From: Streptomyces sp. SJL17-4
GTDB lineage: Bacteria; Actinomycetota; Actinomycetes; Streptomycetales; Streptomycetaceae
Assembly (NCBI RefSeq): GCF_036826855.1
Contig: NZ_CP104578.1
Coordinates: 7,436,501 to 7,500,500 of the forward strand
Length of the DNA: 64,000 nucleotides
Reading direction: 5' to 3'
In this document: piece after piece, positions 1-64,000 of the stretch
How the letters are laid out: each line of letters starts with the position of its first letter
Numbering within the stretch: the stretch's first letter is position 1
Notes under the pieces: model-generated
Databases searched by the model: none
What the model saw: only the letters and a program-made list of their open reading frames with translations
Told to the model about the DNA's origin: nothing
Made by a program: the position numbers and the translations under genes

Positions 1-2
1 TC

Positions 3-203
3 TGCGACCAGCCGTGGATCCTCCGCCTCATCCGCCTGACCGCACTCGGCGACGTCCTGTGCCCGGACGCCGATCCGACGGGGGCACTTCCGGTCGCCTG
101 GGAGGAGGGCCCGGCGGACGCACTGCCGGTGATGACGGCCCTTCAGCGGGATCCGGCGGCCCCTTGCCCGGTCGAGCTGGGCGTGACAAGACCCGTCTCG
201 TAG
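3..203 (+). CDS. C-terminal fragment of a possible STAS-domain protein
   Basis: The reading frame is open from the first bases and stops at TAG 201-203, so only the last 66 residues of a gene starting outside the window are seen. The segment ILRLIRLTALGDVLCP resembles the last helix of STAS (anti-sigma-factor antagonist) proteins, which commonly read as a leucine-rich helix ending in a DRVL-like turn. A full STAS protein lies at 5002, but the two are not adjacent. The rest of the tail is not diagnostic, and the assignment is a guess from one helix. Confidence 0.4.
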   Translation, partial: CDQPWILRLIRLTALGDVLCPDADPTGALPVAWEEGPADALPVMTALQRDPAAPCPVELGVTRPVS

Positions 204-306
204 GCGGCGATCACGGCTGCTCTCCTGCCTGTGATCGGCCCCCGTCCGGCGGACGAGGTCCAGGCCGTTTCCTTCGGATCATCTGATCGTTGCTTGATGC
301 GTCTCG

Positions 307-713
307 TTGACTGATACTCAGTGGGCGAGGATCGAGCCGTTGCTGCCGGACCGGACACCGAAGCGGGGTGGGCGGTGGCGTGATCACCGGCAGGTGATCG
401 ACGGCATCGCGTTCAAGTACCGCACCGGGACGCCTTGGAAGGGCCTGCCCGAGCGCTTCGGGTCGTGGCAGGGCGCCCACAACCGCCTGCGGAAGTGGGC
501 CGCCGACGGCACCTGGGAGAAGGTCTTCACCGCCCGGCGGCCTGACCACCAAGATCCACCTTGCCGCGGACAGCCGCTGTCGGCCACTGGCGTTCGTCCT
601 CACGCCCGGCCAGGCCGGCGACGCACCCGCGTTCCCCGAGGTCGTGGCCCGCTTACGGGGTGCCCCGGCCGATCAGTCGGCCTCGGACCACACCGGAGGT
701 GGTCCTGGCAGAC
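307..713 (+). mobile_element. Decayed IS5-type (DDE) transposase remnant
   Basis: A TTG at 307 opens a frame that begins like IS5-family transposases of actinobacteria (TDTQWARIEPLLPDR, then GIAFKYRTGTPWKGLPERFG). After EKVFTA (about residue 78) the frame jumps by +1 into GGLTTKIHLAADSRCRPLAF and LTPGQAGDAPAFPEVVARL. Roughly 45 residues normally found between these blocks, including the first catalytic Asp region, are missing. A second shift near 655 leads to PRPISRPRTTPEVVLAD, after which homology stops at about 713. With two frame breaks, an internal deletion and a lost 3' half it cannot encode an active transposase. I could not define terminal inverted repeats. Confidence 0.85.
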
Positions 714-809
714 GTTGAGGGAGCTGAGGCCGTGCGCGCTGTACCAGGTCGGCTCCTGATCGTCCTGCGGCACCTGATACTCGATGAAGCCGCTTATGTC
801 TGTACCCAT
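714..809 (-). pseudogene. 5' stub of a small MGTDISG-type gene cut by the IS remnant
   Basis: On the minus strand an ATG at 809 begins MGTDISGFIEYQVPQ and runs to about SLNV. There the DNA changes to the transposase remnant, exactly where transposase homology ends on the other strand (about 713). The MGTDI(S/T)G start with a following W and a SLNV-like block looks like a Streptomyces family of small conserved proteins of unknown function; this is recalled rather than searched. Only about 32 codons are left. No second half of the gene was found on the other side of the IS fragment. Confidence 0.5.
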
Positions 810-1017
810 GCCAGGCATCCTCCCGACGCCGTCAAATGATTTCGTCTGCGCCGGATCGACTACCTACACATACGTGAGCCTCCTGGTCAGGAGGTTGTGG
901 TGAGAAACAGCGCCCGGACGCGGCCTTACGGTCAAAGCACGGAGCGCAGCTCTGCCCGCAGTCCGGTGTACACGGACGCGACCGGTACCGACGGCATGTG
1001 ATCCGAAAAGACAGGCC

Positions 1018-2100
1018 TTAGGGCGCGCCGGGAAGCCGGACCATGACGAGCAGGCCGCCGGCCGGGCGGGGGGTGAGGTGGAGGGAACCGTCGTGCGCGC
1101 GGACGACGCTCTGCACGATGGCAAGGCCGAGGCCGACGCCGGGGTGTTCGTCGTCGGTGCGGACGCGTTCCGTTCCCCGTCGGAAGGGTTCGGTGAGGGT
1201 CGGTACCAGGTCCGGCGGGAGCCGACGGCCCGTGTTCTCGACCCGCAGTACGCTCATGGCGCCCTCCGCCCCTGTGCGGACCGTCACGGTGCCACCGGTG
1301 GGGACGTTGTGGACGACGGCGTTCTGGACGAGGTTCGTCACCATCCGCAGCAGGAGCTCCGCGGAGCCGCTGGTCCTGGCAGCGCCGCCGGTGACGTCGA
1401 GCGTGATCCGGCGCTGTTCGGCGAGGGGGAGCAGCGTTTCGGCGGCCTCCTCGGCGAGGAGGGAGAGGTCGACGCTCTCGCGGGTGAAGGTGCCGGTGTC
1501 GCCGCGGCTGAGCAGCAGGAGGGCCTCGGTGAGGTCGATCGCCCGCGTGTTGACGGCCTGCAGGCGTTCGACGAGTTCGTCCCGGTCCCGGGTGGGGTCC
1601 TCGCGGGCGACGTCGAGGAGCGCTCGCGAGATCGCCAGTGGGGTGCGCAGTTCGTGGGAGGCGTTCGCGGCGAACCTCCGCTGCTCGGCGACGTGCGACT
1701 CGAGTCTCTGGAGCATCGAGTCGAACGCGTCGGAGAGTTCGCGGAACTCGTCCTGGCGGCCCTTCATCCGGATCCGGTGGGACAGCGACCCCTCCCCGGC
1801 CCTCCGTGCCGCGTCCCTGATCTGGGTCAGCGGTGCGAGCATCCGGCCGGCGAGGAGCCACCCCCCGACGAGGCCGAACACGAGGAGGAAGGCCATTGCC
1901 CACGCCGCCGCGGGGAGGAAGGTGCGGACGAGGAGGTAGCGGTTGGGCGAGACCCCGAGGAGGCCCTGCGGGTTGTCGGGTACGTAGCGCAGCAGGTACC
2001 CCCACACCACGGCCAGCAGGAGAGCCCCGGCGACGGCGAGGAATCCGGCGTAGCTGAGGGTGAGTTTCAGCCGGGCGCTGAGCCCCGGGCGCCTATCCAT
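1018..2100 (-). CDS. Sensor histidine kinase of a two-component system
   Basis: A membrane histidine kinase of 360 aa that would autophosphorylate and pass phosphate to the response regulator encoded just upstream. Transmembrane segments lie at about residues 14-36 and 61-84 around a short extracytoplasmic loop. A HAMP linker follows, then the dimerisation H-box ASHELRTPL with His149. The ATP-binding domain has an N-box (NLVQNAVVHN) and a glycine box (GVGLGLAIVQ). The start is ATG 2100, which overlaps the end of the regulator gene by 8 nt and indicates translational coupling. A longer open frame upstream is only the regulator read in another frame. The stimulus cannot be told from the sequence. 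Confidence 0.93.
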   Translation of the reverse strand: MDRRPGLSARLKLTLSYAGFLAVAGALLLAVVWGYLLRYVPDNPQGLLGVSPNRYLLVRTFLPAAAWAMAFLLVFGLVGGWLLAGRMLAPLTQIRDAARRAGEGSLSHRIRMKGRQDEFRELSDAFDSMLQRLESHVAEQRRFAANASHELRTPLAISRALLDVAREDPTRDRDELVERLQAVNTRAIDLTEALLLLSRGDTGTFTRESVDLSLLAEEAAETLLPLAEQRRITLDVTGGAARTSGSAELLLRMVTNLVQNAVVHNVPTGGTVTVRTGAEGAMSVLRVENTGRRLPPDLVPTLTEPFRRGTERVRTDDEHPGVGLGLAIVQSVVRAHDGSLHLTPRPAGGLLVMVRLPGAP

Positions 2101-2788
2101 GCGTACTGCCGGGGCGGGTGGTGTCGGGTGCGGTCTCGATGCGGTAGCCGACACCCGGCACGGTGGCGATGATCCATGGTTCGCCGAGCCGCTTGCGCAG
2201 CGCGGAGACGGTGATGCGTACGGCGTTGGTGAGGGGGTCGACGTTCTCGTCCCAGGCCCGTTCGAGCAGCTCCTCGGCGCTGACGACCCCGCCCTCGGCG
2301 GCGACGAGGACTTCGAGGACGGCGAACTGTTTGCGGGTGAGCGCGACGTAACGACCGTCGCGGAAGACCTCCCGCCGGAAGGGGTCGACCCGCAGGCCCG
2401 CGAGCTCACGGACCGGGGGCCGGGCGTACGCGCGTCTGCGGTCGAGCGCCCTCAGCCGCAGGACGAGCTCCCGCAGCTCGAACGGTTTGGTGAGGTAGTC
2501 GTCGGCGCCGAGCTCGAACCCGGAGGCCTTGTCGTCGATCCGGTCGGCGGCGGTGAGCATGAGGATCGGGATGCCGCTCCCGGAGGCGATGATGCGCCGG
2601 GCGACCTCGTCGCCGGAGGGGCCGGGGATGTCGCGGTCGAGGACCGCGAGGTCGTAGGAGTGGACGCTGAGCAGTTCCAGGGCGGAGTCGCCGTCGCCGG
2701 CGATGTCGGCGGCGATCGCCTCGAGCCGCAGACCGTCACGGACGGCTTCGGCCAGGTAGGGCTCGTCCTCCACGATCAGTACGCGCAT
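2093..2788 (-). CDS. OmpR-family response regulator
   Basis: A 231-aa regulator with an N-terminal receiver domain and a C-terminal winged helix. The acidic pocket (EDE near residue 7), the phosphoacceptor Asp51 in AVLDRD and the conserved Lys in YLTKPF (about residue 102) are all present. The DNA-binding domain covers about residues 125-220 and ends with the usual GVGYRI. It is the first gene of the pair and overlaps the kinase gene by 8 nt. No repeat that would mark its own operator was seen in the 80 bases before the VanZ-like gene. Confidence 0.93.
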   Translation of the reverse strand: MRVLIVEDEPYLAEAVRDGLRLEAIAADIAGDGDSALELLSVHSYDLAVLDRDIPGPSGDEVARRIIASGSGIPILMLTAADRIDDKASGFELGADDYLTKPFELRELVLRLRALDRRRAYARPPVRELAGLRVDPFRREVFRDGRYVALTRKQFAVLEVLVAAEGGVVSAEELLERAWDENVDPLTNAVRITVSALRKRLGEPWIIATVPGVGYRIETAPDTTRPGSTHG

Positions 2789-2868
2789 GGGTGAAGCCTA
2801 AGCAGGGGAACGCGTCGCCGACGTGTGCGAGGGCGGGGGCGAGGGCGGGGGCGCACCGGCGACACGCC

Positions 2869-3573
2869 TCAGGCCGCCGGTGCCATCGCGGGGCGGGGCC
2901 GGTCCGACGGCTTTCCCGCCGTGGTGCGCCACCAGCGGCGCGAGGCCAGTGCGGCCAGCGCGGCGCCGGTGGCGTTGACCAGGACGTCGTCCACGGAGGA
3001 CACCCGGTCGAGCTGGAAGACGTACTGGGCGGTCTCGACGAGGACCGAGCAGCCCGCGCCGAGCGCCAGGATCCGGAGCACGGACGCCGCCGCCGCGAAC
3101 CGCATCGGGGCGAAGAAGCCCAGCGAGGCGAAGACCAGCAGGTTGCCGATGATCCCGAGCGTCCCCATCGTGACCAGGTCCCGCAGCGGCACCAGGCTCA
3201 CCCGGGCGGGGGCGACGCCGGGCGCGGCGCCCGGCATCAGGGTCAACCACAGGAACGGCACCGTCCCGTGGACCATGCCCACCTCGGCCAGCGACTTCCG
3301 CCATGCCGACGTGACACCGGCGGCCCGCCGCCGGCGCGCCAGGGCCCACACCACGAGCAACGACAACGGCACAGCGACCAGAGTCATGAGCACCACACCG
3401 TTGAAGGTGTCGAAGCAGCCGTGCCACCGTCCGGCCATGCACCGTGGAGCGGACATCATCAGCGGCCCCCGTATGACGAACAGCGCGCTCGCCAGACCGA
3501 GGACCGCCAGGCCGATGGAGACGATCCTTCGCGTGCGGCGGTGCGGTGTGGGCAGGGGTGCGCTGTGTGTCAT
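2869..3573 (-). CDS. VanZ-like membrane protein
   Basis: A 234-aa protein with about five hydrophobic segments, including one after a basic start (RRTRRIVSIGLAVLGL) and a C-terminal pair. The block IGNLLVFASLGFFAP, the later VETAQYVF and the SSVDDVLVNATGA stretch are the VanZ-domain signature. VanZ gives low-level teicoplanin resistance in enterococci, but most actinobacterial members have no known role. ATG 3573 is chosen because a G-rich stretch (GGGGG) lies just ahead. The gene is co-directional with the two-component genes but separated from them by 80 bases. There is no sign of van genes. Confidence 0.8.
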   Translation of the reverse strand: MTHSAPLPTPHRRTRRIVSIGLAVLGLASALFVIRGPLMMSAPRCMAGRWHGCFDTFNGVVLMTLVAVPLSLLVVWALARRRRAAGVTSAWRKSLAEVGMVHGTVPFLWLTLMPGAAPGVAPARVSLVPLRDLVTMGTLGIIGNLLVFASLGFFAPMRFAAAASVLRILALGAGCSVLVETAQYVFQLDRVSSVDDVLVNATGAALAALASRRWWRTTAGKPSDRPRPAMAPAA

Positions 3574-3623
3574 GCCCCCATTGAAGAGGGAGGGCGGTTG
3601 CCGGGGCGTATGCGATTTTCGAT

Positions 3624-3659
3624 ACACCCGCGATACACGGAACACCCGCGATACACGGA
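3624..3659. repeat. Perfect 18-bp tandem duplication upstream of the VanZ-like gene
   Basis: The unit ACACCCGCGATACACGGA occurs twice head to tail (3624-3641 and 3642-3659), and a further GATACAC lies at 3621. It sits between two divergent starts (3573 minus, 3775 plus), about 50 nt before the VanZ-like ATG, so it could hold repeated binding sites. No regulator is identified. Confidence 0.75.
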
Positions 3660-3774
3660 TTCCTGGGCACGCGGGAGCGGCGCGAGCCGACGGTGGGGGC
3701 CGCCGGTCGGAGCCGCCGGTGGGAGGATCCGAAATCCCCTGGCAGCAAGGTCGCGTGGGCGCGATCATGGCCGG

Positions 3775-4425
3775 ATGAGCCGGCACGCCGAGACCGCCCA
3801 GCCCGTCGGGACCATCCCGACCACCCCGAACCCCGAGCCCATCGGGACCACCCCGACCCCCCTGCCCGTGGACGCGCTGATCGTCGTGGACGTGCAGTCG
3901 GCCTTCGTCACCGGTGACGGGGCCGTGCCGGCGGCCGCGCGGCTCGTCGACCGTACGACGGATCTCCTCGCGCGGGCCCGGCGGGACGGTGCCTTCGTCG
4001 TGCACCTCCAGAACGACGGCCCGCCCGGCGCGGAGGACGAACCCCACACGCCGGGCTGGGAGCTCCACCACCCCGTCGAGCCCGGGCCCCGGGAGCTCGT
4101 CATCCGCAAGCCGCACGACGACGGCTTCGCGGAGACCCCGCTGGGCCGCGTGCTCAGCGACGCGGGCGTGCGGGCGGTCGCCGTCTGCGGCGTGATGTCC
4201 GAGATGTGCGTGCAGGCGACGGCTCGTACGGCCCTGGCACGCGGCTACCGAGTCGTCGTACCGCACGATGCCCACGCCACCCAGGACGTTCCGGCGGCGC
4301 CGGGAATCAGCGGGGTCGTCCCGGCCGCGACGGTCTCCCGGGTCGCCGCCTACGCCTTGGGGAGCGACGCGGAGGTCACCGTACGAGCCTCGGAGGTCAC
4401 GTTCACGGCCCCTGCCGCCGGCTGA
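3775..4425 (+). CDS. Isochorismatase-family cysteine hydrolase
   Basis: A 216-aa member of the isochorismatase/nicotinamidase fold. The catalytic triad is visible: Asp39 in IVVDVQ, Lys112 in VIRKPHDDGF and Cys145 in GVMSEMCVQAT, the last with the usual preceding small-residue cis-peptide region. The family hydrolyses amides or enol ethers, and the substrate cannot be read from these motifs. The first 32 residues are a Pro/Thr-rich extension with an internal repeat (IPTTPNPEPIGTTPTP) not needed by the fold, so a later start is possible, although no other ATG/GTG lies before the core. ATG 3775 lacks a clear ribosome-binding site. Confidence 0.88.
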   Translation: MSRHAETAQPVGTIPTTPNPEPIGTTPTPLPVDALIVVDVQSAFVTGDGAVPAAARLVDRTTDLLARARRDGAFVVHLQNDGPPGAEDEPHTPGWELHHPVEPGPRELVIRKPHDDGFAETPLGRVLSDAGVRAVAVCGVMSEMCVQATARTALARGYRVVVPHDAHATQDVPAAPGISGVVPAATVSRVAAYALGSDAEVTVRASEVTFTAPAAG

Positions 4426-4454
4426 GCCGCGCCGTCGAGGATGCCGATCTTCAT
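4350..4454 (-). pseudogene. Possible 5' stub of a nucleotide-binding oxidoreductase gene
   Basis: An ATG at 4454, preceded by a good AGGAAG ribosome-binding site, starts with MKIGIL. That matches the first strand of NADP-binding proteins such as F420H2:NADP reductases (MKIGILGTG). After eight codons the frame runs antisense into the end of the isochorismatase gene and stops at 4350, without the glycine motif. It faces away from the ArsR gene at 4629 across a palindromic operator, the usual place for a gene controlled by that regulator. It looks like a target gene replaced after its first codons, but a chance ATG with a good ribosome-binding site is also possible. Confidence 0.35.
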
Positions 4455-4524
4455 GGTGCTTCCTTCTGTCCGGGACCCGTCCCCCTGACGCGCGGCGAGC
4501 CGTCTCAGAAGGTGACATACGGAA

Positions 4525-4542
4525 ATTGCAAATTTCTGCAAT
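4525..4542. promoter_or_regulatory. Palindromic operator in the ArsR promoter region
   Basis: Perfect 6-bp arms ATTGCA and TGCAAT are separated by AATTTC, in an A/T-rich patch that stands out from its surroundings. It lies about 85 nt before the ArsR start at 4629 and about 70 nt before the divergent stub at 4454. This fits a winged-helix dimer site for autoregulation, which is inferred. Confidence 0.6.
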
Positions 4543-4628
4543 TCGATACATCCTGGTCCGGCCGTGCCCGTGGGTAGCCGCCGGGCGCGGCGACCCGTCC
4601 CGCGCCCCGCGCCCCCGGAGGACAGACC

Positions 4629-4985
4629 GTGCCGGTCCCGCTGTACCAGGCCAAGGCCGAGTTCTTCCGCATGCTGGGCCATCCCGTACGGATCCGGGTC
4701 CTGGAGCTGCTCCAGAGCGGCCCGTTGCCCGTACGGGAGCTGCTCGCGCGGATCGAGATCGAGCCGGCGGCCCTCTCGCAGCAGCTCGCCGTGTTGCGCC
4801 GCTTCGGGATCGTGACCGCCACCCGCGAGGGATCCACCGTCGTGTACACGCTCGCGGGCGGGGACGTGACCCAGTTGATGCAGGCCGCGCGGCGGATCCT
4901 CACCGAGATCACCGCCGGCCCGCAGTCCTGCCTCCCTCCCGTGCTTCCGCAGCCCGTGCTTCCGCAACCCGTGCTTCCGCAGTGA
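4629..4985 (+). CDS. ArsR-family transcriptional regulator
   Basis: A 118-aa winged-helix repressor. The core LGHPVRIRVLELL and the recognition helix region LSQQLAVLRRFGIV are typical of ArsR proteins, but the metal-binding Cys motif of arsenic/cadmium sensors is absent, so it probably senses something else. It is clearly paralogous to the gene at 5619 (same PLYQxKAxFF start and the same LSQQLAVLRR). The C-terminus carries three copies of PVLPQ from a 15-bp tandem repeat. The start is GTG 4629, preceded by GGAGGACAG. Confidence 0.88.
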   Translation: MPVPLYQAKAEFFRMLGHPVRIRVLELLQSGPLPVRELLARIEIEPAALSQQLAVLRRFGIVTATREGSTVVYTLAGGDVTQLMQAARRILTEITAGPQSCLPPVLPQPVLPQPVLPQ

Positions 4986-5001
4986 TCGCCGTACGAGAAG
5001 G

Positions 5002-5400
5002 ATGACGACGCACATGACCATCGAATGGCGTTACACCGTCCAGCAGGACCTGGGCGTACTGTCCCTGGCCGGGTTCCTCGGAGCCGACGCCGTGGGGCGG
5101 TTCACCGGGGCCGTGGGATGGGCGGTCGCGCGCGGCACGGGACCGGTCGTCCTCGACCTGACCCGGCTGCGGGGCTGGTCGGTCGGCGGGCAGCTCGCCG
5201 TCGCGGAGGCGGCCCTCCGGCTGCGGGCCGCGGGCCGCGCCCTCGAACTGGCCGCGATCCCCGCCGACGGCTCCCTCGTCCCGGTGGGTGAAGGGCCTCA
5301 GGTCCCGATCCACCGCGACCTCGCCGCGGCGCTCGCCGCGCACCGCGACGCGGGCGCGGAACAGCGGGCGTGGCGCAGCGACGCCTGGCCGACCACCTGA
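5002..5400 (+). CDS. STAS-domain protein (anti-sigma-factor-antagonist type)
   Basis: A 132-aa single-domain protein with the STAS outline: an early strand (LGVLSLAGFLG), the central VVLDLTRLRGW strand-loop where the conserved Asp/Ser region lies, then a long helix. The usual phosphorylatable serine is at best displaced (GWSVGG). In the family such proteins bind anti-sigma factors or form part of anion transporters. Two near-identical ArsR genes flank it on the same strand, 16 nt behind and about 220 nt ahead, suggesting a duplicated regulator unit. Confidence 0.72.
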   Translation: MTTHMTIEWRYTVQQDLGVLSLAGFLGADAVGRFTGAVGWAVARGTGPVVLDLTRLRGWSVGGQLAVAEAALRLRAAGRALELAAIPADGSLVPVGEGPQVPIHRDLAAALAAHRDAGAEQRAWRSDAWPTT

Positions 5401-5419
5401 TCGCTCGGTGGCGCCGGTA

Positions 5420-5489
5420 CCGCTCACGTACCCGCTCACTCACCGCTCACGTACCGCCCGAGTACGGTCCGCGTACCGCCCAAGTGCCG
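5420..5489. repeat. Short direct repeats between the STAS and second ArsR genes
   Basis: CCGCTCACGTACC occurs at 5420-5432 and 5443-5455, and GTACCGCCC followed by (G/A)AGT recurs twice further on. The stretch has no open frame of its own. It may be slipped-strand duplication in the ArsR leader. Confidence 0.5.
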
Positions 5490-5618
5490 GACCGTCCTGG
5501 CAGGTTCCGGCCATGATCCGCCCCGGACCCGTCCCAGGTGCGTTTCCGCCCTCGCAGGCGCGAGGATGGGGGACATGCTGCACAGTGCCGGGTCGATGCG
5601 ACGCGCGGGGTGGGTGTG

Positions 5619-6050
5619 ATGAGTACGCCGCTCTACCAATTGAAGGCCGACTTCTTCAAGACACTGGGACACCCTGTCCGCATCCGCGTTCTGGAGCTGC
5701 TGAGCGACCGCGAGCACGGTGTCGCCGAGATGCTCCGCGACACTGGGGTCGAACCGGCGTACCTCTCCCAGCAGTTGGCGGTACTGCGCCGGGCGAACAT
5801 GGTCGTCGCCCGGCGCGAAGGCACGGCCGTGTACTACGCGCTGACGAGTCCTCAGGTGGCCGAACTGCTGCGGATCGCCCGCACGATCCTCTCCGGCGTC
5901 CTCGCGGGCCAGGCGGAACTGCTGGCCGACCTCCGGGCCGCGGTACCCCGGGAGAAGGCCCCCTCGCTCACGTCCCCGACGGCCGCGGCTGCTCCGGCGG
6001 AACCGAGCTCTCGGCGGCCGCCATCCACTGGTCGAGGTCGGCCTGGGTGA
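5619..6050 (+). CDS. ArsR-family transcriptional regulator (paralogue)
   Basis: A 143-aa winged-helix regulator. LGHPVRIRVLELLS, then the helix-turn-helix AYLSQQLAVLRRANMV and the wing with REGTAVYYAL, place it in ArsR; no metal-binding Cys motif is visible. It matches the protein at 4629 over its first 95 residues and differs in a longer Pro/Ala-rich tail. The last 83 bases overlap the end of the convergent MBL-fold gene, so part of the tail may be read-through into the neighbour. ATG 5619 follows a GGGGTGGG stretch. Confidence 0.85.
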   Translation: MSTPLYQLKADFFKTLGHPVRIRVLELLSDREHGVAEMLRDTGVEPAYLSQQLAVLRRANMVVARREGTAVYYALTSPQVAELLRIARTILSGVLAGQAELLADLRAAVPREKAPSLTSPTAAAAPAEPSSRRPPSTGRGRPG

Positions 6051-6819
6051 AATCCGTCCACGGTGGGATGTCGGGGAGCTGCCGGAGGAGGTCGTAGGCC
6101 TCGGAGATCTGGGGGCCGCGGAGGATCGGGCAGTGGCAGCCGGCGATGACCTCGGCGTTCAGGTGCTGGAAGTCGCTGACGACCCTCCCGAACTTCTGGG
6201 CGTCCAGCAGGGCGACCCAGGGGGAGACCAGCCGTCCGCCGAAGAGCTGGCCGTCGCGGAACTCGTCCGGCGACAGCGCCGCCGTTTCGGGCATGGGGGT
6301 CGGCACGTTCGTGGCGAAGGTGTCGACGGCCCACAGGACACTGGTCTTCGGGTCGAAGAGGGCGCGGGTCGTGGGGTTGTCGAACAGGGGCGGTCGCTTG
6401 GCGACCAGGGTGCGGTCGCCCGCGTCGATCGTGTCGCCGTCGGTCATGAAGCGGCACCGGTTGATGGGGGTCTCCCACTCCTCGGCCATGCGGCCGATGG
6501 AGAACCATGTCGTCAGCAGGGTCGCGTTCGGGCAATCCGCGAGGACCGCCAGGAGATTGCCGGCGTGGTCGCGGTCGTCGTGGGTGAGGAAGATCCACCG
6601 TACGTCGAGGGGATCCACGACGGACCAGGCTGCCTCCAACCACTGGGAGCGCACCGCGGGGGCTCCGGTGTCGACGAGGATCGGTTCGGCTCCCCGGATC
6701 ACCATCGAATTCATCGGGAAGTGGCCGACCGGCGGGGCCTCAAGGGCCCACGGGATGACGAAGGTCTCCTCGGCGATCTCGTACGGTTGCAGAAGGTTGA
6801 ACGTGTCCATGGTTGTCAT
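5968..6819 (-). CDS. MBL-fold hydrolase or oxygen-binding diiron-type protein
   Basis: A 283-aa metallo-beta-lactamase-fold protein. The metal motif is HDDRDH (His80, Asp84, His85 in FLTHDDRDHAGN), with later ligands likely in VLWAVDTFAT and AGCHCPIL. The first motif position after His is Asp rather than the HxHxDH of classical hydrolases. That pattern, together with an FNLLQPYEI start and an FPMNSMVI strand, is closer to flavodiiron/ODP-like members. ATG 6819 has a GGGAGAG site. The gene converges on the ArsR gene at 5619 and overlaps it by 83 nt. Substrate unknown. Confidence 0.8.
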   Translation of the reverse strand: MTTMDTFNLLQPYEIAEETFVIPWALEAPPVGHFPMNSMVIRGAEPILVDTGAPAVRSQWLEAAWSVVDPLDVRWIFLTHDDRDHAGNLLAVLADCPNATLLTTWFSIGRMAEEWETPINRCRFMTDGDTIDAGDRTLVAKRPPLFDNPTTRALFDPKTSVLWAVDTFATNVPTPMPETAALSPDEFRDGQLFGGRLVSPWVALLDAQKFGRVVSDFQHLNAEVIAGCHCPILRGPQISEAYDLLRQLPDIPPWTDFTQADLDQWMAAAESSVPPEQPRPSGT

Positions 6820-6931
6820 CGCTGCTCTCCCTAGAACGGAGTCGCCGCGTCCGTGCATCCAGTCCAGCCCCGTGCCGCGCTGCCGTCAAACGCGGAACTC
6901 GCGGCGCTCGGCTTCCTCAAGCCCCAAGCCG

Positions 6932-7237
6932 TCAAGCCGTGGGTTGTTCGCCTCCCCAGCGCGCCCGGAGAACATCGGCCCAGTCGCCCGCTTCCGGACC
7001 GGGATCCTTCAGCTGTGGCACTGGGCCGGGAGCCGTCTCGATCAGGTGCACGAGCGTCCAGGCGACGCCGTAGCAGTCGTCCGGGCCGAAGCAGGTGGCC
7101 AGGGCGGCGGCCTCTTCGGGCGTGACAGGGCGCGAGATCGCTGTCAGCAGGCGGGCGCGCCGGTCGATCTCTTCCTCGCTCGCGTCCCAGTCGGGAAGCG
7201 GTCCGTCGGCAACGAAAGTCTGCACTTCGGGTCTCAT
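6932..7237 (-). CDS. Hypothetical protein
   Basis: About 101 aa, acidic, no signal peptide or membrane segment, ending WADVLRARWGG. A two-cysteine stretch TCFGPDDCYGVAWTLVHLIE is the only unusual feature. An ATG at 7255 is also in frame, but a -10-like GATCAT lies only 6 nt before ATG 7237, which favours the shorter start and a leaderless message. It resembles small proteins that accompany polymorphic or immunity loci, but I do not recognise the family. Confidence 0.6.
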   Translation of the reverse strand: MRPEVQTFVADGPLPDWDASEEEIDRRARLLTAISRPVTPEEAAALATCFGPDDCYGVAWTLVHLIETAPGPVPQLKDPGPEAGDWADVLRARWGGEQPTA

Positions 7238-7362
7238 GACCGAATGATCGTCCATCGTAGCCGAGGGCCGCTGCCGGGCGAACGGTCAGAACAGGTCCGG
7301 CCCCGCCTCCCCGGCCGCGATCTCGGTGGCGTGCGGACCGGACGTCAGGCAGGCTGAGCAGC

Positions 7363-7746
7363 ATGTATTCGGTGGTGCAGAACGTTGCGGTCGACTGTTC
7401 GGATGCCTATGGGCTGGCTCGGTTCTGGAGTGAGGTGACCGGGTGTCCGCTGGACCCGGAGAGCGGACCGGGTGACCCGGAGACCCAGGTGATGCTGAAG
7501 GACGGCCCGGTGCTGTACTTCAACCAGGTACCGGAGCCGAAGACCCTCAAGAACCGCCTCCATCTGTGCCTGCGCCCGACGACCTCGCGCGAGGAGGAGG
7601 TCGAGCGCCTCCTGGCCCTCGGAGCCACCCTGGCCGGTGACCACCGAAAGCCCGACGGCACGGGCTGGGCGGTCCTCGCCGACCCCGAAGGCAATGAATT
7701 CTGCGTCCTCCGCAGCGACTCCGATCGCGCGGCGACACCTTCCTGA
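7363..7746 (+). CDS. VOC-superfamily (glyoxalase/dioxygenase-like) protein
   Basis: A 127-aa protein with the paired beta-alpha-beta modules of vicinal-oxygen-chelate proteins. The first module has VDCSDAYGLARFWSEVTG and the second has a HLCLRP strand. The final strand WAVLADPEGNEFCVL is the standard VOC ending. Members bind a metal with His/Glu and act on small molecules or confer drug binding. The likely ligands are His in HLCL and Glu in GNEFC. The 150 bases after it hold imperfect repeats of CTGGGCC-containing units and no gene. Confidence 0.85.
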   Translation: MYSVVQNVAVDCSDAYGLARFWSEVTGCPLDPESGPGDPETQVMLKDGPVLYFNQVPEPKTLKNRLHLCLRPTTSREEEVERLLALGATLAGDHRKPDGTGWAVLADPEGNEFCVLRSDSDRAATPS

Positions 7747-7894
7747 GCCACGGGGACGACTCCCTGGGCCACGGGGATGACTTCCTGGGCCCCGAGGCCG
7801 ACTTCCTGGGCCCCGGGGGCCGACGTCCTGATCCCCGAGGCCGACGTCCGGACCCCCGGGGTCGCCCAGACGCCCGGGCCGGGGACCTACGTGA

Positions 7895-8449
7895 TCAGTG
7901 CGAGAGGCCGGCCGGCTCCGGGGCCCCGCGGTCCGGCTGGATGCCCGCCAGCAGATTGAAGGCACCCGTCAGCAGGTTGAGCGTGACCACGCCGACCACC
8001 TCCGCGATCACCCGGTCGCTCCAGCCGTGCGTCCGTACCTCGGCGACGTCCTCGTCCGACAGGGACCCCGGTTCGGCCAGGACCCGTAGCGCCAGGCCGA
8101 TCAGGGCGGCCTCGCGGGGGTCGGTGGACGTGCCCTGGCGGGCCAGTTCGATGTCCGTCTCACTCAGGCCCGCCGCGCGACCCGCCGCGCGGTGCGCCTC
8201 GGCGCACGTGCCGCAGCCGATCCACTCCTGGACGGCGAGGGACAGCTTCTCGCTCAGGGCGCGTGGGATCTTCACCCGCTTCATCGCCCGGGAGAGGTTC
8301 AGATAGCCGTCGAGCAGGGCAGGTGAGTGCGCCATCGTCGACACCATCTCGCCGACGGAACCATGTCGTTGGACGATGTCGGTCAGCAGTTCGCCCGCCC
8401 GGCCCGGTGCCTGCTCGGGGGTGAGCGCGGTCAGTCTTCTCGTGGTCAT
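7895..8449 (-). CDS. AhpD-like carboxymuconolactone-decarboxylase-family protein
   Basis: A 184-aa all-helical protein with the peroxidase-type active site CGTCAEAH (two Cys, then His) expected of AhpD-like disulfide reductases. It should reduce peroxides or disulfides using the Cys pair. ATG 8449 is preferred over GTG 8452 because AGGAGG lies 4 nt ahead. A perfect 15-bp-arm palindrome of the CsoR operator type begins 6 nt upstream and contains the ribosome-binding site, so the gene is probably repressed by a CsoR/RcnR/CstR-family copper or persulfide sensor encoded elsewhere. It is transcribed in the same direction as the bisindole operon but is separated from its P450 gene by that palindrome. 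Confidence 0.87.
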   Translation of the reverse strand: MTTRRLTALTPEQAPGRAGELLTDIVQRHGSVGEMVSTMAHSPALLDGYLNLSRAMKRVKIPRALSEKLSLAVQEWIGCGTCAEAHRAAGRAAGLSETDIELARQGTSTDPREAALIGLALRVLAEPGSLSDEDVAEVRTHGWSDRVIAEVVGVVTLNLLTGAFNLLAGIQPDRGAPEPAGLSH

Positions 8450-8454
8450 CACGC

Positions 8455-8489
8455 CTCCTCGTTATACCCGTGGGGGGTATAACGAGGAG
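8455..8489. promoter_or_regulatory. CsoR-type operator: perfect 15-bp inverted repeat
   Basis: CTCCTCGTTATACCC (8455-8469) and its exact complement GGGTATAACGAGGAG (8475-8489) flank GTGGG. The core TATACCC-N5-GGGTATA is the G-tract palindrome recognised by CsoR/RcnR-family tetramers. It overlaps the ribosome-binding site of the AhpD-like gene, so it could also fold in the mRNA as a translational block. It lies downstream of the P450 gene and may serve as that operon's terminator hairpin too. Confidence 0.72.
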
Positions 8490-8527
8490 TGGGGCGGAGA
8501 CGTTCCCGGCGACACGAATCCGTCCCG

Positions 8528-9784
8528 TCAGCCCGACAGCGCCAGGCGTGACGGGCCGTGGAACACCCAGTCCGGCGCGTACTCCACCTCGACCCGTGGA
8601 CGCGCGCCGGGCCGCAGCGCCGGCAGCCGGTCGAGCAGCATCCCGAGTCCGATCTCCGCCTCCGCGCGCGCGAGCGCCGCGCCCACGCAGTAGTGGATGC
8701 CGAGGCCGAACGCGCAGTGCCGGCCGCTGTCCCGGTGAATGTCCAGCGTCTCCGGGTCCGGGAAGCGCGCCGGATCCCGGAGGGCCGAGCCCAGGACCAG
8801 CTGGACGCGGTCGCCCCGGCGGACCGACCGGCCGGCGAGCGCGGTGTCCCGGTGCGCCCATCGCGTGATCATCTGGACGGGTGGGTCGTGGCGCAGGAAC
8901 TCGTCCACCGCGTTCGGCAACAGGCCCGGGTCCGCGCGCAGTTCCGCCGAGACTTCCGGCCGCGCGAGCAGCGCGAGCACCGCCTTTCCTATCAGCCCGG
9001 TCGTCGTCTCGTGCCCGGCCGTGAGCAGATGCACGCAGGTCGACGTCAGAGCCGTCGTCCCCAGGGACGGATCCTCGACCGCGGCCGCCGCGAGCGCGGA
9101 GAGCAGGTCGCCCCGGTCCTCCGCACGCCGCGCCGCCAGCTCCGCGCGGAAGTACGTGTCCAGCTCCGCCGCCGCCCGGTCGGCCCGCGCGAGCGCGGCC
9201 GGTGAACGGTCGCCCCTGGTCCCGCCCGCCTGCTGGAGCGCCAGCGCCTCCGCCCGGAACCACGGCCACCGCCCGGCCTCCACCCCGAGCAGTCCCGCCA
9301 CGACGAGCAGCGGGAACGGCGCGGCGAAGCCCTCGACCAGCTCCACCTCGGGCCGCCGCGCCAGCGGCCGTACGAGATCCTCCGCTATCGCCCGTACGCG
9401 CGGCCGCAGGGCCCTTACGGCGGGGGCGGCGAGCGGCGGAGCCACGTGGGCGCGGAGCCGTGCGTGCCGGGGCGGGTCCAGGAAGACCAGCCAGTTCTCC
9501 ACGATCCGGCGGAGCATCACGTACTCCTCGGGGATCGGCACGGCGCTGCCCGTCGACGGGCACGCCCGGCCGAAACCCCGGTCGGTGAGGATCCGAGTCA
9601 CCTCCGCGTGGCCGAAGAGGTACCAGGTCGTCGGCCCCGTCCGGCTGTCGGCGCGTGACGGGCGTACGGCGTGCACCGGGTCCGACTCGCGGTACTGCCG
9701 ATAGACGGGGTAGGGGTCGGCCAGATCGAGCCGCGCCGGGTCGAACGGCTCCAGGCCGCCCGTCGACGCCCGGTGCCTGTTCAT
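8528..9784 (-). CDS. Cytochrome P450, StaP/RebP-like (chromopyrrolate aryl-aryl coupling)
   Basis: A 418-aa soluble P450, the last gene of the bisindole operon. The heme ligand is Cys in FGLGIHYCVG (about residue 360), the I-helix reads TAGHETTTG (about 250), and the K-helix ExxR follows. VENWLVFLDPP, CVHLLTAGHETTT, the ALARAEAEIGL block and the ending VFHGPSRL agree with what I recall of StaP, which couples the two indoles of chromopyrrolic acid to close the six-ring core. StaP/RebP work with the StaC/RebC flavoenzyme, encoded immediately upstream, and need a ferredoxin and reductase not found here. ATG 9784 overlaps the preceding stop as ATGA, so translation is coupled. Confidence 0.9.
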   Translation of the reverse strand: MNRHRASTGGLEPFDPARLDLADPYPVYRQYRESDPVHAVRPSRADSRTGPTTWYLFGHAEVTRILTDRGFGRACPSTGSAVPIPEEYVMLRRIVENWLVFLDPPRHARLRAHVAPPLAAPAVRALRPRVRAIAEDLVRPLARRPEVELVEGFAAPFPLLVVAGLLGVEAGRWPWFRAEALALQQAGGTRGDRSPAALARADRAAAELDTYFRAELAARRAEDRGDLLSALAAAAVEDPSLGTTALTSTCVHLLTAGHETTTGLIGKAVLALLARPEVSAELRADPGLLPNAVDEFLRHDPPVQMITRWAHRDTALAGRSVRRGDRVQLVLGSALRDPARFPDPETLDIHRDSGRHCAFGLGIHYCVGAALARAEAEIGLGMLLDRLPALRPGARPRVEVEYAPDWVFHGPSRLALSG

Positions 9785-11445
9785 CCGCCCGCCCCGGTCC
9801 CGGTCGTCCCCGCACCCCGCACCAGATCGGCCAGCCGGCCCGGGGCGGCCGGTGCGGCGGCCCCTCGCCAGGCCACATGACCGTCGGGACGTACGAGGAC
9901 GAGCGGCCGCCCGTACCGCCTCGCCACCTCCCCGTCGTCACAGCGGACCACCTTCAGGGGGACCCGGCGGTCCGCGAAGGCGCGGACCAGGCCCTCCGGG
10001 GCACCCCGGCCGAGCGAGAGGAGGACGAACTCAGGACCGAACAGGTCCAGCGTCGAACGGCCGGGCCCCAGCCACACGTGCGGAGCTCGGGCGCCGGGCA
10101 CGGCCGTACGGTTCCACCAGGGGTCGGCGCCCGACGGCGAGGTGCCAGGAACCGTTTCCTCCACCCCCGCCCCCACCTTCTCGTCCGCCGCACCTCTCTC
10201 CTCCGCCGCACCCTTCTCGTCGGCGATCACCGGCGACGCGTACCGGTACGCGAAGTGGGTATCGGGCGCGTCGAATTCACGCACCGGATCGGACTCCGCG
10301 ATCTCCCGGCCGAGCGCGGCCCGCGCCCGCTCCCCCTCGGCCGTCGCGTCGCACAGCGCCGCGGAGAGGCGCCGGTCGAGGGTCCGCCGCAGATTGCGGT
10401 GACTCTCCTCCAGGCTGTGCAGCGCCACCGGCCGCCGCTCGCTCTCGTACGAGTCGAGCAGATCGGGCCCGGCCCACCCCGCGAGCTCCGCGGCCAGCTT
10501 CCAGCCCAGGTCCGCCGCGTCACCGACGCCCGTCGCGAGCCCGAACCCGCCCGAGGGCGACAGCGTGTGCGCCGCGTCCCCCGCGAGCAGGACGCGTCCG
10601 GCGCGGTACCGCGACGCCACCCGGTGGGTCAGGTGCCAGGTGGAGTCCGACACCACCTCGACCGGTACGTCCGGGGCCACGGCCCGCCGGACGGACTTCA
10701 CCGCGTCGGCGGGACCGGCCGGACACGTCAGCCGGTACAGGTCCCGTCCGTCGATCGACCTCAACGGGTAGCGCAGACCGCCCGGTTCGGTCACGAAGTA
10801 CACCAGGGCCGTGCTCGCGCCGAGGAGGTCGCCGAGGCCGGGGGCCCGGAAGAGGATGTTGCGCAGGACGCGGGTCCGGTGCCGCTCGGGCGCGTCGATC
10901 CCGCACGCCTTCCGCACCAGGGACGAGGCCCCGTCGCAGCCCACCAGGAACCGGGCGTGCACCGTCGTCCGTACCCCCGCCCCGTCCACGAGCCCGGCGC
11001 TCACCCGGTCCGGGAGCCGGGTGAACCCCAGCAGCCGGGTGCCGAGCCGCACCGGCCCCTCGGGGTGGACTCCGAGCCGGGCGGTGAGCAGCGGCGCGAG
11101 CCAGTGCTGCGGGCAGATCGCCTCGGGTTCCGGCGTGAACGGGGGAGTGGGCCGCTCCCCGGCCGTGCCGAGGCTCAGCCGGTGCAGCTCATGGCCTCCG
11201 ACGGCGGTCACCCAGGCGATGTCCAGCGTGTGGCCGGCCGGCCAGCCCGCACTCCGGATCGCGTCCGCGACCCCCCAGCGGCGGAACGCCTCCATCGCCC
11301 GGGGGCCGACGGTCGACACCTTGGGGTGGGTGACCTGCCCGTTCCCCGCCTCCGTGAGCACGAAGTCCACGCCCCGGTGGGCCAGATCGAGCGCGAGCGC
11401 GAGCCCGACGGGCCCTCCGCCGACGATCAACACATCAGTCTCCAC
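9781..11445 (-). CDS. RebC/StaC-like FAD monooxygenase
   Basis: A 554-aa class-A flavoprotein hydroxylase. FAD motifs are LIVGGGPVGLALALDL at the start and GDAAHTLSPSGGFGLATG in the middle. The C-terminal 150 residues form a thioredoxin-like domain (STLDLFGPEFVLLSLG). HPKVSTVGPRAMEAFRRWG and EAICPQHWLAPLL are close to RebC. In rebeccamycin and staurosporine synthesis this enzyme intercepts the P450 product and sets the oxidation state of the pyrrole carbon. The residues said to control that choice (RebC Phe216/Arg239, StaC Val/Asn) appear here as Val215 and Arg238, a mixed pair. GTG 11445 lies 3 nt after the previous stop. Confidence 0.92.
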   Translation of the reverse strand: METDVLIVGGGPVGLALALDLAHRGVDFVLTEAGNGQVTHPKVSTVGPRAMEAFRRWGVADAIRSAGWPAGHTLDIAWVTAVGGHELHRLSLGTAGERPTPPFTPEPEAICPQHWLAPLLTARLGVHPEGPVRLGTRLLGFTRLPDRVSAGLVDGAGVRTTVHARFLVGCDGASSLVRKACGIDAPERHRTRVLRNILFRAPGLGDLLGASTALVYFVTEPGGLRYPLRSIDGRDLYRLTCPAGPADAVKSVRRAVAPDVPVEVVSDSTWHLTHRVASRYRAGRVLLAGDAAHTLSPSGGFGLATGVGDAADLGWKLAAELAGWAGPDLLDSYESERRPVALHSLEESHRNLRRTLDRRLSAALCDATAEGERARAALGREIAESDPVREFDAPDTHFAYRYASPVIADEKGAAEERGAADEKVGAGVEETVPGTSPSGADPWWNRTAVPGARAPHVWLGPGRSTLDLFGPEFVLLSLGRGAPEGLVRAFADRRVPLKVVRCDDGEVARRYGRPLVLVRPDGHVAWRGAAAPAAPGRLADLVRGAGTTGTGAGG

Positions 11446-11448
11446 GAC

Positions 11449-14400
11449 TCAGTTGCTCCCCTCGTGCTCGAAGCGCTCCGCGTACCAGGCCATCAGTTCC
11501 GGCACCCGGTCCGGCACGCCCTCGCACTCCCGGGCCATCGCGGCGAGGTGCCGGAACCGCATCGCGAACCCCCGCCGCGCCACATCGGGGCGCGCGATGT
11601 ACGCCGGCGGTTCCTCCAGCTCGAAGGAGGGGCCGGCCGTCCGCCCCCGCCACCCCGACTCCAGCGGCATCAGTTGCTCGGCGAGCGGACGCATCATCCC
11701 CGTCATCACGTCGATGGCTGCGTTCATCAGCTTCGAGCGGCGCAGACTCGCGTCCGGGCTCTCCCCGAAGTGCTGGACGATCAGCTGGAGCATCATGAAG
11801 TAGCAGCGGTTGAACAGACGCATCACCTGCCGTGCGTGCGGATCGCTCACCACCGCCCGCCCGGGGTGCCCGGGGTCGAGCGTCGGATTGCGCAGCGAGG
11901 GGTACGCGAGCTGCCACGGCGTCCCCTCCCCGTGCGGACCGTCGGCGCGCTCGGTCATCAGCAGCTCCGCGAGCCGCACGAAGGTGTCGTGATGGGACTC
12001 CGAGCCCTCCTTCCCGGTGTCCAGGACACCGCCCTCGCCCTGCTCGGTGACGAAGTCCACGGCGAACAGCGCGCTCGAAAGATCGTCCACCTCCAACTGG
12101 TAGTCCGGATGAACGGCGTTGACCGCCCCGCCGATGAAGAGGTGGTGCTCGCCCCCGCCCCGCCCCCGGTCGACCATGAAGAGGTCGGGGACGCGCGTCA
12201 GACCCTCCCGGATGCCCGCGTACAACTCGCTCGGCGAACCGAACGGGCTGGGCCCGTCCATCGCTCCCGTGCCGCCCACGAGCCGCTCGGGCCGCTCGAT
12301 GGCGATGAACCGCTGGAGACTTCCCAGGTGCAGCGGCTCCAGGGCGAAGTCGAGCGGCAGCGGCAACCGGCCCGGCGTACCGAAGTCGATCTCCGGGACG
12401 TGGAAGGGCTCACCCATCGCCATCAGGATGTTGTTGACGACCAGGAAGTGCATCATCTCCTCCCGGGCCACGTCGAAGAGACTGTCCCGCACGCCCTTGG
12501 CCAGGGTCTCCCCGCCGTCGCCGCAGGCGAGCCGGAGCTGACGCGGTGTCCACACCCCACTGCGCACGTACTCGAACCCGGTGCCGTGGGTGGGGACCGA
12601 GTAGCCCGCGTACAGGTACTGGAGCGAACTGGCGAGCTCCACCGCCACCGCCTGCCACAGCGCCGACCGCAGCTGCGCCCGCGTGGTGATCTGCGGATGG
12701 GCGCGGATCGGCGAAGGGACGGCCGCCGCCGGCGGCACCGCCGCCGCCGTGCTCCGCGCCCGCAGGTACTTGAGCAGCAGCCGCGCCTTCGGCAGGGACA
12801 GATCGCGGGTCGGCGGCATGTAGTACGTCCTGTCCTTGTTCGCCGGATCGCACATCTGCCAGATGAGCTTCGCGTACGTCTCGACCTTGCAGCGGTCCGC
12901 GAGGCTGAACACCTCGTCGCGCATGAACGGGAACAGCTGCTCGTAGTACGCGAAGACCTCGCGGTGCAGCAGCTCGAAGGTCACGTCCTGCTGGAGCACG
13001 GCGTCCAGCGGCCAGTCGTCGGGCAGTACCCGGACCGCCGCCGTGCCGGCCCACGGCCAGAAGTCCAGGGCGTTGTCGTGGTCGTAGCAGGCCTCGGCCG
13101 ATCCTGGCGCCGCCGGATCGGTCGGTGGTCGTTCCCCGGGGTCCGCCGCGAGGAGCAGCCGTGCCGTGCCGGGGCGCGCGCCGGAGACCGTGAACCAGCC
13201 ACGCCCCCGCCCGTCCGTGGCGAGGCGGCAACTCGCACCCTCCGCCGGAACCGGGGTGTCCGTCGTGGGCTTCTCGCCGGACGACCTGCCCGGGCGGAGC
13301 CGTACGATCTCCACATCCCCGCAGCGGGCGTACGGCCCCGAGGCCACCGGGTCCAGCGGCAGGGCACGGGGGTTGGGGTACTGGCGGACGACGACCGTGT
13401 CGAGGGGCGCCGCGCGGCCCCGCAGAAACGTCCGCACCGGGACCTCGACGGCGTGCTCGTCGCCCCGCTCGGGGTCCGGGTGCTCCAGGATCAGACATGC
13501 CTCGTCGGTCAGGACGACCTCCTCGCGCTCCCGCAGCAGCACCGCGCGCGTGCTTCGGCCGCTTCCGCCCGGCCGTACCAGGACGAGCCCCTCCGCCTCC
13601 GCGTGCCGCACGGCCTCCGGCGAGGCCGCCGGTACGGTCACCACCGCACCGCCCTCGGGCGCACCCCCGGGCAGGAGAGCGACCGGCAGGTCGGACCGAG
13701 CCGTCCTCAGCTCAAGGGCGTCCCCGCGACGCGGGGCCTGGCCGGGGGAGGAGGAGTCGGCGGTCTGCTTCTCGAAAGGCCAGTTGAAGGAGACTCCCGA
13801 CGGGGAGACCCGTACGGTGCACGGCTCCGGTGCCTCATCCGCATGGCTCCCGTGCGGGACGAGAAGCCGGCCCGCCGGGTGGGTGCGCGGCTCGTCCGGA
13901 TGCCAGGGCGCGACCGTGCCCCGCAGCCGCCACTGCCCCGGAGCGTCCTCCGGCCCCACGTCTCCTTCCGCGACGGGCTGTTCGAGGGCGAACTGGACGA
14001 GGATGCCGCCGCCGTCCCGTGCCTCGGCGGCGGCCTTGAGGGCGCGCACGGCGGGGGAGTCCGCCGACCCGTTCGGCCAGTCGAGCCCTTCCCCCGCCGC
14101 GATCGCGAACTGATGGAGGGTGCGGCGCACCGGCGCGAAGCCGTGCCACCGCGGCGGCATGAAACCGGTCACCTCGCCGACGCACAGATAGCCCGCGTCG
14201 TGCGAGCGCCCGTCCCGCCCGAAGGCGAACTGGCCGCCCATCAGCGTCGCCGTCCACGCGGACGCCGGGTCGACGTCGAAGACCCTGGCCCGGTTCACCG
14301 TCGTGCCCAGGTAGGGGTTGTAGTGCCCCCACAGGTCGACGGCCCGCCCGACCACCGGGTCCGCCGTGTCCACGACGCCGCCGTCCGTCCGCTGCACCCC

Positions 14401-14673
14401 GGTCACCCGGGCATCCATGAGGAAGTGGCCGTTCCCGGAGAAGTGGCCCCCGCGTGCCCCGCGTCCGGCCAGGTGCGCGTGGTACGCCTCGGCGCGCTCC
14501 TCGACGCCGAACGGGCCGACCGCGGGCCGCTGTCCGGCACCCGTGTCCCCGGAGTCCGTGCCCCTCAGGGCGGTGTTGCGGGCCAGGTCCACCAAGCCGC
14601 AGCGCGGACCCGTCGGCAGCCGGGTCAGCGCCGTCCCGCCGAAGTACAGCCGGGGCAGGTCGAACACGCTCAT
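11449..14673 (-). CDS. Chromopyrrolate synthase, RebD/StaD/VioB family
   Basis: A 1074-aa enzyme, slightly longer than RebD or VioB (about 1000 aa). It should couple two indole-3-pyruvate imines made by the tryptophan oxidase into an imine dimer and then chromopyrrolic acid, using bound heme. The N-terminus FDLPRLYFGGTALTRLPTGP, then VVGRAVDLWGHYNPYLGTT and ANRARVFDVDP-like text, match the RebD N-domain. The C-terminal third is the ferritin-like domain (VELASSLQYLYAGYSVP, then AREEMMHFLVVNNIL). A roughly 60-residue Pro/Gly-rich stretch in the middle accounts for the extra length. ATG 14673 overlaps the oxidase stop as ATGA. Confidence 0.93.
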   Translation of the reverse strand: MSVFDLPRLYFGGTALTRLPTGPRCGLVDLARNTALRGTDSGDTGAGQRPAVGPFGVEERAEAYHAHLAGRGARGGHFSGNGHFLMDARVTGVQRTDGGVVDTADPVVGRAVDLWGHYNPYLGTTVNRARVFDVDPASAWTATLMGGQFAFGRDGRSHDAGYLCVGEVTGFMPPRWHGFAPVRRTLHQFAIAAGEGLDWPNGSADSPAVRALKAAAEARDGGGILVQFALEQPVAEGDVGPEDAPGQWRLRGTVAPWHPDEPRTHPAGRLLVPHGSHADEAPEPCTVRVSPSGVSFNWPFEKQTADSSSPGQAPRRGDALELRTARSDLPVALLPGGAPEGGAVVTVPAASPEAVRHAEAEGLVLVRPGGSGRSTRAVLLREREEVVLTDEACLILEHPDPERGDEHAVEVPVRTFLRGRAAPLDTVVVRQYPNPRALPLDPVASGPYARCGDVEIVRLRPGRSSGEKPTTDTPVPAEGASCRLATDGRGRGWFTVSGARPGTARLLLAADPGERPPTDPAAPGSAEACYDHDNALDFWPWAGTAAVRVLPDDWPLDAVLQQDVTFELLHREVFAYYEQLFPFMRDEVFSLADRCKVETYAKLIWQMCDPANKDRTYYMPPTRDLSLPKARLLLKYLRARSTAAAVPPAAAVPSPIRAHPQITTRAQLRSALWQAVAVELASSLQYLYAGYSVPTHGTGFEYVRSGVWTPRQLRLACGDGGETLAKGVRDSLFDVAREEMMHFLVVNNILMAMGEPFHVPEIDFGTPGRLPLPLDFALEPLHLGSLQRFIAIERPERLVGGTGAMDGPSPFGSPSELYAGIREGLTRVPDLFMVDRGRGGGEHHLFIGGAVNAVHPDYQLEVDDLSSALFAVDFVTEQGEGGVLDTGKEGSESHHDTFVRLAELLMTERADGPHGEGTPWQLAYPSLRNPTLDPGHPGRAVVSDPHARQVMRLFNRCYFMMLQLIVQHFGESPDASLRRSKLMNAAIDVMTGMMRPLAEQLMPLESGWRGRTAGPSFELEEPPAYIARPDVARRGFAMRFRHLAAMARECEGVPDRVPELMAWYAERFEHEGSN

Positions 14674-16187
14674 GCCGCCTCCAGTCCGGCCGGCTCCACG
14701 ACGCCCCGGCCCGGCGCGTGCCGGGCGATCAGCGTCACGGCCTCGAGGGCCGACTCCACCGCACCCTCGATCCACGCCGGCTCGCTCGCGCAGTGCTCCC
14801 CGGCGAAGAACATCCGGTGCTGGGGGCGCACCGCCCGCCGGCGCTGTTCCTCGCAGGCGGCCGCGTCCTGCCCCCAGCGGATCGTGCACCCGCCGGCCGT
14901 CCACGGATGTCCGCCCCAGGCGAGACTCGCGACACCCCGCACCATGCCCCGGCGCAGCAACTGGGGGTGCATCCGCCCCAGTTCCTCGACCACCGTCCGG
15001 TGCCGCAGCGCGGGCGGCATGGTGCCGAGATGCTCGGCGTCCTCGCCGATCGTGTAGCTGGCGAGCAGCGCCGCACCCTGCGCGGGATCCGTGGTCCCGT
15101 CGGCCTCGGACGGCGGGTAGTACGTCTGCCGGATCCGGCCCCCGCTGAACGAGGCGCCACCCCGGATGCCCTCCCGCTCCCAGAACGGCTCACGGCAGTG
15201 GACGGCGACCTTCGTCGCCGGGCAGTAGTCCACCTCCCGCACGACCGCGAGCTTGTCCTCGTCGAACCCGGTGAGCGTCAGACCCCGCAGCACGGAGAAC
15301 GGCACCGTGCACAGCACGTAGTCGCAGCGCCGGACCGCCGCCGGCCCGCCCCCGAGGCGTACGAGGACATGGTCGGGAGCCACCTCGAAGCCGGACACGG
15401 GCTGGCCCAGCCAGATGGGTCCCCGGATCCGGGCGGCGAGCCGCTGCGCGAGCTGGTCCATCCCGCAGGCGAGCCGGACCAGTTCGGGACTGGTCTCGGT
15501 GAGGATGTCGTCCAGGAAGCTGTTCAGCCGGTCGCCGCAGCCCGCCCGGATGCCGGGGTGCGCCGCGAACAGACCGTGCACGTCGATCCGGTCCTTCGCG
15601 TGGCCGAGGAGATGCGGCGACAGGTCGACGTCCTCCACCAGATCCAGGAGGTTGCGTGCCAGGTCGGCGCGGAGCCCGGCGCGCAGCGCCGGAGGTGCGA
15701 CGGCGTCGACGACCGCCGCCAGCCACGCGCCGAACACGACGGTCTCCTCGCGGTACGGGGCGCCCGGCAGCGAGGCGCGGACATCCGCGATCAGGGCCCG
15801 CGGCGCGTCCCGGAGCCGTACGTGACCGGTACTCGTCGCCAGAAAGGCGTTCTCCTCGGACAGCAGGGTGGTGAACGGCCGCACCTGATCGGCGAGACCC
15901 AGGTGCTCGACGTAGTGCATGGTCCGGTGGTGGGCGGTGGGGATGCGCATGGCACCGAGCTCCACGAAGGGGGAGCCCTCGGCCGCGCCGAAGCGGTGCG
16001 TGTGGACGCGCCCGCCGAGCCGGTGGCTGCCCTCGATGACCTCGACCCGGAACCCGAGGCGCTCCAGCTCGTAGGCGGCGACCAGGCCGGCCATCCCGGC
16101 GCCCACGACACTGACCGTGCTGTTGGCGCGGGTCCGCCGCCGTGCGCGTGGCACATGACGGGACTGCGTGACGGTGGTGGTCTGCAT
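14670..16187 (-). CDS. L-tryptophan oxidase, RebO/StaO/VioA family
   Basis: A 505-aa FAD-dependent L-amino-acid oxidase of the GMC/monoamine-oxidase fold. The dinucleotide motif is VSVVGAGMAGLVAAYELERL (from about residue 26), followed by RLGGRVHTHRF, with MRIPTAHHRTMHYVEHLG as a substrate-side block. The C-terminal FAD motif is FFAGEHCASEPAWIEGAVES. It should oxidise Trp, or a ring-modified Trp, to the imine used by the next enzyme. An in-frame GTG at 16220 would overlap the upstream gene by 11 nt. ATG 16187 is preferred because GGGAG lies in front, but both are possible. Its stop overlaps the chromopyrrolate synthase start. Confidence 0.92.
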   Translation of the reverse strand: MQTTTVTQSRHVPRARRRTRANSTVSVVGAGMAGLVAAYELERLGFRVEVIEGSHRLGGRVHTHRFGAAEGSPFVELGAMRIPTAHHRTMHYVEHLGLADQVRPFTTLLSEENAFLATSTGHVRLRDAPRALIADVRASLPGAPYREETVVFGAWLAAVVDAVAPPALRAGLRADLARNLLDLVEDVDLSPHLLGHAKDRIDVHGLFAAHPGIRAGCGDRLNSFLDDILTETSPELVRLACGMDQLAQRLAARIRGPIWLGQPVSGFEVAPDHVLVRLGGGPAAVRRCDYVLCTVPFSVLRGLTLTGFDEDKLAVVREVDYCPATKVAVHCREPFWEREGIRGGASFSGGRIRQTYYPPSEADGTTDPAQGAALLASYTIGEDAEHLGTMPPALRHRTVVEELGRMHPQLLRRGMVRGVASLAWGGHPWTAGGCTIRWGQDAAACEEQRRRAVRPQHRMFFAGEHCASEPAWIEGAVESALEAVTLIARHAPGRGVVEPAGLEAA

Positions 16188-16209
16188 GACGGTCCGACTC
16201 CCGATCGGT

Positions 16210-17886
16210 TCAGTGCGCACGGCGTGGACGGGTCGGCCGGGACTCCCGTACGGCCCCGGGGCCGTCGGCGGCGACAGCGGCCAGGTAGTCGCGGAGCAGG
16301 GCGGTACGGGCGAGCGGGGCGACCAGGCCCACGTATCCGTCGGGCCGCACCAGACGCAGGTCGTCGGGGTGCCCGAGGCGGCCGGCCTCGGCTCCGTCCC
16401 ACGGGGTCACGGGCAGTATCCGGAGCGGGGCGGGGAACCGCGCGCACGCGTCGCGGAGTTCGTCGAGCACGTCCGGGTGGGCGCGGGCGGCGTGCAGGAC
16501 CAGGGTCCACCGCTCGTACCGGAGCAGCGTGTGCAGCCGGGTCGCGGCAGGACTGGTGGGGTCCGTCGGGCAGGTGGTGACCGTGATGTCCGGCATGCGC
16601 TCGCCCGCGCGCGGGCCCGAACGGCGGTGCCGGGCGGGGCGGTGCGAGGACAGCGCACTGTCCGTGTGGTTCCGGCCCAGGTCGCTCAGCCGCAGGTCGA
16701 GCCGGCGCTGGAAGCCGCGCCGGGCCAGGGCGGCCGGCACCGTCGCCGTGAACGCCCGGAAGCCCAGCGGTGGCAGCGGCAGCTCCATGAAGTTGAACCG
16801 CATCTCGCGGATGTACCGCACCGCAAGGAGTCGTTGCTCGTCGCTGTACGTGTCGAGGAGGTCCTCGCCCGCCTGCCCGTGGTGGACGGCGGCGAGCTTC
16901 CACGCGAGGTTGTGGGCGCCGAGGATGCCGACGTTCATGCCGTGCCCGCCGACCGGCGCCCAGGCGTGCGCCGCGTCCCCGGCGAGCAGCCCGCGCCCGC
17001 AGCGGAGCGTGGCGGCGACCCGGTCGCTGAAGCGGGCCCGGTTCAGCCAGGGGACCTCGGGGGGCCGGAGACGCAGGTCCGGCATCCCGGCAGTCTCCGC
17101 GACCAGGTCCCGCAGTTCGCCGAGGGTGGGGGCGGCGGACAGCGAGGGATCGGGGTCGTCCCGGAAGCAGAAGAAGCGGTAGCCCCCGCCGGGCAGCGGG
17201 AACACGAGCAGGGAACGGTGCGGGGCCAGGAAGATGTGCCCCCTGCCCGGCTCCTCGCCGAGCGCCCAGGTGGGGTGGGCGTTGCCCTGGACGACCTGGA
17301 GCCCGGTGCGGCGCCGGCCCTCGAACGGGATGCCCAGGCGGTCCCTGACCACGCTGGCGGTGCCCTCGCAGCCGACGATCCAGGGGGCGGCGGCCGACTC
17401 GACGGTGCCGTCCTCGTGCCGCAGGGTGAACTCCGCCCGGTCGTCGTGGACCTTGACGTCCGTCACCTCGGTGTTCCACTCGACGCGGGTGCCGAGCCCG
17501 GCCAGTTCCTCGCTGAGGAGCCGCTCGATGTCGTGCTGCTCGATGTTGAGCGGCCGGGCGTGGGCCGAGCGGGCCCAGCCGGTGACGAGCTCGCCGAGCT
17601 CACGGCCGCGGGCGTGGATCGTCACCATGCCCAGCTCGACGCCGTGCCGCGCGAGCGTCTCACCGACCCCCAGGGCGTCCAGTGCCTCCCGGGCCCGTGC
17701 CCAGAGCACCAGGGCGCGGGCCTCGTGCTTGGTCGCGGGTGCCTTGTCGACGATCCGGACCCGCAGCGCGAGCCGGCGCAGACCGATCGCGAGCGTGAGC
17801 CCGACCGGTCCCGCCCCCACCACACACACGTCCACGTCCCCGTCCCGGGCCCCGTCCGTGCCGCTGCCTGTCTCCACCCGTGTCAC
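16210..17886 (-). CDS. Second FAD-dependent monooxygenase of the bisindole operon
   Basis: About 558 aa, class-A flavin monooxygenase with VCVVGAGPVGLTLAIGL near the N-terminus, the DG-type motif near IVGCEGTASVVRDRLG, GLLAGDAAHAWAPVGGHGMN for the FAD ribityl chain, and a C-terminal thioredoxin-like domain. It is distinct from the RebC/StaC-like protein: it lacks RebC blocks such as CPQHWLAPLL. Being first in the operon it is likely a pathway enzyme. Extra flavin monooxygenases in indolotryptoline clusters (cladoniamide, BE-54017) oxidise the indolocarbazole core, and that is the best guess here. The start is uncertain: GTG 17886 follows GGAGGG, while TTG 17901 and GTG 17877 are alternatives. 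Confidence 0.85.
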   Translation of the reverse strand: MTRVETGSGTDGARDGDVDVCVVGAGPVGLTLAIGLRRLALRVRIVDKAPATKHEARALVLWARAREALDALGVGETLARHGVELGMVTIHARGRELGELVTGWARSAHARPLNIEQHDIERLLSEELAGLGTRVEWNTEVTDVKVHDDRAEFTLRHEDGTVESAAAPWIVGCEGTASVVRDRLGIPFEGRRRTGLQVVQGNAHPTWALGEEPGRGHIFLAPHRSLLVFPLPGGGYRFFCFRDDPDPSLSAAPTLGELRDLVAETAGMPDLRLRPPEVPWLNRARFSDRVAATLRCGRGLLAGDAAHAWAPVGGHGMNVGILGAHNLAWKLAAVHHGQAGEDLLDTYSDEQRLLAVRYIREMRFNFMELPLPPLGFRAFTATVPAALARRGFQRRLDLRLSDLGRNHTDSALSSHRPARHRRSGPRAGERMPDITVTTCPTDPTSPAATRLHTLLRYERWTLVLHAARAHPDVLDELRDACARFPAPLRILPVTPWDGAEAGRLGHPDDLRLVRPDGYVGLVAPLARTALLRDYLAAVAADGPGAVRESRPTRPRRAH

Positions 17887-18182
17887 CCGCCCTCCGCTCA
17901 ATGTCCTGGCATTCAGCGTGCGGGCGGAAGATCACCTTCAACAGGGCGTGCGGCAGGGCGCGGGGATCATGGCGACCAGGGGAGATGACTACCTGTGCAT
18001 CATCTGGTCCGTTTGCGTGACCGCGGCGGAATTCGGCCTTCTGTTGCACGGAGAGTCACCGGCTTTGGCCGGATCATTACGCTCGGAAGCGGAGTTTTCC
18101 CCAGGTGGCACCCATTCCGCTCCCGACTCGACGTCCCGCCGAGCGCCTTCGCGGCTCGCTCACGCCACGGAGCGTGGCCAGT
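17887..18182. other. Non-coding region upstream of the bisindole operon
   Basis: About 296 bases between the operon start and the end of the AraC gene, both on the minus strand. No credible gene is seen. It must carry the operon promoter if the operon is not read through from the AraC gene. A GAAG-GTGAT-CTTC inverted repeat lies about 50 nt before the first start. I could not assign convincing -35/-10 boxes. Confidence 0.5.
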
Positions 18183-18998
18183 TCACGACACGGGCGCCGG
18201 TTCCTCGCGCCTCCGGGCGAAGCGCCCCGGGGTCGTGCCCACGAGCCGCTTGAAGGAGCGGTTCAGATGGGACTGGTCGTAGAAGCCGGTCGCGGCCGCC
18301 ACCTCCCCGGGCGCCTGCCCGTCCAGGAGCAGCCGCCGGGCCCGGTCGAGCCGCCGGGCCGTCAGGTATTGGTGCGGGGCGATGCCGAACGCGCCGCTGA
18401 ACGCCCGTACCAGATGGGCGGGATGGGCGTGCAGGAGCCGCGCGGCCTCGTCCAGGGTCACCCCTTCGAGCAGCCGGGCGTCGAGGAGTTCGCGGAGGCG
18501 GTGGGCCACTCCGGGATCGGCGGGTCGCGCGCGGGTGACCGCCTGGGGCCGCAGACGGGTGCGGAGCCGTTCACGGATGAGCGCGAGCCGGCTCTGTGCC
18601 TCCAGTTCGCCGCCCCGGTCCGCGAGTGCCGTGTGCAGCTGACCGACGCGACGGCGCAGCAGCGGATCGACGAGATCGGGCCCGTCCACCGCCGCGCCGA
18701 TGAAGCTCTCGTCCAACTGGGTCAGGTCCAGATAGAGGACCCGCTTGCGGAAGCCGTGCGGGGTCGCGGGCGAGCCGTTGTGCGGCACCTGCGGCGGGAG
18801 CAGGGACACCGTGTCGCCCGGGGTGCCGTGCTCACGCCGGTCGAGGTCGTAGCGGACGGCCCCGTCGTCGACGATGAGCAGGGTCCACACGTCGTGGACG
18901 TGCATCGGGTAGGCGTGCGCGGTGAAGTGGGCGTGGAAGACCTCCACGACTCCCGGCACGCGCGGGCGCCATGCCGAAACCTGCTGACCGGCCACCAT
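18183..18998 (-). CDS. AraC-family transcriptional regulator
   Basis: A 271-aa regulator with an N-terminal cupin-like sensing domain (HFTAHAYPMHVHDVWTLL, then GDTVSLLPPQVPHNG) and a C-terminal AraC DNA-binding domain (LDEAARLLHAHPAHLVRAFS, with GFYDQSHLNRSFKRLVG as second helix-turn-helix). The divergent gene at 19048 is a DUF2000 protein. AraC/DUF2000 pairs recur in actinobacteria, so its main target may be that gene, yet it is also the nearest regulator to the bisindole operon 300 nt downstream. ATG 18998 is 6 nt from a TACATT -10-like box, suggesting a leaderless message. Confidence 0.9.
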   Translation of the reverse strand: MVAGQQVSAWRPRVPGVVEVFHAHFTAHAYPMHVHDVWTLLIVDDGAVRYDLDRREHGTPGDTVSLLPPQVPHNGSPATPHGFRKRVLYLDLTQLDESFIGAAVDGPDLVDPLLRRRVGQLHTALADRGGELEAQSRLALIRERLRTRLRPQAVTRARPADPGVAHRLRELLDARLLEGVTLDEAARLLHAHPAHLVRAFSGAFGIAPHQYLTARRLDRARRLLLDGQAPGEVAAATGFYDQSHLNRSFKRLVGTTPGRFARRREEPAPVS

Positions 18999-19047
18999 GC
19001 AAGGAATGTACAAGACGGCATGGAGGCCCGATCGGCAGTCTCGGACC

Positions 19048-19536
19048 ATGACGACGACGATGACGACCATGACGACCACGGCCACCATGACGGCGGCCAT
19101 GACGACCGGCGACACCGTGCCGCCCGTCCGCTTCGACACCAAGATCGCTGTACTCCTCCGCGAGGACCTGGAGACCTGGCAGCGCCTGAACGTCACCGCG
19201 TTCCTGGTCAGCGGCCTCGGCTCGGAGCTGCCCGAGGTGATCGGCGAGCCGTACGCGGACGCCGACGGCACCCCGTACCTGCCGATGTTCCGACAGCCCG
19301 TGCTCGTCTTCGAGGGGCCGAAGGAGACGCTGACGACGGCGCACGCCCGCGCACTCTCCCGCGCGCTCCCGCGGGCGGTGTTCACGACCGAACTGTTCTC
19401 CACCGGCAACGACCGCGACAACCGCGCGGCCGTACGGGCCGTGGGGACCGGCGGGCTGGACCTGGCGGGCCTCGCCGTGTACGGGCCGCGCAACGCGGTC
19501 GACAAGGTACTCAAGGGTGCCCGGATGCATCCCTGA
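19048..19536 (+). CDS. DUF2000-family protein
   Basis: About 162 aa. The core from FDTKIAVLLREDLETWQRLNVTAFL to DLAGLAVYGPRNAVDKVLKGA matches the small DUF2000 fold (peptidyl-tRNA-hydrolase-II-like), of unknown activity. It is divergent from the AraC gene with 49 nt between the starts, implying shared control. The first 20 codons are an ATG-ACG-ACS microsatellite (MTTTMTTMTTTATMTAAMTT) with six in-frame ATG codons. The true start could therefore be any of them, and the last, at about 19099, fits family length best. Confidence 0.82.
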   Translation: MTTTMTTMTTTATMTAAMTTGDTVPPVRFDTKIAVLLREDLETWQRLNVTAFLVSGLGSELPEVIGEPYADADGTPYLPMFRQPVLVFEGPKETLTTAHARALSRALPRAVFTTELFSTGNDRDNRAAVRAVGTGGLDLAGLAVYGPRNAVDKVLKGARMHP

Positions 19537-19678
19537 CGGCCCTGGAGCGCCGGGAAATGCCCCGGTCCCTTCCGCATCGATCGGCCGCATTGCGCAGCGC
19601 CCGCCCCCAGGTACTCGGCTAGGGTGATTCGATAGGGAATGCGCCCCCCGGGGCCGGGCCGATGCGTAGGTCGATGCG

Positions 19679-21739
19679 TTGGAGACTCACGAGTCGTCGA
19701 GCAGGGTTCCGCAGCCGCCCCGGGCGGCCGTCGGGGACGCGGGTGTGCTCCGCGAGCTGCTCCCGATCGCTCTGTGGCGTGAGGACGCCGAGGGCCGCAT
19801 CGTCGAGTGGTCGCTCGCCGCGCAGGATCTGCTCGGCCACCGCCAGGAGCACGTGATCGGGCGGCTCGCCACCCCCCTCCTCGTCCCCGACGCCAACCGT
19901 GAACTCGCCGAACGGCTCACCCGTCGCGTCCAGGCCGGCGAGACCATGGTCGGCACCCTCCCCGTCCGGCACCGCGACGGGCACACGGTCGCCATGGAGA
20001 TGTGGATCGTGCCGGCCGCCGACCCGGAAGGCCGGCCGGGCGCGATGCTCATCGCGGTGGAGACCTCCGAGGTCCTGCGCATGCGGGAGAACCTCGCGGC
20101 GATGGAGAGCCTCTTCACCCAGTCACCGATCGGTCTCGCCCTGCTCGGCCCCGACCTGCGGTTCCTCAGGATCAACGACGCCCTGGCCCGGATGAACGGG
20201 GTGTCGGCCGCCGAGCACGTGGGCCGCCGCCTCACCGAGGTGGTGCCCGGTGTCAACGCCGCCTCGCTCGAATCCCTGATGCGCCAGGTGTTGGAGAGCG
20301 GCAACGCCGTCGTCGACGCCCGCCGGGTCGGCCGTACCCCCGCCGACCCCGACCGCGACCACATCTGGTCCTGCTCGTACGCCCCGCTCATCGACCGCAC
20401 CGACCGGCGGTCCCTGGGGCTCATCGCGTCCCTCGTGGACATCACCGAGAGCCAGGAGGCACACACGGAGGTCGAACGGGCCCGCCACCGTTTCGCCCTG
20501 CTCGCCGAGGCCGGGGCGCGGATCGGCACGACCCTGGACCTGCAGCAGACGGCCGAGGAGGCGGTACGTTTCCTCGTGCCCCAGCTGGCCGACTCGGCGG
20601 ACGTGCAGATGCTGGAGTCCGTCCTCGAACCGGACGACCCGGTCGCCTCCACGCGCGGGGTGCTCCGTCGACTCGCGGCCCGCTTCCCGGACCCCACGGC
20701 CCCCACGTCCCTGCTCGTCCCGGGACAGACCTTCCAGATTCCGCTGGACTCCGTGTACGAGGAGGTCGTCGCCCGCGGCCGTCCCACGAACCTCTTCACG
20801 TCCGACATCCCGGAACTCTTCACCGACCCGCGCACCGAGGCGCTCCGCACCTACTTCGCCACCCGCATCGGCTCGGCACGGCTCGTCCCCATGGTGGCCC
20901 GCGGCCAGGTGCTCGGATCGGTCACGGTGACCCGGCTGCGTACCCGGGAGCCCTTCGACGAGCAGGACTGCGTCCTCATCGACGAGGTCGTGGCGCGGGC
21001 CGCCCTCAACATCGACAACGCGCGCCTCTACACCACCCAGCGGGAGGCCGCCCTCACCCTTCAGCGCAGCCTCACCAACAGCGCGCTGCCCGCTGTCACC
21101 GGGCTCGAACTCACCGGCCGCTACCTGCCCGCGAGCGCCCATGACGTCGGCGGCGACTGGTTCGACGTCATCACCGTGCCCGGCGGCAGGACGGGCCTCG
21201 TCATCGGCGACGTCATGGGGCACGGCATCCACGCGGCCGCGGTGATGGGCCAACTGCGCACGGCGGTACGGACCCTGGCCCGCCATGACATCCCGCCGGC
21301 CGAGATGCTGAGCTCCCTCGACGCCGTCGTCGCCGACATCGGCGAGGACACGATGGCGACCTGCGTGTACGCCGTCCACGACCCGGCCACCCGCGGCTGG
21401 GTCATCGCGCGCGCCGGCCATCCACCGCCGGCCGTGGCCACCCCGGACGGGACGATCACCTTCCTCGACGGGCCGCCGGGAACCCCGCTGGGCACGGGCG
21501 CCCACGACTTCGGCACCGAGGAGGTCACCCTGCCCGCGGGCGCCCTGCTCGTCCTCTACACGGACGGCCTCATCGAAGCCCGCGACCGCGACCTGGACGA
21601 GGGGATGCGGCAGCTCGCCAGGGCGCTGCGGCACCTCGACCGCCCCCTGGACGAGCTGTGCGACGAGGTTCTGGAGAAGCTGCTCGCGGGGCCCGCGCAG
21701 GACGATGTGGCGATGCTGCTCGCCCGTATGACCCGCTGA
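19679..21739 (+). CDS. PAS-PAS-GAF-SpoIIE (PP2C-type) phosphatase
   Basis: A 686-aa signalling phosphatase. Two PAS modules come first (about residues 20-130 and 140-260, the second with LFTQSPIGLALLGPDLRFLR). A GAF domain follows at about 270-445, then the SpoIIE/PP2C catalytic domain with ASAHDVGGDWFDV and VIGDVMGHGIHAA supplying metal-binding Asp residues, and ending GPAQDDVAMLLARM. Such proteins dephosphorylate anti-sigma-factor antagonists. No anti-sigma kinase domain is fused, unlike many Streptomyces relatives. TTG 19679 is the start that keeps the first PAS intact, with AGG about 10 nt ahead. Confidence 0.9.
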   Translation: METHESSSRVPQPPRAAVGDAGVLRELLPIALWREDAEGRIVEWSLAAQDLLGHRQEHVIGRLATPLLVPDANRELAERLTRRVQAGETMVGTLPVRHRDGHTVAMEMWIVPAADPEGRPGAMLIAVETSEVLRMRENLAAMESLFTQSPIGLALLGPDLRFLRINDALARMNGVSAAEHVGRRLTEVVPGVNAASLESLMRQVLESGNAVVDARRVGRTPADPDRDHIWSCSYAPLIDRTDRRSLGLIASLVDITESQEAHTEVERARHRFALLAEAGARIGTTLDLQQTAEEAVRFLVPQLADSADVQMLESVLEPDDPVASTRGVLRRLAARFPDPTAPTSLLVPGQTFQIPLDSVYEEVVARGRPTNLFTSDIPELFTDPRTEALRTYFATRIGSARLVPMVARGQVLGSVTVTRLRTREPFDEQDCVLIDEVVARAALNIDNARLYTTQREAALTLQRSLTNSALPAVTGLELTGRYLPASAHDVGGDWFDVITVPGGRTGLVIGDVMGHGIHAAAVMGQLRTAVRTLARHDIPPAEMLSSLDAVVADIGEDTMATCVYAVHDPATRGWVIARAGHPPPAVATPDGTITFLDGPPGTPLGTGAHDFGTEEVTLPAGALLVLYTDGLIEARDRDLDEGMRQLARALRHLDRPLDELCDEVLEKLLAGPAQDDVAMLLARMTR

Positions 21740-21822
21740 ATCCGCGTGCCCGACCGTGCCCGCTGTCCCTCACGGGCCCGCCGGGCGGTCGGCCGACGGG
21801 TGGGGCGACGGACGGGGCGGGA

Positions 21823-22218
21823 TCAGACCCGGTCGATGTGCACGCTCGTCGACTTCACGCGGGCGGTGGCCTGCATGCCGACCTCGAGGCCCAGCTCCTC
21901 CACGGCCTCGCGGGTGAGGAGCGAGACGAGCCGGTGCGGTCCCGCCTGGATCTCCACCTGGGCGGCGATGTCGCCGAGCTTGACGGCCGTGACGATGCCG
22001 GGGAACGCGTTGCGCGCCGACGTGTACGCCACGTCGTCGTCCCCCTGGTCGCTCTGCGCGACCTCGACGGAGAAGGCGGCGAGGTCGCGGCCGTCGATGA
22101 GGCGCCGGCCGTTCTCGTCGCGATGGGTGACGAACCTGCCGCTGTCGGCCCAGCGGCGTGCGGTGTCGGGACTCACGCCCAGCAGGCGTGCTGCCTGCCC
22201 GATGGTGTAGGACTGCAT
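21823..22218 (-). CDS. Helix-turn-helix/TOBE-domain regulator (molybdate-binding type)
   Basis: 131 aa. The N-terminus is a MerR/excisionase-like helix-turn-helix (YTIGQAARLLGVSPDTARRW). The C-terminal 65 residues form a single TOBE/Mop domain (ARNAFPGIVTAVKLGDIAAQ, then ATARVKSTSVHI), which binds molybdate or tungstate. It should be a small metal-oxyanion-responsive regulator, but no mod transport genes lie nearby. A CATAAC -10-like box is 8 nt from ATG 22218, so the mRNA is probably leaderless. An inverted repeat just upstream is a candidate operator. Confidence 0.87.
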   Translation of the reverse strand: MQSYTIGQAARLLGVSPDTARRWADSGRFVTHRDENGRRLIDGRDLAAFSVEVAQSDQGDDDVAYTSARNAFPGIVTAVKLGDIAAQVEIQAGPHRLVSLLTREAVEELGLEVGMQATARVKSTSVHIDRV

Positions 22219-22247
22219 GGGCGGAAGTTATGCGCCTGAGGCTCTCA

Positions 22248-22281
22248 TATGCAAGGGGAAATGCATGTTATGCCTTGCATA
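22248..22281. promoter_or_regulatory. Inverted repeat TATGCAAGG...CCTTGCATA
   Basis: Perfect 9-bp arms at 22248-22256 and 22273-22281, with a further ATGCAT between them, so TGCA half-sites recur at three positions. The site is about 30-60 nt upstream of the TOBE-domain regulator's start, over its expected -35 region, and fits autoregulation. Confidence 0.6.
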
Positions 22282-22299
22282 GGCGACAAAAATCGTGAA

Positions 22300-22779
22300 T
22301 CAGGCGGAGTTCGACCGTCGTCCGACCGCCTCGACCAGCGGCAGCAGCCGGTGAGCCACCCGCTCCCGCAGGGCGATCTCGGTACGGGTACGGACCACCC
22401 CGGGCAGCTGGATGAGCCGCTGGATGACGTCCTCCAGGTGCCCGGCGTCGCGGGCGACCACCCGGGTGAGCAGATCGCCGCCACCGGTGATGGAGAAGGC
22501 CTCCACGATCTCGGGCACGGCCGCGAGCGCGTCACCGACCTCGTCGAGGTGCCCCTGGGTCACCTCGACATGGACGAAGGCGAGCACCGGGTGGCCCAGG
22601 GCGGCGGGAGAGAGGACGGGACCGGTCGCGGTGATCACCCCGTCGCGCTCCAGGCGGTCGATCCTGGCCTGTACGGTGCCCCGCGCCACCCCCAGGATCC
22701 GCGCGTACTCGCGCACGCTCGTCCGCGGCTGCTCGATGAGCAGCCGCAGGATCCGGGTGTCGAGCTCGTCCACGGCCAT
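22300..22779 (-). CDS. Lrp/AsnC-family transcriptional regulator
   Basis: 159 aa. The N-terminal helix-turn-helix is LDTRILRLLIEQPRTSVREY with GVARGTVQARIDRLERDGVI. The C-terminal RAM/ligand domain begins LAFVHVEVTQG and includes SITGGGDLLTRVVARD. It probably senses an amino acid. ATG 22779 gives a protein of normal family length; a very long open frame continuing upstream is a high-GC artefact. It is divergent from the FAD-Rieske gene at 23029, with 250 bases of degenerate CCCTGGG-containing repeats between them. Confidence 0.92.
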   Translation of the reverse strand: MAVDELDTRILRLLIEQPRTSVREYARILGVARGTVQARIDRLERDGVITATGPVLSPAALGHPVLAFVHVEVTQGHLDEVGDALAAVPEIVEAFSITGGGDLLTRVVARDAGHLEDVIQRLIQLPGVVRTRTEIALRERVAHRLLPLVEAVGRRSNSA

Positions 22780-23028
22780 ACTCCGCGGGCCTCCTCTGTT
22801 CCTTCGGTGCGCTACGGGGACCCTGGGCTCGGAGGCCCTGGGTTCGAGGTCCCTGGGTACGGGGCCCCGGGTTCGGAATCGTTTCACTCCGGTGTGGAAT
22901 CCGCTCCCCCAGGGTCCCTCCGGGCGTCGGCCGATGGCCGAAGGGCGACTGTGGCCGGAGGCTCCGGGTAGGCGCCCGAGGAGGAGTGCCGCGTGCCGCC
23001 CGCCGGGCACCCGCGGAGAGGAGCGATC

Positions 23029-24441
23029 ATGCGACGCGGATCCGGGAACTCGTACTGGATGGCCTCGGCGCCGCCGCCCGGCGCCGGGCACCCGCCCCTG
23101 GACAGTGATCTCTCCGCCGACGTGGTCGTCGTCGGAGCCGGCGTCGCCGGAGTGTGCACCGCACGGGAGCTGGCCCGCGCGGGGGCCGACGTGGTCCTCC
23201 TGGAGGCCGACCGGATCGCGACGGGAGCGACCGGACACGCCGCCGGCGAACTGACCTCCCTGCACGGCCTCTGCTACGCACGGCTGCGCCGCCGCCGGGG
23301 TGCGGAGGCCGCCGCCCTGTACGCCGACGCCCAGGAGGACGCCCTGCGTCAGGTGGTGCGGGACTGCGCGGAACTGGGTGTCGACGCGGAGATCGAACGT
23401 CGGCCGGCGTTCACGTACACCGTCGACGAGGGGAGAGCGGCGGAGATCCGCGAGGAGGCGGATGCCGCCGAGGAGGCGGGCCTGCGGGCGACGGCGGTGA
23501 CGGACACGGGGCTTCCGTCCCCGGTCGTGGCCGCCGTGCGGGTGGAGGACCAGGTGCAGTTCCACCCGCGCCGGTTCCTGCTCGGCCTGGCGGACGACTT
23601 CGTCGCGCGGGGCGGTCGCCTGTACGAGGGCACGCGCGTCACCGAACTCCACGACGGCGCCGAATGCCGTCTCGCGGTGGAGGGGGGAGCCACGGTCCAC
23701 GCCCGGGACGTCGTCCTCGCCACCCACTTCCCGCTCCGCTGCCACAGCAGCCTCCTGGTGCGCCTGTCGGTGCGCCGCGAGCTCGTCGTCGCCGCGTCCG
23801 TGGACGCACGCCATGCCCCGTACGGCATGTACCTGGCAGTCGACGACGGCGCCCGGTCGGTGCGTGCGGCTCCGCTGGGAGAGGGACGGCGGTTGCTGAC
23901 CGTGGCGGGTGAGGCGTTCGAGCCGGGGAGCGGGGGCGTGCGCGAGCGCTACGACAGCCTGGAGGGCTGGGCGCGCGAGCACCTGCCGGGCTTCGCCGAG
24001 GTGCCGGAGATCCACCGATGGGCGGCCCAGGACGTCCACACGCCGGACGGGATGCCCTGCGTGGGCCACGAACACCCGGACACCCAGCACGTCTACCTCG
24101 CCACCGGCTTCGGCGGATGGGGCTTCAGCAACGGTGTCGCCGCGGGCCGCCTGCTGGCAGCGCACGTGACGGGCGCCCCGCGCCCGGCCTGGACGGAACT
24201 CGTCGACCCGCGCCGCCATCTGCCGGTACGTGAGGTACCCGGGGTCGTACGGCAACAGTCCACGGTGGCGCGCCACTACGTGGCGGGTTTCCGGACGGCG
24301 CGACGCTGCACCCACATGGGCTGCGAACTGGGCTTCAACGAGGCCGAGGAGACCTGGGAGTGCCCCTGTCACGGCTCCCGCTTCGCAGCCGACGGCAGCG
24401 TCCTCCAGGGCCCGGCCACGCGCGCGCTGGCGGAGGAGTGA
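23029..24441 (+). CDS. FAD-dependent oxidoreductase fused to a C-terminal Rieske domain
   Basis: 470 aa. A DAO-type FAD domain (VVVVGAGVAGVCTARELARAG) covers about the first 360 residues, with LATGFGGWGFSNGVAAGRLL closing the FAD site. The last 70 residues carry the Rieske ligands CTHMGC and CPCHGS and the GSVLQGPATRAL ending. In relatives the flavin oxidises an amine and the 2Fe-2S centre takes or gives electrons; the substrate is unknown. ATG 23029 is chosen for its GGAGAGGAGC site, rather than the in-frame codon at 22993. Control by the divergent Lrp gene is plausible. Confidence 0.88.
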   Translation: MRRGSGNSYWMASAPPPGAGHPPLDSDLSADVVVVGAGVAGVCTARELARAGADVVLLEADRIATGATGHAAGELTSLHGLCYARLRRRRGAEAAALYADAQEDALRQVVRDCAELGVDAEIERRPAFTYTVDEGRAAEIREEADAAEEAGLRATAVTDTGLPSPVVAAVRVEDQVQFHPRRFLLGLADDFVARGGRLYEGTRVTELHDGAECRLAVEGGATVHARDVVLATHFPLRCHSSLLVRLSVRRELVVAASVDARHAPYGMYLAVDDGARSVRAAPLGEGRRLLTVAGEAFEPGSGGVRERYDSLEGWAREHLPGFAEVPEIHRWAAQDVHTPDGMPCVGHEHPDTQHVYLATGFGGWGFSNGVAAGRLLAAHVTGAPRPAWTELVDPRRHLPVREVPGVVRQQSTVARHYVAGFRTARRCTHMGCELGFNEAEETWECPCHGSRFAADGSVLQGPATRALAEE

Positions 24442-24540
24442 GCCGTAGCGCGAGCCCGAGCGGGTGATCGGACCGGGCATCCGGCGGAGGCGCCGAGCGG
24501 GATCCCGGCCCCCGAGCGCGGTCGGCGCAGAGTGGGCGGC

Positions 24541-25506
24541 GTGGATGTCGAGGAAGTCGCCGAGGAGCTGTACAGGCTGAGGCCGGCCGAGTTCGTGCAC
24601 GCGCGGGACGCGTACGTCGCCCGGGCGCGCAGGGCGAAGGACACGAAGGCGGAGAAGGCCATCGCCGCGCTGCGGCGACCGTCGCTCGCCGCATGGGCCG
24701 CGAACCGGCTGGCCCGGGAGCGACAGCGGGAGACTCAGCAGTTCCTGACCCTGGGGGAGACCCTGAGGGAGGCCCACCGGACGCTCGACGCCGAGCAGCT
24801 GCGGGCGGCGAGCAGTCAGCGGCAGCAGCTCATCACCGCACTCGCCCGTACGGCCGCCGCGCTGGCGGGAGAAGCCGGTCTGTCCGTGAGCGACACGGTG
24901 TTGCGCGAGATCGAGCAGACCCTGCACGGGGTTCTCGCCGACCAGGACGTCGCGGAGCTGTGGTCGAGGGGCCGGCTCGTCAAGGCGCCCGAAGCCGCGG
25001 TCGGATTCCCCGCGGTCGCGCCGGAAGCGGTGCCCGCCCGCCGGCCCCCGGCCGCCGAAGCCGCCACTGAAGCAGCGGAAGCAGCCGGGTCAGCCGTGAC
25101 GACCGAACAGCCGGCGTCGCCGAAGAAGAAGCCGGCCCGTGGCGAGGACGCGCGGCGACGGCGCGAACTCGAACGCACCCGACTGCACGAGCTCGAACGG
25201 GCCCGTCAGGCGGTGGAGGAAGCCGACGGCGAAGTCGGCCGACGCGAGCGGGAGCTCGCCGAGGCCCGCGACGCGCGGCAGGCCGCGGTGGAGAAGGCCG
25301 AAGAGGCGGCCGAGCGGGTCCGGCGCCTTGAGCGCGAACTGCACGACGGCCGGCAGGCCGGACAGGAGGCGAGGACAGCCTCCACGACGGCCGGCAGGGC
25401 GGTGACGACAGCGGAGCAGGCCCTGCGGGAAGCCCGCCGCGCCGCCGAGCGCGCCGCCCGTGCCGTTCAGGACCTGGAACGGGCAGGACGGCGTTCGGTC
25501 AAGTGA
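24541..25506 (+). CDS. Coiled-coil hypothetical protein
   Basis: About 321 aa, no signal peptide or membrane helix. The first 120 residues are helical (EELYRLRPAEFVHARDAYVA, RRPSLAAWAANRLARER). An Ala/Pro-rich hinge (about 150-200) follows, then a roughly 120-residue Glu/Arg/Ala heptad region (LERARQAVEEADGEVGRRER onward) that should form a long coiled coil. Similar two-part proteins are common in Streptomyces with no assigned role. GTG 24541 and GTG 24532 are both possible starts, and neither has a clear ribosome-binding site. Confidence 0.75.
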   Translation: MDVEEVAEELYRLRPAEFVHARDAYVARARRAKDTKAEKAIAALRRPSLAAWAANRLARERQRETQQFLTLGETLREAHRTLDAEQLRAASSQRQQLITALARTAAALAGEAGLSVSDTVLREIEQTLHGVLADQDVAELWSRGRLVKAPEAAVGFPAVAPEAVPARRPPAAEAATEAAEAAGSAVTTEQPASPKKKPARGEDARRRRELERTRLHELERARQAVEEADGEVGRRERELAEARDARQAAVEKAEEAAERVRRLERELHDGRQAGQEARTASTTAGRAVTTAEQALREARRAAERAARAVQDLERAGRRSVK

Positions 25507-25543
25507 CAGGCCCCTTGACCGAGAAGGCGAGAGCCGCGTCAGA

Positions 25544-25915
25544 ATGATCGCGACCGTACGCGATTTCGACCTGGTGTCCATCGAGTACGACGGCATCGGG
25601 ATCCAGGTGGCCCTCGAACGCGACCACAAGGTCACCGCCGTCACCGTCTGGGGGCCGGACGAGGACGAGGACCCCGACGTCCAGGCCCTGCTGGACGGCC
25701 TCGACGTCTTCCGCACCCCCGCCGACGAGATCCTTGCCCATGCCGCCCACAAGGGCTGGCACGTCGACAACGACGACCCGCGAGCCCCCAACCTCCCCGA
25801 TTTCACCCTGGCCTTCACCCGGGACACCTCCCAGGAGGTACCGCGGGACGAGGACGGCCTGCCAGTCCACCTCACATCGGTGCTCGTGGCGGACGAGAAG
25901 TACCGGGAGAGGTGA
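25544..25915 (+). CDS. Hypothetical protein
   Basis: 123 aa, acidic. The segment VWGPDEDEDPDVQALLDGLD is rich in Asp/Glu, and the protein ends LTSVLVADEKYRER. No known domain is recognised. ATG 25544 begins MIATVRDFDLVSIEYDG. Upstream in-frame codons overlap the coiled-coil gene and are less likely. It stops 8 nt before the end of the convergent DinB gene. Confidence 0.6.
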   Translation: MIATVRDFDLVSIEYDGIGIQVALERDHKVTAVTVWGPDEDEDPDVQALLDGLDVFRTPADEILAHAAHKGWHVDNDDPRAPNLPDFTLAFTRDTSQEVPRDEDGLPVHLTSVLVADEKYRER

Positions 25916-25923
25916 CGAACCGC

Positions 25924-26517
25924 TCAGCTCGGCTTGGTCTCGGCCTCCTTGGCGGACGCCTCCAGCCTGTTCCAGTACTCCTGGTACCAGGCCTCGTCGC
26001 CACCGTCCATGTTGCTGCTGGCCTCCCGCATGCCGGCCTTGCCGTCGATCAGCTCGCGCACGATGTCGGCGTGGCCGGCGTGACGGTTCGTCTCGGCGGT
26101 CATGTGCAGCATGATCCGCTGAAGTGTCACGTCGCTGTTGTCGCGCCACCACGCGACGCGGCCCATCGCATCGAGCGGCAGCGCCTCGATCGTCGCGTCC
26201 GCGTGCGCCCAGGCGCGGTGGTAGAGGCCGATGATGTCCGTGCGCGACTCGTGGGCCGGCGCCCACATGTCCGCGTTGGGCTCGGAGCCCTCCTCGTGCC
26301 AGGGGAGGGCCTCGTCGTGCGGACGGCCGAAGGTCGGCCCGAAGTACGCGAGTTCGACGCTGGCGAGGTGCTTGACGAGGCCGAGGAGGTTGGTGCCGGT
26401 CCGCGTCAGGGGGCGGCGGACGTCGTACTCGGACAATCCGTCCAGCTTCCAGAGGATGGCTTCGCGGGCCGCTTTGAGGTAGCGATGCAGGTCTTCTTTG
26501 GGATCGTTGGGCTTCAT
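25924..26517 (-). CDS. DinB/DUF664-family protein
   Basis: 197 aa, four-helix-bundle DinB fold. Conserved metal-site histidines appear in LVKHLASVELAYFG (first helix pair) and MTAETNRHAGHADIVRELID, the latter the hallmark NRHxGHxD motif of actinobacterial mycothiol-dependent or DinB-like enzymes. The family includes thiol transferases and bacillithiol/mycothiol S-transferases. A GAGACT box 7 nt before ATG 26517 suggests a leaderless mRNA. Confidence 0.88.
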   Translation of the reverse strand: MKPNDPKEDLHRYLKAAREAILWKLDGLSEYDVRRPLTRTGTNLLGLVKHLASVELAYFGPTFGRPHDEALPWHEEGSEPNADMWAPAHESRTDIIGLYHRAWAHADATIEALPLDAMGRVAWWRDNSDVTLQRIMLHMTAETNRHAGHADIVRELIDGKAGMREASSNMDGGDEAWYQEYWNRLEASAKEAETKPS

Positions 26518-26569
26518 GGGGCCGAGTCTCGCACCACCTACCGACAGCCGTCCCGTGGTTTCCGCTCGG

Positions 26570-27793
26570 TCAGAGTGTCAGCCGGTCGAGCGCGGCGAGT
26601 ACCGGCGCGATGCCGTCCTCTGCGGCCAGCCGGTCGGCCAGCGCGCGGGCACGCGCACGGTGGGAGTCGTCCGACACCGCCCGGCGCAGGGCGGCGGCCA
26701 GGGCGGCGGAGGTGAAGCGGCGCAGTGGCACCACCCCGGGGGCGGTACCCAGCGCGGTCAGCCGGGACGCCCAGAAGGCGGCGTCGAACTGGACCGGCAC
26801 CGGGACGGTGGGCACCCCGGCCCGCAGGACGGCACCGGTCGTACCCGCTCCCGCGTGGTGCACGACGGCGGCCGTCCGAGGAAACAGCAGCGAGTGCGGC
26901 ACCTCGTCGACCGTCAGGATGTCCTCGCTCTCGGCGTCCAGCCCGGCCCAGCCCCGCTGGATGACGCCCCGCACGCCCACGGCGCGCAGTGCGGCGACGA
27001 TCTCGCGGCTCACCCGCTCGGGGTCGGGGACGGTGGCGCTGCCCAGGCCGACGAAGACCGGGCGGGGCCCGGCGGCGAGGAAGTCCTCCAGCTCCCGCGG
27101 GAGTTGACCGGTCTCGTGCGGCCACCAGTACCCGGCCACCTCCAGTTCGGCGGGCCAGTCCCGGGGGCGCGGGACGATGAGCTCGCTGTAGCCGTGGAGC
27201 ACCGGCCGCGCCCGGCGGCCCCGGGATCGGCCCACCGTCGTCAGCCCGTGCCGCCGCAGCGACCGGACGGAGCCGGCGAACACCAGCTCCACCGAGGTGG
27301 TGACGGCCCGTCCGCTCAGCCGGTTCCCCACCGTGCCCAGCGGCCGCGTCCCCAGCATCGGTGCGGGGAACTCCCCGGTGGGATGCAGCGGTTGGAGATG
27401 CAGTCCCAGGGCGGGCAGTGACAGGCCGTCGGCGATGGCGTACCCGAGCGGCCCCAGCGCCCCGCCCACCAGCAGGACGTCGGCCTCCCTCGACACGTCC
27501 ACCAGGGCCGCCGTCAGCTCGTCGGCCGCCTCCCGGGCCATGGACACCAGCCGTACGAGCTTTCCCGCACCGGTCTTCGCGTCATGCAGCCGTCGGCCCC
27601 GCTCGGAGTGCAGCTCGGCACGGGGATCCACCGGCAGCGGATGGAAGCGCACCCCCGAACCGGCCACCAACGGCTCGAACACCGCGTGCGCCGCCAACGT
27701 CACCTCATGCCCAGCCCGTACGAGACCGGCGCCCAGACCCGTGTACGGCGCGACGTCGCCCCGCGACCCGGCCGTCATCATCACGATTCGCAC
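26570..27793 (-). CDS. MGT-type (GT1) glycosyltransferase
   Basis: About 407 aa, GT-B fold. The N-terminus is RIVMMTAGSRGDVAPYTGLG, typical of sterol/macrolide glucosyltransferases. The C-domain has PVFVGLGSATVPDPERV and the donor-site motif VVHHAGAGTTGAVLRAGVP. It should transfer a sugar from a nucleotide donor to a small lipophilic acceptor. Being 9 kb from the bisindole operon and on the same strand, it could decorate that product, but many Streptomyces carry similar stand-alone genes. GTG 27793 is the most natural start; the open frame continues upstream without a ribosome-binding site. Confidence 0.86.
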   Translation of the reverse strand: MRIVMMTAGSRGDVAPYTGLGAGLVRAGHEVTLAAHAVFEPLVAGSGVRFHPLPVDPRAELHSERGRRLHDAKTGAGKLVRLVSMAREAADELTAALVDVSREADVLLVGGALGPLGYAIADGLSLPALGLHLQPLHPTGEFPAPMLGTRPLGTVGNRLSGRAVTTSVELVFAGSVRSLRRHGLTTVGRSRGRRARPVLHGYSELIVPRPRDWPAELEVAGYWWPHETGQLPRELEDFLAAGPRPVFVGLGSATVPDPERVSREIVAALRAVGVRGVIQRGWAGLDAESEDILTVDEVPHSLLFPRTAAVVHHAGAGTTGAVLRAGVPTVPVPVQFDAAFWASRLTALGTAPGVVPLRRFTSAALAAALRRAVSDDSHRARARALADRLAAEDGIAPVLAALDRLTL

Positions 27794-27956
27794 GCCGCCA
27801 GTGTGGCCCACCCGGGCACAGAGCCACAGAGGACCTGCCGGGGGCCGTGCCCGGGTGTTCGTGGCGCGTGCCGTCGGAGACCCCCCTCGACGGCACTGAC
27901 AGCTGCGCGAGTCGTCCGCCTGCCACGGTGGGGGCGAAGGCACATGAGAGGACGTC

Positions 27957-28541
27957 TCAGGTGTTCGCGGCGCCATGGCGCAGGACGCCGCCTTGCGGAA
28001 GCAGGTACCCCATGTCCCGCGTCCGCGGCAGGTCCCCCGCCGGCGTCGAGGCGTCGGTGCAGCCGGAAACCTCGAAGCCGATGATCCCCAGGCTGAAGGA
28101 GGCGCTCTCGAAGGTCTTGGTCCCGATGGCGGCCAGCCATTCGTCCATCACATCGGATCCGAAGAACGGCCTTCCGTCCTGGTAGGCGAGGCCCGCCTGC
28201 TCCAGTGCACCGGTGGGAACGTAAAAGTCCAGCCAGTCGCTGCTTTCGTCACCCCCGCGGATCGCCACAGAACCACACACGACCAGTTGGCCCGTCGGCA
28301 GGCGGACCTGACCGCGGAGGTGGCCGAACTCGGTCAGTGAGGCAACCGTGCAAGGCACAGGATCCTGGTCCTCAGGTTCGCGGTCTGCCCGCCCGAAGCA
28401 CCCGTGCACGTCTGCGGCGGCCCACAGGGCGCTCAGGACGGCTTGAAGCCGGGCATCATCAGTCGACCCGACCTCCATCGCCAGCTCGTAGTAGCCCCCG
28501 GACCAGTTGGTCTCGTCCCGGAAGGTGGCAGGACTCGTCAT
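27957..28541 (-). CDS. Hypothetical protein
   Basis: 194 aa, begins MTSPATFRDETNWSGGYYEL. No signal peptide or membrane helix. Its outline (an N-terminal WSGGYYELAMEVG strand, then LQAVLSALWAAADVHG, later DWLDFYVPTGALEQ) resembles a Streptomyces family of unknown function. ATG 28541 is chosen over upstream in-frame codons, which run into the palindromic region. Divergent from the FUSC gene. Confidence 0.7.
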   Translation of the reverse strand: MTSPATFRDETNWSGGYYELAMEVGSTDDARLQAVLSALWAAADVHGCFGRADREPEDQDPVPCTVASLTEFGHLRGQVRLPTGQLVVCGSVAIRGGDESSDWLDFYVPTGALEQAGLAYQDGRPFFGSDVMDEWLAAIGTKTFESASFSLGIIGFEVSGCTDASTPAGDLPRTRDMGYLLPQGGVLRHGAANT

Positions 28542-28874
28542 GGCGTGATCATGCGGCAGAACCCGTTTCCACACCACCCGCATACGAGCGGAGTGCCGCG
28601 ACCCCGGCGGGCCGGGTGTGAGCCATTGGCCGACCCTGGCCGGAGGGTCGGTCAGGTGGGTGGGCCAATGGCCCACCACATCGTCCATCGGTTGAGCCGA
28701 CGTACCCCCTTCGGTCTATCCTTGTAGCCATCACACACCTTCGGCGCCGCGCAGCGCCGTCCGGCGACGAGGCCGGACCGGCCCGCGGTGCTTTCGTCGT
28801 GTCCGAGCCCCCACCACCCCAGGGGAGCCTCGCGCGCGGTGAGGATCAGATCAAGGGGGGCGGGCTTGGCCGCC
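28542..28874. other. Divergent intergenic region with nested palindromes
   Basis: About 333 bases between the starts of the minus-strand hypothetical gene (28541) and the FUSC gene (28875). No credible gene. The main feature is a set of nested inverted repeats at 28622-28677 (listed separately). A short CTTCGGTCTATCC run lies near 28705. Confidence 0.55.
28622..28677. repeat. Nested inverted repeats in a divergent promoter region
   Basis: GCCATTGGCC (28622-28631) pairs with GGCCAATGGC (28663-28672). Inside lies CGACCCT-GGCCGG-AGGGTCG (28631-28650). The right arm itself is part of a perfect 19-bp palindrome, GGTGGGCCA-A-TGGCCCACC (28659-28677). The region can form a large hairpin or hold several dimer sites. 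Confidence 0.7.
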
Positions 28875-30395
28875 GTGCGGAAGTACTTCATGGCTCCGGA
28901 TCCGGGGCGGGTCCGGCTCAGGGTCTCGCTGCGTGCCGTCCTCGGCGTCGCGCTCGCGGTCGCCCTGGCCGAGCTGTGCGGCCTGTCCCTCGTCGCCTCG
29001 ATCACCGCCGGCCTCGCCGCGCTGCTCGCGCTCTTCACGGTCGGCGACCCCACGGTGCGCCGGCAGGCCGTCACCACCGCACTGCTGCCCGCGGTCGGCT
29101 TCCCCGTACTCGCCGTCGCGACCCTGCTGCACGACGCGCCACAGCTCCGCGACGCGACCTGGCTGCTCGTCGCCTTCGCCGGCGTGTACGCCCGCCGCTG
29201 GGGCCCGCGCGGCCACGCGCTCGGGATCTTCGCCTTCATGCAGTTCTTCGTCACCCAGTTCCTGCACGCCCTCCCCGCCCAGCTCCCCGAGCTGTACGCC
29301 GCCACCGGCCTCGCCCTGGGTGCTGCCGCGACCGTGCGCTTCGTGCTGTGGCCGATCGAGCGCCGGGTTCCGCCGCCGGCCGTGCCCGCGGCGTTGCCCG
29401 GCACGGGACTCGCCCGGTCGACCACGCGCCAGGCGATCCAGGTCTGCGTGGCCTCGGGAGCGGCCCTCGTCCTCGGACAGTTCCTGTCCGAGGAGCGCTG
29501 GTACTGGGCCGTCGGCACCGTCTGGTGGATCTTCGTCAACACCGCCTCGCGCGGCGAGACGCTCGTACGGGGCTTCCGCCGCGTCCTCGGCACCGTCACC
29601 GGCATCGCCGGCGGGTTCCTCATCGCCATCCCGCTGGGCGGCGCGCCCCTCGTCACCGCCCTGCTGGTCGCCGCGTGCGTCTTCGGGATCTTCTACACCG
29701 CCGCCGTCTCGTACAGCTGGATGATCCTCGCCGTCACCGTGATGGCCAGCCTCCTCTACGGGCTGCTGGGGGTGCTGGACGGGGCGCTGCTCCTCCTGCG
29801 CGTGACGGAGACCGCCGTCGGAGCTGTGTGCGCGGCTCTTGCCGTCACCCTGATCCTCCCCGTGCGGACCCACACGACCAACGACACGTGGATCCAGCGC
29901 GCGCTCCTGTGCGTGCAGGCGGCCACGTCGGCGTCCGTCCGGCGTCTCGCCGGCGACGCGGCGGCCGACCCCACGCCCCACGCCGCAGAACTGGAGGCGC
30001 TGCTCGGGCGTGTGCGACTCGCTCTCGCTCCGCTCGTGCATCCGTTGAATCCGTTCAAGGCGCGGAAGGAGCGAGCACGCCGAGTCCTGGTGCTGCTCGA
30101 CGAAGCGGCCCGAGAGGTGCGCGGGCTTGTGGATGTGGCCGCCGACCCGGATGCCGGCCATGACGCTCGTCTGGCCGCGGCCTGTTGGCGGGTCGAGGCA
30201 TCCGTGGACGCACTGACCTCGGGTGGAGGGGCTGGTGGAGGGGCTGCGGTGGAGCCGGACGCCCACCCCAGGACCGAGGGAGACACGCACATCGGCGCGC
30301 CGGCGCTCCTTCACGCGAGGGGACTCGCTCGCGTCCTCACGGAGCTGGACGCTCCGCTGCGGACTCCTCCCGGAGCTTGGATGGTCCGCTCCTGA
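28875..30395 (+). CDS. FUSC-family (aromatic-acid exporter-like) membrane protein
   Basis: 506 aa. Two blocks of transmembrane helices (about residues 15-170 and 185-330) are each built like the FUSC pseudo-repeat, for example LRAVLGVALAVALAELCG and RQAIQVCVASGAALVLGQF. A cytoplasmic alpha-helical tail with a Gly-rich low-complexity patch (SGGGAGGGAAVEPD) near the end follows. Family members (YccS, AaeB-like) are thought to be efflux permeases. GTG 28875 gives VRKYFMAPDPGRVRLR and the normal length; codons upstream are in a poorly conserved stretch. Confidence 0.85.
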   Translation: MRKYFMAPDPGRVRLRVSLRAVLGVALAVALAELCGLSLVASITAGLAALLALFTVGDPTVRRQAVTTALLPAVGFPVLAVATLLHDAPQLRDATWLLVAFAGVYARRWGPRGHALGIFAFMQFFVTQFLHALPAQLPELYAATGLALGAAATVRFVLWPIERRVPPPAVPAALPGTGLARSTTRQAIQVCVASGAALVLGQFLSEERWYWAVGTVWWIFVNTASRGETLVRGFRRVLGTVTGIAGGFLIAIPLGGAPLVTALLVAACVFGIFYTAAVSYSWMILAVTVMASLLYGLLGVLDGALLLLRVTETAVGAVCAALAVTLILPVRTHTTNDTWIQRALLCVQAATSASVRRLAGDAAADPTPHAAELEALLGRVRLALAPLVHPLNPFKARKERARRVLVLLDEAAREVRGLVDVAADPDAGHDARLAAACWRVEASVDALTSGGGAGGGAAVEPDAHPRTEGDTHIGAPALLHARGLARVLTELDAPLRTPPGAWMVRS

Positions 30396-30433
30396 CGGAG
30401 CCCTCCGCGTGGATGGGCGGTCCACCCCCCTTT

Positions 30434-30443
30434 GGTCTAGACC
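30434..30443. promoter_or_regulatory. DasR-like operator core (GGTCTAGACC)
   Basis: A perfect 10-bp palindrome, GGTCTAGACC, with T before it. This is the core of the DasR (GlcNAc-responsive GntR regulator) site ACTGGTCTAGACCAGT; the outer bases match only in part. It lies about 65-75 nt before the lactonase start, in its promoter region. A GlcNAc-kinase-type gene at 32744 is close by. Confidence 0.62.
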
Positions 30444-30509
30444 GCCTGCTACCGTCGGCCGGACGCAGGCCGGTCGACCGCGATCCGCCGCGGGGACAGG
30501 GGAGGCGCC

Positions 30510-31565
30510 GTGGGCGACACAGGGACGGTTCGGGACCGGAGCGCGGTACGGGCGTACATCGGCTCCTTCACCTCGGCGGGCGGGCGCGGCGTCCTCGCCG
30601 CCGAGGTGGACGCGCAGACGGGCGCGCTGACCGTCACCGGCGGCAGCGACGCCCTCGCCGACCCCTCCTTCCTCGCCCTCGCGGGCCCCGTGCTCCACGC
30701 CGTGTCCGAGACCGAGGCGGGGGCCGTCGCCGCCTTCGACGTCAGCGGGCCCGTACCCCGGCTCCTCGGCGCGCCCGTCCCCGTCCGTGGCGCGTCACCC
30801 ACCCACCTGGCCCTCGCCGCCGGGCACCTCGTCACCGCCAACTACACCTCCGGCAGCGTCACCGCCCTGCCCCTGGCCGAGGACGGCACCGCCCGCCCCG
30901 CCGCGACCGTCCTGCGGCACGAGGGCAGCGGCCCCGTCGCCTCCCGCCAGGCCGGCCCGCACGCCCACCAGGTGCTTCCCGACCCCAGCGGCCGCTGGAT
31001 CGTCAGCGTGGACCTCGGCACCGACTCCGTACGGATCTGCGCCCTGGACCCCGCCACCGGCGCCCTCACCCTCCACGGCGAGACCGCGCTGCGCCCCGGC
31101 ACCGGACCGCGCCATCTCGCCTTCCACCCGGCCGGCACGCACGCGTACGTCCTGAACGAGCTGGAGCCCACCCTCACCGTCTGCCGCTGGGACGCCGCCG
31201 CCGGAGTCCTCGAACCGCTCGGCGAGACCCCCGTCGTCCCCGAGGGCACTCCCGGCCCCAGCTACCCCTCCGAAGTCGTCGTCGCCCCTGACGGGCGCTT
31301 CCTCTGGGTCGCCGTGCGCGGGGACGACACCCTCGCCGTGCTCGCCCTCGACCCCGACGGGGCCAAGGCCGCCCTGGTCGCCACCGTGCCCTGCGGCGGC
31401 ACCTGGCCCCGCGACCTGACCCTCGGCCCGTCCGGGCGGTACCTGTACGCCGCCAACGAGCGCTCCGGCGACGTCACCTGGTTCGGCCTCGACCCCGAGA
31501 CCGGCATCCCCGCGCGCGTGGGCTCCATCGAGGCCCCTGCCGCCTCCTGCGTCGTCTTCGGCTGA
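30510..31565 (+). CDS. Lactonase-family protein (6-phosphogluconolactonase-like beta-propeller)
   Basis: 351 aa, seven-bladed propeller of the YkgB/Pgl type. Recurrent blade motifs are visible: RAYIGSFTS at the start, PHAHQVLPDPSGRWIVSVDL, GPRHLAFHPAGTHAYVLNEL and WPRDLTLGPSGRYLYAANER. The HAHQ and PRHLAFHP segments contain family-conserved residues. It likely hydrolyses a sugar lactone. GTG 30510 follows GGGGAGG at good spacing. A strong convergent hairpin ends the unit at 31610. The DasR-like site in front suggests GlcNAc-responsive control. Confidence 0.9.
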   Translation: MGDTGTVRDRSAVRAYIGSFTSAGGRGVLAAEVDAQTGALTVTGGSDALADPSFLALAGPVLHAVSETEAGAVAAFDVSGPVPRLLGAPVPVRGASPTHLALAAGHLVTANYTSGSVTALPLAEDGTARPAATVLRHEGSGPVASRQAGPHAHQVLPDPSGRWIVSVDLGTDSVRICALDPATGALTLHGETALRPGTGPRHLAFHPAGTHAYVLNELEPTLTVCRWDAAAGVLEPLGETPVVPEGTPGPSYPSEVVVAPDGRFLWVAVRGDDTLAVLALDPDGAKAALVATVPCGGTWPRDLTLGPSGRYLYAANERSGDVTWFGLDPETGIPARVGSIEAPAASCVVFG

Positions 31566-31609
31566 GGCCGGGCCCCCTCGGGGGCGCCTTGGCCGTACGT
31601 CGACACGCC

Positions 31610-31645
31610 GAAGGGCCCGCACCGGACTTCCGGTGCGGGCCCTTC
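31610..31645. terminator. Strong convergent terminator hairpin
   Basis: GAAGGGCCCGCACCGG (31610-31625) pairs perfectly with CCGGTGCGGGCCCTTC (31630-31645) around loop ACTT. Outer arms CCGTACGTCG and CGACGTACGG extend it across an 8-base bulge. It sits between the converging lactonase and CbiX-like genes. Confidence 0.88.
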
Positions 31646-31669
31646 GACGTACGGGCGGGGTGGCGGGCC

Positions 31670-32593
31670 TCAGAGCGAGGGCGCGCCCTGCGGCTGCTGC
31701 GGCGGGATGCCGAGGGCGGCCGTGTACTGCGAGAGCACGAGCTTGCCGATCGCCGGGTAGGCCCCCAGCGGCTCGGCGGAGGCGCAGCCGGCCTCCTTCG
31801 AGGCCTCGTCGAGCAGGCCGTCGGCCAGCTCCGGGCCGATCAGGTACGGCGCCAGCGCGAGCTGCTCCGAACCGGAACCGCGCAGCTGCTCGGCGACGGA
31901 GGCGATCGAACCCTCCTGGTCGAGCGCGGCGGCGATCACCGGCACGGCGAGGCGCGCGGCCAGCAGCATGCCGGTGATTCCCGCGGCCTGCACGGCCTCC
32001 TCGCCGCCGACCGTGGCGAGGATGATGCCGTCGGCGGCCGTCGCGACCGTGAAGAGCCGGGCACGGTCGGCGCGGGCCAGACCCGCCTCGGAGAGACGCA
32101 CGTGCAGCGCCTCGGCGAGCAGCGGGTGCGGGCCGAGGACGTCGGTGAGCTCGGCGGTGTTGCCGGCGTCCATCACGGCCTGCCGGATGTGACGCGTCTG
32201 CGCGCTGTCCGGACCCGCGAGCAGCGGTACGACGACCGAGGCCGGGCCCGTGGGAGCGCTGACCTCGCGGCCGGCGGCCAGGGCCAGCTCGTACCGCTCG
32301 GTGCGCAGCGTGGCGGCGACCGTCAGCACGGTCGCGAGCGAGGGGTACTCGCTGTCGTCGCCCTCGACGAAGCCGATCAGGGCGTCGAGGCCGGGCAGCT
32401 CGGAGCGGGCGATGCTCACGACCTCTTCGGCCAGCGAGCGTATGGCGGCGGACGGCGCGCCGGGCACAGCGAGAACCAGTGCGGGAGCGCCCTCGGGCGC
32501 CGCCGCGGGTTCGGGGCGACGGTGCCGCCCGGACTGACGGGGTCGAGGCATTCGTACAGGCAGGCCGGAAGCAGGCCCAGTGGGGGAGCTCAT
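31670..32593 (-). CDS. CbiX/sirohydrochlorin-chelatase-like protein
   Basis: 307 aa with the duplicated CbiX fold: one half around PALVLAVPGAPSAAIRSLAE, the second around RHIRQAVMDAGNTAELTDVL and GPHPLLAEALHVRL. Single-domain CbiX uses active-site His residues. Here the first half has PG in place of the usual HGS motif, so chelatase activity is doubtful. ATG 32593 begins MSSPTGPASGLPVRM, with a basic linker (RPRQSGRHRRPEP) before the core. No cobalamin or siroheme genes lie near. Confidence 0.72.
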   Translation of the reverse strand: MSSPTGPASGLPVRMPRPRQSGRHRRPEPAAAPEGAPALVLAVPGAPSAAIRSLAEEVVSIARSELPGLDALIGFVEGDDSEYPSLATVLTVAATLRTERYELALAAGREVSAPTGPASVVVPLLAGPDSAQTRHIRQAVMDAGNTAELTDVLGPHPLLAEALHVRLSEAGLARADRARLFTVATAADGIILATVGGEEAVQAAGITGMLLAARLAVPVIAAALDQEGSIASVAEQLRGSGSEQLALAPYLIGPELADGLLDEASKEAGCASAEPLGAYPAIGKLVLSQYTAALGIPPQQPQGAPSL

Positions 32594-32743
32594 GGCGCCG
32601 CATGCTACTGGTTTCGCCCGGGGCGGCGTCGGCTGAGGTACGATCATGCGCCTTCTGCCCCTCTATGTCCCCCCGTGGCCCGTCCGGAATGCGGTCTCCG
32701 CCGTCGTCAGGGGACGACGCACCGGCTCCCACCTGGGCGGATG

Positions 32744-33763
32744 TCAGCGTTCGGCGGCGCCCTCGCCGGACAGGCGCAGCAGTGCGGGGTCCTCCGGCAG
32801 TCGCAGCGTGCCGGTGGCGAGCGCCGCCGAGAGCGCCACGGCCCCGGCCAGGGGATCCCCGGCGGGGGCTACGGTCCGGGCCTGCGGGAGGTGCTCCTCC
32901 AACTCCGCGCGCAGCGGTACGAGCAGGGGGTCGCCCATCTTGAACAGTCCGCCCGTCAGCGCCACCAGCGCCCCCGGCCCGGCCGGGCACGCCGCCTCGG
33001 CGGCCTCGGCGATGTGCCGGGCCGCCCGCGTCAGGATGTCCGCAGCCACCGGGTCCTCGGCGGCGCACCGTCCCACCTCGGGGGCGAAGGAGGCGAGCAC
33101 CGCGGGCCGGTCGGTACGGGGGTAGAGCGCGCCCGGCAGGCCCGCCGCCGGACCGAACAGCTTCTCCGCCCGGGCCAGCAGCGCCGTCGAACCGCCGCTC
33201 CGCCCGTCGTACGCGCGCATGGCCGCCTCCAGGCCGGCCCGGCCGATCCAGGCGCCGCTGCCGCAGTCGCCGAGGAGGTGCCCCCAGCCGTCGGCCCGCC
33301 GCCAGGACGTCAGGTCCGTGCCGAGCGCGATCATGCCCGTACCGCCCGCGACGACGGCTCCCGGCCGCTGCCCGAGCGCACCGGCGTACGCGGTGACGGC
33401 GTCGGCCGCCAGCGCGAGCCGCCGTACGCCCCACGCGTCGGCGAAGGCGCCCGGCAGCTCGGCTCGCAGTTCGTCCCCGAGGGTCGCCATCCCGGCCGCG
33501 CCCACGGCCACGGCGACGACCGGCCGGGCGCCGTGAGGCTCCGCCAGGGCGCGCACGGCCGGCAGGACCTGGTCCAGGAAGTGCCGTGCGGAGATGCCGC
33601 CGGGGCCGGTGCGCACCGGTTCGTGCGAGGAGCGGGTGTCGAGCACGGCGCCGCTCGCCGCCTCGGCCAGCGCGATCCGGAGCCCCGACCCCCCGGAGTC
33701 GACACCGACGACCAGAGAGGCGCCCGGATCGTTCACGGAAGTCACGGAGCCGACTGGGGTCAC
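32744..33763 (-). CDS. N-acetylglucosamine kinase-like (BadF/BcrA ATPase family) protein
   Basis: 339 aa, actin-like ATPase fold. The phosphate-1 motif is VVGVDSGGSGLRIALAE near the N-terminus, the second phosphate loop lies in VVAGGTGMIALGT, and the adenosine motif is GALVALTGGLFKMGDP. Relatives phosphorylate GlcNAc or similar aminosugars. The DasR-like site 2.3 kb away hints at a GlcNAc-related locus, though this gene has no such site in front. GTG 33763 is the first start of the frame; an internal GTG a few codons in is also possible. Confidence 0.84.
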   Translation of the reverse strand: MTPVGSVTSVNDPGASLVVGVDSGGSGLRIALAEAASGAVLDTRSSHEPVRTGPGGISARHFLDQVLPAVRALAEPHGARPVVAVAVGAAGMATLGDELRAELPGAFADAWGVRRLALAADAVTAYAGALGQRPGAVVAGGTGMIALGTDLTSWRRADGWGHLLGDCGSGAWIGRAGLEAAMRAYDGRSGGSTALLARAEKLFGPAAGLPGALYPRTDRPAVLASFAPEVGRCAAEDPVAADILTRAARHIAEAAEAACPAGPGALVALTGGLFKMGDPLLVPLRAELEEHLPQARTVAPAGDPLAGAVALSAALATGTLRLPEDPALLRLSGEGAAER

Positions 33764-33873
33764 GGTGCACCGTCCTCGCGACGAGTGGGGCGGGGGAGTG
33801 GGCGGAGTCTAGGGGGTGGCCGGTGAAGGCGCTCGAACCGGGGTGTCACTGTAGGCCGGTAGAGTGACGGACC

Positions 33874-34551
33874 GTGACAGCGCGACCTTTGAAGGAACTG
33901 GTGGAGCCCGGCTGGGCGGAGGCTCTGAGCCCCGTGGCAGGCCGCGTGGCGGAGATGGGTGACTTCCTGCGGGCGGAGATCGCCGCGGGCCGCACCTATC
34001 TGCCGGCCGGACAGCACGTACTGCGGGCGTTCCAGCAGCCCTTCGACGACGTGCGGGTGCTGATCGTGGGTCAGGACCCCTATCCGACACCGGGAATGGC
34101 GATCGGGCTGAGCTTCGCGGTCGCGCCCGAGGTCCGTCAGCTGCCGGGCAGCCTGGAGAACATCTTCCGGGAGCTGCACACCGACCTCGGGATGCCCCGG
34201 CCGTCGAACGGCGATCTGACCCCCTGGACCCGTCAGGGCGTCCTCCTCCTCAACAGGGCGCTGACCACGGCCCCGCGCAAGCCCGCCGCCCACCGCGGCA
34301 AGGGCTGGGAGGAGGTGACCGAGCAGGCGATCCGCGCGCTGGCCGCCCGGGGCAAGCCCCTGGTGTCGATCCTGTGGGGCCGCGATGCGCGCAACGCCCG
34401 CCCGCTCCTCGGCAATCTGCCCGCGGTCGAGTCCGCGCACCCGTCCCCGATGTCGGCGGACCGCGGCTTCTTCGGCTCCCGTCCCTTCAGCCGTGCCAAC
34501 CAACTCCTCCTGGAGCAGGGCGCCCAGCCGGTGGACTGGCGCCTGCCCTGA
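33874..34551 (+). CDS. ung: Uracil-DNA glycosylase, family 1
   Basis: 225 aa. The catalytic Asp is in [13 protein letters not shown]; the Leu-loop [19 protein letters not shown] carries the catalytic His; [14 protein letters not shown] completes the uracil pocket. It removes uracil from DNA to start base-excision repair. TAGAGT (33860-33865) lies 8 nt before GTG 33874, so the message is likely leaderless. The convergent terminator at 34562 separates it from the next gene. Confidence 0.96.
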
Positions 34552-34561
34552 CCGGACCGTC

Positions 34562-34585
34562 GGCCTCCTTCGCGCGGAGGAGGCC
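34562..34585. terminator. Convergent terminator hairpin
   Basis: GGCCTCCT (34562-34569) and AGGAGGCC (34578-34585) pair perfectly around an 8-base loop, 10 nt after the ung stop and before the end of the convergent propeller gene. Confidence 0.75.
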
Positions 34586-34609
34586 ACGGAAGCGCCGGAT
34601 CGCCCCGGC

Positions 34610-35692
34610 TCAGATCGCGGCCGCCCGCACGCAGAGCACGTCCGGCAGGTGTTCGGCGAGGAGTTGCCAGCTGTCGCCGTCGTCGGCGCTCGCGTACACC
34701 TCGCCGTTGCGGTTGCCGAAGTACACGCCCGCCGGGTCCGCGTCGTCCGTGCACAGCGCGTCCCGGAGCACCGTGCCGTAGTGGTCGCCCTCGGGCAGGC
34801 CGCGGCTCAGCGGTTCCCAGGTGGCTCCGGCGTCGGTCGTGCGGTAGACCCGGCACCGGCGGCCGGCCGGGACCCGGTCGGAGTCCGCGGTGATGGGGAA
34901 GACATAGGCGGTGTCCGGGCGGTGCGGGTGCGCGGCGACTGCGAAGCCGAAGTCGGACGGCAGTCCGGCGCCGATGTCCGTCCAGCTGGCGCCCGCGTCG
35001 TCGCTGCGGAAGACGCCCCAGTGGTTCTGCAGGTAGAGCCGGTCGAGATCGCCCGCGTCCTGGGCGATCTTGTGGACGCACTGCCCGAAGACCGGGTGGG
35101 GGTCCGGCAGGAACACCGCCGACACGCCCTTGTTGGAGGGCTCCCAGGCGGCTCCGCCGTCCCGTGAGCGGAACACCCCGGCGGTGGAAACGGCGACGGT
35201 GACGGCCGACGGGTCGCGCCGGTCGGTCAGCACGGTGTGGACGGCTTCCCCGCCGCCGCCCGGCACCCACTGGGAGCGGGTCGGGTGCTCCCACAGCGGG
35301 CGGACGAGCTCGAAGGACTCGCCGCCGTCCGCCGACCGGAACAGCGCGGCCGGCTCCGTCCCCGCGTACACGACGCCGGGGGAGTGCTCCGGTGCCGGGT
35401 GGAGCTGCCAGACGCGCTCCAGGGAGGCGCCGGTGTCCTCGGGGAACTTCACGGCGGGCCGCGCCGGTTCGGTCCAGGTCCTGCCGAGGTCGTCGGAGTG
35501 GAAGACGGACGGCCCCCAGTGGGCGCTGTCCCCGCCCACGAGCAGCCGCGGCGTCGGCCATCGGGTGTCGATGGCGACCGAGTAGACCGCCTGCGCGGGG
35601 AAGGCCGGATCGTCGAACTCCCATCGGCCGTCGTGCCTGCGGCCGATGAAGAGCCCCTTGCGGGTGCCTACGGTGAGGAGTACGTCGGGCAT
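34610..35692 (-). CDS. Sialidase/BNR-like beta-propeller protein
   Basis: 360 aa built from repeated blades with the BNR Asp-box (SxDxGxxW): SDDLGRTW, SADGGESF, SRDGGAAW, SDDAGASW, TTDAGATW and SADDGDSW. Six to seven blades, starting VGTRKGLFIGRR. Sialidase catalytic Arg/Glu/Tyr residues are not evident, and relatives are annotated as exo-alpha-sialidase-like or photosystem-assembly-like without proof. No signal peptide, so cytoplasmic. ATG 35692 follows GGAGGTGGC. Confidence 0.82.
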   Translation of the reverse strand: MPDVLLTVGTRKGLFIGRRHDGRWEFDDPAFPAQAVYSVAIDTRWPTPRLLVGGDSAHWGPSVFHSDDLGRTWTEPARPAVKFPEDTGASLERVWQLHPAPEHSPGVVYAGTEPAALFRSADGGESFELVRPLWEHPTRSQWVPGGGGEAVHTVLTDRRDPSAVTVAVSTAGVFRSRDGGAAWEPSNKGVSAVFLPDPHPVFGQCVHKIAQDAGDLDRLYLQNHWGVFRSDDAGASWTDIGAGLPSDFGFAVAAHPHRPDTAYVFPITADSDRVPAGRRCRVYRTTDAGATWEPLSRGLPEGDHYGTVLRDALCTDDADPAGVYFGNRNGEVYASADDGDSWQLLAEHLPDVLCVRAAAI

Positions 35693-35837
35693 GGATGCCA
35701 CCTCCAGGACGCCGTTGTCGCGGATACGGGCCAGTCTGCACCCGGCCACTGACAACGGCTGCCGGACACTCCCGGGGGCTCCCGCGCCCCTGCCGTACGA
35801 AGGCGGTCCAGGGGCCGGCGGTCACCCTTCGGGTTGC

Positions 35838-36923
35838 TCAGATCGCCCAGGCGTACTGCGGCGGCGCCGCGTGCGTCGAGGCGCCCAGGTCGCGGGCGGC
35901 GCGGCGGGCCCAGGAGGCGTCGCGCAGCAGCTCGCGGCCGAGGAGGACCGCGTCCGCCTCGCCGTTGGCGACGATCTTCTCGGCCTGGTCGCTCTCGGTG
36001 ATCAGGCCGACGGCGGCCACCGGCAGCCCGGTCTCGGCCTTGACGCGGGCGGCGAAGGGCACCTGGTAGCCGGGGCCCACCGGGATCTCGGCCGGTCCGC
36101 CGTTGCCGCCGCTGGAGACGTCGAGGAGGTCGACGCCGTGCTCGCGGAGGAGCGCGGCGAACCGTACGGTCTCGTCGACCGTCCAGCCCTGCTCCTCCAG
36201 CCAGTCGGTGGCCGAGATGCGGAAGAAGACGGGCAGCTCCTCGGGCCACACGGACCGCACGGCGTCGACGACCTCCAGGGCGAGCCGGGTCCGGTTCTCG
36301 AAGGAACCGCCGTACGCGTCGGTGCGGTGGTTGCTGTGCGGGGAGAGGAACTCGCCGATCAGATAGCCGTGGGCGCCGTGCACCTCGATGACCTGGAAGC
36401 CGGCGTCCAGCGCGCGGCGGGCCGCGTCCGCGAACTGCCCGGTGATCTCCCGGATCCTGTCGACGGTCAGCTCGGTCGGCACCGGGTAGCCCTCGGCGAA
36501 CTCGACGGGGCTCGGCGCGACGGGCTGCCAGCCGGGACCGCCCTCGGGGACGGGCCCGCGGCCCTCCCAGGGGCGCTTGGTCGAGGCCTTGCGTCCGGCG
36601 TGCCCGATCTGGATGCCGGGCACGGTGCCGTGGTCCTTGAGGAAGGTGGCGATCCGGCGGAGGGCCTCGGTCTGGGTGTCGTTCCAGAGGCCGAGGTCGG
36701 CCGGGCTGATCCGGCCCTCGGCGGCGACGGCGGTCGCCTCGACCAGGATCAGCCCGGTGCCGCCGGTGGCCCGGGAGGCGTAGTGGGCGAAGTGCCAGTC
36801 CGTGGCGACACCCGCGTTCGGGCCGGTCATCTCCGCCGAGTACTGGCACATGGGGGCCATCCATACCCGGTTGGGGACGGTCAGCGACCGCAGGGTGTAG
36901 GGCTCGAACAGGGCGACGCTCAT
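35838..36923 (-). CDS. Old-yellow-enzyme-type NADH:flavin oxidoreductase (YqjM class)
   Basis: 361 aa, FMN TIM barrel. FEPYTLRSLTVPNRVWMAPMCQYSA is the class start (Cys in PMCQYS tunes the flavin). The FMN/substrate His appears in IQIGHAGRKAS and VIEVHGAHGYLIGEFLSP, and the phosphate site lies near the C-terminal ADAVLLGRELLRD. It should reduce enones and similar electrophiles with NAD(P)H. The divergent ArsR gene and two 16-bp palindromes between them suggest inducer-controlled expression. ATG 36923. Confidence 0.93.
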   Translation of the reverse strand: MSVALFEPYTLRSLTVPNRVWMAPMCQYSAEMTGPNAGVATDWHFAHYASRATGGTGLILVEATAVAAEGRISPADLGLWNDTQTEALRRIATFLKDHGTVPGIQIGHAGRKASTKRPWEGRGPVPEGGPGWQPVAPSPVEFAEGYPVPTELTVDRIREITGQFADAARRALDAGFQVIEVHGAHGYLIGEFLSPHSNHRTDAYGGSFENRTRLALEVVDAVRSVWPEELPVFFRISATDWLEEQGWTVDETVRFAALLREHGVDLLDVSSGGNGGPAEIPVGPGYQVPFAARVKAETGLPVAAVGLITESDQAEKIVANGEADAVLLGRELLRDASWARRAARDLGASTHAAPPQYAWAI

Positions 36924-36960
36924 GACGGACTCCGTTTCGGGATGCCTCGAAGGACGCTAG

Positions 36961-37010
36961 TACGGTAACCATCGTAGTACGGCATCTGTCAAACTACGAG
37001 GGTTCTCGTA
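36961..37010. promoter_or_regulatory. Two ArsR-type palindromic operators
   Basis: Site 1, TACGGTAACCATCGTA (36961-36976), has one arm mismatch; site 2, TACGAG-GGTT-CTCGTA (36995-37010), is perfect. Both have the form TACGNN-N4-NNCGTA with 34 bp between centres. They lie 38-87 bp from the two divergent starts (36923 and 37048), so one regulator could control both genes. Confidence 0.7.
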
Positions 37011-37047
37011 CAATGGCTCCTGTCCCGGATGAAGTGGAGCCGCCGCC

Positions 37048-37401
37048 ATGACGACCACCGCCAGCCCTCGCGCACTCGAACACCCCGCGCGCGACCAGAT
37101 CCGACTGGAGGCGGTGCTGCACGCGCTCGCGGACCCGGTGCGGCTCCGGATCGTGCGGGACATGGCGCGCGAGCGCGCCGAACTGAGCTGCTCGTACTTC
37201 GACCTCCCGGTCACCAAGTCCACGACGACGCACCACTTCCGGGTGCTGCGCGAGGGTGGAGTCATCCGGCAGACGTACCGCGGTACGGCCAAGCTCAACG
37301 CCCTGCGCGAGGACGACCTCGAAGCCCTCTTCCCGGGCCTGCTCGCCACGGTCCTGTCGGCGGCCGGCGCCCAGGCCGACCGCGAGGACGCGACGGCCTA
37401 G
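37048..37401 (+). CDS. ArsR-family transcriptional regulator
   Basis: 117 aa winged helix: AVLHALADPVRLRIVRDMA, then the recognition helix TKSTTTHHFRVLREGGVI and wing RGTAKLNALREDDL. Cys65-type residues (LSCSYFDLP) precede the recognition helix and could sense electrophiles, fitting the divergent old-yellow-enzyme gene. ATG 37048 follows GAGCCGCC. Confidence 0.9.
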   Translation: MTTTASPRALEHPARDQIRLEAVLHALADPVRLRIVRDMARERAELSCSYFDLPVTKSTTTHHFRVLREGGVIRQTYRGTAKLNALREDDLEALFPGLLATVLSAAGAQADREDATA

Positions 37402-37470
37402 GCGCCGGTGAGGGGCGTCGGCGAGGGGGCCGCGGCGGGGCCCTCGGGGGCAGGCGTCCCGCTGTGCCCC

Positions 37471-38118
37471 CTACAGCCTCCGCATCCTCCCGATCTCGGC
37501 CGTCTGCTGGGCGATCACGTCGTTCGCCATCTCCTCCACGAGGACGTTGTTGCCCTCGCTCAGCACCTCGGCCGCCATCGTCACCGCCCCCTCGTGGTGC
37601 GTGATCATCAGCTTCAGGAAGAGCTCGTCGAAGGCCTTCCCCTTCGCGTTCCTGAGGTTCTCCAGCTGTCCCGCGGTCGCCATGCCCGGCATCGAGTGAT
37701 GGTCGTGGCCCGCCTGTTCGCGCGGGCCACCGTTGTTTTTCAGCCAACCTTCCATCGCGCCGATCTCCGGCTGCTGTGCCGCCGCGATCCGCTCGGCCAC
37801 CTTCTTGACCTGGGGGGAACCCGCCCGCTGTGGGACCAGCGCCGTCATGGTCAGGGCCTGCCGGTGGTGCACGATCATCATCTGCGCGTAGGTGAAGTCC
37901 GCGCCGTTCGGGCTCTCGTCCGGAAGCAGCTCGGCGGCCTCCTCGGGGGATATCCGCCTGGCCGGTTCCCCGGGCTTGCCCGGCGCGACCACCGTCCCGG
38001 TCGAGCCCTTCGCCTCCGGCGTTCCCTTGTCGGGCCCCGACTCACAGGCGGTCAGGGCGAGTACGGCGACGGCGGACAGGGCCACGGCGACGACGGCACG
38101 CTGGCGGCGGATCAACAA
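37471..38118 (-). CDS. DUF305 lipoprotein
   Basis: 215 aa exported lipoprotein. Signal peptide with lipobox LALTAC (Cys about residue 25). Two DUF305 ferritin-like halves follow, each with paired His motifs (MMIVHHRQALTMTALV and LMITHHEGAVTMAAEV), joined by a metal-rich loop GHDHHSMPGM. It may bind copper or another metal outside the cell. TTG 38118 is used because GGAGGT lies just in front. Divergent from the LVIVD gene, a pair common in Streptomyces. Confidence 0.9.
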   Translation of the reverse strand: MLIRRQRAVVAVALSAVAVLALTACESGPDKGTPEAKGSTGTVVAPGKPGEPARRISPEEAAELLPDESPNGADFTYAQMMIVHHRQALTMTALVPQRAGSPQVKKVAERIAAAQQPEIGAMEGWLKNNGGPREQAGHDHHSMPGMATAGQLENLRNAKGKAFDELFLKLMITHHEGAVTMAAEVLSEGNNVLVEEMANDVIAQQTAEIGRMRRL

Positions 38119-38216
38119 CGCGACCTCCAGATGTTCTTGCGGGGACAGTGACCGTTCCTAGCACTTTTCTCGGGGCTACCGATCAAAAACCTTCATTACG
38201 TCTGTGTTGCCATCTG

Positions 38217-38244
38217 TTGAGATGTGCACGGCAAGGAAGATACT
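38217..38244 (+). promoter_or_regulatory. Promoter of the LVIVD-repeat gene
   Basis: TTGAGA (38217-38222), 16-bp spacer, GATACT (38239-38244). Predicted transcription starts near 38251, about 44 nt before the GTG at 38295. Confidence 0.55.
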
Positions 38245-38259
38245 GCCGGAGTCCAACAC

Positions 38260-38277
38260 CCGTTCAACGCTGAACGG
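38260..38277. promoter_or_regulatory. Inverted repeat in the LVIVD-gene leader
   Basis: CCGTTCA-ACGC-TGAACGG, perfect 7-bp arms, between the predicted transcription start and the ribosome-binding site (GGGAGGACGGA). It could be an operator or a 5'-leader hairpin. Confidence 0.55.
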
Positions 38278-38294
38278 ATACCAGGGAGGACGGA

Positions 38295-39830
38295 GTGACT
38301 TCGTTGCGTACCCCGCGTTCCACGTCAGTCACGCGCGAACCGCGTGCCAGGCTCAGACGCCTGGGCGTGGCATCCGCCGCGGCCGGACTGATGGCCACAC
38401 TGCTCATGGCGGGCCCCGCCACCGCGACGCCCGACCCGGGCGACGCTCCGGCTCAGGGCAAGGTCTCCTCGGAGCAGGCGGCCGAGGCGCGTTCCGCGAT
38501 ACAGAGCGGTGAGATACCCGGCGTGGACGAGATCGTCCACAGCTCGAACATCGAGCACCTCGCCAACATCCCCAAGGACGCCCTCAAGGGCACCAACTCG
38601 GACCTCGCCTTCCAGGGCAAGTACGCCTTCGCCGGCAACTACGACGGCTTCCGGATCTTCGACATCAGCGACCCGAAGTCCCCGAAGACCGTCGCCCAGG
38701 TCCTCTGCCCGGGCTCCCAGAACGACATCTCCGTCTCCGGGGACCTGCTGTTCCTCTCGACGGACTCCTCCCGGAGCGACGACTCCTGCGCCAGCACCTC
38801 GCAGCCCGCCTCGGTCAAGGAATCCTGGGAGGGCATGAAGATCTTCGACATCAGCGACGTCCGGAACCCGAAGTACGTCGCCGCCGTCGAGACCGCGTGC
38901 GGTTCGCACACCCACACGCTGGTTCCCAAGAAGCGGGACGTGTACGTCTACGTCTCCTCGTACTCGCCCAACGCCGCGTTCCCGGACTGCCAGCCCCCGC
39001 ACGACGGCATCTCGGTCATCAAGGTGCCCCGCAAGGCACCCGAGAAGGCCGCGCTCATCGGCTTCCCGGTCCTCTTCCCGGGCGAGGGCCCGGACGGCGG
39101 CGGCAACCCGGGCGGCCCGACCAACCCGGGCGTCTCCAAGACCACGGGCTGCCACGACATCACCGTGCTGCCGGAGAAGGACCTCGCGGCCGGCGCCTGC
39201 ATGGGTGACGGCATCCTCTTCGACATCGAGGACCCCGAGCACCCGCGGGTGATCGACCAGGTCCAGGACAACGTCAACTTCGCGTTCTGGCACTCCGCCA
39301 CCTTCAACCTGAAGGCGAACAAGGTCGTCTTCACCGATGAGCTCGGTGGCGGCGGCGCGGCCACCTGCAACGCCGAGGTCGGCCCGAACCGCGGCGCCAA
39401 CGGCATCTACGACATCGTCGGCAAGGGCAAGAAGAGCAAGCTCGTCTTCCGCAGCTACTTCAAGATCCCGCGCCACCAGGCCGCCACCGAGAACTGCGTC
39501 GCCCACAACGGCTCGCTGATCCCGGTCAAGGGCAAGGACCTCATGGTCCAGGCCTGGTACCAGGGCGGCGTCTCCGTCTGGGACTTCACCGACTCCCGCA
39601 GCCCCAAGGAGATCGCCTACTTCGAGCGCGGCCCGCTGTCCGCCACCACCATCTCCACCGGTGGCTCGTGGTCCGCGTACTACTACAACGGCTACATCTA
39701 CTCGAACGACATCGCCAAGGGCTTCGACGTCCTGAAGCTCTCCGACCGCCGTACCGACCCCGCGAAGCGGATCCGGATGGACGAGCTCAACGTCCAGACC
39801 CAGCCGGACTACTTCGACTTCGACGACTGA
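38295..39830 (+). CDS. Secreted LVIVD-repeat (beta-propeller) protein
   Basis: 511 aa. Twin-Arg-like basic start followed by LGVASAAAGLMATLLMAGPATATP predicts secretion (Sec or Tat) with cleavage after ATA. The mature part repeats the LVIVD/propeller blade (FRIFDISDPKSPKTV, MKIFDISDVRNPKYV, ILFDIEDPEHPRVIDQ, VSVWDFTDSRSPKEI), with His-rich sites such as CGSHTHTLVPKK, FWHSATFN and CVAHNGSLIPV that may bind metal. Function unknown. GTG 38295 has GGGAGGACGGA. Its last 22 bases overlap the end of the convergent TetR gene. Confidence 0.88.
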   Translation: MTSLRTPRSTSVTREPRARLRRLGVASAAAGLMATLLMAGPATATPDPGDAPAQGKVSSEQAAEARSAIQSGEIPGVDEIVHSSNIEHLANIPKDALKGTNSDLAFQGKYAFAGNYDGFRIFDISDPKSPKTVAQVLCPGSQNDISVSGDLLFLSTDSSRSDDSCASTSQPASVKESWEGMKIFDISDVRNPKYVAAVETACGSHTHTLVPKKRDVYVYVSSYSPNAAFPDCQPPHDGISVIKVPRKAPEKAALIGFPVLFPGEGPDGGGNPGGPTNPGVSKTTGCHDITVLPEKDLAAGACMGDGILFDIEDPEHPRVIDQVQDNVNFAFWHSATFNLKANKVVFTDELGGGGAATCNAEVGPNRGANGIYDIVGKGKKSKLVFRSYFKIPRHQAATENCVAHNGSLIPVKGKDLMVQAWYQGGVSVWDFTDSRSPKEIAYFERGPLSATTISTGGSWSAYYYNGYIYSNDIAKGFDVLKLSDRRTDPAKRIRMDELNVQTQPDYFDFDD

Positions 39831-40501
39831 CCGGAGTCGTGAGCGCCGGCCGTCGGATCATGACAGCCGGCTGACGGCCTGACCACCGGCGCGCCGTCGG
39901 GCGGACCCCCGCCCGGCGGCGCGCCCGCCTCCCAGTCCAGGCCGTAGCGGTGGAACAGCTCCGACCGCAGCCGCGTCAGCGGCATCTGCGCCCCCGGCAG
40001 CAGCACCGCCACCACCGCGCCCATCAACAGGGCGCGCAGCAGCGGATAGTCGGTGTCCACGTCCTCGGAGCCGTACCGCGTCACCGTGTCCCGCAGCAGG
40101 AACGCGAGGCGCTGCTGCTCCTCGCACTGCACGAACCCCTCGGCCTGCAGAATGCCCGCCATATGGGTCCGCATCAGGGTGGGACGCTCGGCGGCGAGTC
40201 CCAGGATCGCGTCGATCGCGCGCGCCATGCGCTCGCGCCCGTCCTCCGTGCGCGGCTCGCGCTCCAGCGCCTCTTCCAGCGTGAGATGCATCAGCCGGTG
40301 CACCGCGGCCTGCAGAAGCTGCCGCTTGCCGGGGAAGTAGTACGAGATCAGCCCCCGCGCCGAACCAGCCCGCTCCGCGATGTCCGCGAGCGTCGTCGCC
40401 TCGTAGCCATGGGTGTCGACCAGCTCCACCGTGGCCTGCAGAATGCGCTCCCGGGACCTGCGCCGGAGCTCTTCATTGACCGATGGGCTACGCGGGGACA
40501 T
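39809..40501 (-). CDS. TetR-family transcriptional regulator
   Basis: 230 aa. N-terminal helix-turn-helix RERILQATVELVDTHGYEAT with LADIAERAGSARGLISYYF, then a ligand domain including RALLMGAVVAVLLPGAQM. ATG 40501 follows AGGAG and gives MSPRSPSVNEEL. The palindrome at 40516-40534 lies directly in front, so it is probably autorepressed. The Pro/Gly-rich last 30 residues overlap the LVIVD gene end. Confidence 0.9.
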   Translation of the reverse strand: MSPRSPSVNEELRRRSRERILQATVELVDTHGYEATTLADIAERAGSARGLISYYFPGKRQLLQAAVHRLMHLTLEEALEREPRTEDGRERMARAIDAILGLAAERPTLMRTHMAGILQAEGFVQCEEQQRLAFLLRDTVTRYGSEDVDTDYPLLRALLMGAVVAVLLPGAQMPLTRLRSELFHRYGLDWEAGAPPGGGPPDGAPVVRPSAGCHDPTAGAHDSGQSSKSK

Positions 40502-40515
40502 GCTGGACTCCTGCG

Positions 40516-40534
40516 TTGACTGGCTGCCAGCCAA
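40516..40534. promoter_or_regulatory. TetR-type operator, 19-bp palindrome
   Basis: TTGACTGGCTGCCAGCCAA, 8 of 9 arm positions paired, perfect in the inner 13 bp. It lies 15 nt before the TetR ATG. Confidence 0.7.
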
Positions 40535-40630
40535 TATACTCGGCGCATCCCGTCGGCATGCCCGTGTGGCATACCGCGGGGGATGCCGTCTGTTCTGGGC
40601 GACACGGGGGATCGTCCAGAACAGGCGGCC

Positions 40631-41314
40631 TCATCCTGTTCCTCCCATTCTGCTCCCCGCGCTGTCGCCGTCTCCGAGGCCGGCCCCGGGGGCGCGCGGC
40701 TCGCTCCAGCGGTACGCCAGGACCGCAGCGGCCACACAGCACCAGCCGAGCAGCCAGCCCCCGAGGACGTCCGAGGGCCAGTGCACGCCCAGATAGACCC
40801 GCGTCCACCCCACCCCGAGCACCGAGACCGCCGCCGCGACCGCCAGGGCGCCCCAGCCGCGCCACTCCTCGCGCCAGCGCAGCGCGAGGACCCAGAGCAG
40901 CAGCCCGCAGGTGACCATGGCCGTCATGGCGTGCCCGGACGGGAAGGCGGCGAACCGCGCCGAGTCGACCGGATCGCTCCACTCCGGCCGCTCCCGCCCC
41001 ACCAGCGTCTTGATGCCCTGCTGGAGCGCCACGGCCAGCAGACTCGTCGCGGCCACCCACAGGGCGAGGCGACGCTCTCGTCCCCACCACAGCAGCACCA
41101 CCGTCGCGGCGGTCAGCGCGCGCATCGTCCACGGGTCCCACACCCAGTCGCTGAGGACACGGTTCGCCTGGGTGAGCCCGGGGTCGGACACCGCGTCACG
41201 GTGGAGCGCCTCGGTCACGGACCGGTCGAAGGAGAGCAGGGGGTCCCATCCCACGGCCACGAGGGCGAGCAGGAGGACGGCCAGAACTCCGGAGATCACA
41301 GCGGAGGAACGCAT
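40631..41314 (-). CDS. PAP2-family membrane phosphatase
   Basis: 227 aa with about six transmembrane helices. The three PAP2 motifs are present: KTLVGRERP, FPSGHAMTA (catalytic His) and RVYLGVHWPSDVLGGW. It should dephosphorylate lipid phosphates such as undecaprenyl pyrophosphate outside the membrane. ATG 41314. Gly/Asp-rich tail. Confidence 0.93.
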   Translation of the reverse strand: MRSSAVISGVLAVLLLALVAVGWDPLLSFDRSVTEALHRDAVSDPGLTQANRVLSDWVWDPWTMRALTAATVVLLWWGRERRLALWVAATSLLAVALQQGIKTLVGRERPEWSDPVDSARFAAFPSGHAMTAMVTCGLLLWVLALRWREEWRGWGALAVAAAVSVLGVGWTRVYLGVHWPSDVLGGWLLGWCCVAAAVLAYRWSEPRAPGAGLGDGDSAGSRMGGTG

Positions 41315-41403
41315 GCCTCGATCCTGCCCGACGATCGGCTCCGGCCGATCTCTCCCCCTCCTCGCGCGCGCCGTCGCGCCCGCTCGGACCGGTGGGCCGG
41401 CCG

Positions 41404-42345
41404 TCACCCCTGTCCCAGCGCGCTGAGCGCCGGGACGAAGGCCACGAGCACCGGGACCACCGGCACCAGGGAAGCGGCCGCGGTGAGTCGAAGGCGGCGG
41501 CCGGCGGTGAGCCGGGGGGCCGCGGTCAGCAGCCGGTTCACCCGGCGCGGCAGATCGCCGTACGGCGCCTGGCCGGGCCCGAACACGCCCCGGTCCTCGT
41601 TCAGTTCGACCAGCGCGAGCGCGATCGTCAGCCGTCCGAACCGGCGCGAGGCCACGTCGTCGGCGGCCAGCTCCACCAGCCGGTGCATCTCCTCGCGGAA
41701 GGCCGCGAAGACAGGGATCCCCGGGAATCCGGCGGCCAGCGCCGCCGAGGAGTGCAGCAGCCAGTCGTGCCGGGCGCGCGCGTGCCCCTGCTCGTGCGCC
41801 AGGACCGCGTCCAGCTGACGTCCCTTCAACCGCCGCAGCGCCGCCGTGGTGATGACCAGCTGGGGTGTGCCACCCGCCAGCCACCAGGCGCTCGCCCGCT
41901 CGCCCTCCAGGACCACGAGGCGCTCGCCGCCCGGCTGTTCCCCGGGGAGCAGGGGGGCGCGGACGAGCAGGTCGCAGCGGCGCTGTCTGCGCCGCGACCG
42001 GGCCTGGCTGAACTCCCGACCCAGCATCGCCCCGGACCACACCCCGCCGGCCGCCAGGGCCACCGCGAGGACCGCGGACCAGGGCCCGGTCGTGCCGAGC
42101 TCGTACGCGTCGATCACCGCGCGTGGCGCGGGCGCGAAGATCTGCCCCCGGACGGCCTGCCAGGCGGTCGACGCGCTGAACGTCATGGAGAGCGCGAAGC
42201 TCAACAGCACGGCGCCGACCACGCACTGCCACACCCAGAGGGCCACCACGGGTTCTCGCTCGACCCAGTCCGCCCGCGACAGCAGCCGGGGGGCCGCGAG
42301 GGCGGTCAGGACGCCGAGCACGAACAGCGCGAGGGAGACCCACAT
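41404..42345 (-). CDS. M56-family (BlaR1-like) integral-membrane metalloprotease
   Basis: 313 aa, membrane helices at the start, middle and end. The zinc site is HEQGHARARHD (HExxH) with the third ligand Glu in LVELAADDVASRRFG. It is an M56/BlaR1-type peptidase without a beta-lactam sensor domain. Such genes usually sit next to a BlaI/CopY repressor gene, but none is adjacent here. ATG 42345. Confidence 0.9.
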   Translation of the reverse strand: MWVSLALFVLGVLTALAAPRLLSRADWVEREPVVALWVWQCVVGAVLLSFALSMTFSASTAWQAVRGQIFAPAPRAVIDAYELGTTGPWSAVLAVALAAGGVWSGAMLGREFSQARSRRRQRRCDLLVRAPLLPGEQPGGERLVVLEGERASAWWLAGGTPQLVITTAALRRLKGRQLDAVLAHEQGHARARHDWLLHSSAALAAGFPGIPVFAAFREEMHRLVELAADDVASRRFGRLTIALALVELNEDRGVFGPGQAPYGDLPRRVNRLLTAAPRLTAGRRLRLTAAASLVPVVPVLVAFVPALSALGQG

Positions 42346-42464
42346 GACGCCAGCCTATGAGCGCGGTACTGGTCGGGGGTATGCCCCCGGACGGCAAGTG
42401 ACGTACGCCACGGTTTGGTTGGGCCGGGCCGCCCCTCACAGCCCGGTCGGGCGCCGGGCGGAAC

Positions 42465-43091
42465 TCACAACGTCACCAGCATGGCCAGCATCGCGAGAGC
42501 CATCGACAGCCGGCAGGCGAGCGCCAGCTCCGGCCGCGTCGCCCAGACCGGCCGCGGCCCCCGGACCGGTCCCGTGGCGCCCGTCGCCGTCCCCGTCGTC
42601 GTGGACAGTCGGCCCCGGCCCGTGCCGCCCGTCGCCGGTAGCGCGACCGGCACGAGTCTCGCGCCCGCGTGCAGCACGTACACCATGTAATAGAGGAGCA
42701 GTCCGCCCGTGAGTACGGGTATGCCGCCCGGCGTGCCCGCCGTGTGCCCCGCGTGCGCCCCCGCGCCGGGTGCCGCCATCGCGACCGCCATGTAGACCAT
42801 GGCGAGCGAGCCGACGACGTGGTGCAGGTGGTGTCCGCCGCGCCGGACCCCCGTGAGGCCGTGCAGCGCCGCGCCGCCGAACACCGCCGCGTACACCGCC
42901 CAGCCCCACTCCGGCGGCGTGAGCACCGCCGCGGGCAGCGCCATCGACGCCATCCCGAAGCCCATCACCGCCTCGCCGCCCGCGGCCCGTCGCTCCTCCC
43001 CGGCGCACGCGCGCATCCGCAGGAGGCAGTACACGCCCGTCACCGCGCAGAGCACGACCGCCAACCACCCGGACAGGGCCGGACCGTGCAC
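42465..43091 (-). CDS. DUF5134 membrane protein
   Basis: 208 aa, about five to six hydrophobic segments (LSGWLAVVLCAVTGVYCLL first). His-rich loop HHLHHVVGSLAMVYMAV matches DUF5134, often near copper-related genes. GTG 43091 has GGGGGAGGTG in front. It follows the M56 gene on the same strand and could be co-transcribed (119 nt gap). Confidence 0.82.
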   Translation of the reverse strand: MHGPALSGWLAVVLCAVTGVYCLLRMRACAGEERRAAGGEAVMGFGMASMALPAAVLTPPEWGWAVYAAVFGGAALHGLTGVRRGGHHLHHVVGSLAMVYMAVAMAAPGAGAHAGHTAGTPGGIPVLTGGLLLYYMVYVLHAGARLVPVALPATGGTGRGRLSTTTGTATGATGPVRGPRPVWATRPELALACRLSMALAMLAMLVTL

Positions 43092-43261
43092 GGCACACCT
43101 CCCCCTCGACGCCGCCCTTCCCCGGAGAATGCCCGCGTCCGGTCGGGCGCACGCGGGCGCACGGGCGCGTACAGGCGTACGAGGGGAGTGAAAGGTGCGG
43201 GCGTTAGGCTCGGGACGATCGCGTACGGCGATCGTCAGCGCCCGAGGGGAGCCCCGTTCAC

Positions 43262-43819
43262 ATGGACACCGCCACGTCGCACGAGACCGGCCGGATCAGC
43301 TACCGCGAGGCGGTCCTGGACGACGTCCCGGCCCTCGTCCCGCTCGTCGAGTCGGCCTACCGGGGCGACGCCAGCCGGGGCGGCTGGACCACCGAGGCGG
43401 ACATCCTCCAGGGGCAGCGCACCGACCCCGACGGCGTGGCCGCCGTCATCACCACGCCCGGCAGCCGGCTCCTGGTCGTCGAGCGCGACGGCGAGATCGT
43501 CGCCTGCTGCCAGCTGGAGCACCGAGACGAGGCCGAGGCCGCCTACTTCGGGATGTTCGCGGTCCGCCCCGAACTCCAGGGCGCGGGTCTGGGCAAGCAG
43601 ATCATCGCGGAGGCCGAGCGCCGGGTGCGCGAGCTGTGGGACGTCCGCGAGATGCACATGACGGTGATCTCCGTACGGGAGGAGCTCATCGCCTGGTACG
43701 AGCGCCGCGGCTACCGGCGTACCGGGCGGATGACCCCCTTCCCGTACGGCGACGAGCGCTTCGGGCTGCCTCAGCGCGACGACCTGGAGTTCGAGCTCCT
43801 GGTGAAGCCGCTGAGCTGA
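43262..43819 (+). CDS. GNAT-family N-acetyltransferase
   Basis: 185 aa, GCN5 fold. The acetyl-CoA loop is FAVRPELQGAGLGKQII (R/QxxGxG/A), and the C-terminal helix includes AWYERRGYRRTGRM. Substrate unknown. ATG 43262 with GAGGGGAGC 10 nt ahead. A terminator-like hairpin follows its stop. Confidence 0.92.
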   Translation: MDTATSHETGRISYREAVLDDVPALVPLVESAYRGDASRGGWTTEADILQGQRTDPDGVAAVITTPGSRLLVVERDGEIVACCQLEHRDEAEAAYFGMFAVRPELQGAGLGKQIIAEAERRVRELWDVREMHMTVISVREELIAWYERRGYRRTGRMTPFPYGDERFGLPQRDDLEFELLVKPLS

Positions 43820-43842
43820 CGAACACGGCGGAAGGGTGGCCT

Positions 43843-43882
43843 CCCCCCTGACTGACAGGAAAAACTTCTGTGATCAGGGGGG
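43843..43882 (+). terminator. Terminator hairpin after the GNAT gene
   Basis: CCCCCCTGA (43843-43851) pairs with TCAGGGGGG (43874-43882), and an inner ACAG/CTGT pair extends it, with an A-rich loop. It separates the GNAT gene from the DUF6421 operon. Confidence 0.65.
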
Positions 43883-43976
43883 TCGCACAGGATAATTTCT
43901 CCTGCCCCCTCTTGTGGCCGAGAACCGTCCATGGTTACGGTGTCTTGACGCGAGGTTCTCCTGTGAAGGAAGAGGC

Positions 43977-45392
43977 ATGACGGAAATTCTTGTGCAGGAC
44001 GTGACTGGTGGGGGGATATCCACCGCCGCCCGGGTGATCGACCACCCCGCCTGGCCCGAGCTCAAGAATGCCGTGGAGGAGATCCGCGCCTGGCAGAGCG
44101 CGGACGGCTCCATCGACTTCGAGCGCGAGGACGCGCCGGCCAAGGCCGTGGCCGAGCTGACCGTCGACCGGGTCACCGCCGCGGTCGAGCAGCTCTCCCC
44201 GCTCGTCCCGCACGACGGCGCCTACCACCGCGCCCTCGTCTCCGACCTGCGCAAGTGGGTCGAGAGCGGCTTCACCGTCCCGGACTTCCTGGACTCGCTG
44301 CTCGCCTTCCAGCCGGCCGCCGACCGCGTGGACGGGCTCCAGCACCTGGTGCTGTTCCCGATGTACACGCAGAACGGCAACCTCGACCGCAACCTCGAAG
44401 CCGTCGTGCTGCGCATGGTGTGGCCGGAGTGGCTCGCCGAGCTCGAGCGCACCCGCTACGACAACCCGCTGTTCTGCGGGATCACCTTCGAGGACTTCAC
44501 CGCCGGGTACGACACCAACTCGGCCGTCCTCTTCCCGGAGACCATCGCCGTCCGCGAGGCCCCCGAGCGCTTCACCTGGGGCGGGATCTTCTGCGACCGC
44601 GAGGCCGCCCGCTTCCGCAAGGTCACCGAGGCCGCCGTCGACACCCTCGGCATCGAGCTGCCCGCCGACATCGCCGCGATGATCGACGACCAGGAGCGCT
44701 GCGAGAAGGCCTTCGTGCTCTGGGACATGGTCCACGACCGCACCCACAGCCACGGCGACCTGCCCTTCGACCCCTTCATGATCAAGCAGCGTCAGCCCTT
44801 CTGGATGTACGGCCTCGAGGAGCTCCGCTGCGACCTCACCGCCTTCAAGGAGGCCGTGAAGCTGGAGGCCGAGGGCAACACCCACGGCCGTGACGTGCAG
44901 TACGCGGTCCTCTTCGACCGGATGTTCCGCTTCCCGCTCTCCGGCGACCGCAACCGCAACTACGACGGTCTCGGCGGCCAGCTCCTCTTCGCGTACCTCC
45001 ACAAGAACGACGTGGTGCGCTGGACGGACAACACCCTCAAGATCGACTGGCAGCGGGCCCCCGAGGTCACCAACCAGCTCTGCGCCGACATCGAGAAGCT
45101 CTACCGCGACGGCATCGACCGCCCCAAGCTGGTCCACTGGTTCAAGGCGTACGAGCTCGTCTCCACCTACCTCGCCCCGCACCCGGGCTCGAAGTGGGCC
45201 AAGGGTCCCGACGCCCTCGACCTCTCCCTCCCGCCCCGCAAGCTCGTCGACGACGTGCTTCCGGACGAGTTTCCGCTCAGCATGTTCTTTGAGGCCCTCG
45301 CCAAGAAGCTGAAGGGCGTGATCGCCGACACCAAGGGGATCACCGCCGACGGGGTCTCGCGGGCCGAGCGGACCGAGCAGGCTGCCGCGTGA
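43977..45392 (+). CDS. DUF6421-family protein
   Basis: 471 aa, soluble, no signal. First gene of an operon with an SDR and a threonine-aldolase-type enzyme, an arrangement conserved in Streptomyces. The only striking motif is a His/Asp cluster WDMVHDRTHSHGDLPFDPF near the middle, plausible metal ligands, and a LGGQLLFAYLHKNDVVRW block. No catalytic family is recognised. ATG 43977 follows GAAGGAAGAGG; an earlier in-frame codon is in the promoter region. GATAAT at about 43891 may be the -10 box. Confidence 0.85.
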   Translation: MTEILVQDVTGGGISTAARVIDHPAWPELKNAVEEIRAWQSADGSIDFEREDAPAKAVAELTVDRVTAAVEQLSPLVPHDGAYHRALVSDLRKWVESGFTVPDFLDSLLAFQPAADRVDGLQHLVLFPMYTQNGNLDRNLEAVVLRMVWPEWLAELERTRYDNPLFCGITFEDFTAGYDTNSAVLFPETIAVREAPERFTWGGIFCDREAARFRKVTEAAVDTLGIELPADIAAMIDDQERCEKAFVLWDMVHDRTHSHGDLPFDPFMIKQRQPFWMYGLEELRCDLTAFKEAVKLEAEGNTHGRDVQYAVLFDRMFRFPLSGDRNRNYDGLGGQLLFAYLHKNDVVRWTDNTLKIDWQRAPEVTNQLCADIEKLYRDGIDRPKLVHWFKAYELVSTYLAPHPGSKWAKGPDALDLSLPPRKLVDDVLPDEFPLSMFFEALAKKLKGVIADTKGITADGVSRAERTEQAAA

Positions 45393-45427
45393 GCGCTCGT
45401 ACCGACGACACGGAGGAGGCGTCGCCC

Positions 45428-46189
45428 ATGACCGCCAACGGAAACGGCGGGCCGCTCGACGGCGCCGTCATCGCGGTCGCCGGTGCGGCCGGCCCGGCCG
45501 GCCGTGCGGCGCTGATGCGCCTCGCCGAGGCGGGCGCGACCGTCGTCGGCTCCGACGCCGACCCGGCGCGCCTCGCGGAGGCCGTCGACGCCGCCCGCTA
45601 CGCCCACGGCGGCGCCAAGGTCGTCGGTGACACCGTCGACCTGCTCGACCTGGACGCCACGCGCGACTGGGCCGCCAAGACCGAGAAGGAGTTCGGCCGG
45701 ATCGACGGCCTGGTCCACCTCGTCGGCGGCTGGCGCGGCAGCTCCTCCTTCACGGAGACGGACCTCGCGGACTGGGACTTCCTGGAGAAGCTCCTCATCC
45801 GCACGGTCCAGAACACCTCGCTCGCGTTCCACGACGGGCTGCTGCGGTCCGGCGGCCGCGGCCGCTACGCCCTGATCAGCCAGGTCGGCGCGCACAAGCC
45901 GCTCGCCAACAACGCCGCGTACAACGCGGGCAAGGCGGCCGCCGAGGCCTGGACCCTCGCCATGGCCGACTCGTTCCGCAAGCTGGGGGGCGACGACGGC
46001 CCGCAGGCGGCGGCTGCGATCCTGGTGATCAAGGCATTGGTGCACGACGCCATGCGCGCCGAGCGACCCAACGCGAAGTTCGCGGGCTTCACCGACGTCA
46101 CCGTCCTGGCCGACGAGATCGCCGGTCTGTGGAGCAGGCCCGCCCAGGAAGTGAATGGACAGCGTCTGTGGCTGACCCCCAAGCCGTGA
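45428..46189 (+). CDS. Short-chain dehydrogenase/reductase
   Basis: 253 aa SDR. The catalytic YxxxK is AYNAGKAAAEAW, and the Ser is in ALISQVGAHK. The Rossmann glycine motif is relaxed (VAGAAGPAGRAALMRL). ATG 45428, after GGAGGAGG, is preferred to GTG 45389, which overlaps the DUF6421 stop. The operon context links it to an amino-acid or beta-hydroxy-amino-acid substrate, which is inferred. Confidence 0.9.
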   Translation: MTANGNGGPLDGAVIAVAGAAGPAGRAALMRLAEAGATVVGSDADPARLAEAVDAARYAHGGAKVVGDTVDLLDLDATRDWAAKTEKEFGRIDGLVHLVGGWRGSSSFTETDLADWDFLEKLLIRTVQNTSLAFHDGLLRSGGRGRYALISQVGAHKPLANNAAYNAGKAAAEAWTLAMADSFRKLGGDDGPQAAAAILVIKALVHDAMRAERPNAKFAGFTDVTVLADEIAGLWSRPAQEVNGQRLWLTPKP

Positions 46190-47271
46190 CCGCGGCCCTC
46201 GGCCCCAGGACCGACGCACGTCGTCACCACGACCCGTCGGTCCGGGGCTTCGCCAGCGACAACTACGCCGGCGCCCACCCCGAGGTCCTCGCGGCCCTCG
46301 CCCTCGCCAACGACGGCCACCAGGTCGCCTACGGCGAGGACCAGTACACCGAGCACCTCCAGCGGATCATGCACGGCCACTTCGGCCCCACCGCCGAGGC
46401 CTTCCCGGTCTTCAACGGCACCGGGGCGAACGTGACCGCCCTCCAGGCGCTCACCGACCGCTGGGGCGCCGTCATCTGCGCCGAGTCCGCGCACATCAAC
46501 GTGGACGAGGGCGGGGCGCCGGAGCGGATGGGCGGCCTCAAGCTGCTCACCGTGCCGACCCCGGACGGCAAGCTCACCCCCGAGCTGATCGACCGGCAGG
46601 CCTGGGGCTGGGAGGACGAGCACCGGGCGATGCCGCAGGTCGTCTCGATCACCCAGAACACCGAGCTGGGCACCGTCTACACGGTGGACGAGATCCGCGC
46701 GATCGTCGAGCACTCCCACGCCAAGGGCATGAAGGTGCACCTCGACGGGGCCCGGATAGCCAACGCCGCCGCCTCGCTCGACGTACCGATGCGCGCGTTC
46801 ACCAACGCCGTGGGCGTCGACGTCATCTCGTACGGCGGCACGAAGAACGGCATGCTCTTCGGCGAGGCGATCGTCGTCCTCAACCCCGACGCGGTCAGCC
46901 ACATGAAGCACCTGCGCAAGCTGTCCATGCAGCTCGCCTCGAAGATGCGCTTCGTGTCGGTGCAGCTGGAGGCCCTCCTCGCGAAGGACCTGTGGCTGCG
47001 CAACGCCCGCCACGCCAACGCGATGGCCCAGCGCCTCGCGGTCGGCGTGCGCGAGCTCGACGGGGTGGAGATCCTCTATCCGGTGCAGGCCAACGCGGTC
47101 TTCGCCCGTCTGCCGCACGAGGTCACCCGGCGGCTCCAGGAGCGGTTCCGCTTCTACTTCTGGGACGAGTCGGCCGGCGACGTGCGCTGGATGTGCGCCT
47201 TCGACACCACGGAGGACGACGTGGACGCCTTCCTCCAGGCCCTGAAGGAAGAGCTGGCGCGCCAGCCCTGA
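46168..47271 (+). CDS. Threonine-aldolase-type PLP enzyme (beta-eliminating lyase)
   Basis: 367 aa, fold-type I PLP enzyme. The PLP-binding Lys is in SYGGTKNGMLFGE; VHLDGARIANAAASL holds the ring-stacking and Asp contacts; FASDNYAGAHPEVLAAL is the family start. Low-specificity L-threonine aldolases cleave beta-hydroxy-alpha-amino acids to glycine and an aldehyde. The start is GTG 46168, overlapping the SDR stop by 22 nt, which argues for coupling; an upstream ATG at 46129 is further inside the SDR gene. Confidence 0.9.
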   Translation: MADPQAVTAALGPRTDARRHHDPSVRGFASDNYAGAHPEVLAALALANDGHQVAYGEDQYTEHLQRIMHGHFGPTAEAFPVFNGTGANVTALQALTDRWGAVICAESAHINVDEGGAPERMGGLKLLTVPTPDGKLTPELIDRQAWGWEDEHRAMPQVVSITQNTELGTVYTVDEIRAIVEHSHAKGMKVHLDGARIANAAASLDVPMRAFTNAVGVDVISYGGTKNGMLFGEAIVVLNPDAVSHMKHLRKLSMQLASKMRFVSVQLEALLAKDLWLRNARHANAMAQRLAVGVRELDGVEILYPVQANAVFARLPHEVTRRLQERFRFYFWDESAGDVRWMCAFDTTEDDVDAFLQALKEELARQP

Positions 47272-47283
47272 GTGCATGAATAT

Positions 47284-47321
47284 GCGGCCGGACGGAAAGT
47301 CATTGACTCCCGTTCGGCCGC
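47284..47321. repeat. Hairpin between aldolase and transglutaminase genes
   Basis: GCGGCCGGACGG and CCGTTCGGCCGC pair at 11 of 12 positions plus a G-T wobble. It overlaps the promoter of the next gene, so it may terminate the upstream operon or bind a regulator. Confidence 0.6.
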
Positions 47322-47332
47322 TTCCGTACGCT
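47303..47332 (+). promoter_or_regulatory. Promoter giving a leaderless transglutaminase-like mRNA
   Basis: TTGACT (47303-47308), 18-bp spacer, TACGCT (47327-47332), only 8 nt before ATG 47341. No ribosome-binding site is seen. Confidence 0.7.
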
Positions 47333-47340
47333 CCACGCGC

Positions 47341-47949
47341 ATGGAACCCATAGAACTCATCCAGCAGAGCCCTGACGTCGCCGCTTATCTGGCCGCGAGC
47401 GAGGCGGTCGACCACGAACACCCGGTGGTCCGGGCCGCCGTCCGTCATCTCGCCGATGAGCACCCCGATGCATACGCATACGCCGAAGCGGCCTACCGGT
47501 ACGTACGCGACACCATTCCGCACTCCGCCGACGCCGACGACCCCCGCGTCACCTGGCGCGCCTCCGACGTCCTGGAGCAGCGCACCGGCATCTGCTACGC
47601 CAAGTCGATCGCGTACGCCGCGCTCCTGCGGGCCCGCGACATCCCGGCCGCTCTCTGCTACCAGCGGCTCGCCGACGACGACGGCTCGAACCCGGTGATC
47701 CACGGTCTCGTCGCCGTGCTGCTGCCCGGGGAGCGGTCCTGGGCCCGCCAGGACGTGCGCGGGAACAAGCCCGGAATCGACGCCCAGTTCTCCCTGCGGG
47801 AGGAGCGGCTGGCCTGGGCCGTACGGCCAGAGTGCAATGAAGTGGATTATCCGGTGCTCTACACTGAACCGCATCCGGCTGTTCTGGACGCGCTGCGCGC
47901 CGCCCCCGACCGGCCGTACCTCTGGCGGACGCTCCCCACCGAGCTCTGA
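47341..47949 (+). CDS. Transglutaminase-like cysteine-peptidase-fold protein
   Basis: 202 aa. Catalytic Cys in RTGICYAKSIAYAALLRA and His in NPVIHGLVAVLL; the Asp is likely in the following strand. Bacterial transglutaminase-like proteins act as peptidases or amidases. Expected to be leaderless from the promoter at 47303. It is followed after 26 nt by the B3/4 gene. Confidence 0.9.
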   Translation: MEPIELIQQSPDVAAYLAASEAVDHEHPVVRAAVRHLADEHPDAYAYAEAAYRYVRDTIPHSADADDPRVTWRASDVLEQRTGICYAKSIAYAALLRARDIPAALCYQRLADDDGSNPVIHGLVAVLLPGERSWARQDVRGNKPGIDAQFSLREERLAWAVRPECNEVDYPVLYTEPHPAVLDALRAAPDRPYLWRTLPTEL

Positions 47950-47975
47950 CCCCGGACATCAGCGAACGGCGGACC

Positions 47976-48668
47976 ATGACCCTCACGCTCACCGTCTCCG
48001 ACGAGGTGCGCACCCTCGTACCCGGCTTCACCGCTCTGGTGATCGAGGCCCACGGCCTGGTCAACGGACCCAGCGACGAGGTCGGCTCGGGCCTCCTCGA
48101 CGATGCCGCGCGCCGGCTCGCCGAGCGGCTCGACGGCCGGACCCCGGACCAGGACCCGCACATCGCCGCCTGGCGCGCCGCGTACACCGCGTTCGGCGCC
48201 AAGCCCTCCCGCACCCGCAACTCCGCGGAGGCGCTCGCCAAGCGGGCGCTCGCGGACGGCGGGCTGCCCCGCATCAACCGGCTCGTCGACGCCTACAACG
48301 CGGTCAGCGTCGCCCACCTCATCCCCGTCGGCGGCGAGGACCTGGGCAGGATCCGGGGCGCCATGCGCCTGGTCCGCGCCACCGGCGACGAGCCCTTCGT
48401 CACCATGGCGGGCGGTGCGGAGACGGTGGAGCACCCCGAGCCCGGGGAGATCGTCTGGTGCGACGAGGAGGGCGTGACCTGCCGCCGCTGGAACTGGCGC
48501 CAGGGCCCCCGTACCCGCATCGACGACGACACCGTCGACGCGCTCTTCCTGCTCGAATCGCTCGCCCCGATGACCCGGGACGAGCTCCTCGCGGCGGGCG
48601 CCGAGCTGGCGGAGTCGCTGGAGAAGCTCAGCCCTGGGGCCCGGATCACGGTCCGCGATCCGGAGTGA
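47976..48668 (+). CDS. B3/4-domain protein (PheRS beta-chain-like editing domain)
   Basis: 230 aa. FGAKPSRTRNSAEALAKRAL followed by LPRINRLVDAYNAVSVAHLIP is the stand-alone B3/B4 domain signature, where it acts in trans on mischarged or modified tRNAs in some species. It shares an operon-like position with the transglutaminase gene. ATG 47976. Confidence 0.9.
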   Translation: MTLTLTVSDEVRTLVPGFTALVIEAHGLVNGPSDEVGSGLLDDAARRLAERLDGRTPDQDPHIAAWRAAYTAFGAKPSRTRNSAEALAKRALADGGLPRINRLVDAYNAVSVAHLIPVGGEDLGRIRGAMRLVRATGDEPFVTMAGGAETVEHPEPGEIVWCDEEGVTCRRWNWRQGPRTRIDDDTVDALFLLESLAPMTRDELLAAGAELAESLEKLSPGARITVRDPE

Positions 48669-48704
48669 CGATTCAGCGGGGCGCCGTTCGGTCTCGCCCT
48701 GCCG

Positions 48705-49427
48705 TCAGCCGGCGTCCTTGACCTCGGCCGGCGTCGGAGCCGTGCCCCCGAGGTGCGCGGGCACCCACCACGTGTCGTTCGCGTCCTTGGGGCGCACCGG
48801 GTAGGCGCGCTGCGCGGCCTCCAGGAGCTCCTGGACGCGCTCGCGCAGCCGTCGCGTGATGGCGCCCGCGTACTGGTCGGAGGGAGCCTCCACGGGCTCG
48901 CCGACGCGGATCGTCACCGGGATGTGGCTGCGCCTGAAGTTGCGCGGCCGGCCCTTGGTCCAGACCCGCTGCGTACCCCAGAGCGCCATCGGGATCAGCG
49001 GCACCCCGGCCTCCTGGGCGAGCCGCGCCGCACCCGTCTTGAAGCCCTTGAGCGTGAACGACTGGGAGATGGTCGCCTCGGGGAAGACGCCGATGATCTC
49101 GCCCGCCCGCAGCGACTCCAGCGCGTGCTTGTAGGCGTGCTCGCCCGCCGAACGGTCCACCGGGATGTGCTTCATGCCGCGCATCAGCGGCCCCGAGATC
49201 TTGTGCCGGAAGACCGAGTCCTTCGCCATGAAGCGCACGAGGCGCTTCTGCGGGAGCGCGGCCAGGCCCGTGAAGATGAAGTCCAGATAGCTGATGTGAT
49301 TGGAGACGAGCACCGCGCCACCCGTGCGCGGGATGTGCTCCGAACCCTGCGTGTCGATCTTCAGGTCGAGCGCCTTGAACATGGTCAGAGCGGCGCCGAC
49401 GACCGGCCGATACACGAGTTCTGCCAT
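48705..49427 (-). CDS. 1-acylglycerol-3-phosphate acyltransferase-like protein
   Basis: 240 aa PlsC-type acyltransferase. The catalytic NHxxxLD reads VSNHISYLDFIF, and FPEATISQSF is the third motif with the PE(G) turn altered to PEA. LAQEAGVPLIPMALWG matches the later block. It would acylate lysophosphatidate or a similar lipid. ATG 49427 with GGTTCC-type spacing only. Confidence 0.92.
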   Translation of the reverse strand: MAELVYRPVVGAALTMFKALDLKIDTQGSEHIPRTGGAVLVSNHISYLDFIFTGLAALPQKRLVRFMAKDSVFRHKISGPLMRGMKHIPVDRSAGEHAYKHALESLRAGEIIGVFPEATISQSFTLKGFKTGAARLAQEAGVPLIPMALWGTQRVWTKGRPRNFRRSHIPVTIRVGEPVEAPSDQYAGAITRRLRERVQELLEAAQRAYPVRPKDANDTWWVPAHLGGTAPTPAEVKDAG

Positions 49428-49652
49428 CTGAGAGGAACCCCTTCTTCTGTGCCTGGGGAGGGTTCTCCCGGCGAAGTTACGCAGCCGTAGGTTTTCGGCT
49501 TTGGGCAGATCGTGCCCCATGTGGGCCGCCGTGACCAGTCCAGGCGGCTTCGTACAGGGAGATTCTCGTCACTCGTGGTGGTCGTGGCGGGAATCGAACC
49601 CTCTCGTGCGACGCTGCACCAGGTGAGACGGACGACAGAGAAGGGAACAGGG

Positions 49653-50036
49653 GTGACCGAGATACCCGGAACCGAAGGAACCGACACGCCGGGACCCGAG
49701 GGAACCGACACGCCGGGACCCGAGGGAACCGACACGCTGGGACCCGAGGTGCTCGGCGTCCCCCTGGGGGAGCGGGCCACCCTGGTCCAGTTCTCCACCG
49801 CGTTCTGTCAGCCCTGCCGGGCCACCCGGCGCACCCTCGCCGAAGTCGCCGCGATGGTCCCGGGCGTCGGGCACGTGGAGGTCGACGCCGAGGAACGGCT
49901 CGATCTCGTACGCGCGCTCGGCATCGCCAGGACCCCCACCGTCCTCGTCCTCGACCGCACCGGCCGCGTCGTCCGCCGGGCCGCGGGACAGCCGCGCAAG
50001 GCCGACGTCATCGCCGCCCTGGGGCGGGCGGTCTGA
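49653..50036 (+). CDS. Thioredoxin-like protein with N-terminal repeats
   Basis: 127 aa. The CxxC active site is FSTAFCQPCRATRR, and the cis-Pro loop is RTPTVLVLDRTG. A GTDTPGPE repeat of three units precedes the fold and is probably a flexible linker. GTG 49653 is used. The long open frame upstream passes through a tRNA-T-arm-like stretch (about 49585) and is non-coding. Confidence 0.85.
   Translation: MTEIPGTEGTDTPGPEGTDTPGPEGTDTLGPEVLGVPLGERATLVQFSTAFCQPCRATRRTLAEVAAMVPGVGHVEVDAEERLDLVRALGIARTPTVLVLDRTGRVVRRAAGQPRKADVIAALGRAV
49677..49748. repeat. 24-bp tandem repeat, three copies
   Basis: Unit GGAACCGACACGC(C/T)GGGACCCGAG at 49677-49700, 49701-49724 and 49725-49748; the third copy has one change. 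It encodes GTDTPGPE repeats and is a likely site of length variation. Confidence 0.85.
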
Positions 50037-50106
50037 CGCGGTGACACTTCTCCCACATCCCGGTACGCACTTGACTGCACGCGGCAACGATCGCCACTCT
50101 GGCGGG

Positions 50107-50187
50107 GTGCCCCAAGAACTCCTTCTCTACGGCCGGACCCATGTGGACCTGGCCCGCAACGCGAGCGCGCGCTGTCCGGGTGTCTGA
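50107..50187 (+). CDS. Cys-containing leader peptide upstream of the flavin reductase
   Basis: A 26-codon frame from GTG 50107 (GGGG just ahead) reads MPQELLLYGRTHVDLARNAS then ARCPGV. The RxHVDLxRxxSAxC signature is that of the 'putative leader peptides' found in Streptomyces ahead of sulfur-metabolism and flavin genes. Its single Cys codon (50173-50175) falls on the left arm of the hairpin at 50174. It probably makes downstream expression depend on cysteine supply by attenuation. Too short for ordinary gene finders. Confidence 0.72.
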   Translation: MPQELLLYGRTHVDLARNASARCPGV

Positions 50188-50199
50188 CCACCCCCGGAC
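50174..50199 (+). promoter_or_regulatory. Attenuator-like hairpin overlapping the leader Cys codon and stop
   Basis: GTCCGGGTG (50174-50182) pairs with CACCCCCGGAC (50189-50199) with two unpaired bases. A ribosome stalled at the Cys codon would cover the left arm. The flavin reductase start is 35 nt beyond. Confidence 0.55.
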
Positions 50200-50233
50200 C
50201 TCTCTCATGCCGCCCTCGCAGAAGGACAACTCC

Positions 50234-50764
50234 ATGACGGTCACGCCCGACCTCCGACCCGGCACCGTTCCCGCCATCGGCGCACCCCGACAGGCCTCCC
50301 CGGATCTGCTCCGTTCCGTCTTCCGCCGGCATGCGGCCGGCGTCGCGGTCGTCACCGCGCACGGGGAGCGCCCCGTCGGCTTCACCGCGACCTCGCTCAA
50401 CTCCGTCGCCGCCGACCCTCCGCTGATCTCCTTCGGGGTGGGCACGAGCTCCTCCAGCTGGCCCGTGCTGGCCGAGGCCGAGCACATCGGCGTCCACATA
50501 CTCGGCGAGCACCAGCAGGAGCTCGCCGCCACCTTCGCCCGCAGCGGCGCCGACCGCTTCGGCGAGGGGACCCGCTGGAGCGCGGGACCCGAGGGCGTGC
50601 CGGTGCTCGACGGCGTACTCGCCTGGCTGGTCTGCCGCGTGGTCGCCCGGGTGCCCGCCGGTGACCACCGGATCGTGATCGCGCAGGCGGTCGCCGGGGA
50701 CCCGGACGGGGCGGGTCGGCCGCTCCTGTACCACCACGGCCGCTTCAACGCGCTGCGCGACTGA
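50234..50764 (+). CDS. Flavin reductase (HpaC-like)
   Basis: 176 aa, FMN-binding split barrel. HAAGVAVVTAHGERPVGFTA and SFGVGTSSSSWPVLA form the FMN site; VCRVVARVPAGDHRIVIAQ precedes the ending LLYHHGRFNAL. It supplies reduced flavin to a monooxygenase partner. The preceding cysteine leader suggests a sulfur-acquisition role such as sulfonate use. ATG 50234; an upstream in-frame codon crosses the leader region. Confidence 0.9.
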   Translation: MTVTPDLRPGTVPAIGAPRQASPDLLRSVFRRHAAGVAVVTAHGERPVGFTATSLNSVAADPPLISFGVGTSSSSWPVLAEAEHIGVHILGEHQQELAATFARSGADRFGEGTRWSAGPEGVPVLDGVLAWLVCRVVARVPAGDHRIVIAQAVAGDPDGAGRPLLYHHGRFNALRD

Positions 50765-50822
50765 GAGTTCCCGTGCGCGGCGCTCTGCGCGCGTTGGGCA
50801 GATCACATCGCTGAGCGCTTGC

Positions 50823-50855
50823 TTACTGGTAACGGACTGGGTGTACTGGCGAGTA
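50823..50855. promoter_or_regulatory. Candidate operator pair upstream of etfB
   Basis: TTACTGGTAA (50823-50832) and TACTGGCGAGTA (50844-50855) are imperfect palindromes sharing TACTGG, 20 bp apart. AGTAATATT next to the second may be the -10 region. The regulator is unknown; a fatty-acid-type TetR is possible. Confidence 0.45.
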
Positions 50856-50861
50856 ATATTT

Positions 50862-50888
50862 CGGTCGGGGCGTCCGGCGCCCCGACCG
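50862..50888. terminator. Strong hairpin in the etfB leader
   Basis: CGGTCGGGGCG (50862-50872) pairs perfectly with CGCCCCGACCG (50878-50888) around TCCGG. It could end flavin-reductase transcription 100 nt downstream of its stop, or act as a leader structure for etfB. Confidence 0.6.
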
Positions 50889-50963
50889 GAAACCCGCCCT
50901 TCAGGCGCCTATGCTGCGAGCAACAAGGCAGCCCAGTTATGACGATGCAGTAGGAGAGCCGGC

Positions 50964-51758
50964 GTGAGCTTGAGGATCGTTGTCTGTGTGAAGTACGTGC
51001 CCGACGCGACCGGAGACCGTAAGTTCGCGGACGACCTGACGGTCGACCGCGACGACGTCGACGGCCTGCTGTCGGAGCTCGACGAGTACGCCGTCGAGCA
51101 GGCACTGCAGATCGCCGAAGAGGCGGACGACGCCGAGGTCACCGTGCTGACGGTCGGCCCCGAGGACGCCAAGGACGCGCTGCGCAAGGCGCTCTCCATG
51201 GGCGCCGACAAGGCCGTCCACGTCGAGGACGACGACCTCCACGGCACCGACGTCATGGGCACCTCGCTGGTGCTCGCCAAGGCGATCGAGAAGACCGGCT
51301 ACGACGTCGTCATCGCCGGTATGGCCTCCACCGACGGCACCATGGGTGTCCTCCCGGCGATCCTCGCCGAGCGCCTGGGCGTCCCGCAGGTCACGCTGCT
51401 CTCCGAGGTGAAGATCGAGGGTGGCCCCAACGGCATCGTGACCGGCCGCCGTGACGGCGACACCGCCTCCGAGCAGCTGGAGGCCTCCCTGCCGGCGGTC
51501 GTCTCCGTGACCGACCAGTCGGGCGAGGCGCGCTACCCCTCCTTCAAGGGCATCATGGCCGCCAAGAAGAAGCCGGTGGAGTCCCTGGAGCTGGACGACC
51601 TGGACATCGACGCGGACGAGGTCGGCCTCGCCGGTGCCTGGACCGCGGTCGACTCCGCCGCCGAGCGTCCGGCGCGCACCGCCGGCACGATCGTCAAGGA
51701 CGAGGGCGAGGGCGGCAAGCAGCTCGCCGAGTTCCTCGCGAGCCAGAAGTTCATCTAA
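50964..51758 (+). CDS. etfB: Electron-transfer flavoprotein beta subunit
   Basis: 264 aa. RIVVCVKYVPDATG is the ETF-beta start, ALRKALSMGADKAVHV the AMP-binding region, and DVVIAGMASTDGTMGVLPAIL the central motif. With EtfA it accepts electrons from acyl-CoA dehydrogenases and passes them to the quinone pool. GTG 50964 follows AGGAGAGCCG. Expected order etfB-etfA, 86 nt apart. Confidence 0.96.
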   Translation: MSLRIVVCVKYVPDATGDRKFADDLTVDRDDVDGLLSELDEYAVEQALQIAEEADDAEVTVLTVGPEDAKDALRKALSMGADKAVHVEDDDLHGTDVMGTSLVLAKAIEKTGYDVVIAGMASTDGTMGVLPAILAERLGVPQVTLLSEVKIEGGPNGIVTGRRDGDTASEQLEASLPAVVSVTDQSGEARYPSFKGIMAAKKKPVESLELDDLDIDADEVGLAGAWTAVDSAAERPARTAGTIVKDEGEGGKQLAEFLASQKFI

Positions 51759-51844
51759 GAGGCAGTCTCGCGAGCCCGGAGATCGTCCGGGACTCGCGCG
51801 AGCCCCTCAGACCGCCCCTTTCGTTCGCAGGAGATTGAAGTCCC

Positions 51845-52807
51845 ATGGCTGAGATTCTCGTCTACGTCGACCACGTCGACGGAGCCGTCCGCAAGCCCAC
51901 CCTGGAGCTGCTGACCCTCGCCCGCCGCATCGGCGAGCCGGTCGCCGTCGCGCTGGGCAACGGCGCCGCCGACACCGCGGCCGTCCTGGCCGAGCACGGT
52001 GCGGTGAAGGTCCTCACGGCCGACGCCCCCGAGTTCACCGAGTACCTCGTCGTCCCCAAGGTCGACGCGCTCCAGGCCGCGTACGAGTCCGTGTCCCCGG
52101 CCGCCGTGCTCGTCCCGTCCTCCGCCGAGGGCAAGGAGATCGCGGCCCGCCTCGCGGTCCGCATCGGCTCCGGCATCATCACGGACGCCGTGGACCTGGA
52201 GGCCGGTGACGAGGGCCCGGTCGCGACGCAGTCCGCGTTCGCCGCCTCCTTCACCACCAAGTCCCGTGTCTCCAAGGGCACCCCGGTCATCACGGTCAAG
52301 CCGAACTCGGCTCCCGTCGAGGCCGCCCCGGCCGCCGGCGCCGTCGAGGCCCTCGCGGTCTCCTTCGGCGCGCTGGCCACCGGCACCAAGGTGACCGCCC
52401 GTACCCCGCGCGAGTCGACCGGCCGCCCGGAGCTGACCGAGGCCGCGATCGTGGTCTCCGGTGGCCGTGGCGTCAACGGTGCCGAGAACTTCGGGATCAT
52501 CGAGGCGCTCGCCGACTCGCTCGGTGCCGCCGTCGGCGCCTCGCGTGCCGCCGTCGACGCCGGCTGGTACCCGCACTCCAACCAGGTCGGCCAGACCGGC
52601 AAGTCGGTCTCGCCGCAGCTGTACATCGCCTCCGGCATCTCCGGCGCGATCCAGCACCGCGCGGGCATGCAGACCTCGAAGACGATCGTCGCGATCAACA
52701 AGGACGCCGAGGCGCCGATCTTCGACCTGGTCGACTACGGCGTCGTGGGCGACCTCTTCGATGTCGTCCCGCAGCTGACCGAAGAGGTCAAGTCCCGCAA
52801 GGGCTGA
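51845..52807 (+). CDS. etfA: Electron-transfer flavoprotein alpha subunit
   Basis: 320 aa. N-terminal nucleotide-like domain ([20 protein letters not shown]) and C-terminal FAD domain with [36 protein letters not shown] and [20 protein letters not shown]. Partner of EtfB. ATG 51845 with AGGAGATTG. A strong hairpin follows. Confidence 0.97.
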
Positions 52808-52846
52808 TCTCGCGGCGCAGGCGTGACCTGCGCTTCTGTACGGTCC

Positions 52847-52881
52847 GGGGGCCGCGCGGTGATGATCACCGCGCGGCCCCC
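52847..52881 (+). terminator. Terminator of the etfBA operon
   Basis: GGGGGCCGCGCGGT (52847-52860) pairs with ACCGCGCGGCCCCC (52868-52881), and the inner GA/TC pairs extend the stem to 16 bp with loop TGA. Confidence 0.88.
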
Positions 52882-52978
52882 TGTCGTTTCGGACAACCAT
52901 TGACTCAGGTCCCGACGGACTACTAACTTCGCCATACGGATTGTTGATTCCGTGAAGCGGAAAATAGGAGGATGTGGG

Positions 52979-54268
52979 ATGGGTCAGCAGGAGAAGGTGT
53001 CGACGAGCCTCGCGGGCGCGGTCAGCGAGGGCATCAGCGCCTCCCTCGCAGCGGTGGACGCCGAGCTGGACCGCCGCTACCCGGGAGACCCCGGCACCCG
53101 CCAGCCCGTCCACACCGTCTACGTCCCCGGCAACGTCTTCGAGGCCGGAACGATCCGCTCCTGGGGTGACCAGGCCCTCGCCGCCCTCGACGAGCACGCC
53201 CCCGACGCGGCTTCCTTCGCGTCCGTCCTCGGCCTCTCCGACGACCTCGCCGAGGACGTCTACGGCCGCGTGGTCGCCAAGCTGGAGCGCGAGCCCATCG
53301 AGGACCTCCGGGTCGACTTCGAGGACGGGTACGCCGGCGAGGACGAGGATCAGGACGCCGCCCGCGCCGCCCGGCTGATCTCGGACGCCTACCGGAACGG
53401 CACGGCCGCCCCGTACATGGGCATCCGGATGAAGTGCATGGAGTCCGCGGTCCGCGACCGGGGCATCCGCACCACGGACGTCTTCCTCACCGGCCTCCTG
53501 GAGAACGGCGGCCTCCCCGACGGGCTCGTCCTCACCCTCCCCAAGGTCACCTACCCCGAGCAGGTCTCCGCCTTCGTCCGCCTCCTGGAGGCCTTCGAGA
53601 AGGCCCACGGCCTCGACGCCGGCCGCCTCGGCTTCGAGATCCAGATCGAGACCAGCCAGTCCATCCTCGCCACCGACGGCACCGCCGCCGTCGCCCGCAT
53701 GATCGGCGCTGCCGAGGGCCGTGCCACCGGACTGCACTACGGCACCTTCGACTACAGCGCCTGCCTCGGCGTCTCCGCCGCCTACCAGGCCAGCGACCAC
53801 CCGGCCGCCGACCACGCCAAGGCGATCATGCAGGTCGCCGCGGCGGGCACGGGCGTACGGGTCTCCGACGGCTCCACCAACGTCCTCCCGGTCGGCTCCA
53901 CCGAGCACGTCCACGAGGCCTGGCGCCTCCACTACGGCCTCACCCGCCGCGCCCTCGCCCGCGCGTACTACCAGGGCTGGGACATGCACCCGGGTCACAT
54001 CCCCACCCGGTACGCCGCCGTCTTCTCCTTCTACCGCGAGGGCTTCGAGGCCGCCGCCAAGCGCCTCTCCGCGTACGCCAACCACGCCGGCGGCGACGTC
54101 ATGGACGAGCCGGCGACGGCCAAGGCGCTGAGCTCGTACCTGCTGCGCGGCATCGACTGCGGCGCCCTCGACACCGCCGAGGTCGACGCGCTCACCGGCA
54201 TGAACCGGGCCGCCCTCGACCGCTTCGCGGCCCCGCGCCGCGGCGACCTCACGGCCTCCGCCGAGTAG
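52979..54268 (+). CDS. DUF6986-family aldolase-like (HpcH/HpaI TIM-barrel) protein
   Basis: 429 aa. LRVDFEDGYAGEDEDQDAAR and the Lys/Glu in RMKCMES and FEIQIETSQSIL resemble the metal-binding side of the phosphoenolpyruvate/pyruvate domain. YGTFDYSACLGVS and MHPGHIPTRYAAVFSFYR are further conserved blocks. Substrate not known, probably C-C lyase or acyl-CoA lyase-like. ATG 52979 has AGGAGGATG. An ACGGA-N8-TCCGT inverted repeat 27 nt ahead of the ribosome-binding site could be an operator. Confidence 0.85.
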   Translation: MGQQEKVSTSLAGAVSEGISASLAAVDAELDRRYPGDPGTRQPVHTVYVPGNVFEAGTIRSWGDQALAALDEHAPDAASFASVLGLSDDLAEDVYGRVVAKLEREPIEDLRVDFEDGYAGEDEDQDAARAARLISDAYRNGTAAPYMGIRMKCMESAVRDRGIRTTDVFLTGLLENGGLPDGLVLTLPKVTYPEQVSAFVRLLEAFEKAHGLDAGRLGFEIQIETSQSILATDGTAAVARMIGAAEGRATGLHYGTFDYSACLGVSAAYQASDHPAADHAKAIMQVAAAGTGVRVSDGSTNVLPVGSTEHVHEAWRLHYGLTRRALARAYYQGWDMHPGHIPTRYAAVFSFYREGFEAAAKRLSAYANHAGGDVMDEPATAKALSSYLLRGIDCGALDTAEVDALTGMNRAALDRFAAPRRGDLTASAE

Positions 54269-54345
54269 CGTCACCACCGCCGGGGCCGCCGCGTCGGTGG
54301 CCCCCCGAGTGCGCTGCCCGGACGACCGCCGCTTGGACAGTCGCT

Positions 54346-54430
54346 GCCCGGACGGCCGTTGCCCGGACGGCCGTTGCCCGGACGGCCGTTGTCCGGGCGG
54401 CGGCTGGTCGGAGGGCGGCTGGTCGGAGGG
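54346..54430. repeat. Tandem 15-bp repeats between two genes
   Basis: GCCCGGACGGCCGTT three times (54346-54390), then CGGCTGGTCGGAGGG twice (54401-54430). They lie just after the LacI gene's 3' end and hold no gene. Confidence 0.85.
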
Positions 54431-54448
54431 TGGCGCTCGGGCCGTCGC

Positions 54449-55483
54449 TCAGACGGCCGGCGGCGGGATCTCGCCCGAGCCGCGCGCCAGGAGCGTCGTG
54501 CCGAGCACCACCTGCTCCGGCGCGTCGTCGACCCCGTCCAGACGCCGGAAGAGACGCTCCGCCGCCGTCCGGCCGAGCGCGGCCGCGTCCTGGGCGATGA
54601 CCGTGATGCCGAGCAGGTCGGCCAGCTCCATGTCGTCGAATCCGACCAGGGCCACCGGCCGAGGGCGCCCCGCGAGGGCACGGACCACCGTGACCATCAC
54701 CCGGTTGTTCCCGGCGAACAGCGCCGTCACGGGCTCCGGCGCGTCCAGCATCTCCCGTACGGCCGTCCTCACCCGCTCAGGCTCCGTGGAGCCCAGCGAG
54801 ACCCAGGCGTCGTCGACCGCCAGGCCCGCGTCCTCCATCGCCGCGCGGTAGCCGCGCAGCCGCTCGGACGCGGTGTGGATACGGGGCCGGTCACCGATGA
54901 AGCCGATCCGCCGGTGTCCGTGGGCGATCAGATGGGCCACACCGTCACGCGCCCCGCCGAAGCTGTCGGACAGCACGGCGTCGACGTCGATCAGCCCGGC
55001 GGGGCGGTCGACGAAGACGGTGGCGACGCCCGCCCTGATCTCCGGCTCCAGATACCGGTGGTCGTCACCGGCGGGGATGACGATCAGACCGTCGACCCGG
55101 CGCGCGCAGAGGGCGAGCGCCAACTCCTGCTCCCGGGCCGGGTCCTCGGCGCTCGAACCGTTGATGAGCAGGGCCCCGTGCGCCCGCGCGACCTCCTCGA
55201 CCGCCCGGCTGAGCGGCCCGTAGAACGGGTCGGCGAGATCCTCCAGTACGAGGCCGACGGTCGCCGTCCTGCCCTTGCGCAGCACCCGCGCGCTGTCGTT
55301 GCGGCGGAAGCCGAGGACCTCGATGGCCTCCTGGACCCGTCGCTCGGTGTCCGGGGTGACCCCGGGCTCGCCGTTCACGACCCGGGACACCGTCTTCAGG
55401 CCGACGCCCGCGCGCGCGGCGACGTCCTTCATCGTGGGCCGGTTGCCGTAGCGGTGCTCGGTGCGGCGGGCGATGTCGGCCAC
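54449..55483 (-). CDS. LacI-family transcriptional regulator
   Basis: 344 aa. Helix-turn-helix TMKDVAARAGVGLKTVSRVV with NGEPGVTPDTERRV hinge, then periplasmic-binding-like ligand domain (VGLVLEDLADPFYGPLSRAV, FIGDRPRIHTASERLRGYRA, ALVGFDDMELADLLGITVIA). It should repress sugar-use genes. GTG 55483 has GGAGG in front and an N-terminal extension MADIARRTEHRYGN; ATG 55432 starts at the helix-turn-helix itself. The palindrome at 55587 is its likely operator. Confidence 0.93.
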   Translation of the reverse strand: MADIARRTEHRYGNRPTMKDVAARAGVGLKTVSRVVNGEPGVTPDTERRVQEAIEVLGFRRNDSARVLRKGRTATVGLVLEDLADPFYGPLSRAVEEVARAHGALLINGSSAEDPAREQELALALCARRVDGLIVIPAGDDHRYLEPEIRAGVATVFVDRPAGLIDVDAVLSDSFGGARDGVAHLIAHGHRRIGFIGDRPRIHTASERLRGYRAAMEDAGLAVDDAWVSLGSTEPERVRTAVREMLDAPEPVTALFAGNNRVMVTVVRALAGRPRPVALVGFDDMELADLLGITVIAQDAAALGRTAAERLFRRLDGVDDAPEQVVLGTTLLARGSGEIPPPAV

Positions 55484-55586
55484 GGTGCGCGGTTCCTCCG
55501 TCGAAGGGCGGGTCGACCGGCCAAGAGCGGTGCGGCCGGTCGTACGGCGGTGTCTGATCGACTCCTTGGCCGAATCATAGGGCCTG

Positions 55587-55598
55587 GACAACGTTGTC
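55587..55598. promoter_or_regulatory. LacI-type operator GACAACGTTGTC
   Basis: A perfect 12-bp palindrome with a central CG, lying 104 bp from the regulator start and 79 bp from the ROK-kinase start. It matches the GacAACGTTgTC family of LacI sites. Confidence 0.8.
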
Positions 55599-55676
55599 AT
55601 GGGAGGGGAGACTGTACGGAACGGGACACCATAGACACCGTTCCGCCCCACGTCGCCGACTGGAGTCCCCGCGCCC

Positions 55677-56624
55677 ATGCAGACCGATCCCGCCACGGGC
55701 CCCCTCGACGGACTCGTCGTCGCTCTCGACATCGGGGGCACCAAGATCGCCGGTGCCCTGGTCGACTCCGAGGGGCGCATTCGTGTCCGCTCTCAGCGGC
55801 CCACGCCCGCGCGTGAGGACGGCGAGACGGTGATGGGCGCGGTCGGGGACGTGCTCGCCGACCTCGCGGGCTCGCCCCTGTGGGAGGCCGCCGGGGCCGT
55901 CGGCATCGGCAGCGCGGGCCCGGTCGACGCGTACCGGGGGACGGTCAGCCCGGTCAACGTGCCGGGCTGGCGCGACTTCCCGCTCGTCGAACGGGTCCAC
56001 AAGGCGGCGGGCGGACGGCCCGTCACCCTGGTCGGCGACGGCGTCGCCATGACGGCGGCCGAGCACTGGCTCGGCGCCGCCCGTGGCCACGACAACGCCC
56101 TCTGCCTCGTGGTCTCCACGGGCGTCGGCGGCGGCCTCGTCCTCGGTGGCAGGCTCCACCCCGGCCCCACCGGCAACGCCGGTCACATCGGCCACATGGT
56201 GGTGGACATGGACGGCGAGCCCTGCGCCTGCGGCGGACGTGGCTGCGTCGAACGCATCGCCAGCGGCCCGCACATCGCCCGCCGCGCCCTGGAGAACGGC
56301 TGGCGCCCCGGGCCCGGCGGCGACGCCTCCGCGGCAGCCGTGGCCGCCGCGGCGCGCGCGGGGGACCCGGTCGCCGTCGCCTCGTTCGAGCGGGCGGCCC
56401 AGGCCCTCGCGGCGGGCATCGCCGCGACGGCGACCCTGGTCGAGATCGACATCGCGGTCGTCGGCGGCGGGGTGGCGGGCGCCGGGGAGGTCCTCTTCGC
56501 CCCGCTGCGCCGCGGCCTCGCCACGTACGCCACGCTCGACTTCGTCCGGAACCTGACCGTGGTCCCGGCCCTCACGGGCACCGACGCGGGCCTCCTCGGC
56601 GCCGCGGCGGCGGCGGTGTCCTGA
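55677..56624 (+). CDS. ROK-family sugar kinase
   Basis: 315 aa. ATP motif ALDIGGTKIAGALVD, catalytic LVGDGVAMTAAEH and the zinc loop CACGGRGCVE. It phosphorylates a hexose such as glucose or N-acetylglucosamine, with the divergent LacI gene as local regulator. ATG 55677. Confidence 0.93.
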   Translation: MQTDPATGPLDGLVVALDIGGTKIAGALVDSEGRIRVRSQRPTPAREDGETVMGAVGDVLADLAGSPLWEAAGAVGIGSAGPVDAYRGTVSPVNVPGWRDFPLVERVHKAAGGRPVTLVGDGVAMTAAEHWLGAARGHDNALCLVVSTGVGGGLVLGGRLHPGPTGNAGHIGHMVVDMDGEPCACGGRGCVERIASGPHIARRALENGWRPGPGGDASAAAVAAAARAGDPVAVASFERAAQALAAGIAATATLVEIDIAVVGGGVAGAGEVLFAPLRRGLATYATLDFVRNLTVVPALTGTDAGLLGAAAAAVS

Positions 56625-56654
56625 CGCGGCCGCCCGGCGGGCCGGACCCCCGGC

Positions 56655-56837
56655 TCACTCCTCGCGTACCCGCTCCGCCGTCCGTTGTTCGACGATCACC
56701 AGGAAGGTGTCGGACGCCAGGTCCATGACGACCCGCGCCGGCACCCCCTCGTCACGTCGCGCCCCGGCGAACTCCTCCGCCGGCCAGCTGCCCCGCGGAC
56801 CGCCGGCCGGAAAACGTTCAAGAACCCTACGACTCAT
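56655..56837 (-). CDS. Small hypothetical protein
   Basis: 60 aa: MSRRVLERFPAGGPRG, then RVVMDLASDTFLVIVEQRTA. It starts at ATG 56837 with AGGGGG 7 nt ahead. The sequence looks like a conserved Streptomyces small protein with an MDLxSDTFLV strand, but this is from memory. Convergent with the ROK gene. Confidence 0.55.
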   Translation of the reverse strand: MSRRVLERFPAGGPRGSWPAEEFAGARRDEGVPARVVMDLASDTFLVIVEQRTAERVREE

Positions 56838-56992
56838 TCTCCGCACCCCCTCGTGCTTGCCGTTCTCAACGACCCCCGCGCGGAAGTGTCACGCACATGC
56901 CCAAGCGGACGCATATGCCAGGACATGTGTTCGTGGTTTCCGTGGCAGGGTGTTGGGGGCAATCCACAGGGGGCTGTCGAAGAGGGGGAATC

Positions 56993-58027
56993 GTGATCGT
57001 CTGGGTCAACGGTGCGTTCGGCGCGGGGAAGTCCAGCACCGCGCGCGAGCTGGTCGATCTGATCCCGAACAGCACGCTGTACGACCCCGAGGTCACCGGC
57101 GGGGGCCTGCGCACCCTCCTTCCGGCCAAACGGCTCGCCGAGGTCGAGGACTACCAGGACCTGCCGATCTGGCGGCGCCTGGTGGTCGACACCGCGGCCG
57201 CCCTGCTCGCCGAGCTCGGCGGCGTCCTGGTCGTCCCCATGACCCTGCTGCGCCAGGAGTACCGGGACGAGATCTTCGGCGGGCTCGCCGCCCGTCGCAT
57301 CGACGTCCGCCATGTGCTGCTCGCCCCGGAGGAAACGATCCTGCGGCAGCGGATCGACAACAGGTCCGAGTACGACGACCCCGACATCGACGCCCGCGTC
57401 CGGGAGTGGTGCCACGGCCATCTCGCGCCGTACCGGGCCGCGCTCGACTGGCTCGCCGACGACGCGTACGTGGTCGACACCTCGGCGCTCACCGTGGCCG
57501 AGGTCGCCCGGTCCGTGGCCGACGCGGTCCGGGTGGGCCGCGCTGCCCCCTGTGGCATCGTCCAGACCCCCGAACCGACCGGTGAGACCGTCGCCGCCGG
57601 AGTCCTGCTCTTCGACGAGCAGGACCGTTTCCTCCTGGTCGACCCGACCTACAAGCCGGGCTGGGAGTTCCCCGGCGGCGTCGTCGAGGCGGGCGAACCC
57701 CCGGCCCGCGCCGGACTGCGCGAGGTGGCCGAGGAGATAGGCCTCGAACTCGACGCCGTGCCCCGCCTCCTGCTCGTCGACTGGGAACGCCCCGAGCCCC
57801 CTGGCTACGGCGGACTCCGCCTCCTCTTCGACGGCGGCACGCTGGGCCCCGCGGACACGGCCCGCCTCCACCTCCCCGGCGCCGAGCTCCGCGACTGGCG
57901 CTTCGTCACCGAGGAGGAGGCCGCCGACCTCCTGCCCCCCGTCCGCTACCGCCGCCTCCGCTGGGCCCTGCGCGCCCGCGAACGCGGCACGGTGCTCAAC
58001 CTGGAGGCCGGGGACCCGGTGGGCTGA
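56993..58027 (+). CDS. P-loop kinase-like domain fused to a Nudix hydrolase
   Basis: 344 aa. The N-terminal half has a Walker A GAFGAGKSSTARELVDLI with VWVNGAFG, resembling TmrB/chloramphenicol-phosphotransferase-type NTPases. The C-terminal half carries a Nudix box GGVVEAGEPPARAGLREVAEEIG. GTG 56993 with AGAGGGGG is the start. The fusion suggests one partner clears or regenerates a nucleotide used by the other; the substrate is unknown. Confidence 0.88.
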   Translation: MIVWVNGAFGAGKSSTARELVDLIPNSTLYDPEVTGGGLRTLLPAKRLAEVEDYQDLPIWRRLVVDTAAALLAELGGVLVVPMTLLRQEYRDEIFGGLAARRIDVRHVLLAPEETILRQRIDNRSEYDDPDIDARVREWCHGHLAPYRAALDWLADDAYVVDTSALTVAEVARSVADAVRVGRAAPCGIVQTPEPTGETVAAGVLLFDEQDRFLLVDPTYKPGWEFPGGVVEAGEPPARAGLREVAEEIGLELDAVPRLLLVDWERPEPPGYGGLRLLFDGGTLGPADTARLHLPGAELRDWRFVTEEEAADLLPPVRYRRLRWALRARERGTVLNLEAGDPVG

Positions 58028-58071
58028 CGGGACGGCTGACGGCCGGGGCCAGGAACCCGGTGGGCTGACGG
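58014..58071. repeat. 17-bp direct repeat at the Nudix gene end
   Basis: ACCCGGTGGGCTGACGG at 58014-58030 and 58055-58071. The first copy includes the stop of the Nudix gene, so the last codons and stop have been duplicated downstream. Confidence 0.75.
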
Positions 58072-58103
58072 CCGGGGACGGAGGCCGGCGCCGACGGCCT
58101 TCG

Positions 58104-58805
58104 TCAGGCCGTTGCCGTCGCTGCCGCCGCCCTCAGCCGGGCCGCCGTGTCCGAGGTCACCGGCGCGCCGTGACCGCAGCACAGCACCGACGGGCCCAGT
58201 TTCGCGAGCAGCCGCATCGAGTCCAGGGCGAGAGCGCGGTCGACATGGAACACACCGAACATCACGTCCGGCACCGACGCCACCGTGTCCCCGGTGAACA
58301 GCACGCCGTGACGCGGGAGATGGACGGCGATCGAGCCGGGCGTGTGGCCGGGGGCGTGCACCACCACCGCGCCGTCGCCGAAGTCGAGCACCTCGCCGTC
58401 CTCGACCTCCCGGTCGACCCGGGTCGGCGGCGCCTCCGGCGAGGTCACCCCGTGCTCGAACAGCGGGAGTTCCCAGTCCAGGAGGTGCGGCTCCGGCACC
58501 GGCGCCTCGCCCCGGATCACCGGCGCGTCGAGCCCGTGCGCGAGGATCTCGGCCCCGTGCCGGTCCGCCAGCTCCTGCGCCGCGCCCACGTGGTCCCGGT
58601 GGCAGTGGGTCAGCACGATGCGGCGCAGCCGGTCCGGGTCCAGGCCGGCGGACCGTATGGCCTCCGCCGTCTCGTCCGCCAGGCCGGCCCAGCCGGCGTC
58701 GATCAAGGTCAGCTCCTCCTCGTCCTGCCAGAGGTAGGCCTGGCCGATGGAGTAGTCGAGGAGGTGCAGTCGCGGGGTGATCCTGGTGAGTTCGATGGGT
58801 GCCAT
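58104..58805 (-). CDS. MBL-fold hydrolase
   Basis: 233 aa. Metal motif VLTHCHRDHVGAA (HxHxDH), with VHAPGHTPGSIAVHL and LFTGDTVASVPDV giving the remaining ligands. Typical glyoxalase-II/lactonase-like fold. TAGGTT lies 6 nt before ATG 58805, so the mRNA is likely leaderless. Confidence 0.9.
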   Translation of the reverse strand: MAPIELTRITPRLHLLDYSIGQAYLWQDEEELTLIDAGWAGLADETAEAIRSAGLDPDRLRRIVLTHCHRDHVGAAQELADRHGAEILAHGLDAPVIRGEAPVPEPHLLDWELPLFEHGVTSPEAPPTRVDREVEDGEVLDFGDGAVVVHAPGHTPGSIAVHLPRHGVLFTGDTVASVPDVMFGVFHVDRALALDSMRLLAKLGPSVLCCGHGAPVTSDTAARLRAAAATATA

Positions 58806-58890
58806 ACGGCGAACCTACGCATCTGCGCAGGTCCGCCGTATGCTTCTACGCTCTCGGCGAGCTTCGCCGAACGCTGAATGTGTCCATCCG

Positions 58891-60255
58891 TCAGTTCTGC
58901 TTCGAGCGGGCGTAGTTGAGCAGGAAGTGCGCCTCGGCGACCGACAGTCGCTCCAGCTCGTCCGGCGAGACGGACTCGTTGGGCGCGTGGATCTGCGCCT
59001 CCGGCTCGCTCAGACCGATCAGCAGGATCTCCGACTCCGGGTACAGCGAGGCAAGCGTGTTGCACAGCGGGATCGAGCCGCCCATCCCCGCCGTCTGCAT
59101 CTCCTGGCCGGGGTACGCGATCCGCATCGCCTCGGCCATCGAGGCGTACGCCGGGCTCGACGTGTCCGCCTGGAACGGCTGGCCCTGACCGACCTGTTCG
59201 AGCGAGACCCGGGCGTTCCACGGCGTGTGCGCCTCGATGTGCGCGAAGAGCAGCTTCGTCACCTCGGCCGAGTCCAGGCCCGGCGGCACCCGCAGGCTGA
59301 TCTGGGCACGGGCCGAGGACGGGATCGACGGGGTCGCCCCGGCCACCGGGTGGCAGTCGATGCCGACGACGGTGACGGCGGGACGCGCCCAGATCCGGTC
59401 GGCGACCGTACCGGCGCCCGGCAGCGACACCCCGGAGAGGACCTTGGCGTCCTGGCGGAAGTCATCCTCCGGGTACTGCAGCCCCTCCCACACCTGCTCG
59501 CCCGGCAGCCCGTCGATGACGGTCGAACCGTCCGGGCCGCGCAGCGAGTCCAGTACGCGAATGAGCGCGGCCAGCGCGTCCGGCGCCGCGCCGCCGAACT
59601 GACCGGAGTGCAGATTGCCCTCCAGGGTGTCGATCCCCACCCGGATCATCGTCATGCCGCGCAGGGTCGCGGTCACGGTCGGCAGACCCACCCGGAAGTT
59701 GCCCGCGTCGCCGATCACGATCGCGTCGGAGACGAGCAGCTCGGGGTGCTGCTCCGCGTACCGCTCGAGACCGCCGGTCCCCTGCTCCTCCGAACCCTCG
59801 ACGATCACCTTGACCGTCACGGGAATGCCGCCGTTCGCCTTCAGGGCGCGCAGCGCGAGCAGGTGCAGGATGAAGCCGCCCTTGCAGTCGGCCGTGCCAC
59901 GCCCGTACCAGCGACCGTTCCGCTCCGTCAGCTCGAACGGCGGGGTGAGCCAGGCGGCCTCGTCCAGCTTCGGCTGCACGTCGTAGTGCGCGTACAGAAG
60001 GACGGTCGGCGCGCCGACCGGGCCGGGCAGGATGCCGTACACGGCCTGCGAGCCGTCCGGGGTGTCGAGCAGGGCCACGTCCTGGAAGCCCTCGGCGCGC
60101 AGCGAGTCCGCGACCCAGTTCGCGGCGCCCTCGCACTCGCTGCGGGGCGCCACGGCCTCGTCCGCCACCGACTCGAAGGCCACCAGCTCCGTGAGCTCGG
60201 CCTTGGCACGGGGCATCAGGGACCGGACGGTCTCGGCGATCGGATTCGAGGTCAT
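58891..60255 (-). CDS. M20-family dipeptidase
   Basis: 454 aa. LLYAHYDVQPK holds the first zinc His and Asp; GRGTADCKGGFILHLLAL and VIVEGSEEQGTGGL give the bridging Asp and catalytic Glu; IDCHPVAGATPSIPSSA matches dimerisation, and the last His is in QIHAPNESVSPDE. It cleaves dipeptides. ATG 60255 with AGGAGC is chosen over GTG 60261. Confidence 0.93.
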   Translation of the reverse strand: MTSNPIAETVRSLMPRAKAELTELVAFESVADEAVAPRSECEGAANWVADSLRAEGFQDVALLDTPDGSQAVYGILPGPVGAPTVLLYAHYDVQPKLDEAAWLTPPFELTERNGRWYGRGTADCKGGFILHLLALRALKANGGIPVTVKVIVEGSEEQGTGGLERYAEQHPELLVSDAIVIGDAGNFRVGLPTVTATLRGMTMIRVGIDTLEGNLHSGQFGGAAPDALAALIRVLDSLRGPDGSTVIDGLPGEQVWEGLQYPEDDFRQDAKVLSGVSLPGAGTVADRIWARPAVTVVGIDCHPVAGATPSIPSSARAQISLRVPPGLDSAEVTKLLFAHIEAHTPWNARVSLEQVGQGQPFQADTSSPAYASMAEAMRIAYPGQEMQTAGMGGSIPLCNTLASLYPESEILLIGLSEPEAQIHAPNESVSPDELERLSVAEAHFLLNYARSKQN

Positions 60256-60420
60256 GGGCACGCTCCTGATGGGTGCGACGTTTACGACGTAAGGACGGCG
60301 TTCGGCGTATGTCGTGGTACGGCGAACGCACCGTCGATCCTACGGCGCGGGCCTCTGGCTACCGCGCCGTAGGATGCGTCAGGAGCAGACCACCGGTCGG
60401 ATCAGGAGCAGAAGGACATC

Positions 60421-62022
60421 GTGAGCAGCGAGCAAGCGGAGAACGCCGGTCCGGAGAACACCGCGCCCGAAGGCGCGGCTCCTGAGGGCATCACGGACGC
60501 GGTGTCGGACGAGGTCACGGACGCTGAGACGTCGCATGCACCGCATGACGGAGCGCCGGCCGAGGAGGCGTCGCTGGACGCCGTGGACGCCGTGGACGCC
60601 GTGGACGTTGGGACCGCCCTGGACGGTGCGGACGACGAGAACACCGAGGTCTGGGACGTCGTGGTCGTCGGCGCGGGCCCCGGCGGCGCGTCCGCGGCCT
60701 ACGCGGCGGCGGTGGCCGGGCGACGGGTGCTGCTCCTGGAGAAGTCCGAGCTGCCCCGGTACAAGACCTGCGGCGGCGGCATCATCGGCCCCTCCCGCGA
60801 CTGTCTGCCGCCTGGCTTCGAACTGCCCCTCCAGGACCGGGTGCACGCCGTCACCTTCTCCCTGGACGGCCGCTTCGCCCGTACCCGCCGCTCGCGGAAG
60901 ATGCTCTTCGGGCTCATCAACCGTCCGGAGTTCGACGCCCAGCTCGTCGAGCACGCCCAGAAGGCGGGCGCCGAGCTGCGGACCGGGGTCACGGTGACCC
61001 GCGTGGAGCAGCACGGCCCGGCGGTGCCGGACCGGCGGACCGTCGCCGTGGTCCTCGCCGACGGCGAGACGGTGCTCGCACGCGCGGTCGTCGGCGCCGA
61101 CGGCAGTGCCAGCCGGATAGGCGCGCATGTCGGGGTGAAGCTCGGCCAGGTCGACCTGGGCCTGGAGGCGGAGATTCCCGTACCGCCGTCCGTGGCCGAG
61201 GACTGGAAGGGCCGCGTCCTCATCGACTGGGGCCCGATGCCCGGCAGTTACGGGTGGGTCTTCCCCAAGGGCGACACCCTGACGGTCGGCGTCATCTCGG
61301 CGCGCGGCGAGGGCGCCGCCACCAAGCGGTACATGGAGGACTTCGTCGCCCGGCTCGGCCTGTCCGGCTTCGAGCCCACGATCTCCTCCGGTCATCTGAC
61401 ACGCTGCCGCACCGACGACTCGCCGCTCTCCCGCGGCCGGGTCCTCGTCTGCGGTGACGCGGCCGGGCTCCTGGAGCCGTGGACGCGTGAGGGCATCTCG
61501 TACGCGCTCCGTTCGGGCCGGCTGGCCGGCGAGTGGGCGGTGCGGGTCGCCGAGGCGAACGACGCGGTCGACGCCCGGCGTCAGGCCCTGAATTACGCCT
61601 TCGCCATCAAGGCCGGGCTCGGTGTCGAGATGGCCGTCGGCCGGCGGATGCTCGCCGTCTTCGAGCGGCGGCCAGGGCTGCTGCATGCGACGCTCACGGG
61701 GCTGCGACCCGCCTGGAACGCGTTCGCCGACATCACCCGGGGTTCGGCGACGCTCGGCGGCATGGTCCGCTCGAACGGCATGGCCCGCCGGGCCCTCGAG
61801 ATCCTCGACAAGCGCATGGACACCTCGTCGGGTGTCGGCCCGGCGGGCCGGGGCGTCGGCAAGGGCGAGCGGTCGGCACCCGAGGCCGATGAGAACGCGG
61901 GCGGGAAGCCCGATGCGACGCAGGCGAACGTGAAGGCGGACGGGCAGGCGGATGTGCAGGCCGACGTGAAGGTCGAGGCCTCCGCGAAGCCGGAGACACC
62001 CGAGGCCCCGGAAGTGGTCTGA
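60421..62022 (+). CDS. Geranylgeranyl-reductase-family flavoprotein
   Basis: 533 aa. FAD site DVVVVGAGPGGASAAYAAAV from about residue 79, CGGGIIGPSRDCLPPGF, then CGDAAGLLEPWTREGISYAL. It likely reduces isoprenoid double bonds (menaquinone or lipid tails) . The fold is flanked by an acidic low-complexity N-tail with DAV repeats (nine-base unit GACGCCGTG) and an acidic/Lys C-tail. GTG 60421 with AGAAGGACATC; TAGGAT at 60370 is a likely -10. Confidence 0.9.
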   Translation: MSSEQAENAGPENTAPEGAAPEGITDAVSDEVTDAETSHAPHDGAPAEEASLDAVDAVDAVDVGTALDGADDENTEVWDVVVVGAGPGGASAAYAAAVAGRRVLLLEKSELPRYKTCGGGIIGPSRDCLPPGFELPLQDRVHAVTFSLDGRFARTRRSRKMLFGLINRPEFDAQLVEHAQKAGAELRTGVTVTRVEQHGPAVPDRRTVAVVLADGETVLARAVVGADGSASRIGAHVGVKLGQVDLGLEAEIPVPPSVAEDWKGRVLIDWGPMPGSYGWVFPKGDTLTVGVISARGEGAATKRYMEDFVARLGLSGFEPTISSGHLTRCRTDDSPLSRGRVLVCGDAAGLLEPWTREGISYALRSGRLAGEWAVRVAEANDAVDARRQALNYAFAIKAGLGVEMAVGRRMLAVFERRPGLLHATLTGLRPAWNAFADITRGSATLGGMVRSNGMARRALEILDKRMDTSSGVGPAGRGVGKGERSAPEADENAGGKPDATQANVKADGQADVQADVKVEASAKPETPEAPEVV

Positions 62023-62080
62023 CGCCTGTTGGCGCACATGAAGTGAGAGAGGCGGACGGGCTCCGCCGCTCCGGCCGGTT

Positions 62081-62590
62081 TCACGCGGCGGGAGTGGTGG
62101 GGCCCGTCGGCGTGACGCGGAAGACGGGGTGCTTCGGCGCGATGGCACGCAGCTCCTCGTCGGAGGAGTCGGGGCCGACGCCGCCGAAGAAGACACCGAC
62201 CTCGGCCTTCCCGCGCTTGAGGTAGGCGCGCAGCAGCGCGGGCTTGTCGTTGTCGGACACCTCGACGACGGTGAAGTCCTGCACGTGCTTGCCGAGGATC
62301 AGCTGCCCGCCACCGGCGACCCGCATGTTGTGGGTCCACTGGACGTGGCCGCGGGGGGCCACGAGGTAGCGGTCGCCGTCCACCGTGAGGAGGTTGACGG
62401 GAGTACGGCGCCATTCGCCGCTCTTGCGGCCGCGGACGGCGAGGACGCGGGAGCCCCAGACGCTGTAGCCGCGACGGGTCGCCCAGGCGACGGTGCGGTT
62501 GAGGACGTTCACGGTGAACCAGCCGGGCTGCATGACGTGGGCGGCGGGGCTGGAGCCGGCGGGGCTGGAGTCGGTGGGCCGTGCGGACAT
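62081..62590 (-). CDS. Deazaflavin (F420)-dependent nitroreductase-family protein
   Basis: 169 aa. The DDN-like core is LAVRGRKSGEWRRTPVNLL, DRYLVAPRGHVQWTHNMRVA and GGGQLILGKHVQDFTVVEV. Family members use F420H2 to reduce nitro or quinone groups. ATG 62590 with CAGGAGGAACCC. Divergent from a TetR gene with repeated palindromes between, so probably its target. Confidence 0.9.
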   Translation of the reverse strand: MSARPTDSSPAGSSPAAHVMQPGWFTVNVLNRTVAWATRRGYSVWGSRVLAVRGRKSGEWRRTPVNLLTVDGDRYLVAPRGHVQWTHNMRVAGGGQLILGKHVQDFTVVEVSDNDKPALLRAYLKRGKAEVGVFFGGVGPDSSDEELRAIAPKHPVFRVTPTGPTTPAA

Positions 62591-62618
62591 GGGTTCCTCC
62601 TGCGGGGGATCAAAGTGT

Positions 62619-62682
62619 GAGCACTGCTCTCGCTTGATTCGAGTGTGCAGGAATCACCGCTCACAATCAAGAGCACTGCTCT
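62619..62682. promoter_or_regulatory. Repeated TetR-type palindromes
   Basis: GAGCA-C-TGCTC at 62619-62629 and AGAGCA-C-TGCTCT at 62670-62682, both perfect about a central C. Half-sites TGCTCT recur at 62696 and 62716. They cover the promoters of both divergent genes. Confidence 0.78.
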
Positions 62683-62723
62683 CATTTCGTATCGGTGCTC
62701 TGAAACTGGTTACACTGCTCTCC

Positions 62724-63419
62724 ATGACGACCGTTCGAGGAGCCCGCGCCCGCGCCCGTATCGAGATCACCGCCGCCATCAAGGACGAGGCCCGCACGCA
62801 GTTGGCCGCCGAAGGCGCCGCCAAGTTGTCCCTGCGGGCCGTCGCCCGTGAGCTGGGCATGGTCTCCTCCGCGCTCTACCGCTACTTCCCGAGCCGCGAC
62901 GAGCTGCTCACCGCCCTGATCGTCGACGCGTACGACGCGATCGGCGCCGCCGCGGAGAAGGCCGCCGCCGAGACCGCGGGGGAGCGGCCCCTGGAGCGGT
63001 GGACCGCCGTCTGCCGGGCCGCCCGCGCCTGGGCCGTCGCCCACCCGCACGAGTACGCCCTGATCTACGGCTCCCCGGTCCCCGGCTACAGCGCGCCCCA
63101 GGACACGATCGTCCCCGCCTCCCGCGTCGGTCTCGTCCTGATCGAGACGGCGCGCAGCGCGCACGCCGGCGAGGGCGTCGCCCCCCGCCCGCTCCCGGAA
63201 GGGCTCCGTCCCGAGGCCGCCCGGCTGGCCGCCGACATCGCCCCGGACCTCCCTCCGGCCCTCGCGGTCACGCTCGTGGCCGCCTGGTCGCAGCTCTTCG
63301 GACTGATCTCCTTCGAGGTGTTCGGCCACTTCCACAACATCGTCGAGGACCGCGACACGTTCTTCACGGCGGCCGCCCGCCGCCTCGGCCAGGACGTGGG
63401 CCTGCTGCCGCGCGGCTGA
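62724..63419 (+). CDS. TetR-family transcriptional regulator
   Basis: 231 aa. Helix-turn-helix AKLSLRAVARELGMVSSALYRYF; the C-terminal TetR_C domain contains YALIYGSPVPGYSAP and WSQLFGLISFEVFGHF. TACACT is 7 nt before ATG 62724, so the message is likely leaderless; the repeated palindromes upstream are its probable operators and also cover the divergent deazaflavin-dependent gene. Confidence 0.94.
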   Translation: MTTVRGARARARIEITAAIKDEARTQLAAEGAAKLSLRAVARELGMVSSALYRYFPSRDELLTALIVDAYDAIGAAAEKAAAETAGERPLERWTAVCRAARAWAVAHPHEYALIYGSPVPGYSAPQDTIVPASRVGLVLIETARSAHAGEGVAPRPLPEGLRPEAARLAADIAPDLPPALAVTLVAAWSQLFGLISFEVFGHFHNIVEDRDTFFTAAARRLGQDVGLLPRG

Positions 63420-63546
63420 GATCGCGCCACGGGCCTCGGCGCCCGCGCCTCGTACGGACGGGCCGCCGCCTACTCCGCCGGGAGTACGGGGGGCCACCCC
63501 GTCGGGCTGACGTCTCCACGGGCCCCTCACGGTTAGCGTGGCGGGC

Positions 63547-64000
63547 ATGGATCAGGAACGGAGGCGCGGGCGCGAGCACGGGCACGACGGCGCGAGGCCG
63601 ACACGCGAGCCGGGGGAGCGCCGGCCGCATGAGCACCGGCCGCATCAGCACCGGCCGCACGAGCGTCGCGCGCATGGGCTCCGGCGGCATGAGCTCCACG
63701 CGCATGAGCACCCGGACCGGGCGGCCGGCCGCGAGTGGGGCCGGTGGCAGCGCGGGGACGGCGGCAGCGGCCTGCCCTGGCGTTCCACGCTCCTGATCGC
63801 CGTGGTCGTCATGGCGGGGACCGGGTTCGCCGCGCGGAACCAGCCCGACCGGGAGGCGCTCGACGCGCTCGGGCGCGCCCTGCTGCTCCTCGGCGCGGCG
63901 CCCCTGCTGTTCCGTCACCGGTGGCCGGTACCGGTGGTGTTCGGCGTCGCGGCCGTCACCTTCGGCTATCTCCTGGCCGGCTACCCGTACGGCCCGGTGT
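63547..64000 (+). CDS. N-terminus of a sensor histidine kinase (partial)
   Basis: Open to the end of the window, 151 residues seen. After a His/Arg-rich stretch (HEHRPHQHRPHERRAH, from 15-bp repeats CCGGCCGCATGAGCA-like) come membrane helices (LLIAVVVMAGTGFAA, ALLLLGAAPLLF, VVFGVAAVTFGYLLAGYPYG) typical of NarL-type histidine kinases with a DUF7134 N-domain. The kinase core lies outside. TAGCGT 7 nt before ATG 63547 suggests a leaderless mRNA. The cytoplasmic His-rich start could bind metal. Confidence 0.75.
   Translation, partial: MDQERRRGREHGHDGARPTREPGERRPHEHRPHQHRPHERRAHGLRRHELHAHEHPDRAAGREWGRWQRGDGGSGLPWRSTLLIAVVVMAGTGFAARNQPDREALDALGRALLLLGAAPLLFRHRWPVPVVFGVAAVTFGYLLAGYPYGPV

Follow-up and report, generated by a model that had tools for sequence, protein, structure and literature searches.

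Five consecutive minus-strand genes, X-O-D-C-P, in the genome of Streptomyces sp. SJL17-4 are, judged by the protein families they encode, an indolocarbazole operon. Very probably this cluster is the orthologue of the arcyriaflavin cluster of Streptomyces venezuelae, in which O, D, P and C would build arcyriaflavin A and hydroxylation by X would lead to arcyriaflavin F or a close isomer. The whole stretch of DNA analysed, 64,000 nt long, is called the window here. The chemistry of the first four enzymes would follow from the families named: O would oxidise L-tryptophan to indole-3-pyruvate imine, D would join two of these imines to chromopyrrolic acid, P would link both indoles and C would act on the product as it decarboxylates, oxidising it to arcyriaflavin A, an imide. 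X would then hydroxylate the indole rings of arcyriaflavin A, giving arcyriaflavin F or its close isomer.

The gene order X-O-D-C-P extends over window positions 8528–17886 (Table 1), and all five reading frames are free of internal stops; for D, the automatically called frame of 1151 aa begins too far 5'. The genes are tightly packed. The stop of O and the start of D share an ATGA at 14673–14670, the coordinates of C and P give a 4-nt overlap of stop and start at 9784–9781, and those of D and C leave a gap of 3 nt. X, with its stop at 16212–16210, is separated from O by 22 nt if O begins at its ATG and overlaps it by 11 nt if the GTG is used. Homologues of RebO, RebD, RebP and RebC, the core set named in PMC3158105, are all present. 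The earlier note had read from the letters alone five minus-strand genes of these families, two ATGA overlaps with one 3-nt gap and a core quartet of the rebeccamycin/staurosporine type. Each of these points is borne out, by Pfam and the matches to the RebC and 2z3t structures, by the junction coordinates and by the four Reb homologues, respectively. The frames are open, with no disabling frameshift, and the proteins stay within the tryptophan-dimer families, C and P being relatives of RebC and StaP.

Table 1. Features of the operon and its flanks (positions in the window)
Feature	Position	Strand	Assignment and remarks
CMD-family gene	7895–8449		in matched DNA of 7 of 9 X-O-D-C-P loci (not L005, L007); unmatched at L041
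P	8528–9784	minus	p450, StaP-type cytochrome P450; Pfam and solved structures
C	9781–11445	minus	FAD_binding_3 + Rng_hyd_C, RebC-family flavoenzyme; Pfam and RebC structures
D	11449–14673	minus	Ferritin-like, chromopyrrolic acid synthase (RebD/StaD family); ATG start
O	14670–16187	minus	Amino_oxidase, RebO/StaO-type L-tryptophan oxidase; ATG start, alternative GTG 16220
X	16210–17886	minus	FAD_binding_3 + Rng_hyd_C monooxygenase; GTG start, upstream TTG 17901 likewise open
Non-coding block upstream of X	17921–18040	minus	candidate promoter/operator; conserved, about 120 bp
AraC-family regulator gene, upstream	18183–19577	minus	AraC_binding + HTH_18; Pfam

According to passages of PMC8788739, cluster 8 of S. 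venezuelae NRRL B-65442 (871,837–882,258) is labelled 'Indole, Arcyriaflavin', and arcyriaflavin production is given there as unpublished data. The label recurs in a passage of PMC9769785, where the metabolome entry reads ND and no transcript change is given upon ethanol shock. Lai et al. 2024 is among the references of PMC13200232. In our genome set, an X-O-D-C-P locus (L041) is located at 873,504–882,792 of the 8,223,505-bp chromosome of genome G015, with the D gene at 876,723–879,920. This fits the cluster 8 locus, as we infer in part from the chromosomal position. Between window and L041 the proteins are 90% (X), 96% (O), 86% (D), 82% (C) and 85% (P) identical, and window positions 8537–19539 align to the L041 DNA in a single match of 11,039 columns with 86% identity. 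The two loci correspond in gene content, order and orthology. On these sequence grounds the window operon and the arcyriaflavin cluster of S. venezuelae are very probably orthologous, and its pathway is already known, nearly so in sequence as well. A reading of the cluster as an undescribed variant was overturned by the cluster 8 label in the passages of PMC8788739. The product type proposed in the earlier note, a simple oxidised aglycone, agrees with the match of the whole X-O-D-C-P locus to this S. venezuelae-type arcyriaflavin locus.

How regular this arrangement is can be seen from 31 loci which were collected by a D-protein scan of genome contigs and sorted for gene content by tblastn. 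Nine of them (L002–L007, L019, L020, L027) carry X-O-D-C-P in one direction. Since these nine share identical order and direction, the arrangement is not due to chance, and the monooxygenase X, called 'extra' in the earlier note, is a regular cluster member. In three loci (L008, L009, L024) ODCP is accompanied by X on the opposite strand, and two (L015 and L017, the latter on a 10.7-kb contig) have ODCP with X absent from the stretch examined. O-D-P plus X, with C absent from the stretch examined, occurs twice (L010, L032), ODP alone once (L011), and O plus D only in five cases (L012, L014, L025, L026, L030; in L026 the D match extends to residue 799 of 1074). The remaining nine (L013, L016, L018, L021–L023, L028, L029, L031) have an X homologue next to D, in the place that ClaX1 takes. 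Among the nine X-O-D-C-P loci, two contain interrupted genes as assembled. In L003, C is split over two frames in a region that includes 11 N letters, and this interruption may be explained by an assembly gap; L027 is free of N and has an in-frame stop in O, a D missing its first 281 residues and P in two frames. A strong CPA-synthase match was obtained for 7 out of 101 Streptomyces genomes (two further weak matches, E about 1e-4, were left out of this count), four of them, including the source genome, at 76–100% identity. A plasmid scan gave one match only, with 2% query coverage, in a Nocardiopsis CPA synthase.

The DNA similarity among the X-O-D-C-P loci spans roughly 7.9–18.0 kb of the window. 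At its downstream border the CMD-family gene is not an essential part, because it is unmatched at three of the loci compared (Table 1). At the upstream border the non-coding block shows a mean pairwise identity of 0.65–0.83 over ten loci; farther upstream the value is 0.10–0.45, depressed by alignment rows that start later. The core pattern of this block has one site genome-wide at up to 3 mismatches, and one site in L041. A shorter form occurs exactly in six of nine relatives, and the longer form was not found in L009 at ≤3 mismatches. The AraC-family gene farther upstream is a possible but unproven regulator of the operon; when compared by blastn (E 1e-20) with L041 and the nine X-O-D-C-P loci, its DNA was matched in L006 and L041 only. 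A consensus promoter scan over 7–20 kb gave no match, and the two terminator-like sites are at the level expected from shuffled sequence. Among the genes at 1.0–8.5 kb and 18.2–35.7 kb (minus 33889–34551) no halogenase or methyltransferase family was detected by Pfam, a scan in which some neighbour genes had no family assigned. The nearest glycosyltransferase gene (26570–27781) and the nearest efflux-like membrane protein gene, FUSC_2 (28875–30395), are at least 8.7 kb from X and beyond the conserved block, so that the absence of adjacent halogenase, methyltransferase, sugar and transporter genes was noted correctly before.

For P, the best solved relative is chain 2z3t (389 bits, the next solved P450 following at 202 bits), which we take to be StaP. 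O and D are 52% and 49% identical to the respective proteins of S. uncialis L013; ClaO of S. uncialis is 51% identical to RebO (PMC3158105). The violacein pathway was ruled out: D reached 635 bits against the VioB model, under the equivalog cut-off of 1250 bits, and C and P belong with RebC and StaP.

X belongs to the AcfX/EspX family of class A flavin monooxygenases and is, by homology, most likely an indolocarbazole ring hydroxylase. Lai et al. 2024 reportedly named the genes acfXODCP; AcfX reportedly hydroxylates arcyriaflavin A at both C-5 and C-5', which yields arcyriaflavin F, and EspX reportedly hydroxylates at C-6. In a quick tree of 78 out of 147 collected X-like proteins, the Streptomyces clade of X (16 rows), an 'EspX-like' clade (30 rows) and P0050 form one fully supported group, within which the branching order of the three is not separated. 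The S. cinnamoneus X group is outside this group and the ClaX1-position proteins are far off. When an EspX-like protein was searched at E 1e-140 across the class, the source genome alone was matched among 197 genomes. The AlphaFold2 model of X, built on a 34-row alignment, has a pLDDT of 86.8; its fold ranking is led by MtmOIV, a Baeyer-Villiger enzyme rather than a ring hydroxylase, followed by PieE, CabE and RslO9, with RebC-10x at rank 49. The top matches include oxygenases acting on polycyclic polyketides, and the model has a general class A monooxygenase fold, one that would suit a polycyclic substrate but does not prove it. Hydroxylation of tryptophan at position 7 by X before dimerisation, which is the order of events proposed for BE-13793C (PMC7024260), is less likely in view of the likeness of the model to polycyclic-substrate oxygenases and because S. 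cinnamoneus yields unhydroxylated arcyriaflavin A too, neither of which is proof.

The group-mates of X, the EspX-like proteins, may oxidise other positions, which counts against X as a ring hydroxylase. Four such 'EspX-like' proteins from eDNA, 53–57% identical to X, are among its nearest relatives beyond its Streptomyces clade, and they allow for a different role: X may capture or oxidise the unstable P450 product beside or in place of C, with an erdasporine-like carboxy-indolocarbazole as the outcome. In Kutzneria sp. CA-103260 a relative of X belongs to an array O-D-P-O-methyltransferase-X without C (L037). The same genome has a second X-methyltransferase pair (L036), within 19.9 kb of which O, D, C and P homologues were not found apart from X's own weak C match, and two C-family matches (E 1e-80) are located elsewhere. 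Also, passages of PMC10851217 cite the erdasporine paper among enzymes capturing reactive indolocarbazole intermediates. Such a role is nevertheless unlikely for the X studied here, as the window C is present and intact, no methyltransferase is adjacent, and the S. venezuelae cluster carries the arcyriaflavin label in the passages of PMC8788739.

Improbable to the same degree is BE-13793C (1,11-dihydroxyarcyriaflavin A) as the product, which would require the same pathway with other hydroxylation positions and overlaps with the 'close isomer' of our preferred reading. PMC7024260 gives m/z 358.08 [M+H]+ (C20H11N3O4) for BE-13793C, a value that its isomers share. Passages of PMC12159101 and PMC9113425 report S. 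cinnamoneus as a producer of arcyriaflavin A, arcyriaflavin E and BE-13793C, and in its locus L009 two X homologues (16163–17755 and 17876–19429, minus) adjoin ODCP, directly facing P. In a quick, midpoint-rooted tree of 65 D proteins (the 31 loci, the window and 33 of the best 120 hits), the window D has its nearest group in the S. cinnamoneus set with other Streptomyces, including S. netropsis and S. abikoensis (SH-aLRT 91). This grouping and the EspX-like grouping of the X tree disagree, and the S. cinnamoneus X proteins are only 46–47% identical to the window X, compared with 90% in L041. These proteins provide a lead of another kind. In work on BE-13793C from Streptomyces sp. MA37 the hydroxylase was, by the passages of PMC7024260, not found in or near the cluster, and the bec cluster as published there consists of O, D, C, P and a LuxR regulator. 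The tandem X homologues of L009 are plausible candidates for this missing enzyme; a literature search over passages, with Lai et al. 2024 outside its scope, found no proposal of them as the BE-13793C hydroxylase. For the wider view, that AcfX, EspX and S. cinnamoneus-type X1/X2 constitute one family of indolocarbazole ring hydroxylases differing in position, and that X1/X2 are the missing BE-13793C hydroxylases, we see about even chances.

The preferred route through arcyriaflavin A would further involve an imide-forming C. Among solved structures C best matches the RebC-10x mutant (4eip, 612 bits) and RebC (2r0c, 608 bits). We take residues 216 and 239 to be the decisive RebC/StaC pair, RebC residue numbering presumably being chain position minus 20. 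At these RebC positions the window C has V216/R239, and so do the C proteins of the S. venezuelae-like L041 and of S. cinnamoneus L009; in E36, Q117, R239 and T241 it is RebC-like. The 144 C-family rows compared (RebC, the window, 22 loci and the best 120 of 5733 database hits) divide into 89 with V/R, 27 with V/N, 17 with F/R and 11 with other combinations. RebC itself has F/R, as does the C of Actinomadura melliaura, Nocardiopsis flavescens (LooC) and S. uncialis. The RebC-10x mutant, which passages of PMC10851217 describe as StaC-like in activity, has V/N. Rows labelled StaC by their source span all three states (P0286 V/R, P0315 F/R, P0314 and P0334 V/N). C is predicted to form the imide, arcyriaflavin, the V/R state going with imide because S. 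cinnamoneus, which has V/R, reportedly produces arcyriaflavin A, E and BE-13793C. This argument from R239 draws on two species, S. venezuelae and S. cinnamoneus, for the latter of which the genome comes from JCM 4633 but production is reported from NBRC 13823, and the spread of the StaC label over all three states counts against it. V216 and S231 of the window C may be taken to suggest a StaC-like enzyme and the lactam K252c as product. We regard this as very improbable, with the other four residues being RebC-like, V216/R239 being common to arcyriaflavin-forming relatives and the V/N state being confined to the 27 rows given above. An indolotryptoline (cladoniamide) pathway with a ClaX1-like X, ClaX1 likewise being a flavin-dependent oxygenase (PMC3158105), can practically be dismissed, as S. 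uncialis L013 has at its ClaX1 position a protein of another clade, with 36% identity over 63% of X, the L013 D is likewise in another clade than the window D, and neither a ClaX2-like enzyme nor a methyltransferase is adjacent in the window.

The window adds a further Streptomyces strain expected to make arcyriaflavin F-type indolocarbazoles and thus an ordinary relative of a described pathway. The occurrence of the X family beside varied indolocarbazole cores provides a natural series on the placement of oxygen by flavin enzymes on one scaffold, and it points to where the BE-13793C hydroxylase might be sought. Among the named clusters, the cladoniamide (cla) cluster of S. uncialis L013 shares O, D, C and P homologues at 49–56% identity, but has another gene order and, in the ClaX1 position, only a distant relative of X. 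With the rebeccamycin and staurosporine clusters the window has the four core families in common (RebO/D/C/P, StaO/D/C/P), whereas a halogenase, a glycosyltransferase, a methyltransferase and a RebR/StaR-type regulator are not adjacent. The erdasporine-type (esp) locus L037 of Kutzneria, so classed by its X, resembles it in O, D, P and an EspX-family X, but lacks C and has an O-methyltransferase, while the window has C and no methyltransferase. Bec and S. cinnamoneus L009 share the ODCP core and, in L009, V216/R239 in C and adjacent X homologues; they differ in that the latter are more divergent (46–47% identity), duplicated and convergent, and in that bec is without a found hydroxylase. Closest is the S. 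venezuelae arcyriaflavin cluster (L041). It is set apart by sequence divergence and by the window's CMD-family gene, which is unmatched beside L041 (blastn), and it agrees with the window in gene order, in 82–96% protein identity, in the upstream core pattern and in the DNA on the AraC side.

Upstream of the flavin monooxygenase gene X lies a conserved non-coding block, the core pattern of which was found once in the window's genome by a pattern scan; this block may be a cluster-specific promoter or operator. At the other end of the operon, the CMD-family gene is contained in the matched DNA of seven out of nine X-O-D-C-P relatives, and no counterpart was matched adjoining the S. venezuelae-like arcyriaflavin cluster (L041). 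The glycosyltransferase and FUSC-type genes are located at least 8.7 kb upstream of X, beyond the conserved block.

Features of the operon's surroundings and of related loci
Feature	Locus	Position	Remark
CMD-family (carboxymuconolactone decarboxylase-like) gene	window	7895-8449	
Conserved non-coding DNA upstream of X	window	17921-18040	~120 bp; kept in ten loci
EryCIII-like glycosyltransferase gene	window	26570-27781	
FUSC-type membrane protein gene	window	28875-30395	
Pair of X homologues in tandem, oriented convergently with ODCP	L009, S. cinnamoneus	16163-19429	
Separate X-methyltransferase pair	L036, Kutzneria sp. CA-103260	9055-11636	
O-D-P-methyltransferase-X cluster	L037, Kutzneria sp. 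CA-103260	2078-10731	without C

Reading frames are interrupted in two of the nine relatives, in the C gene of L003, where 11 N letters occur, and in the O, D and P genes of L027. At the latter interruptions there are no N letters, therefore decay of these genes is possible.

For the RebC-family flavoenzyme C we compared 144 rows (RebC, the window, 22 loci and the best 120 of 5733 database matches). Positions 216/239 in RebC numbering are mainly V/R (89 rows), V/N (27) or F/R (17). According to these sequences, the known imide producers appear to go with R239 rather than with F216. The 'StaC' labels given by the sources track neither residue.

X homologues also occur in other arrangements. Around the Kutzneria X-methyltransferase pair the core genes are absent within the fetched stretch. 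The tandem X homologues of S. cinnamoneus are candidates for the hydroxylases reported as missing for BE-13793C, a dihydroxylated arcyriaflavin.
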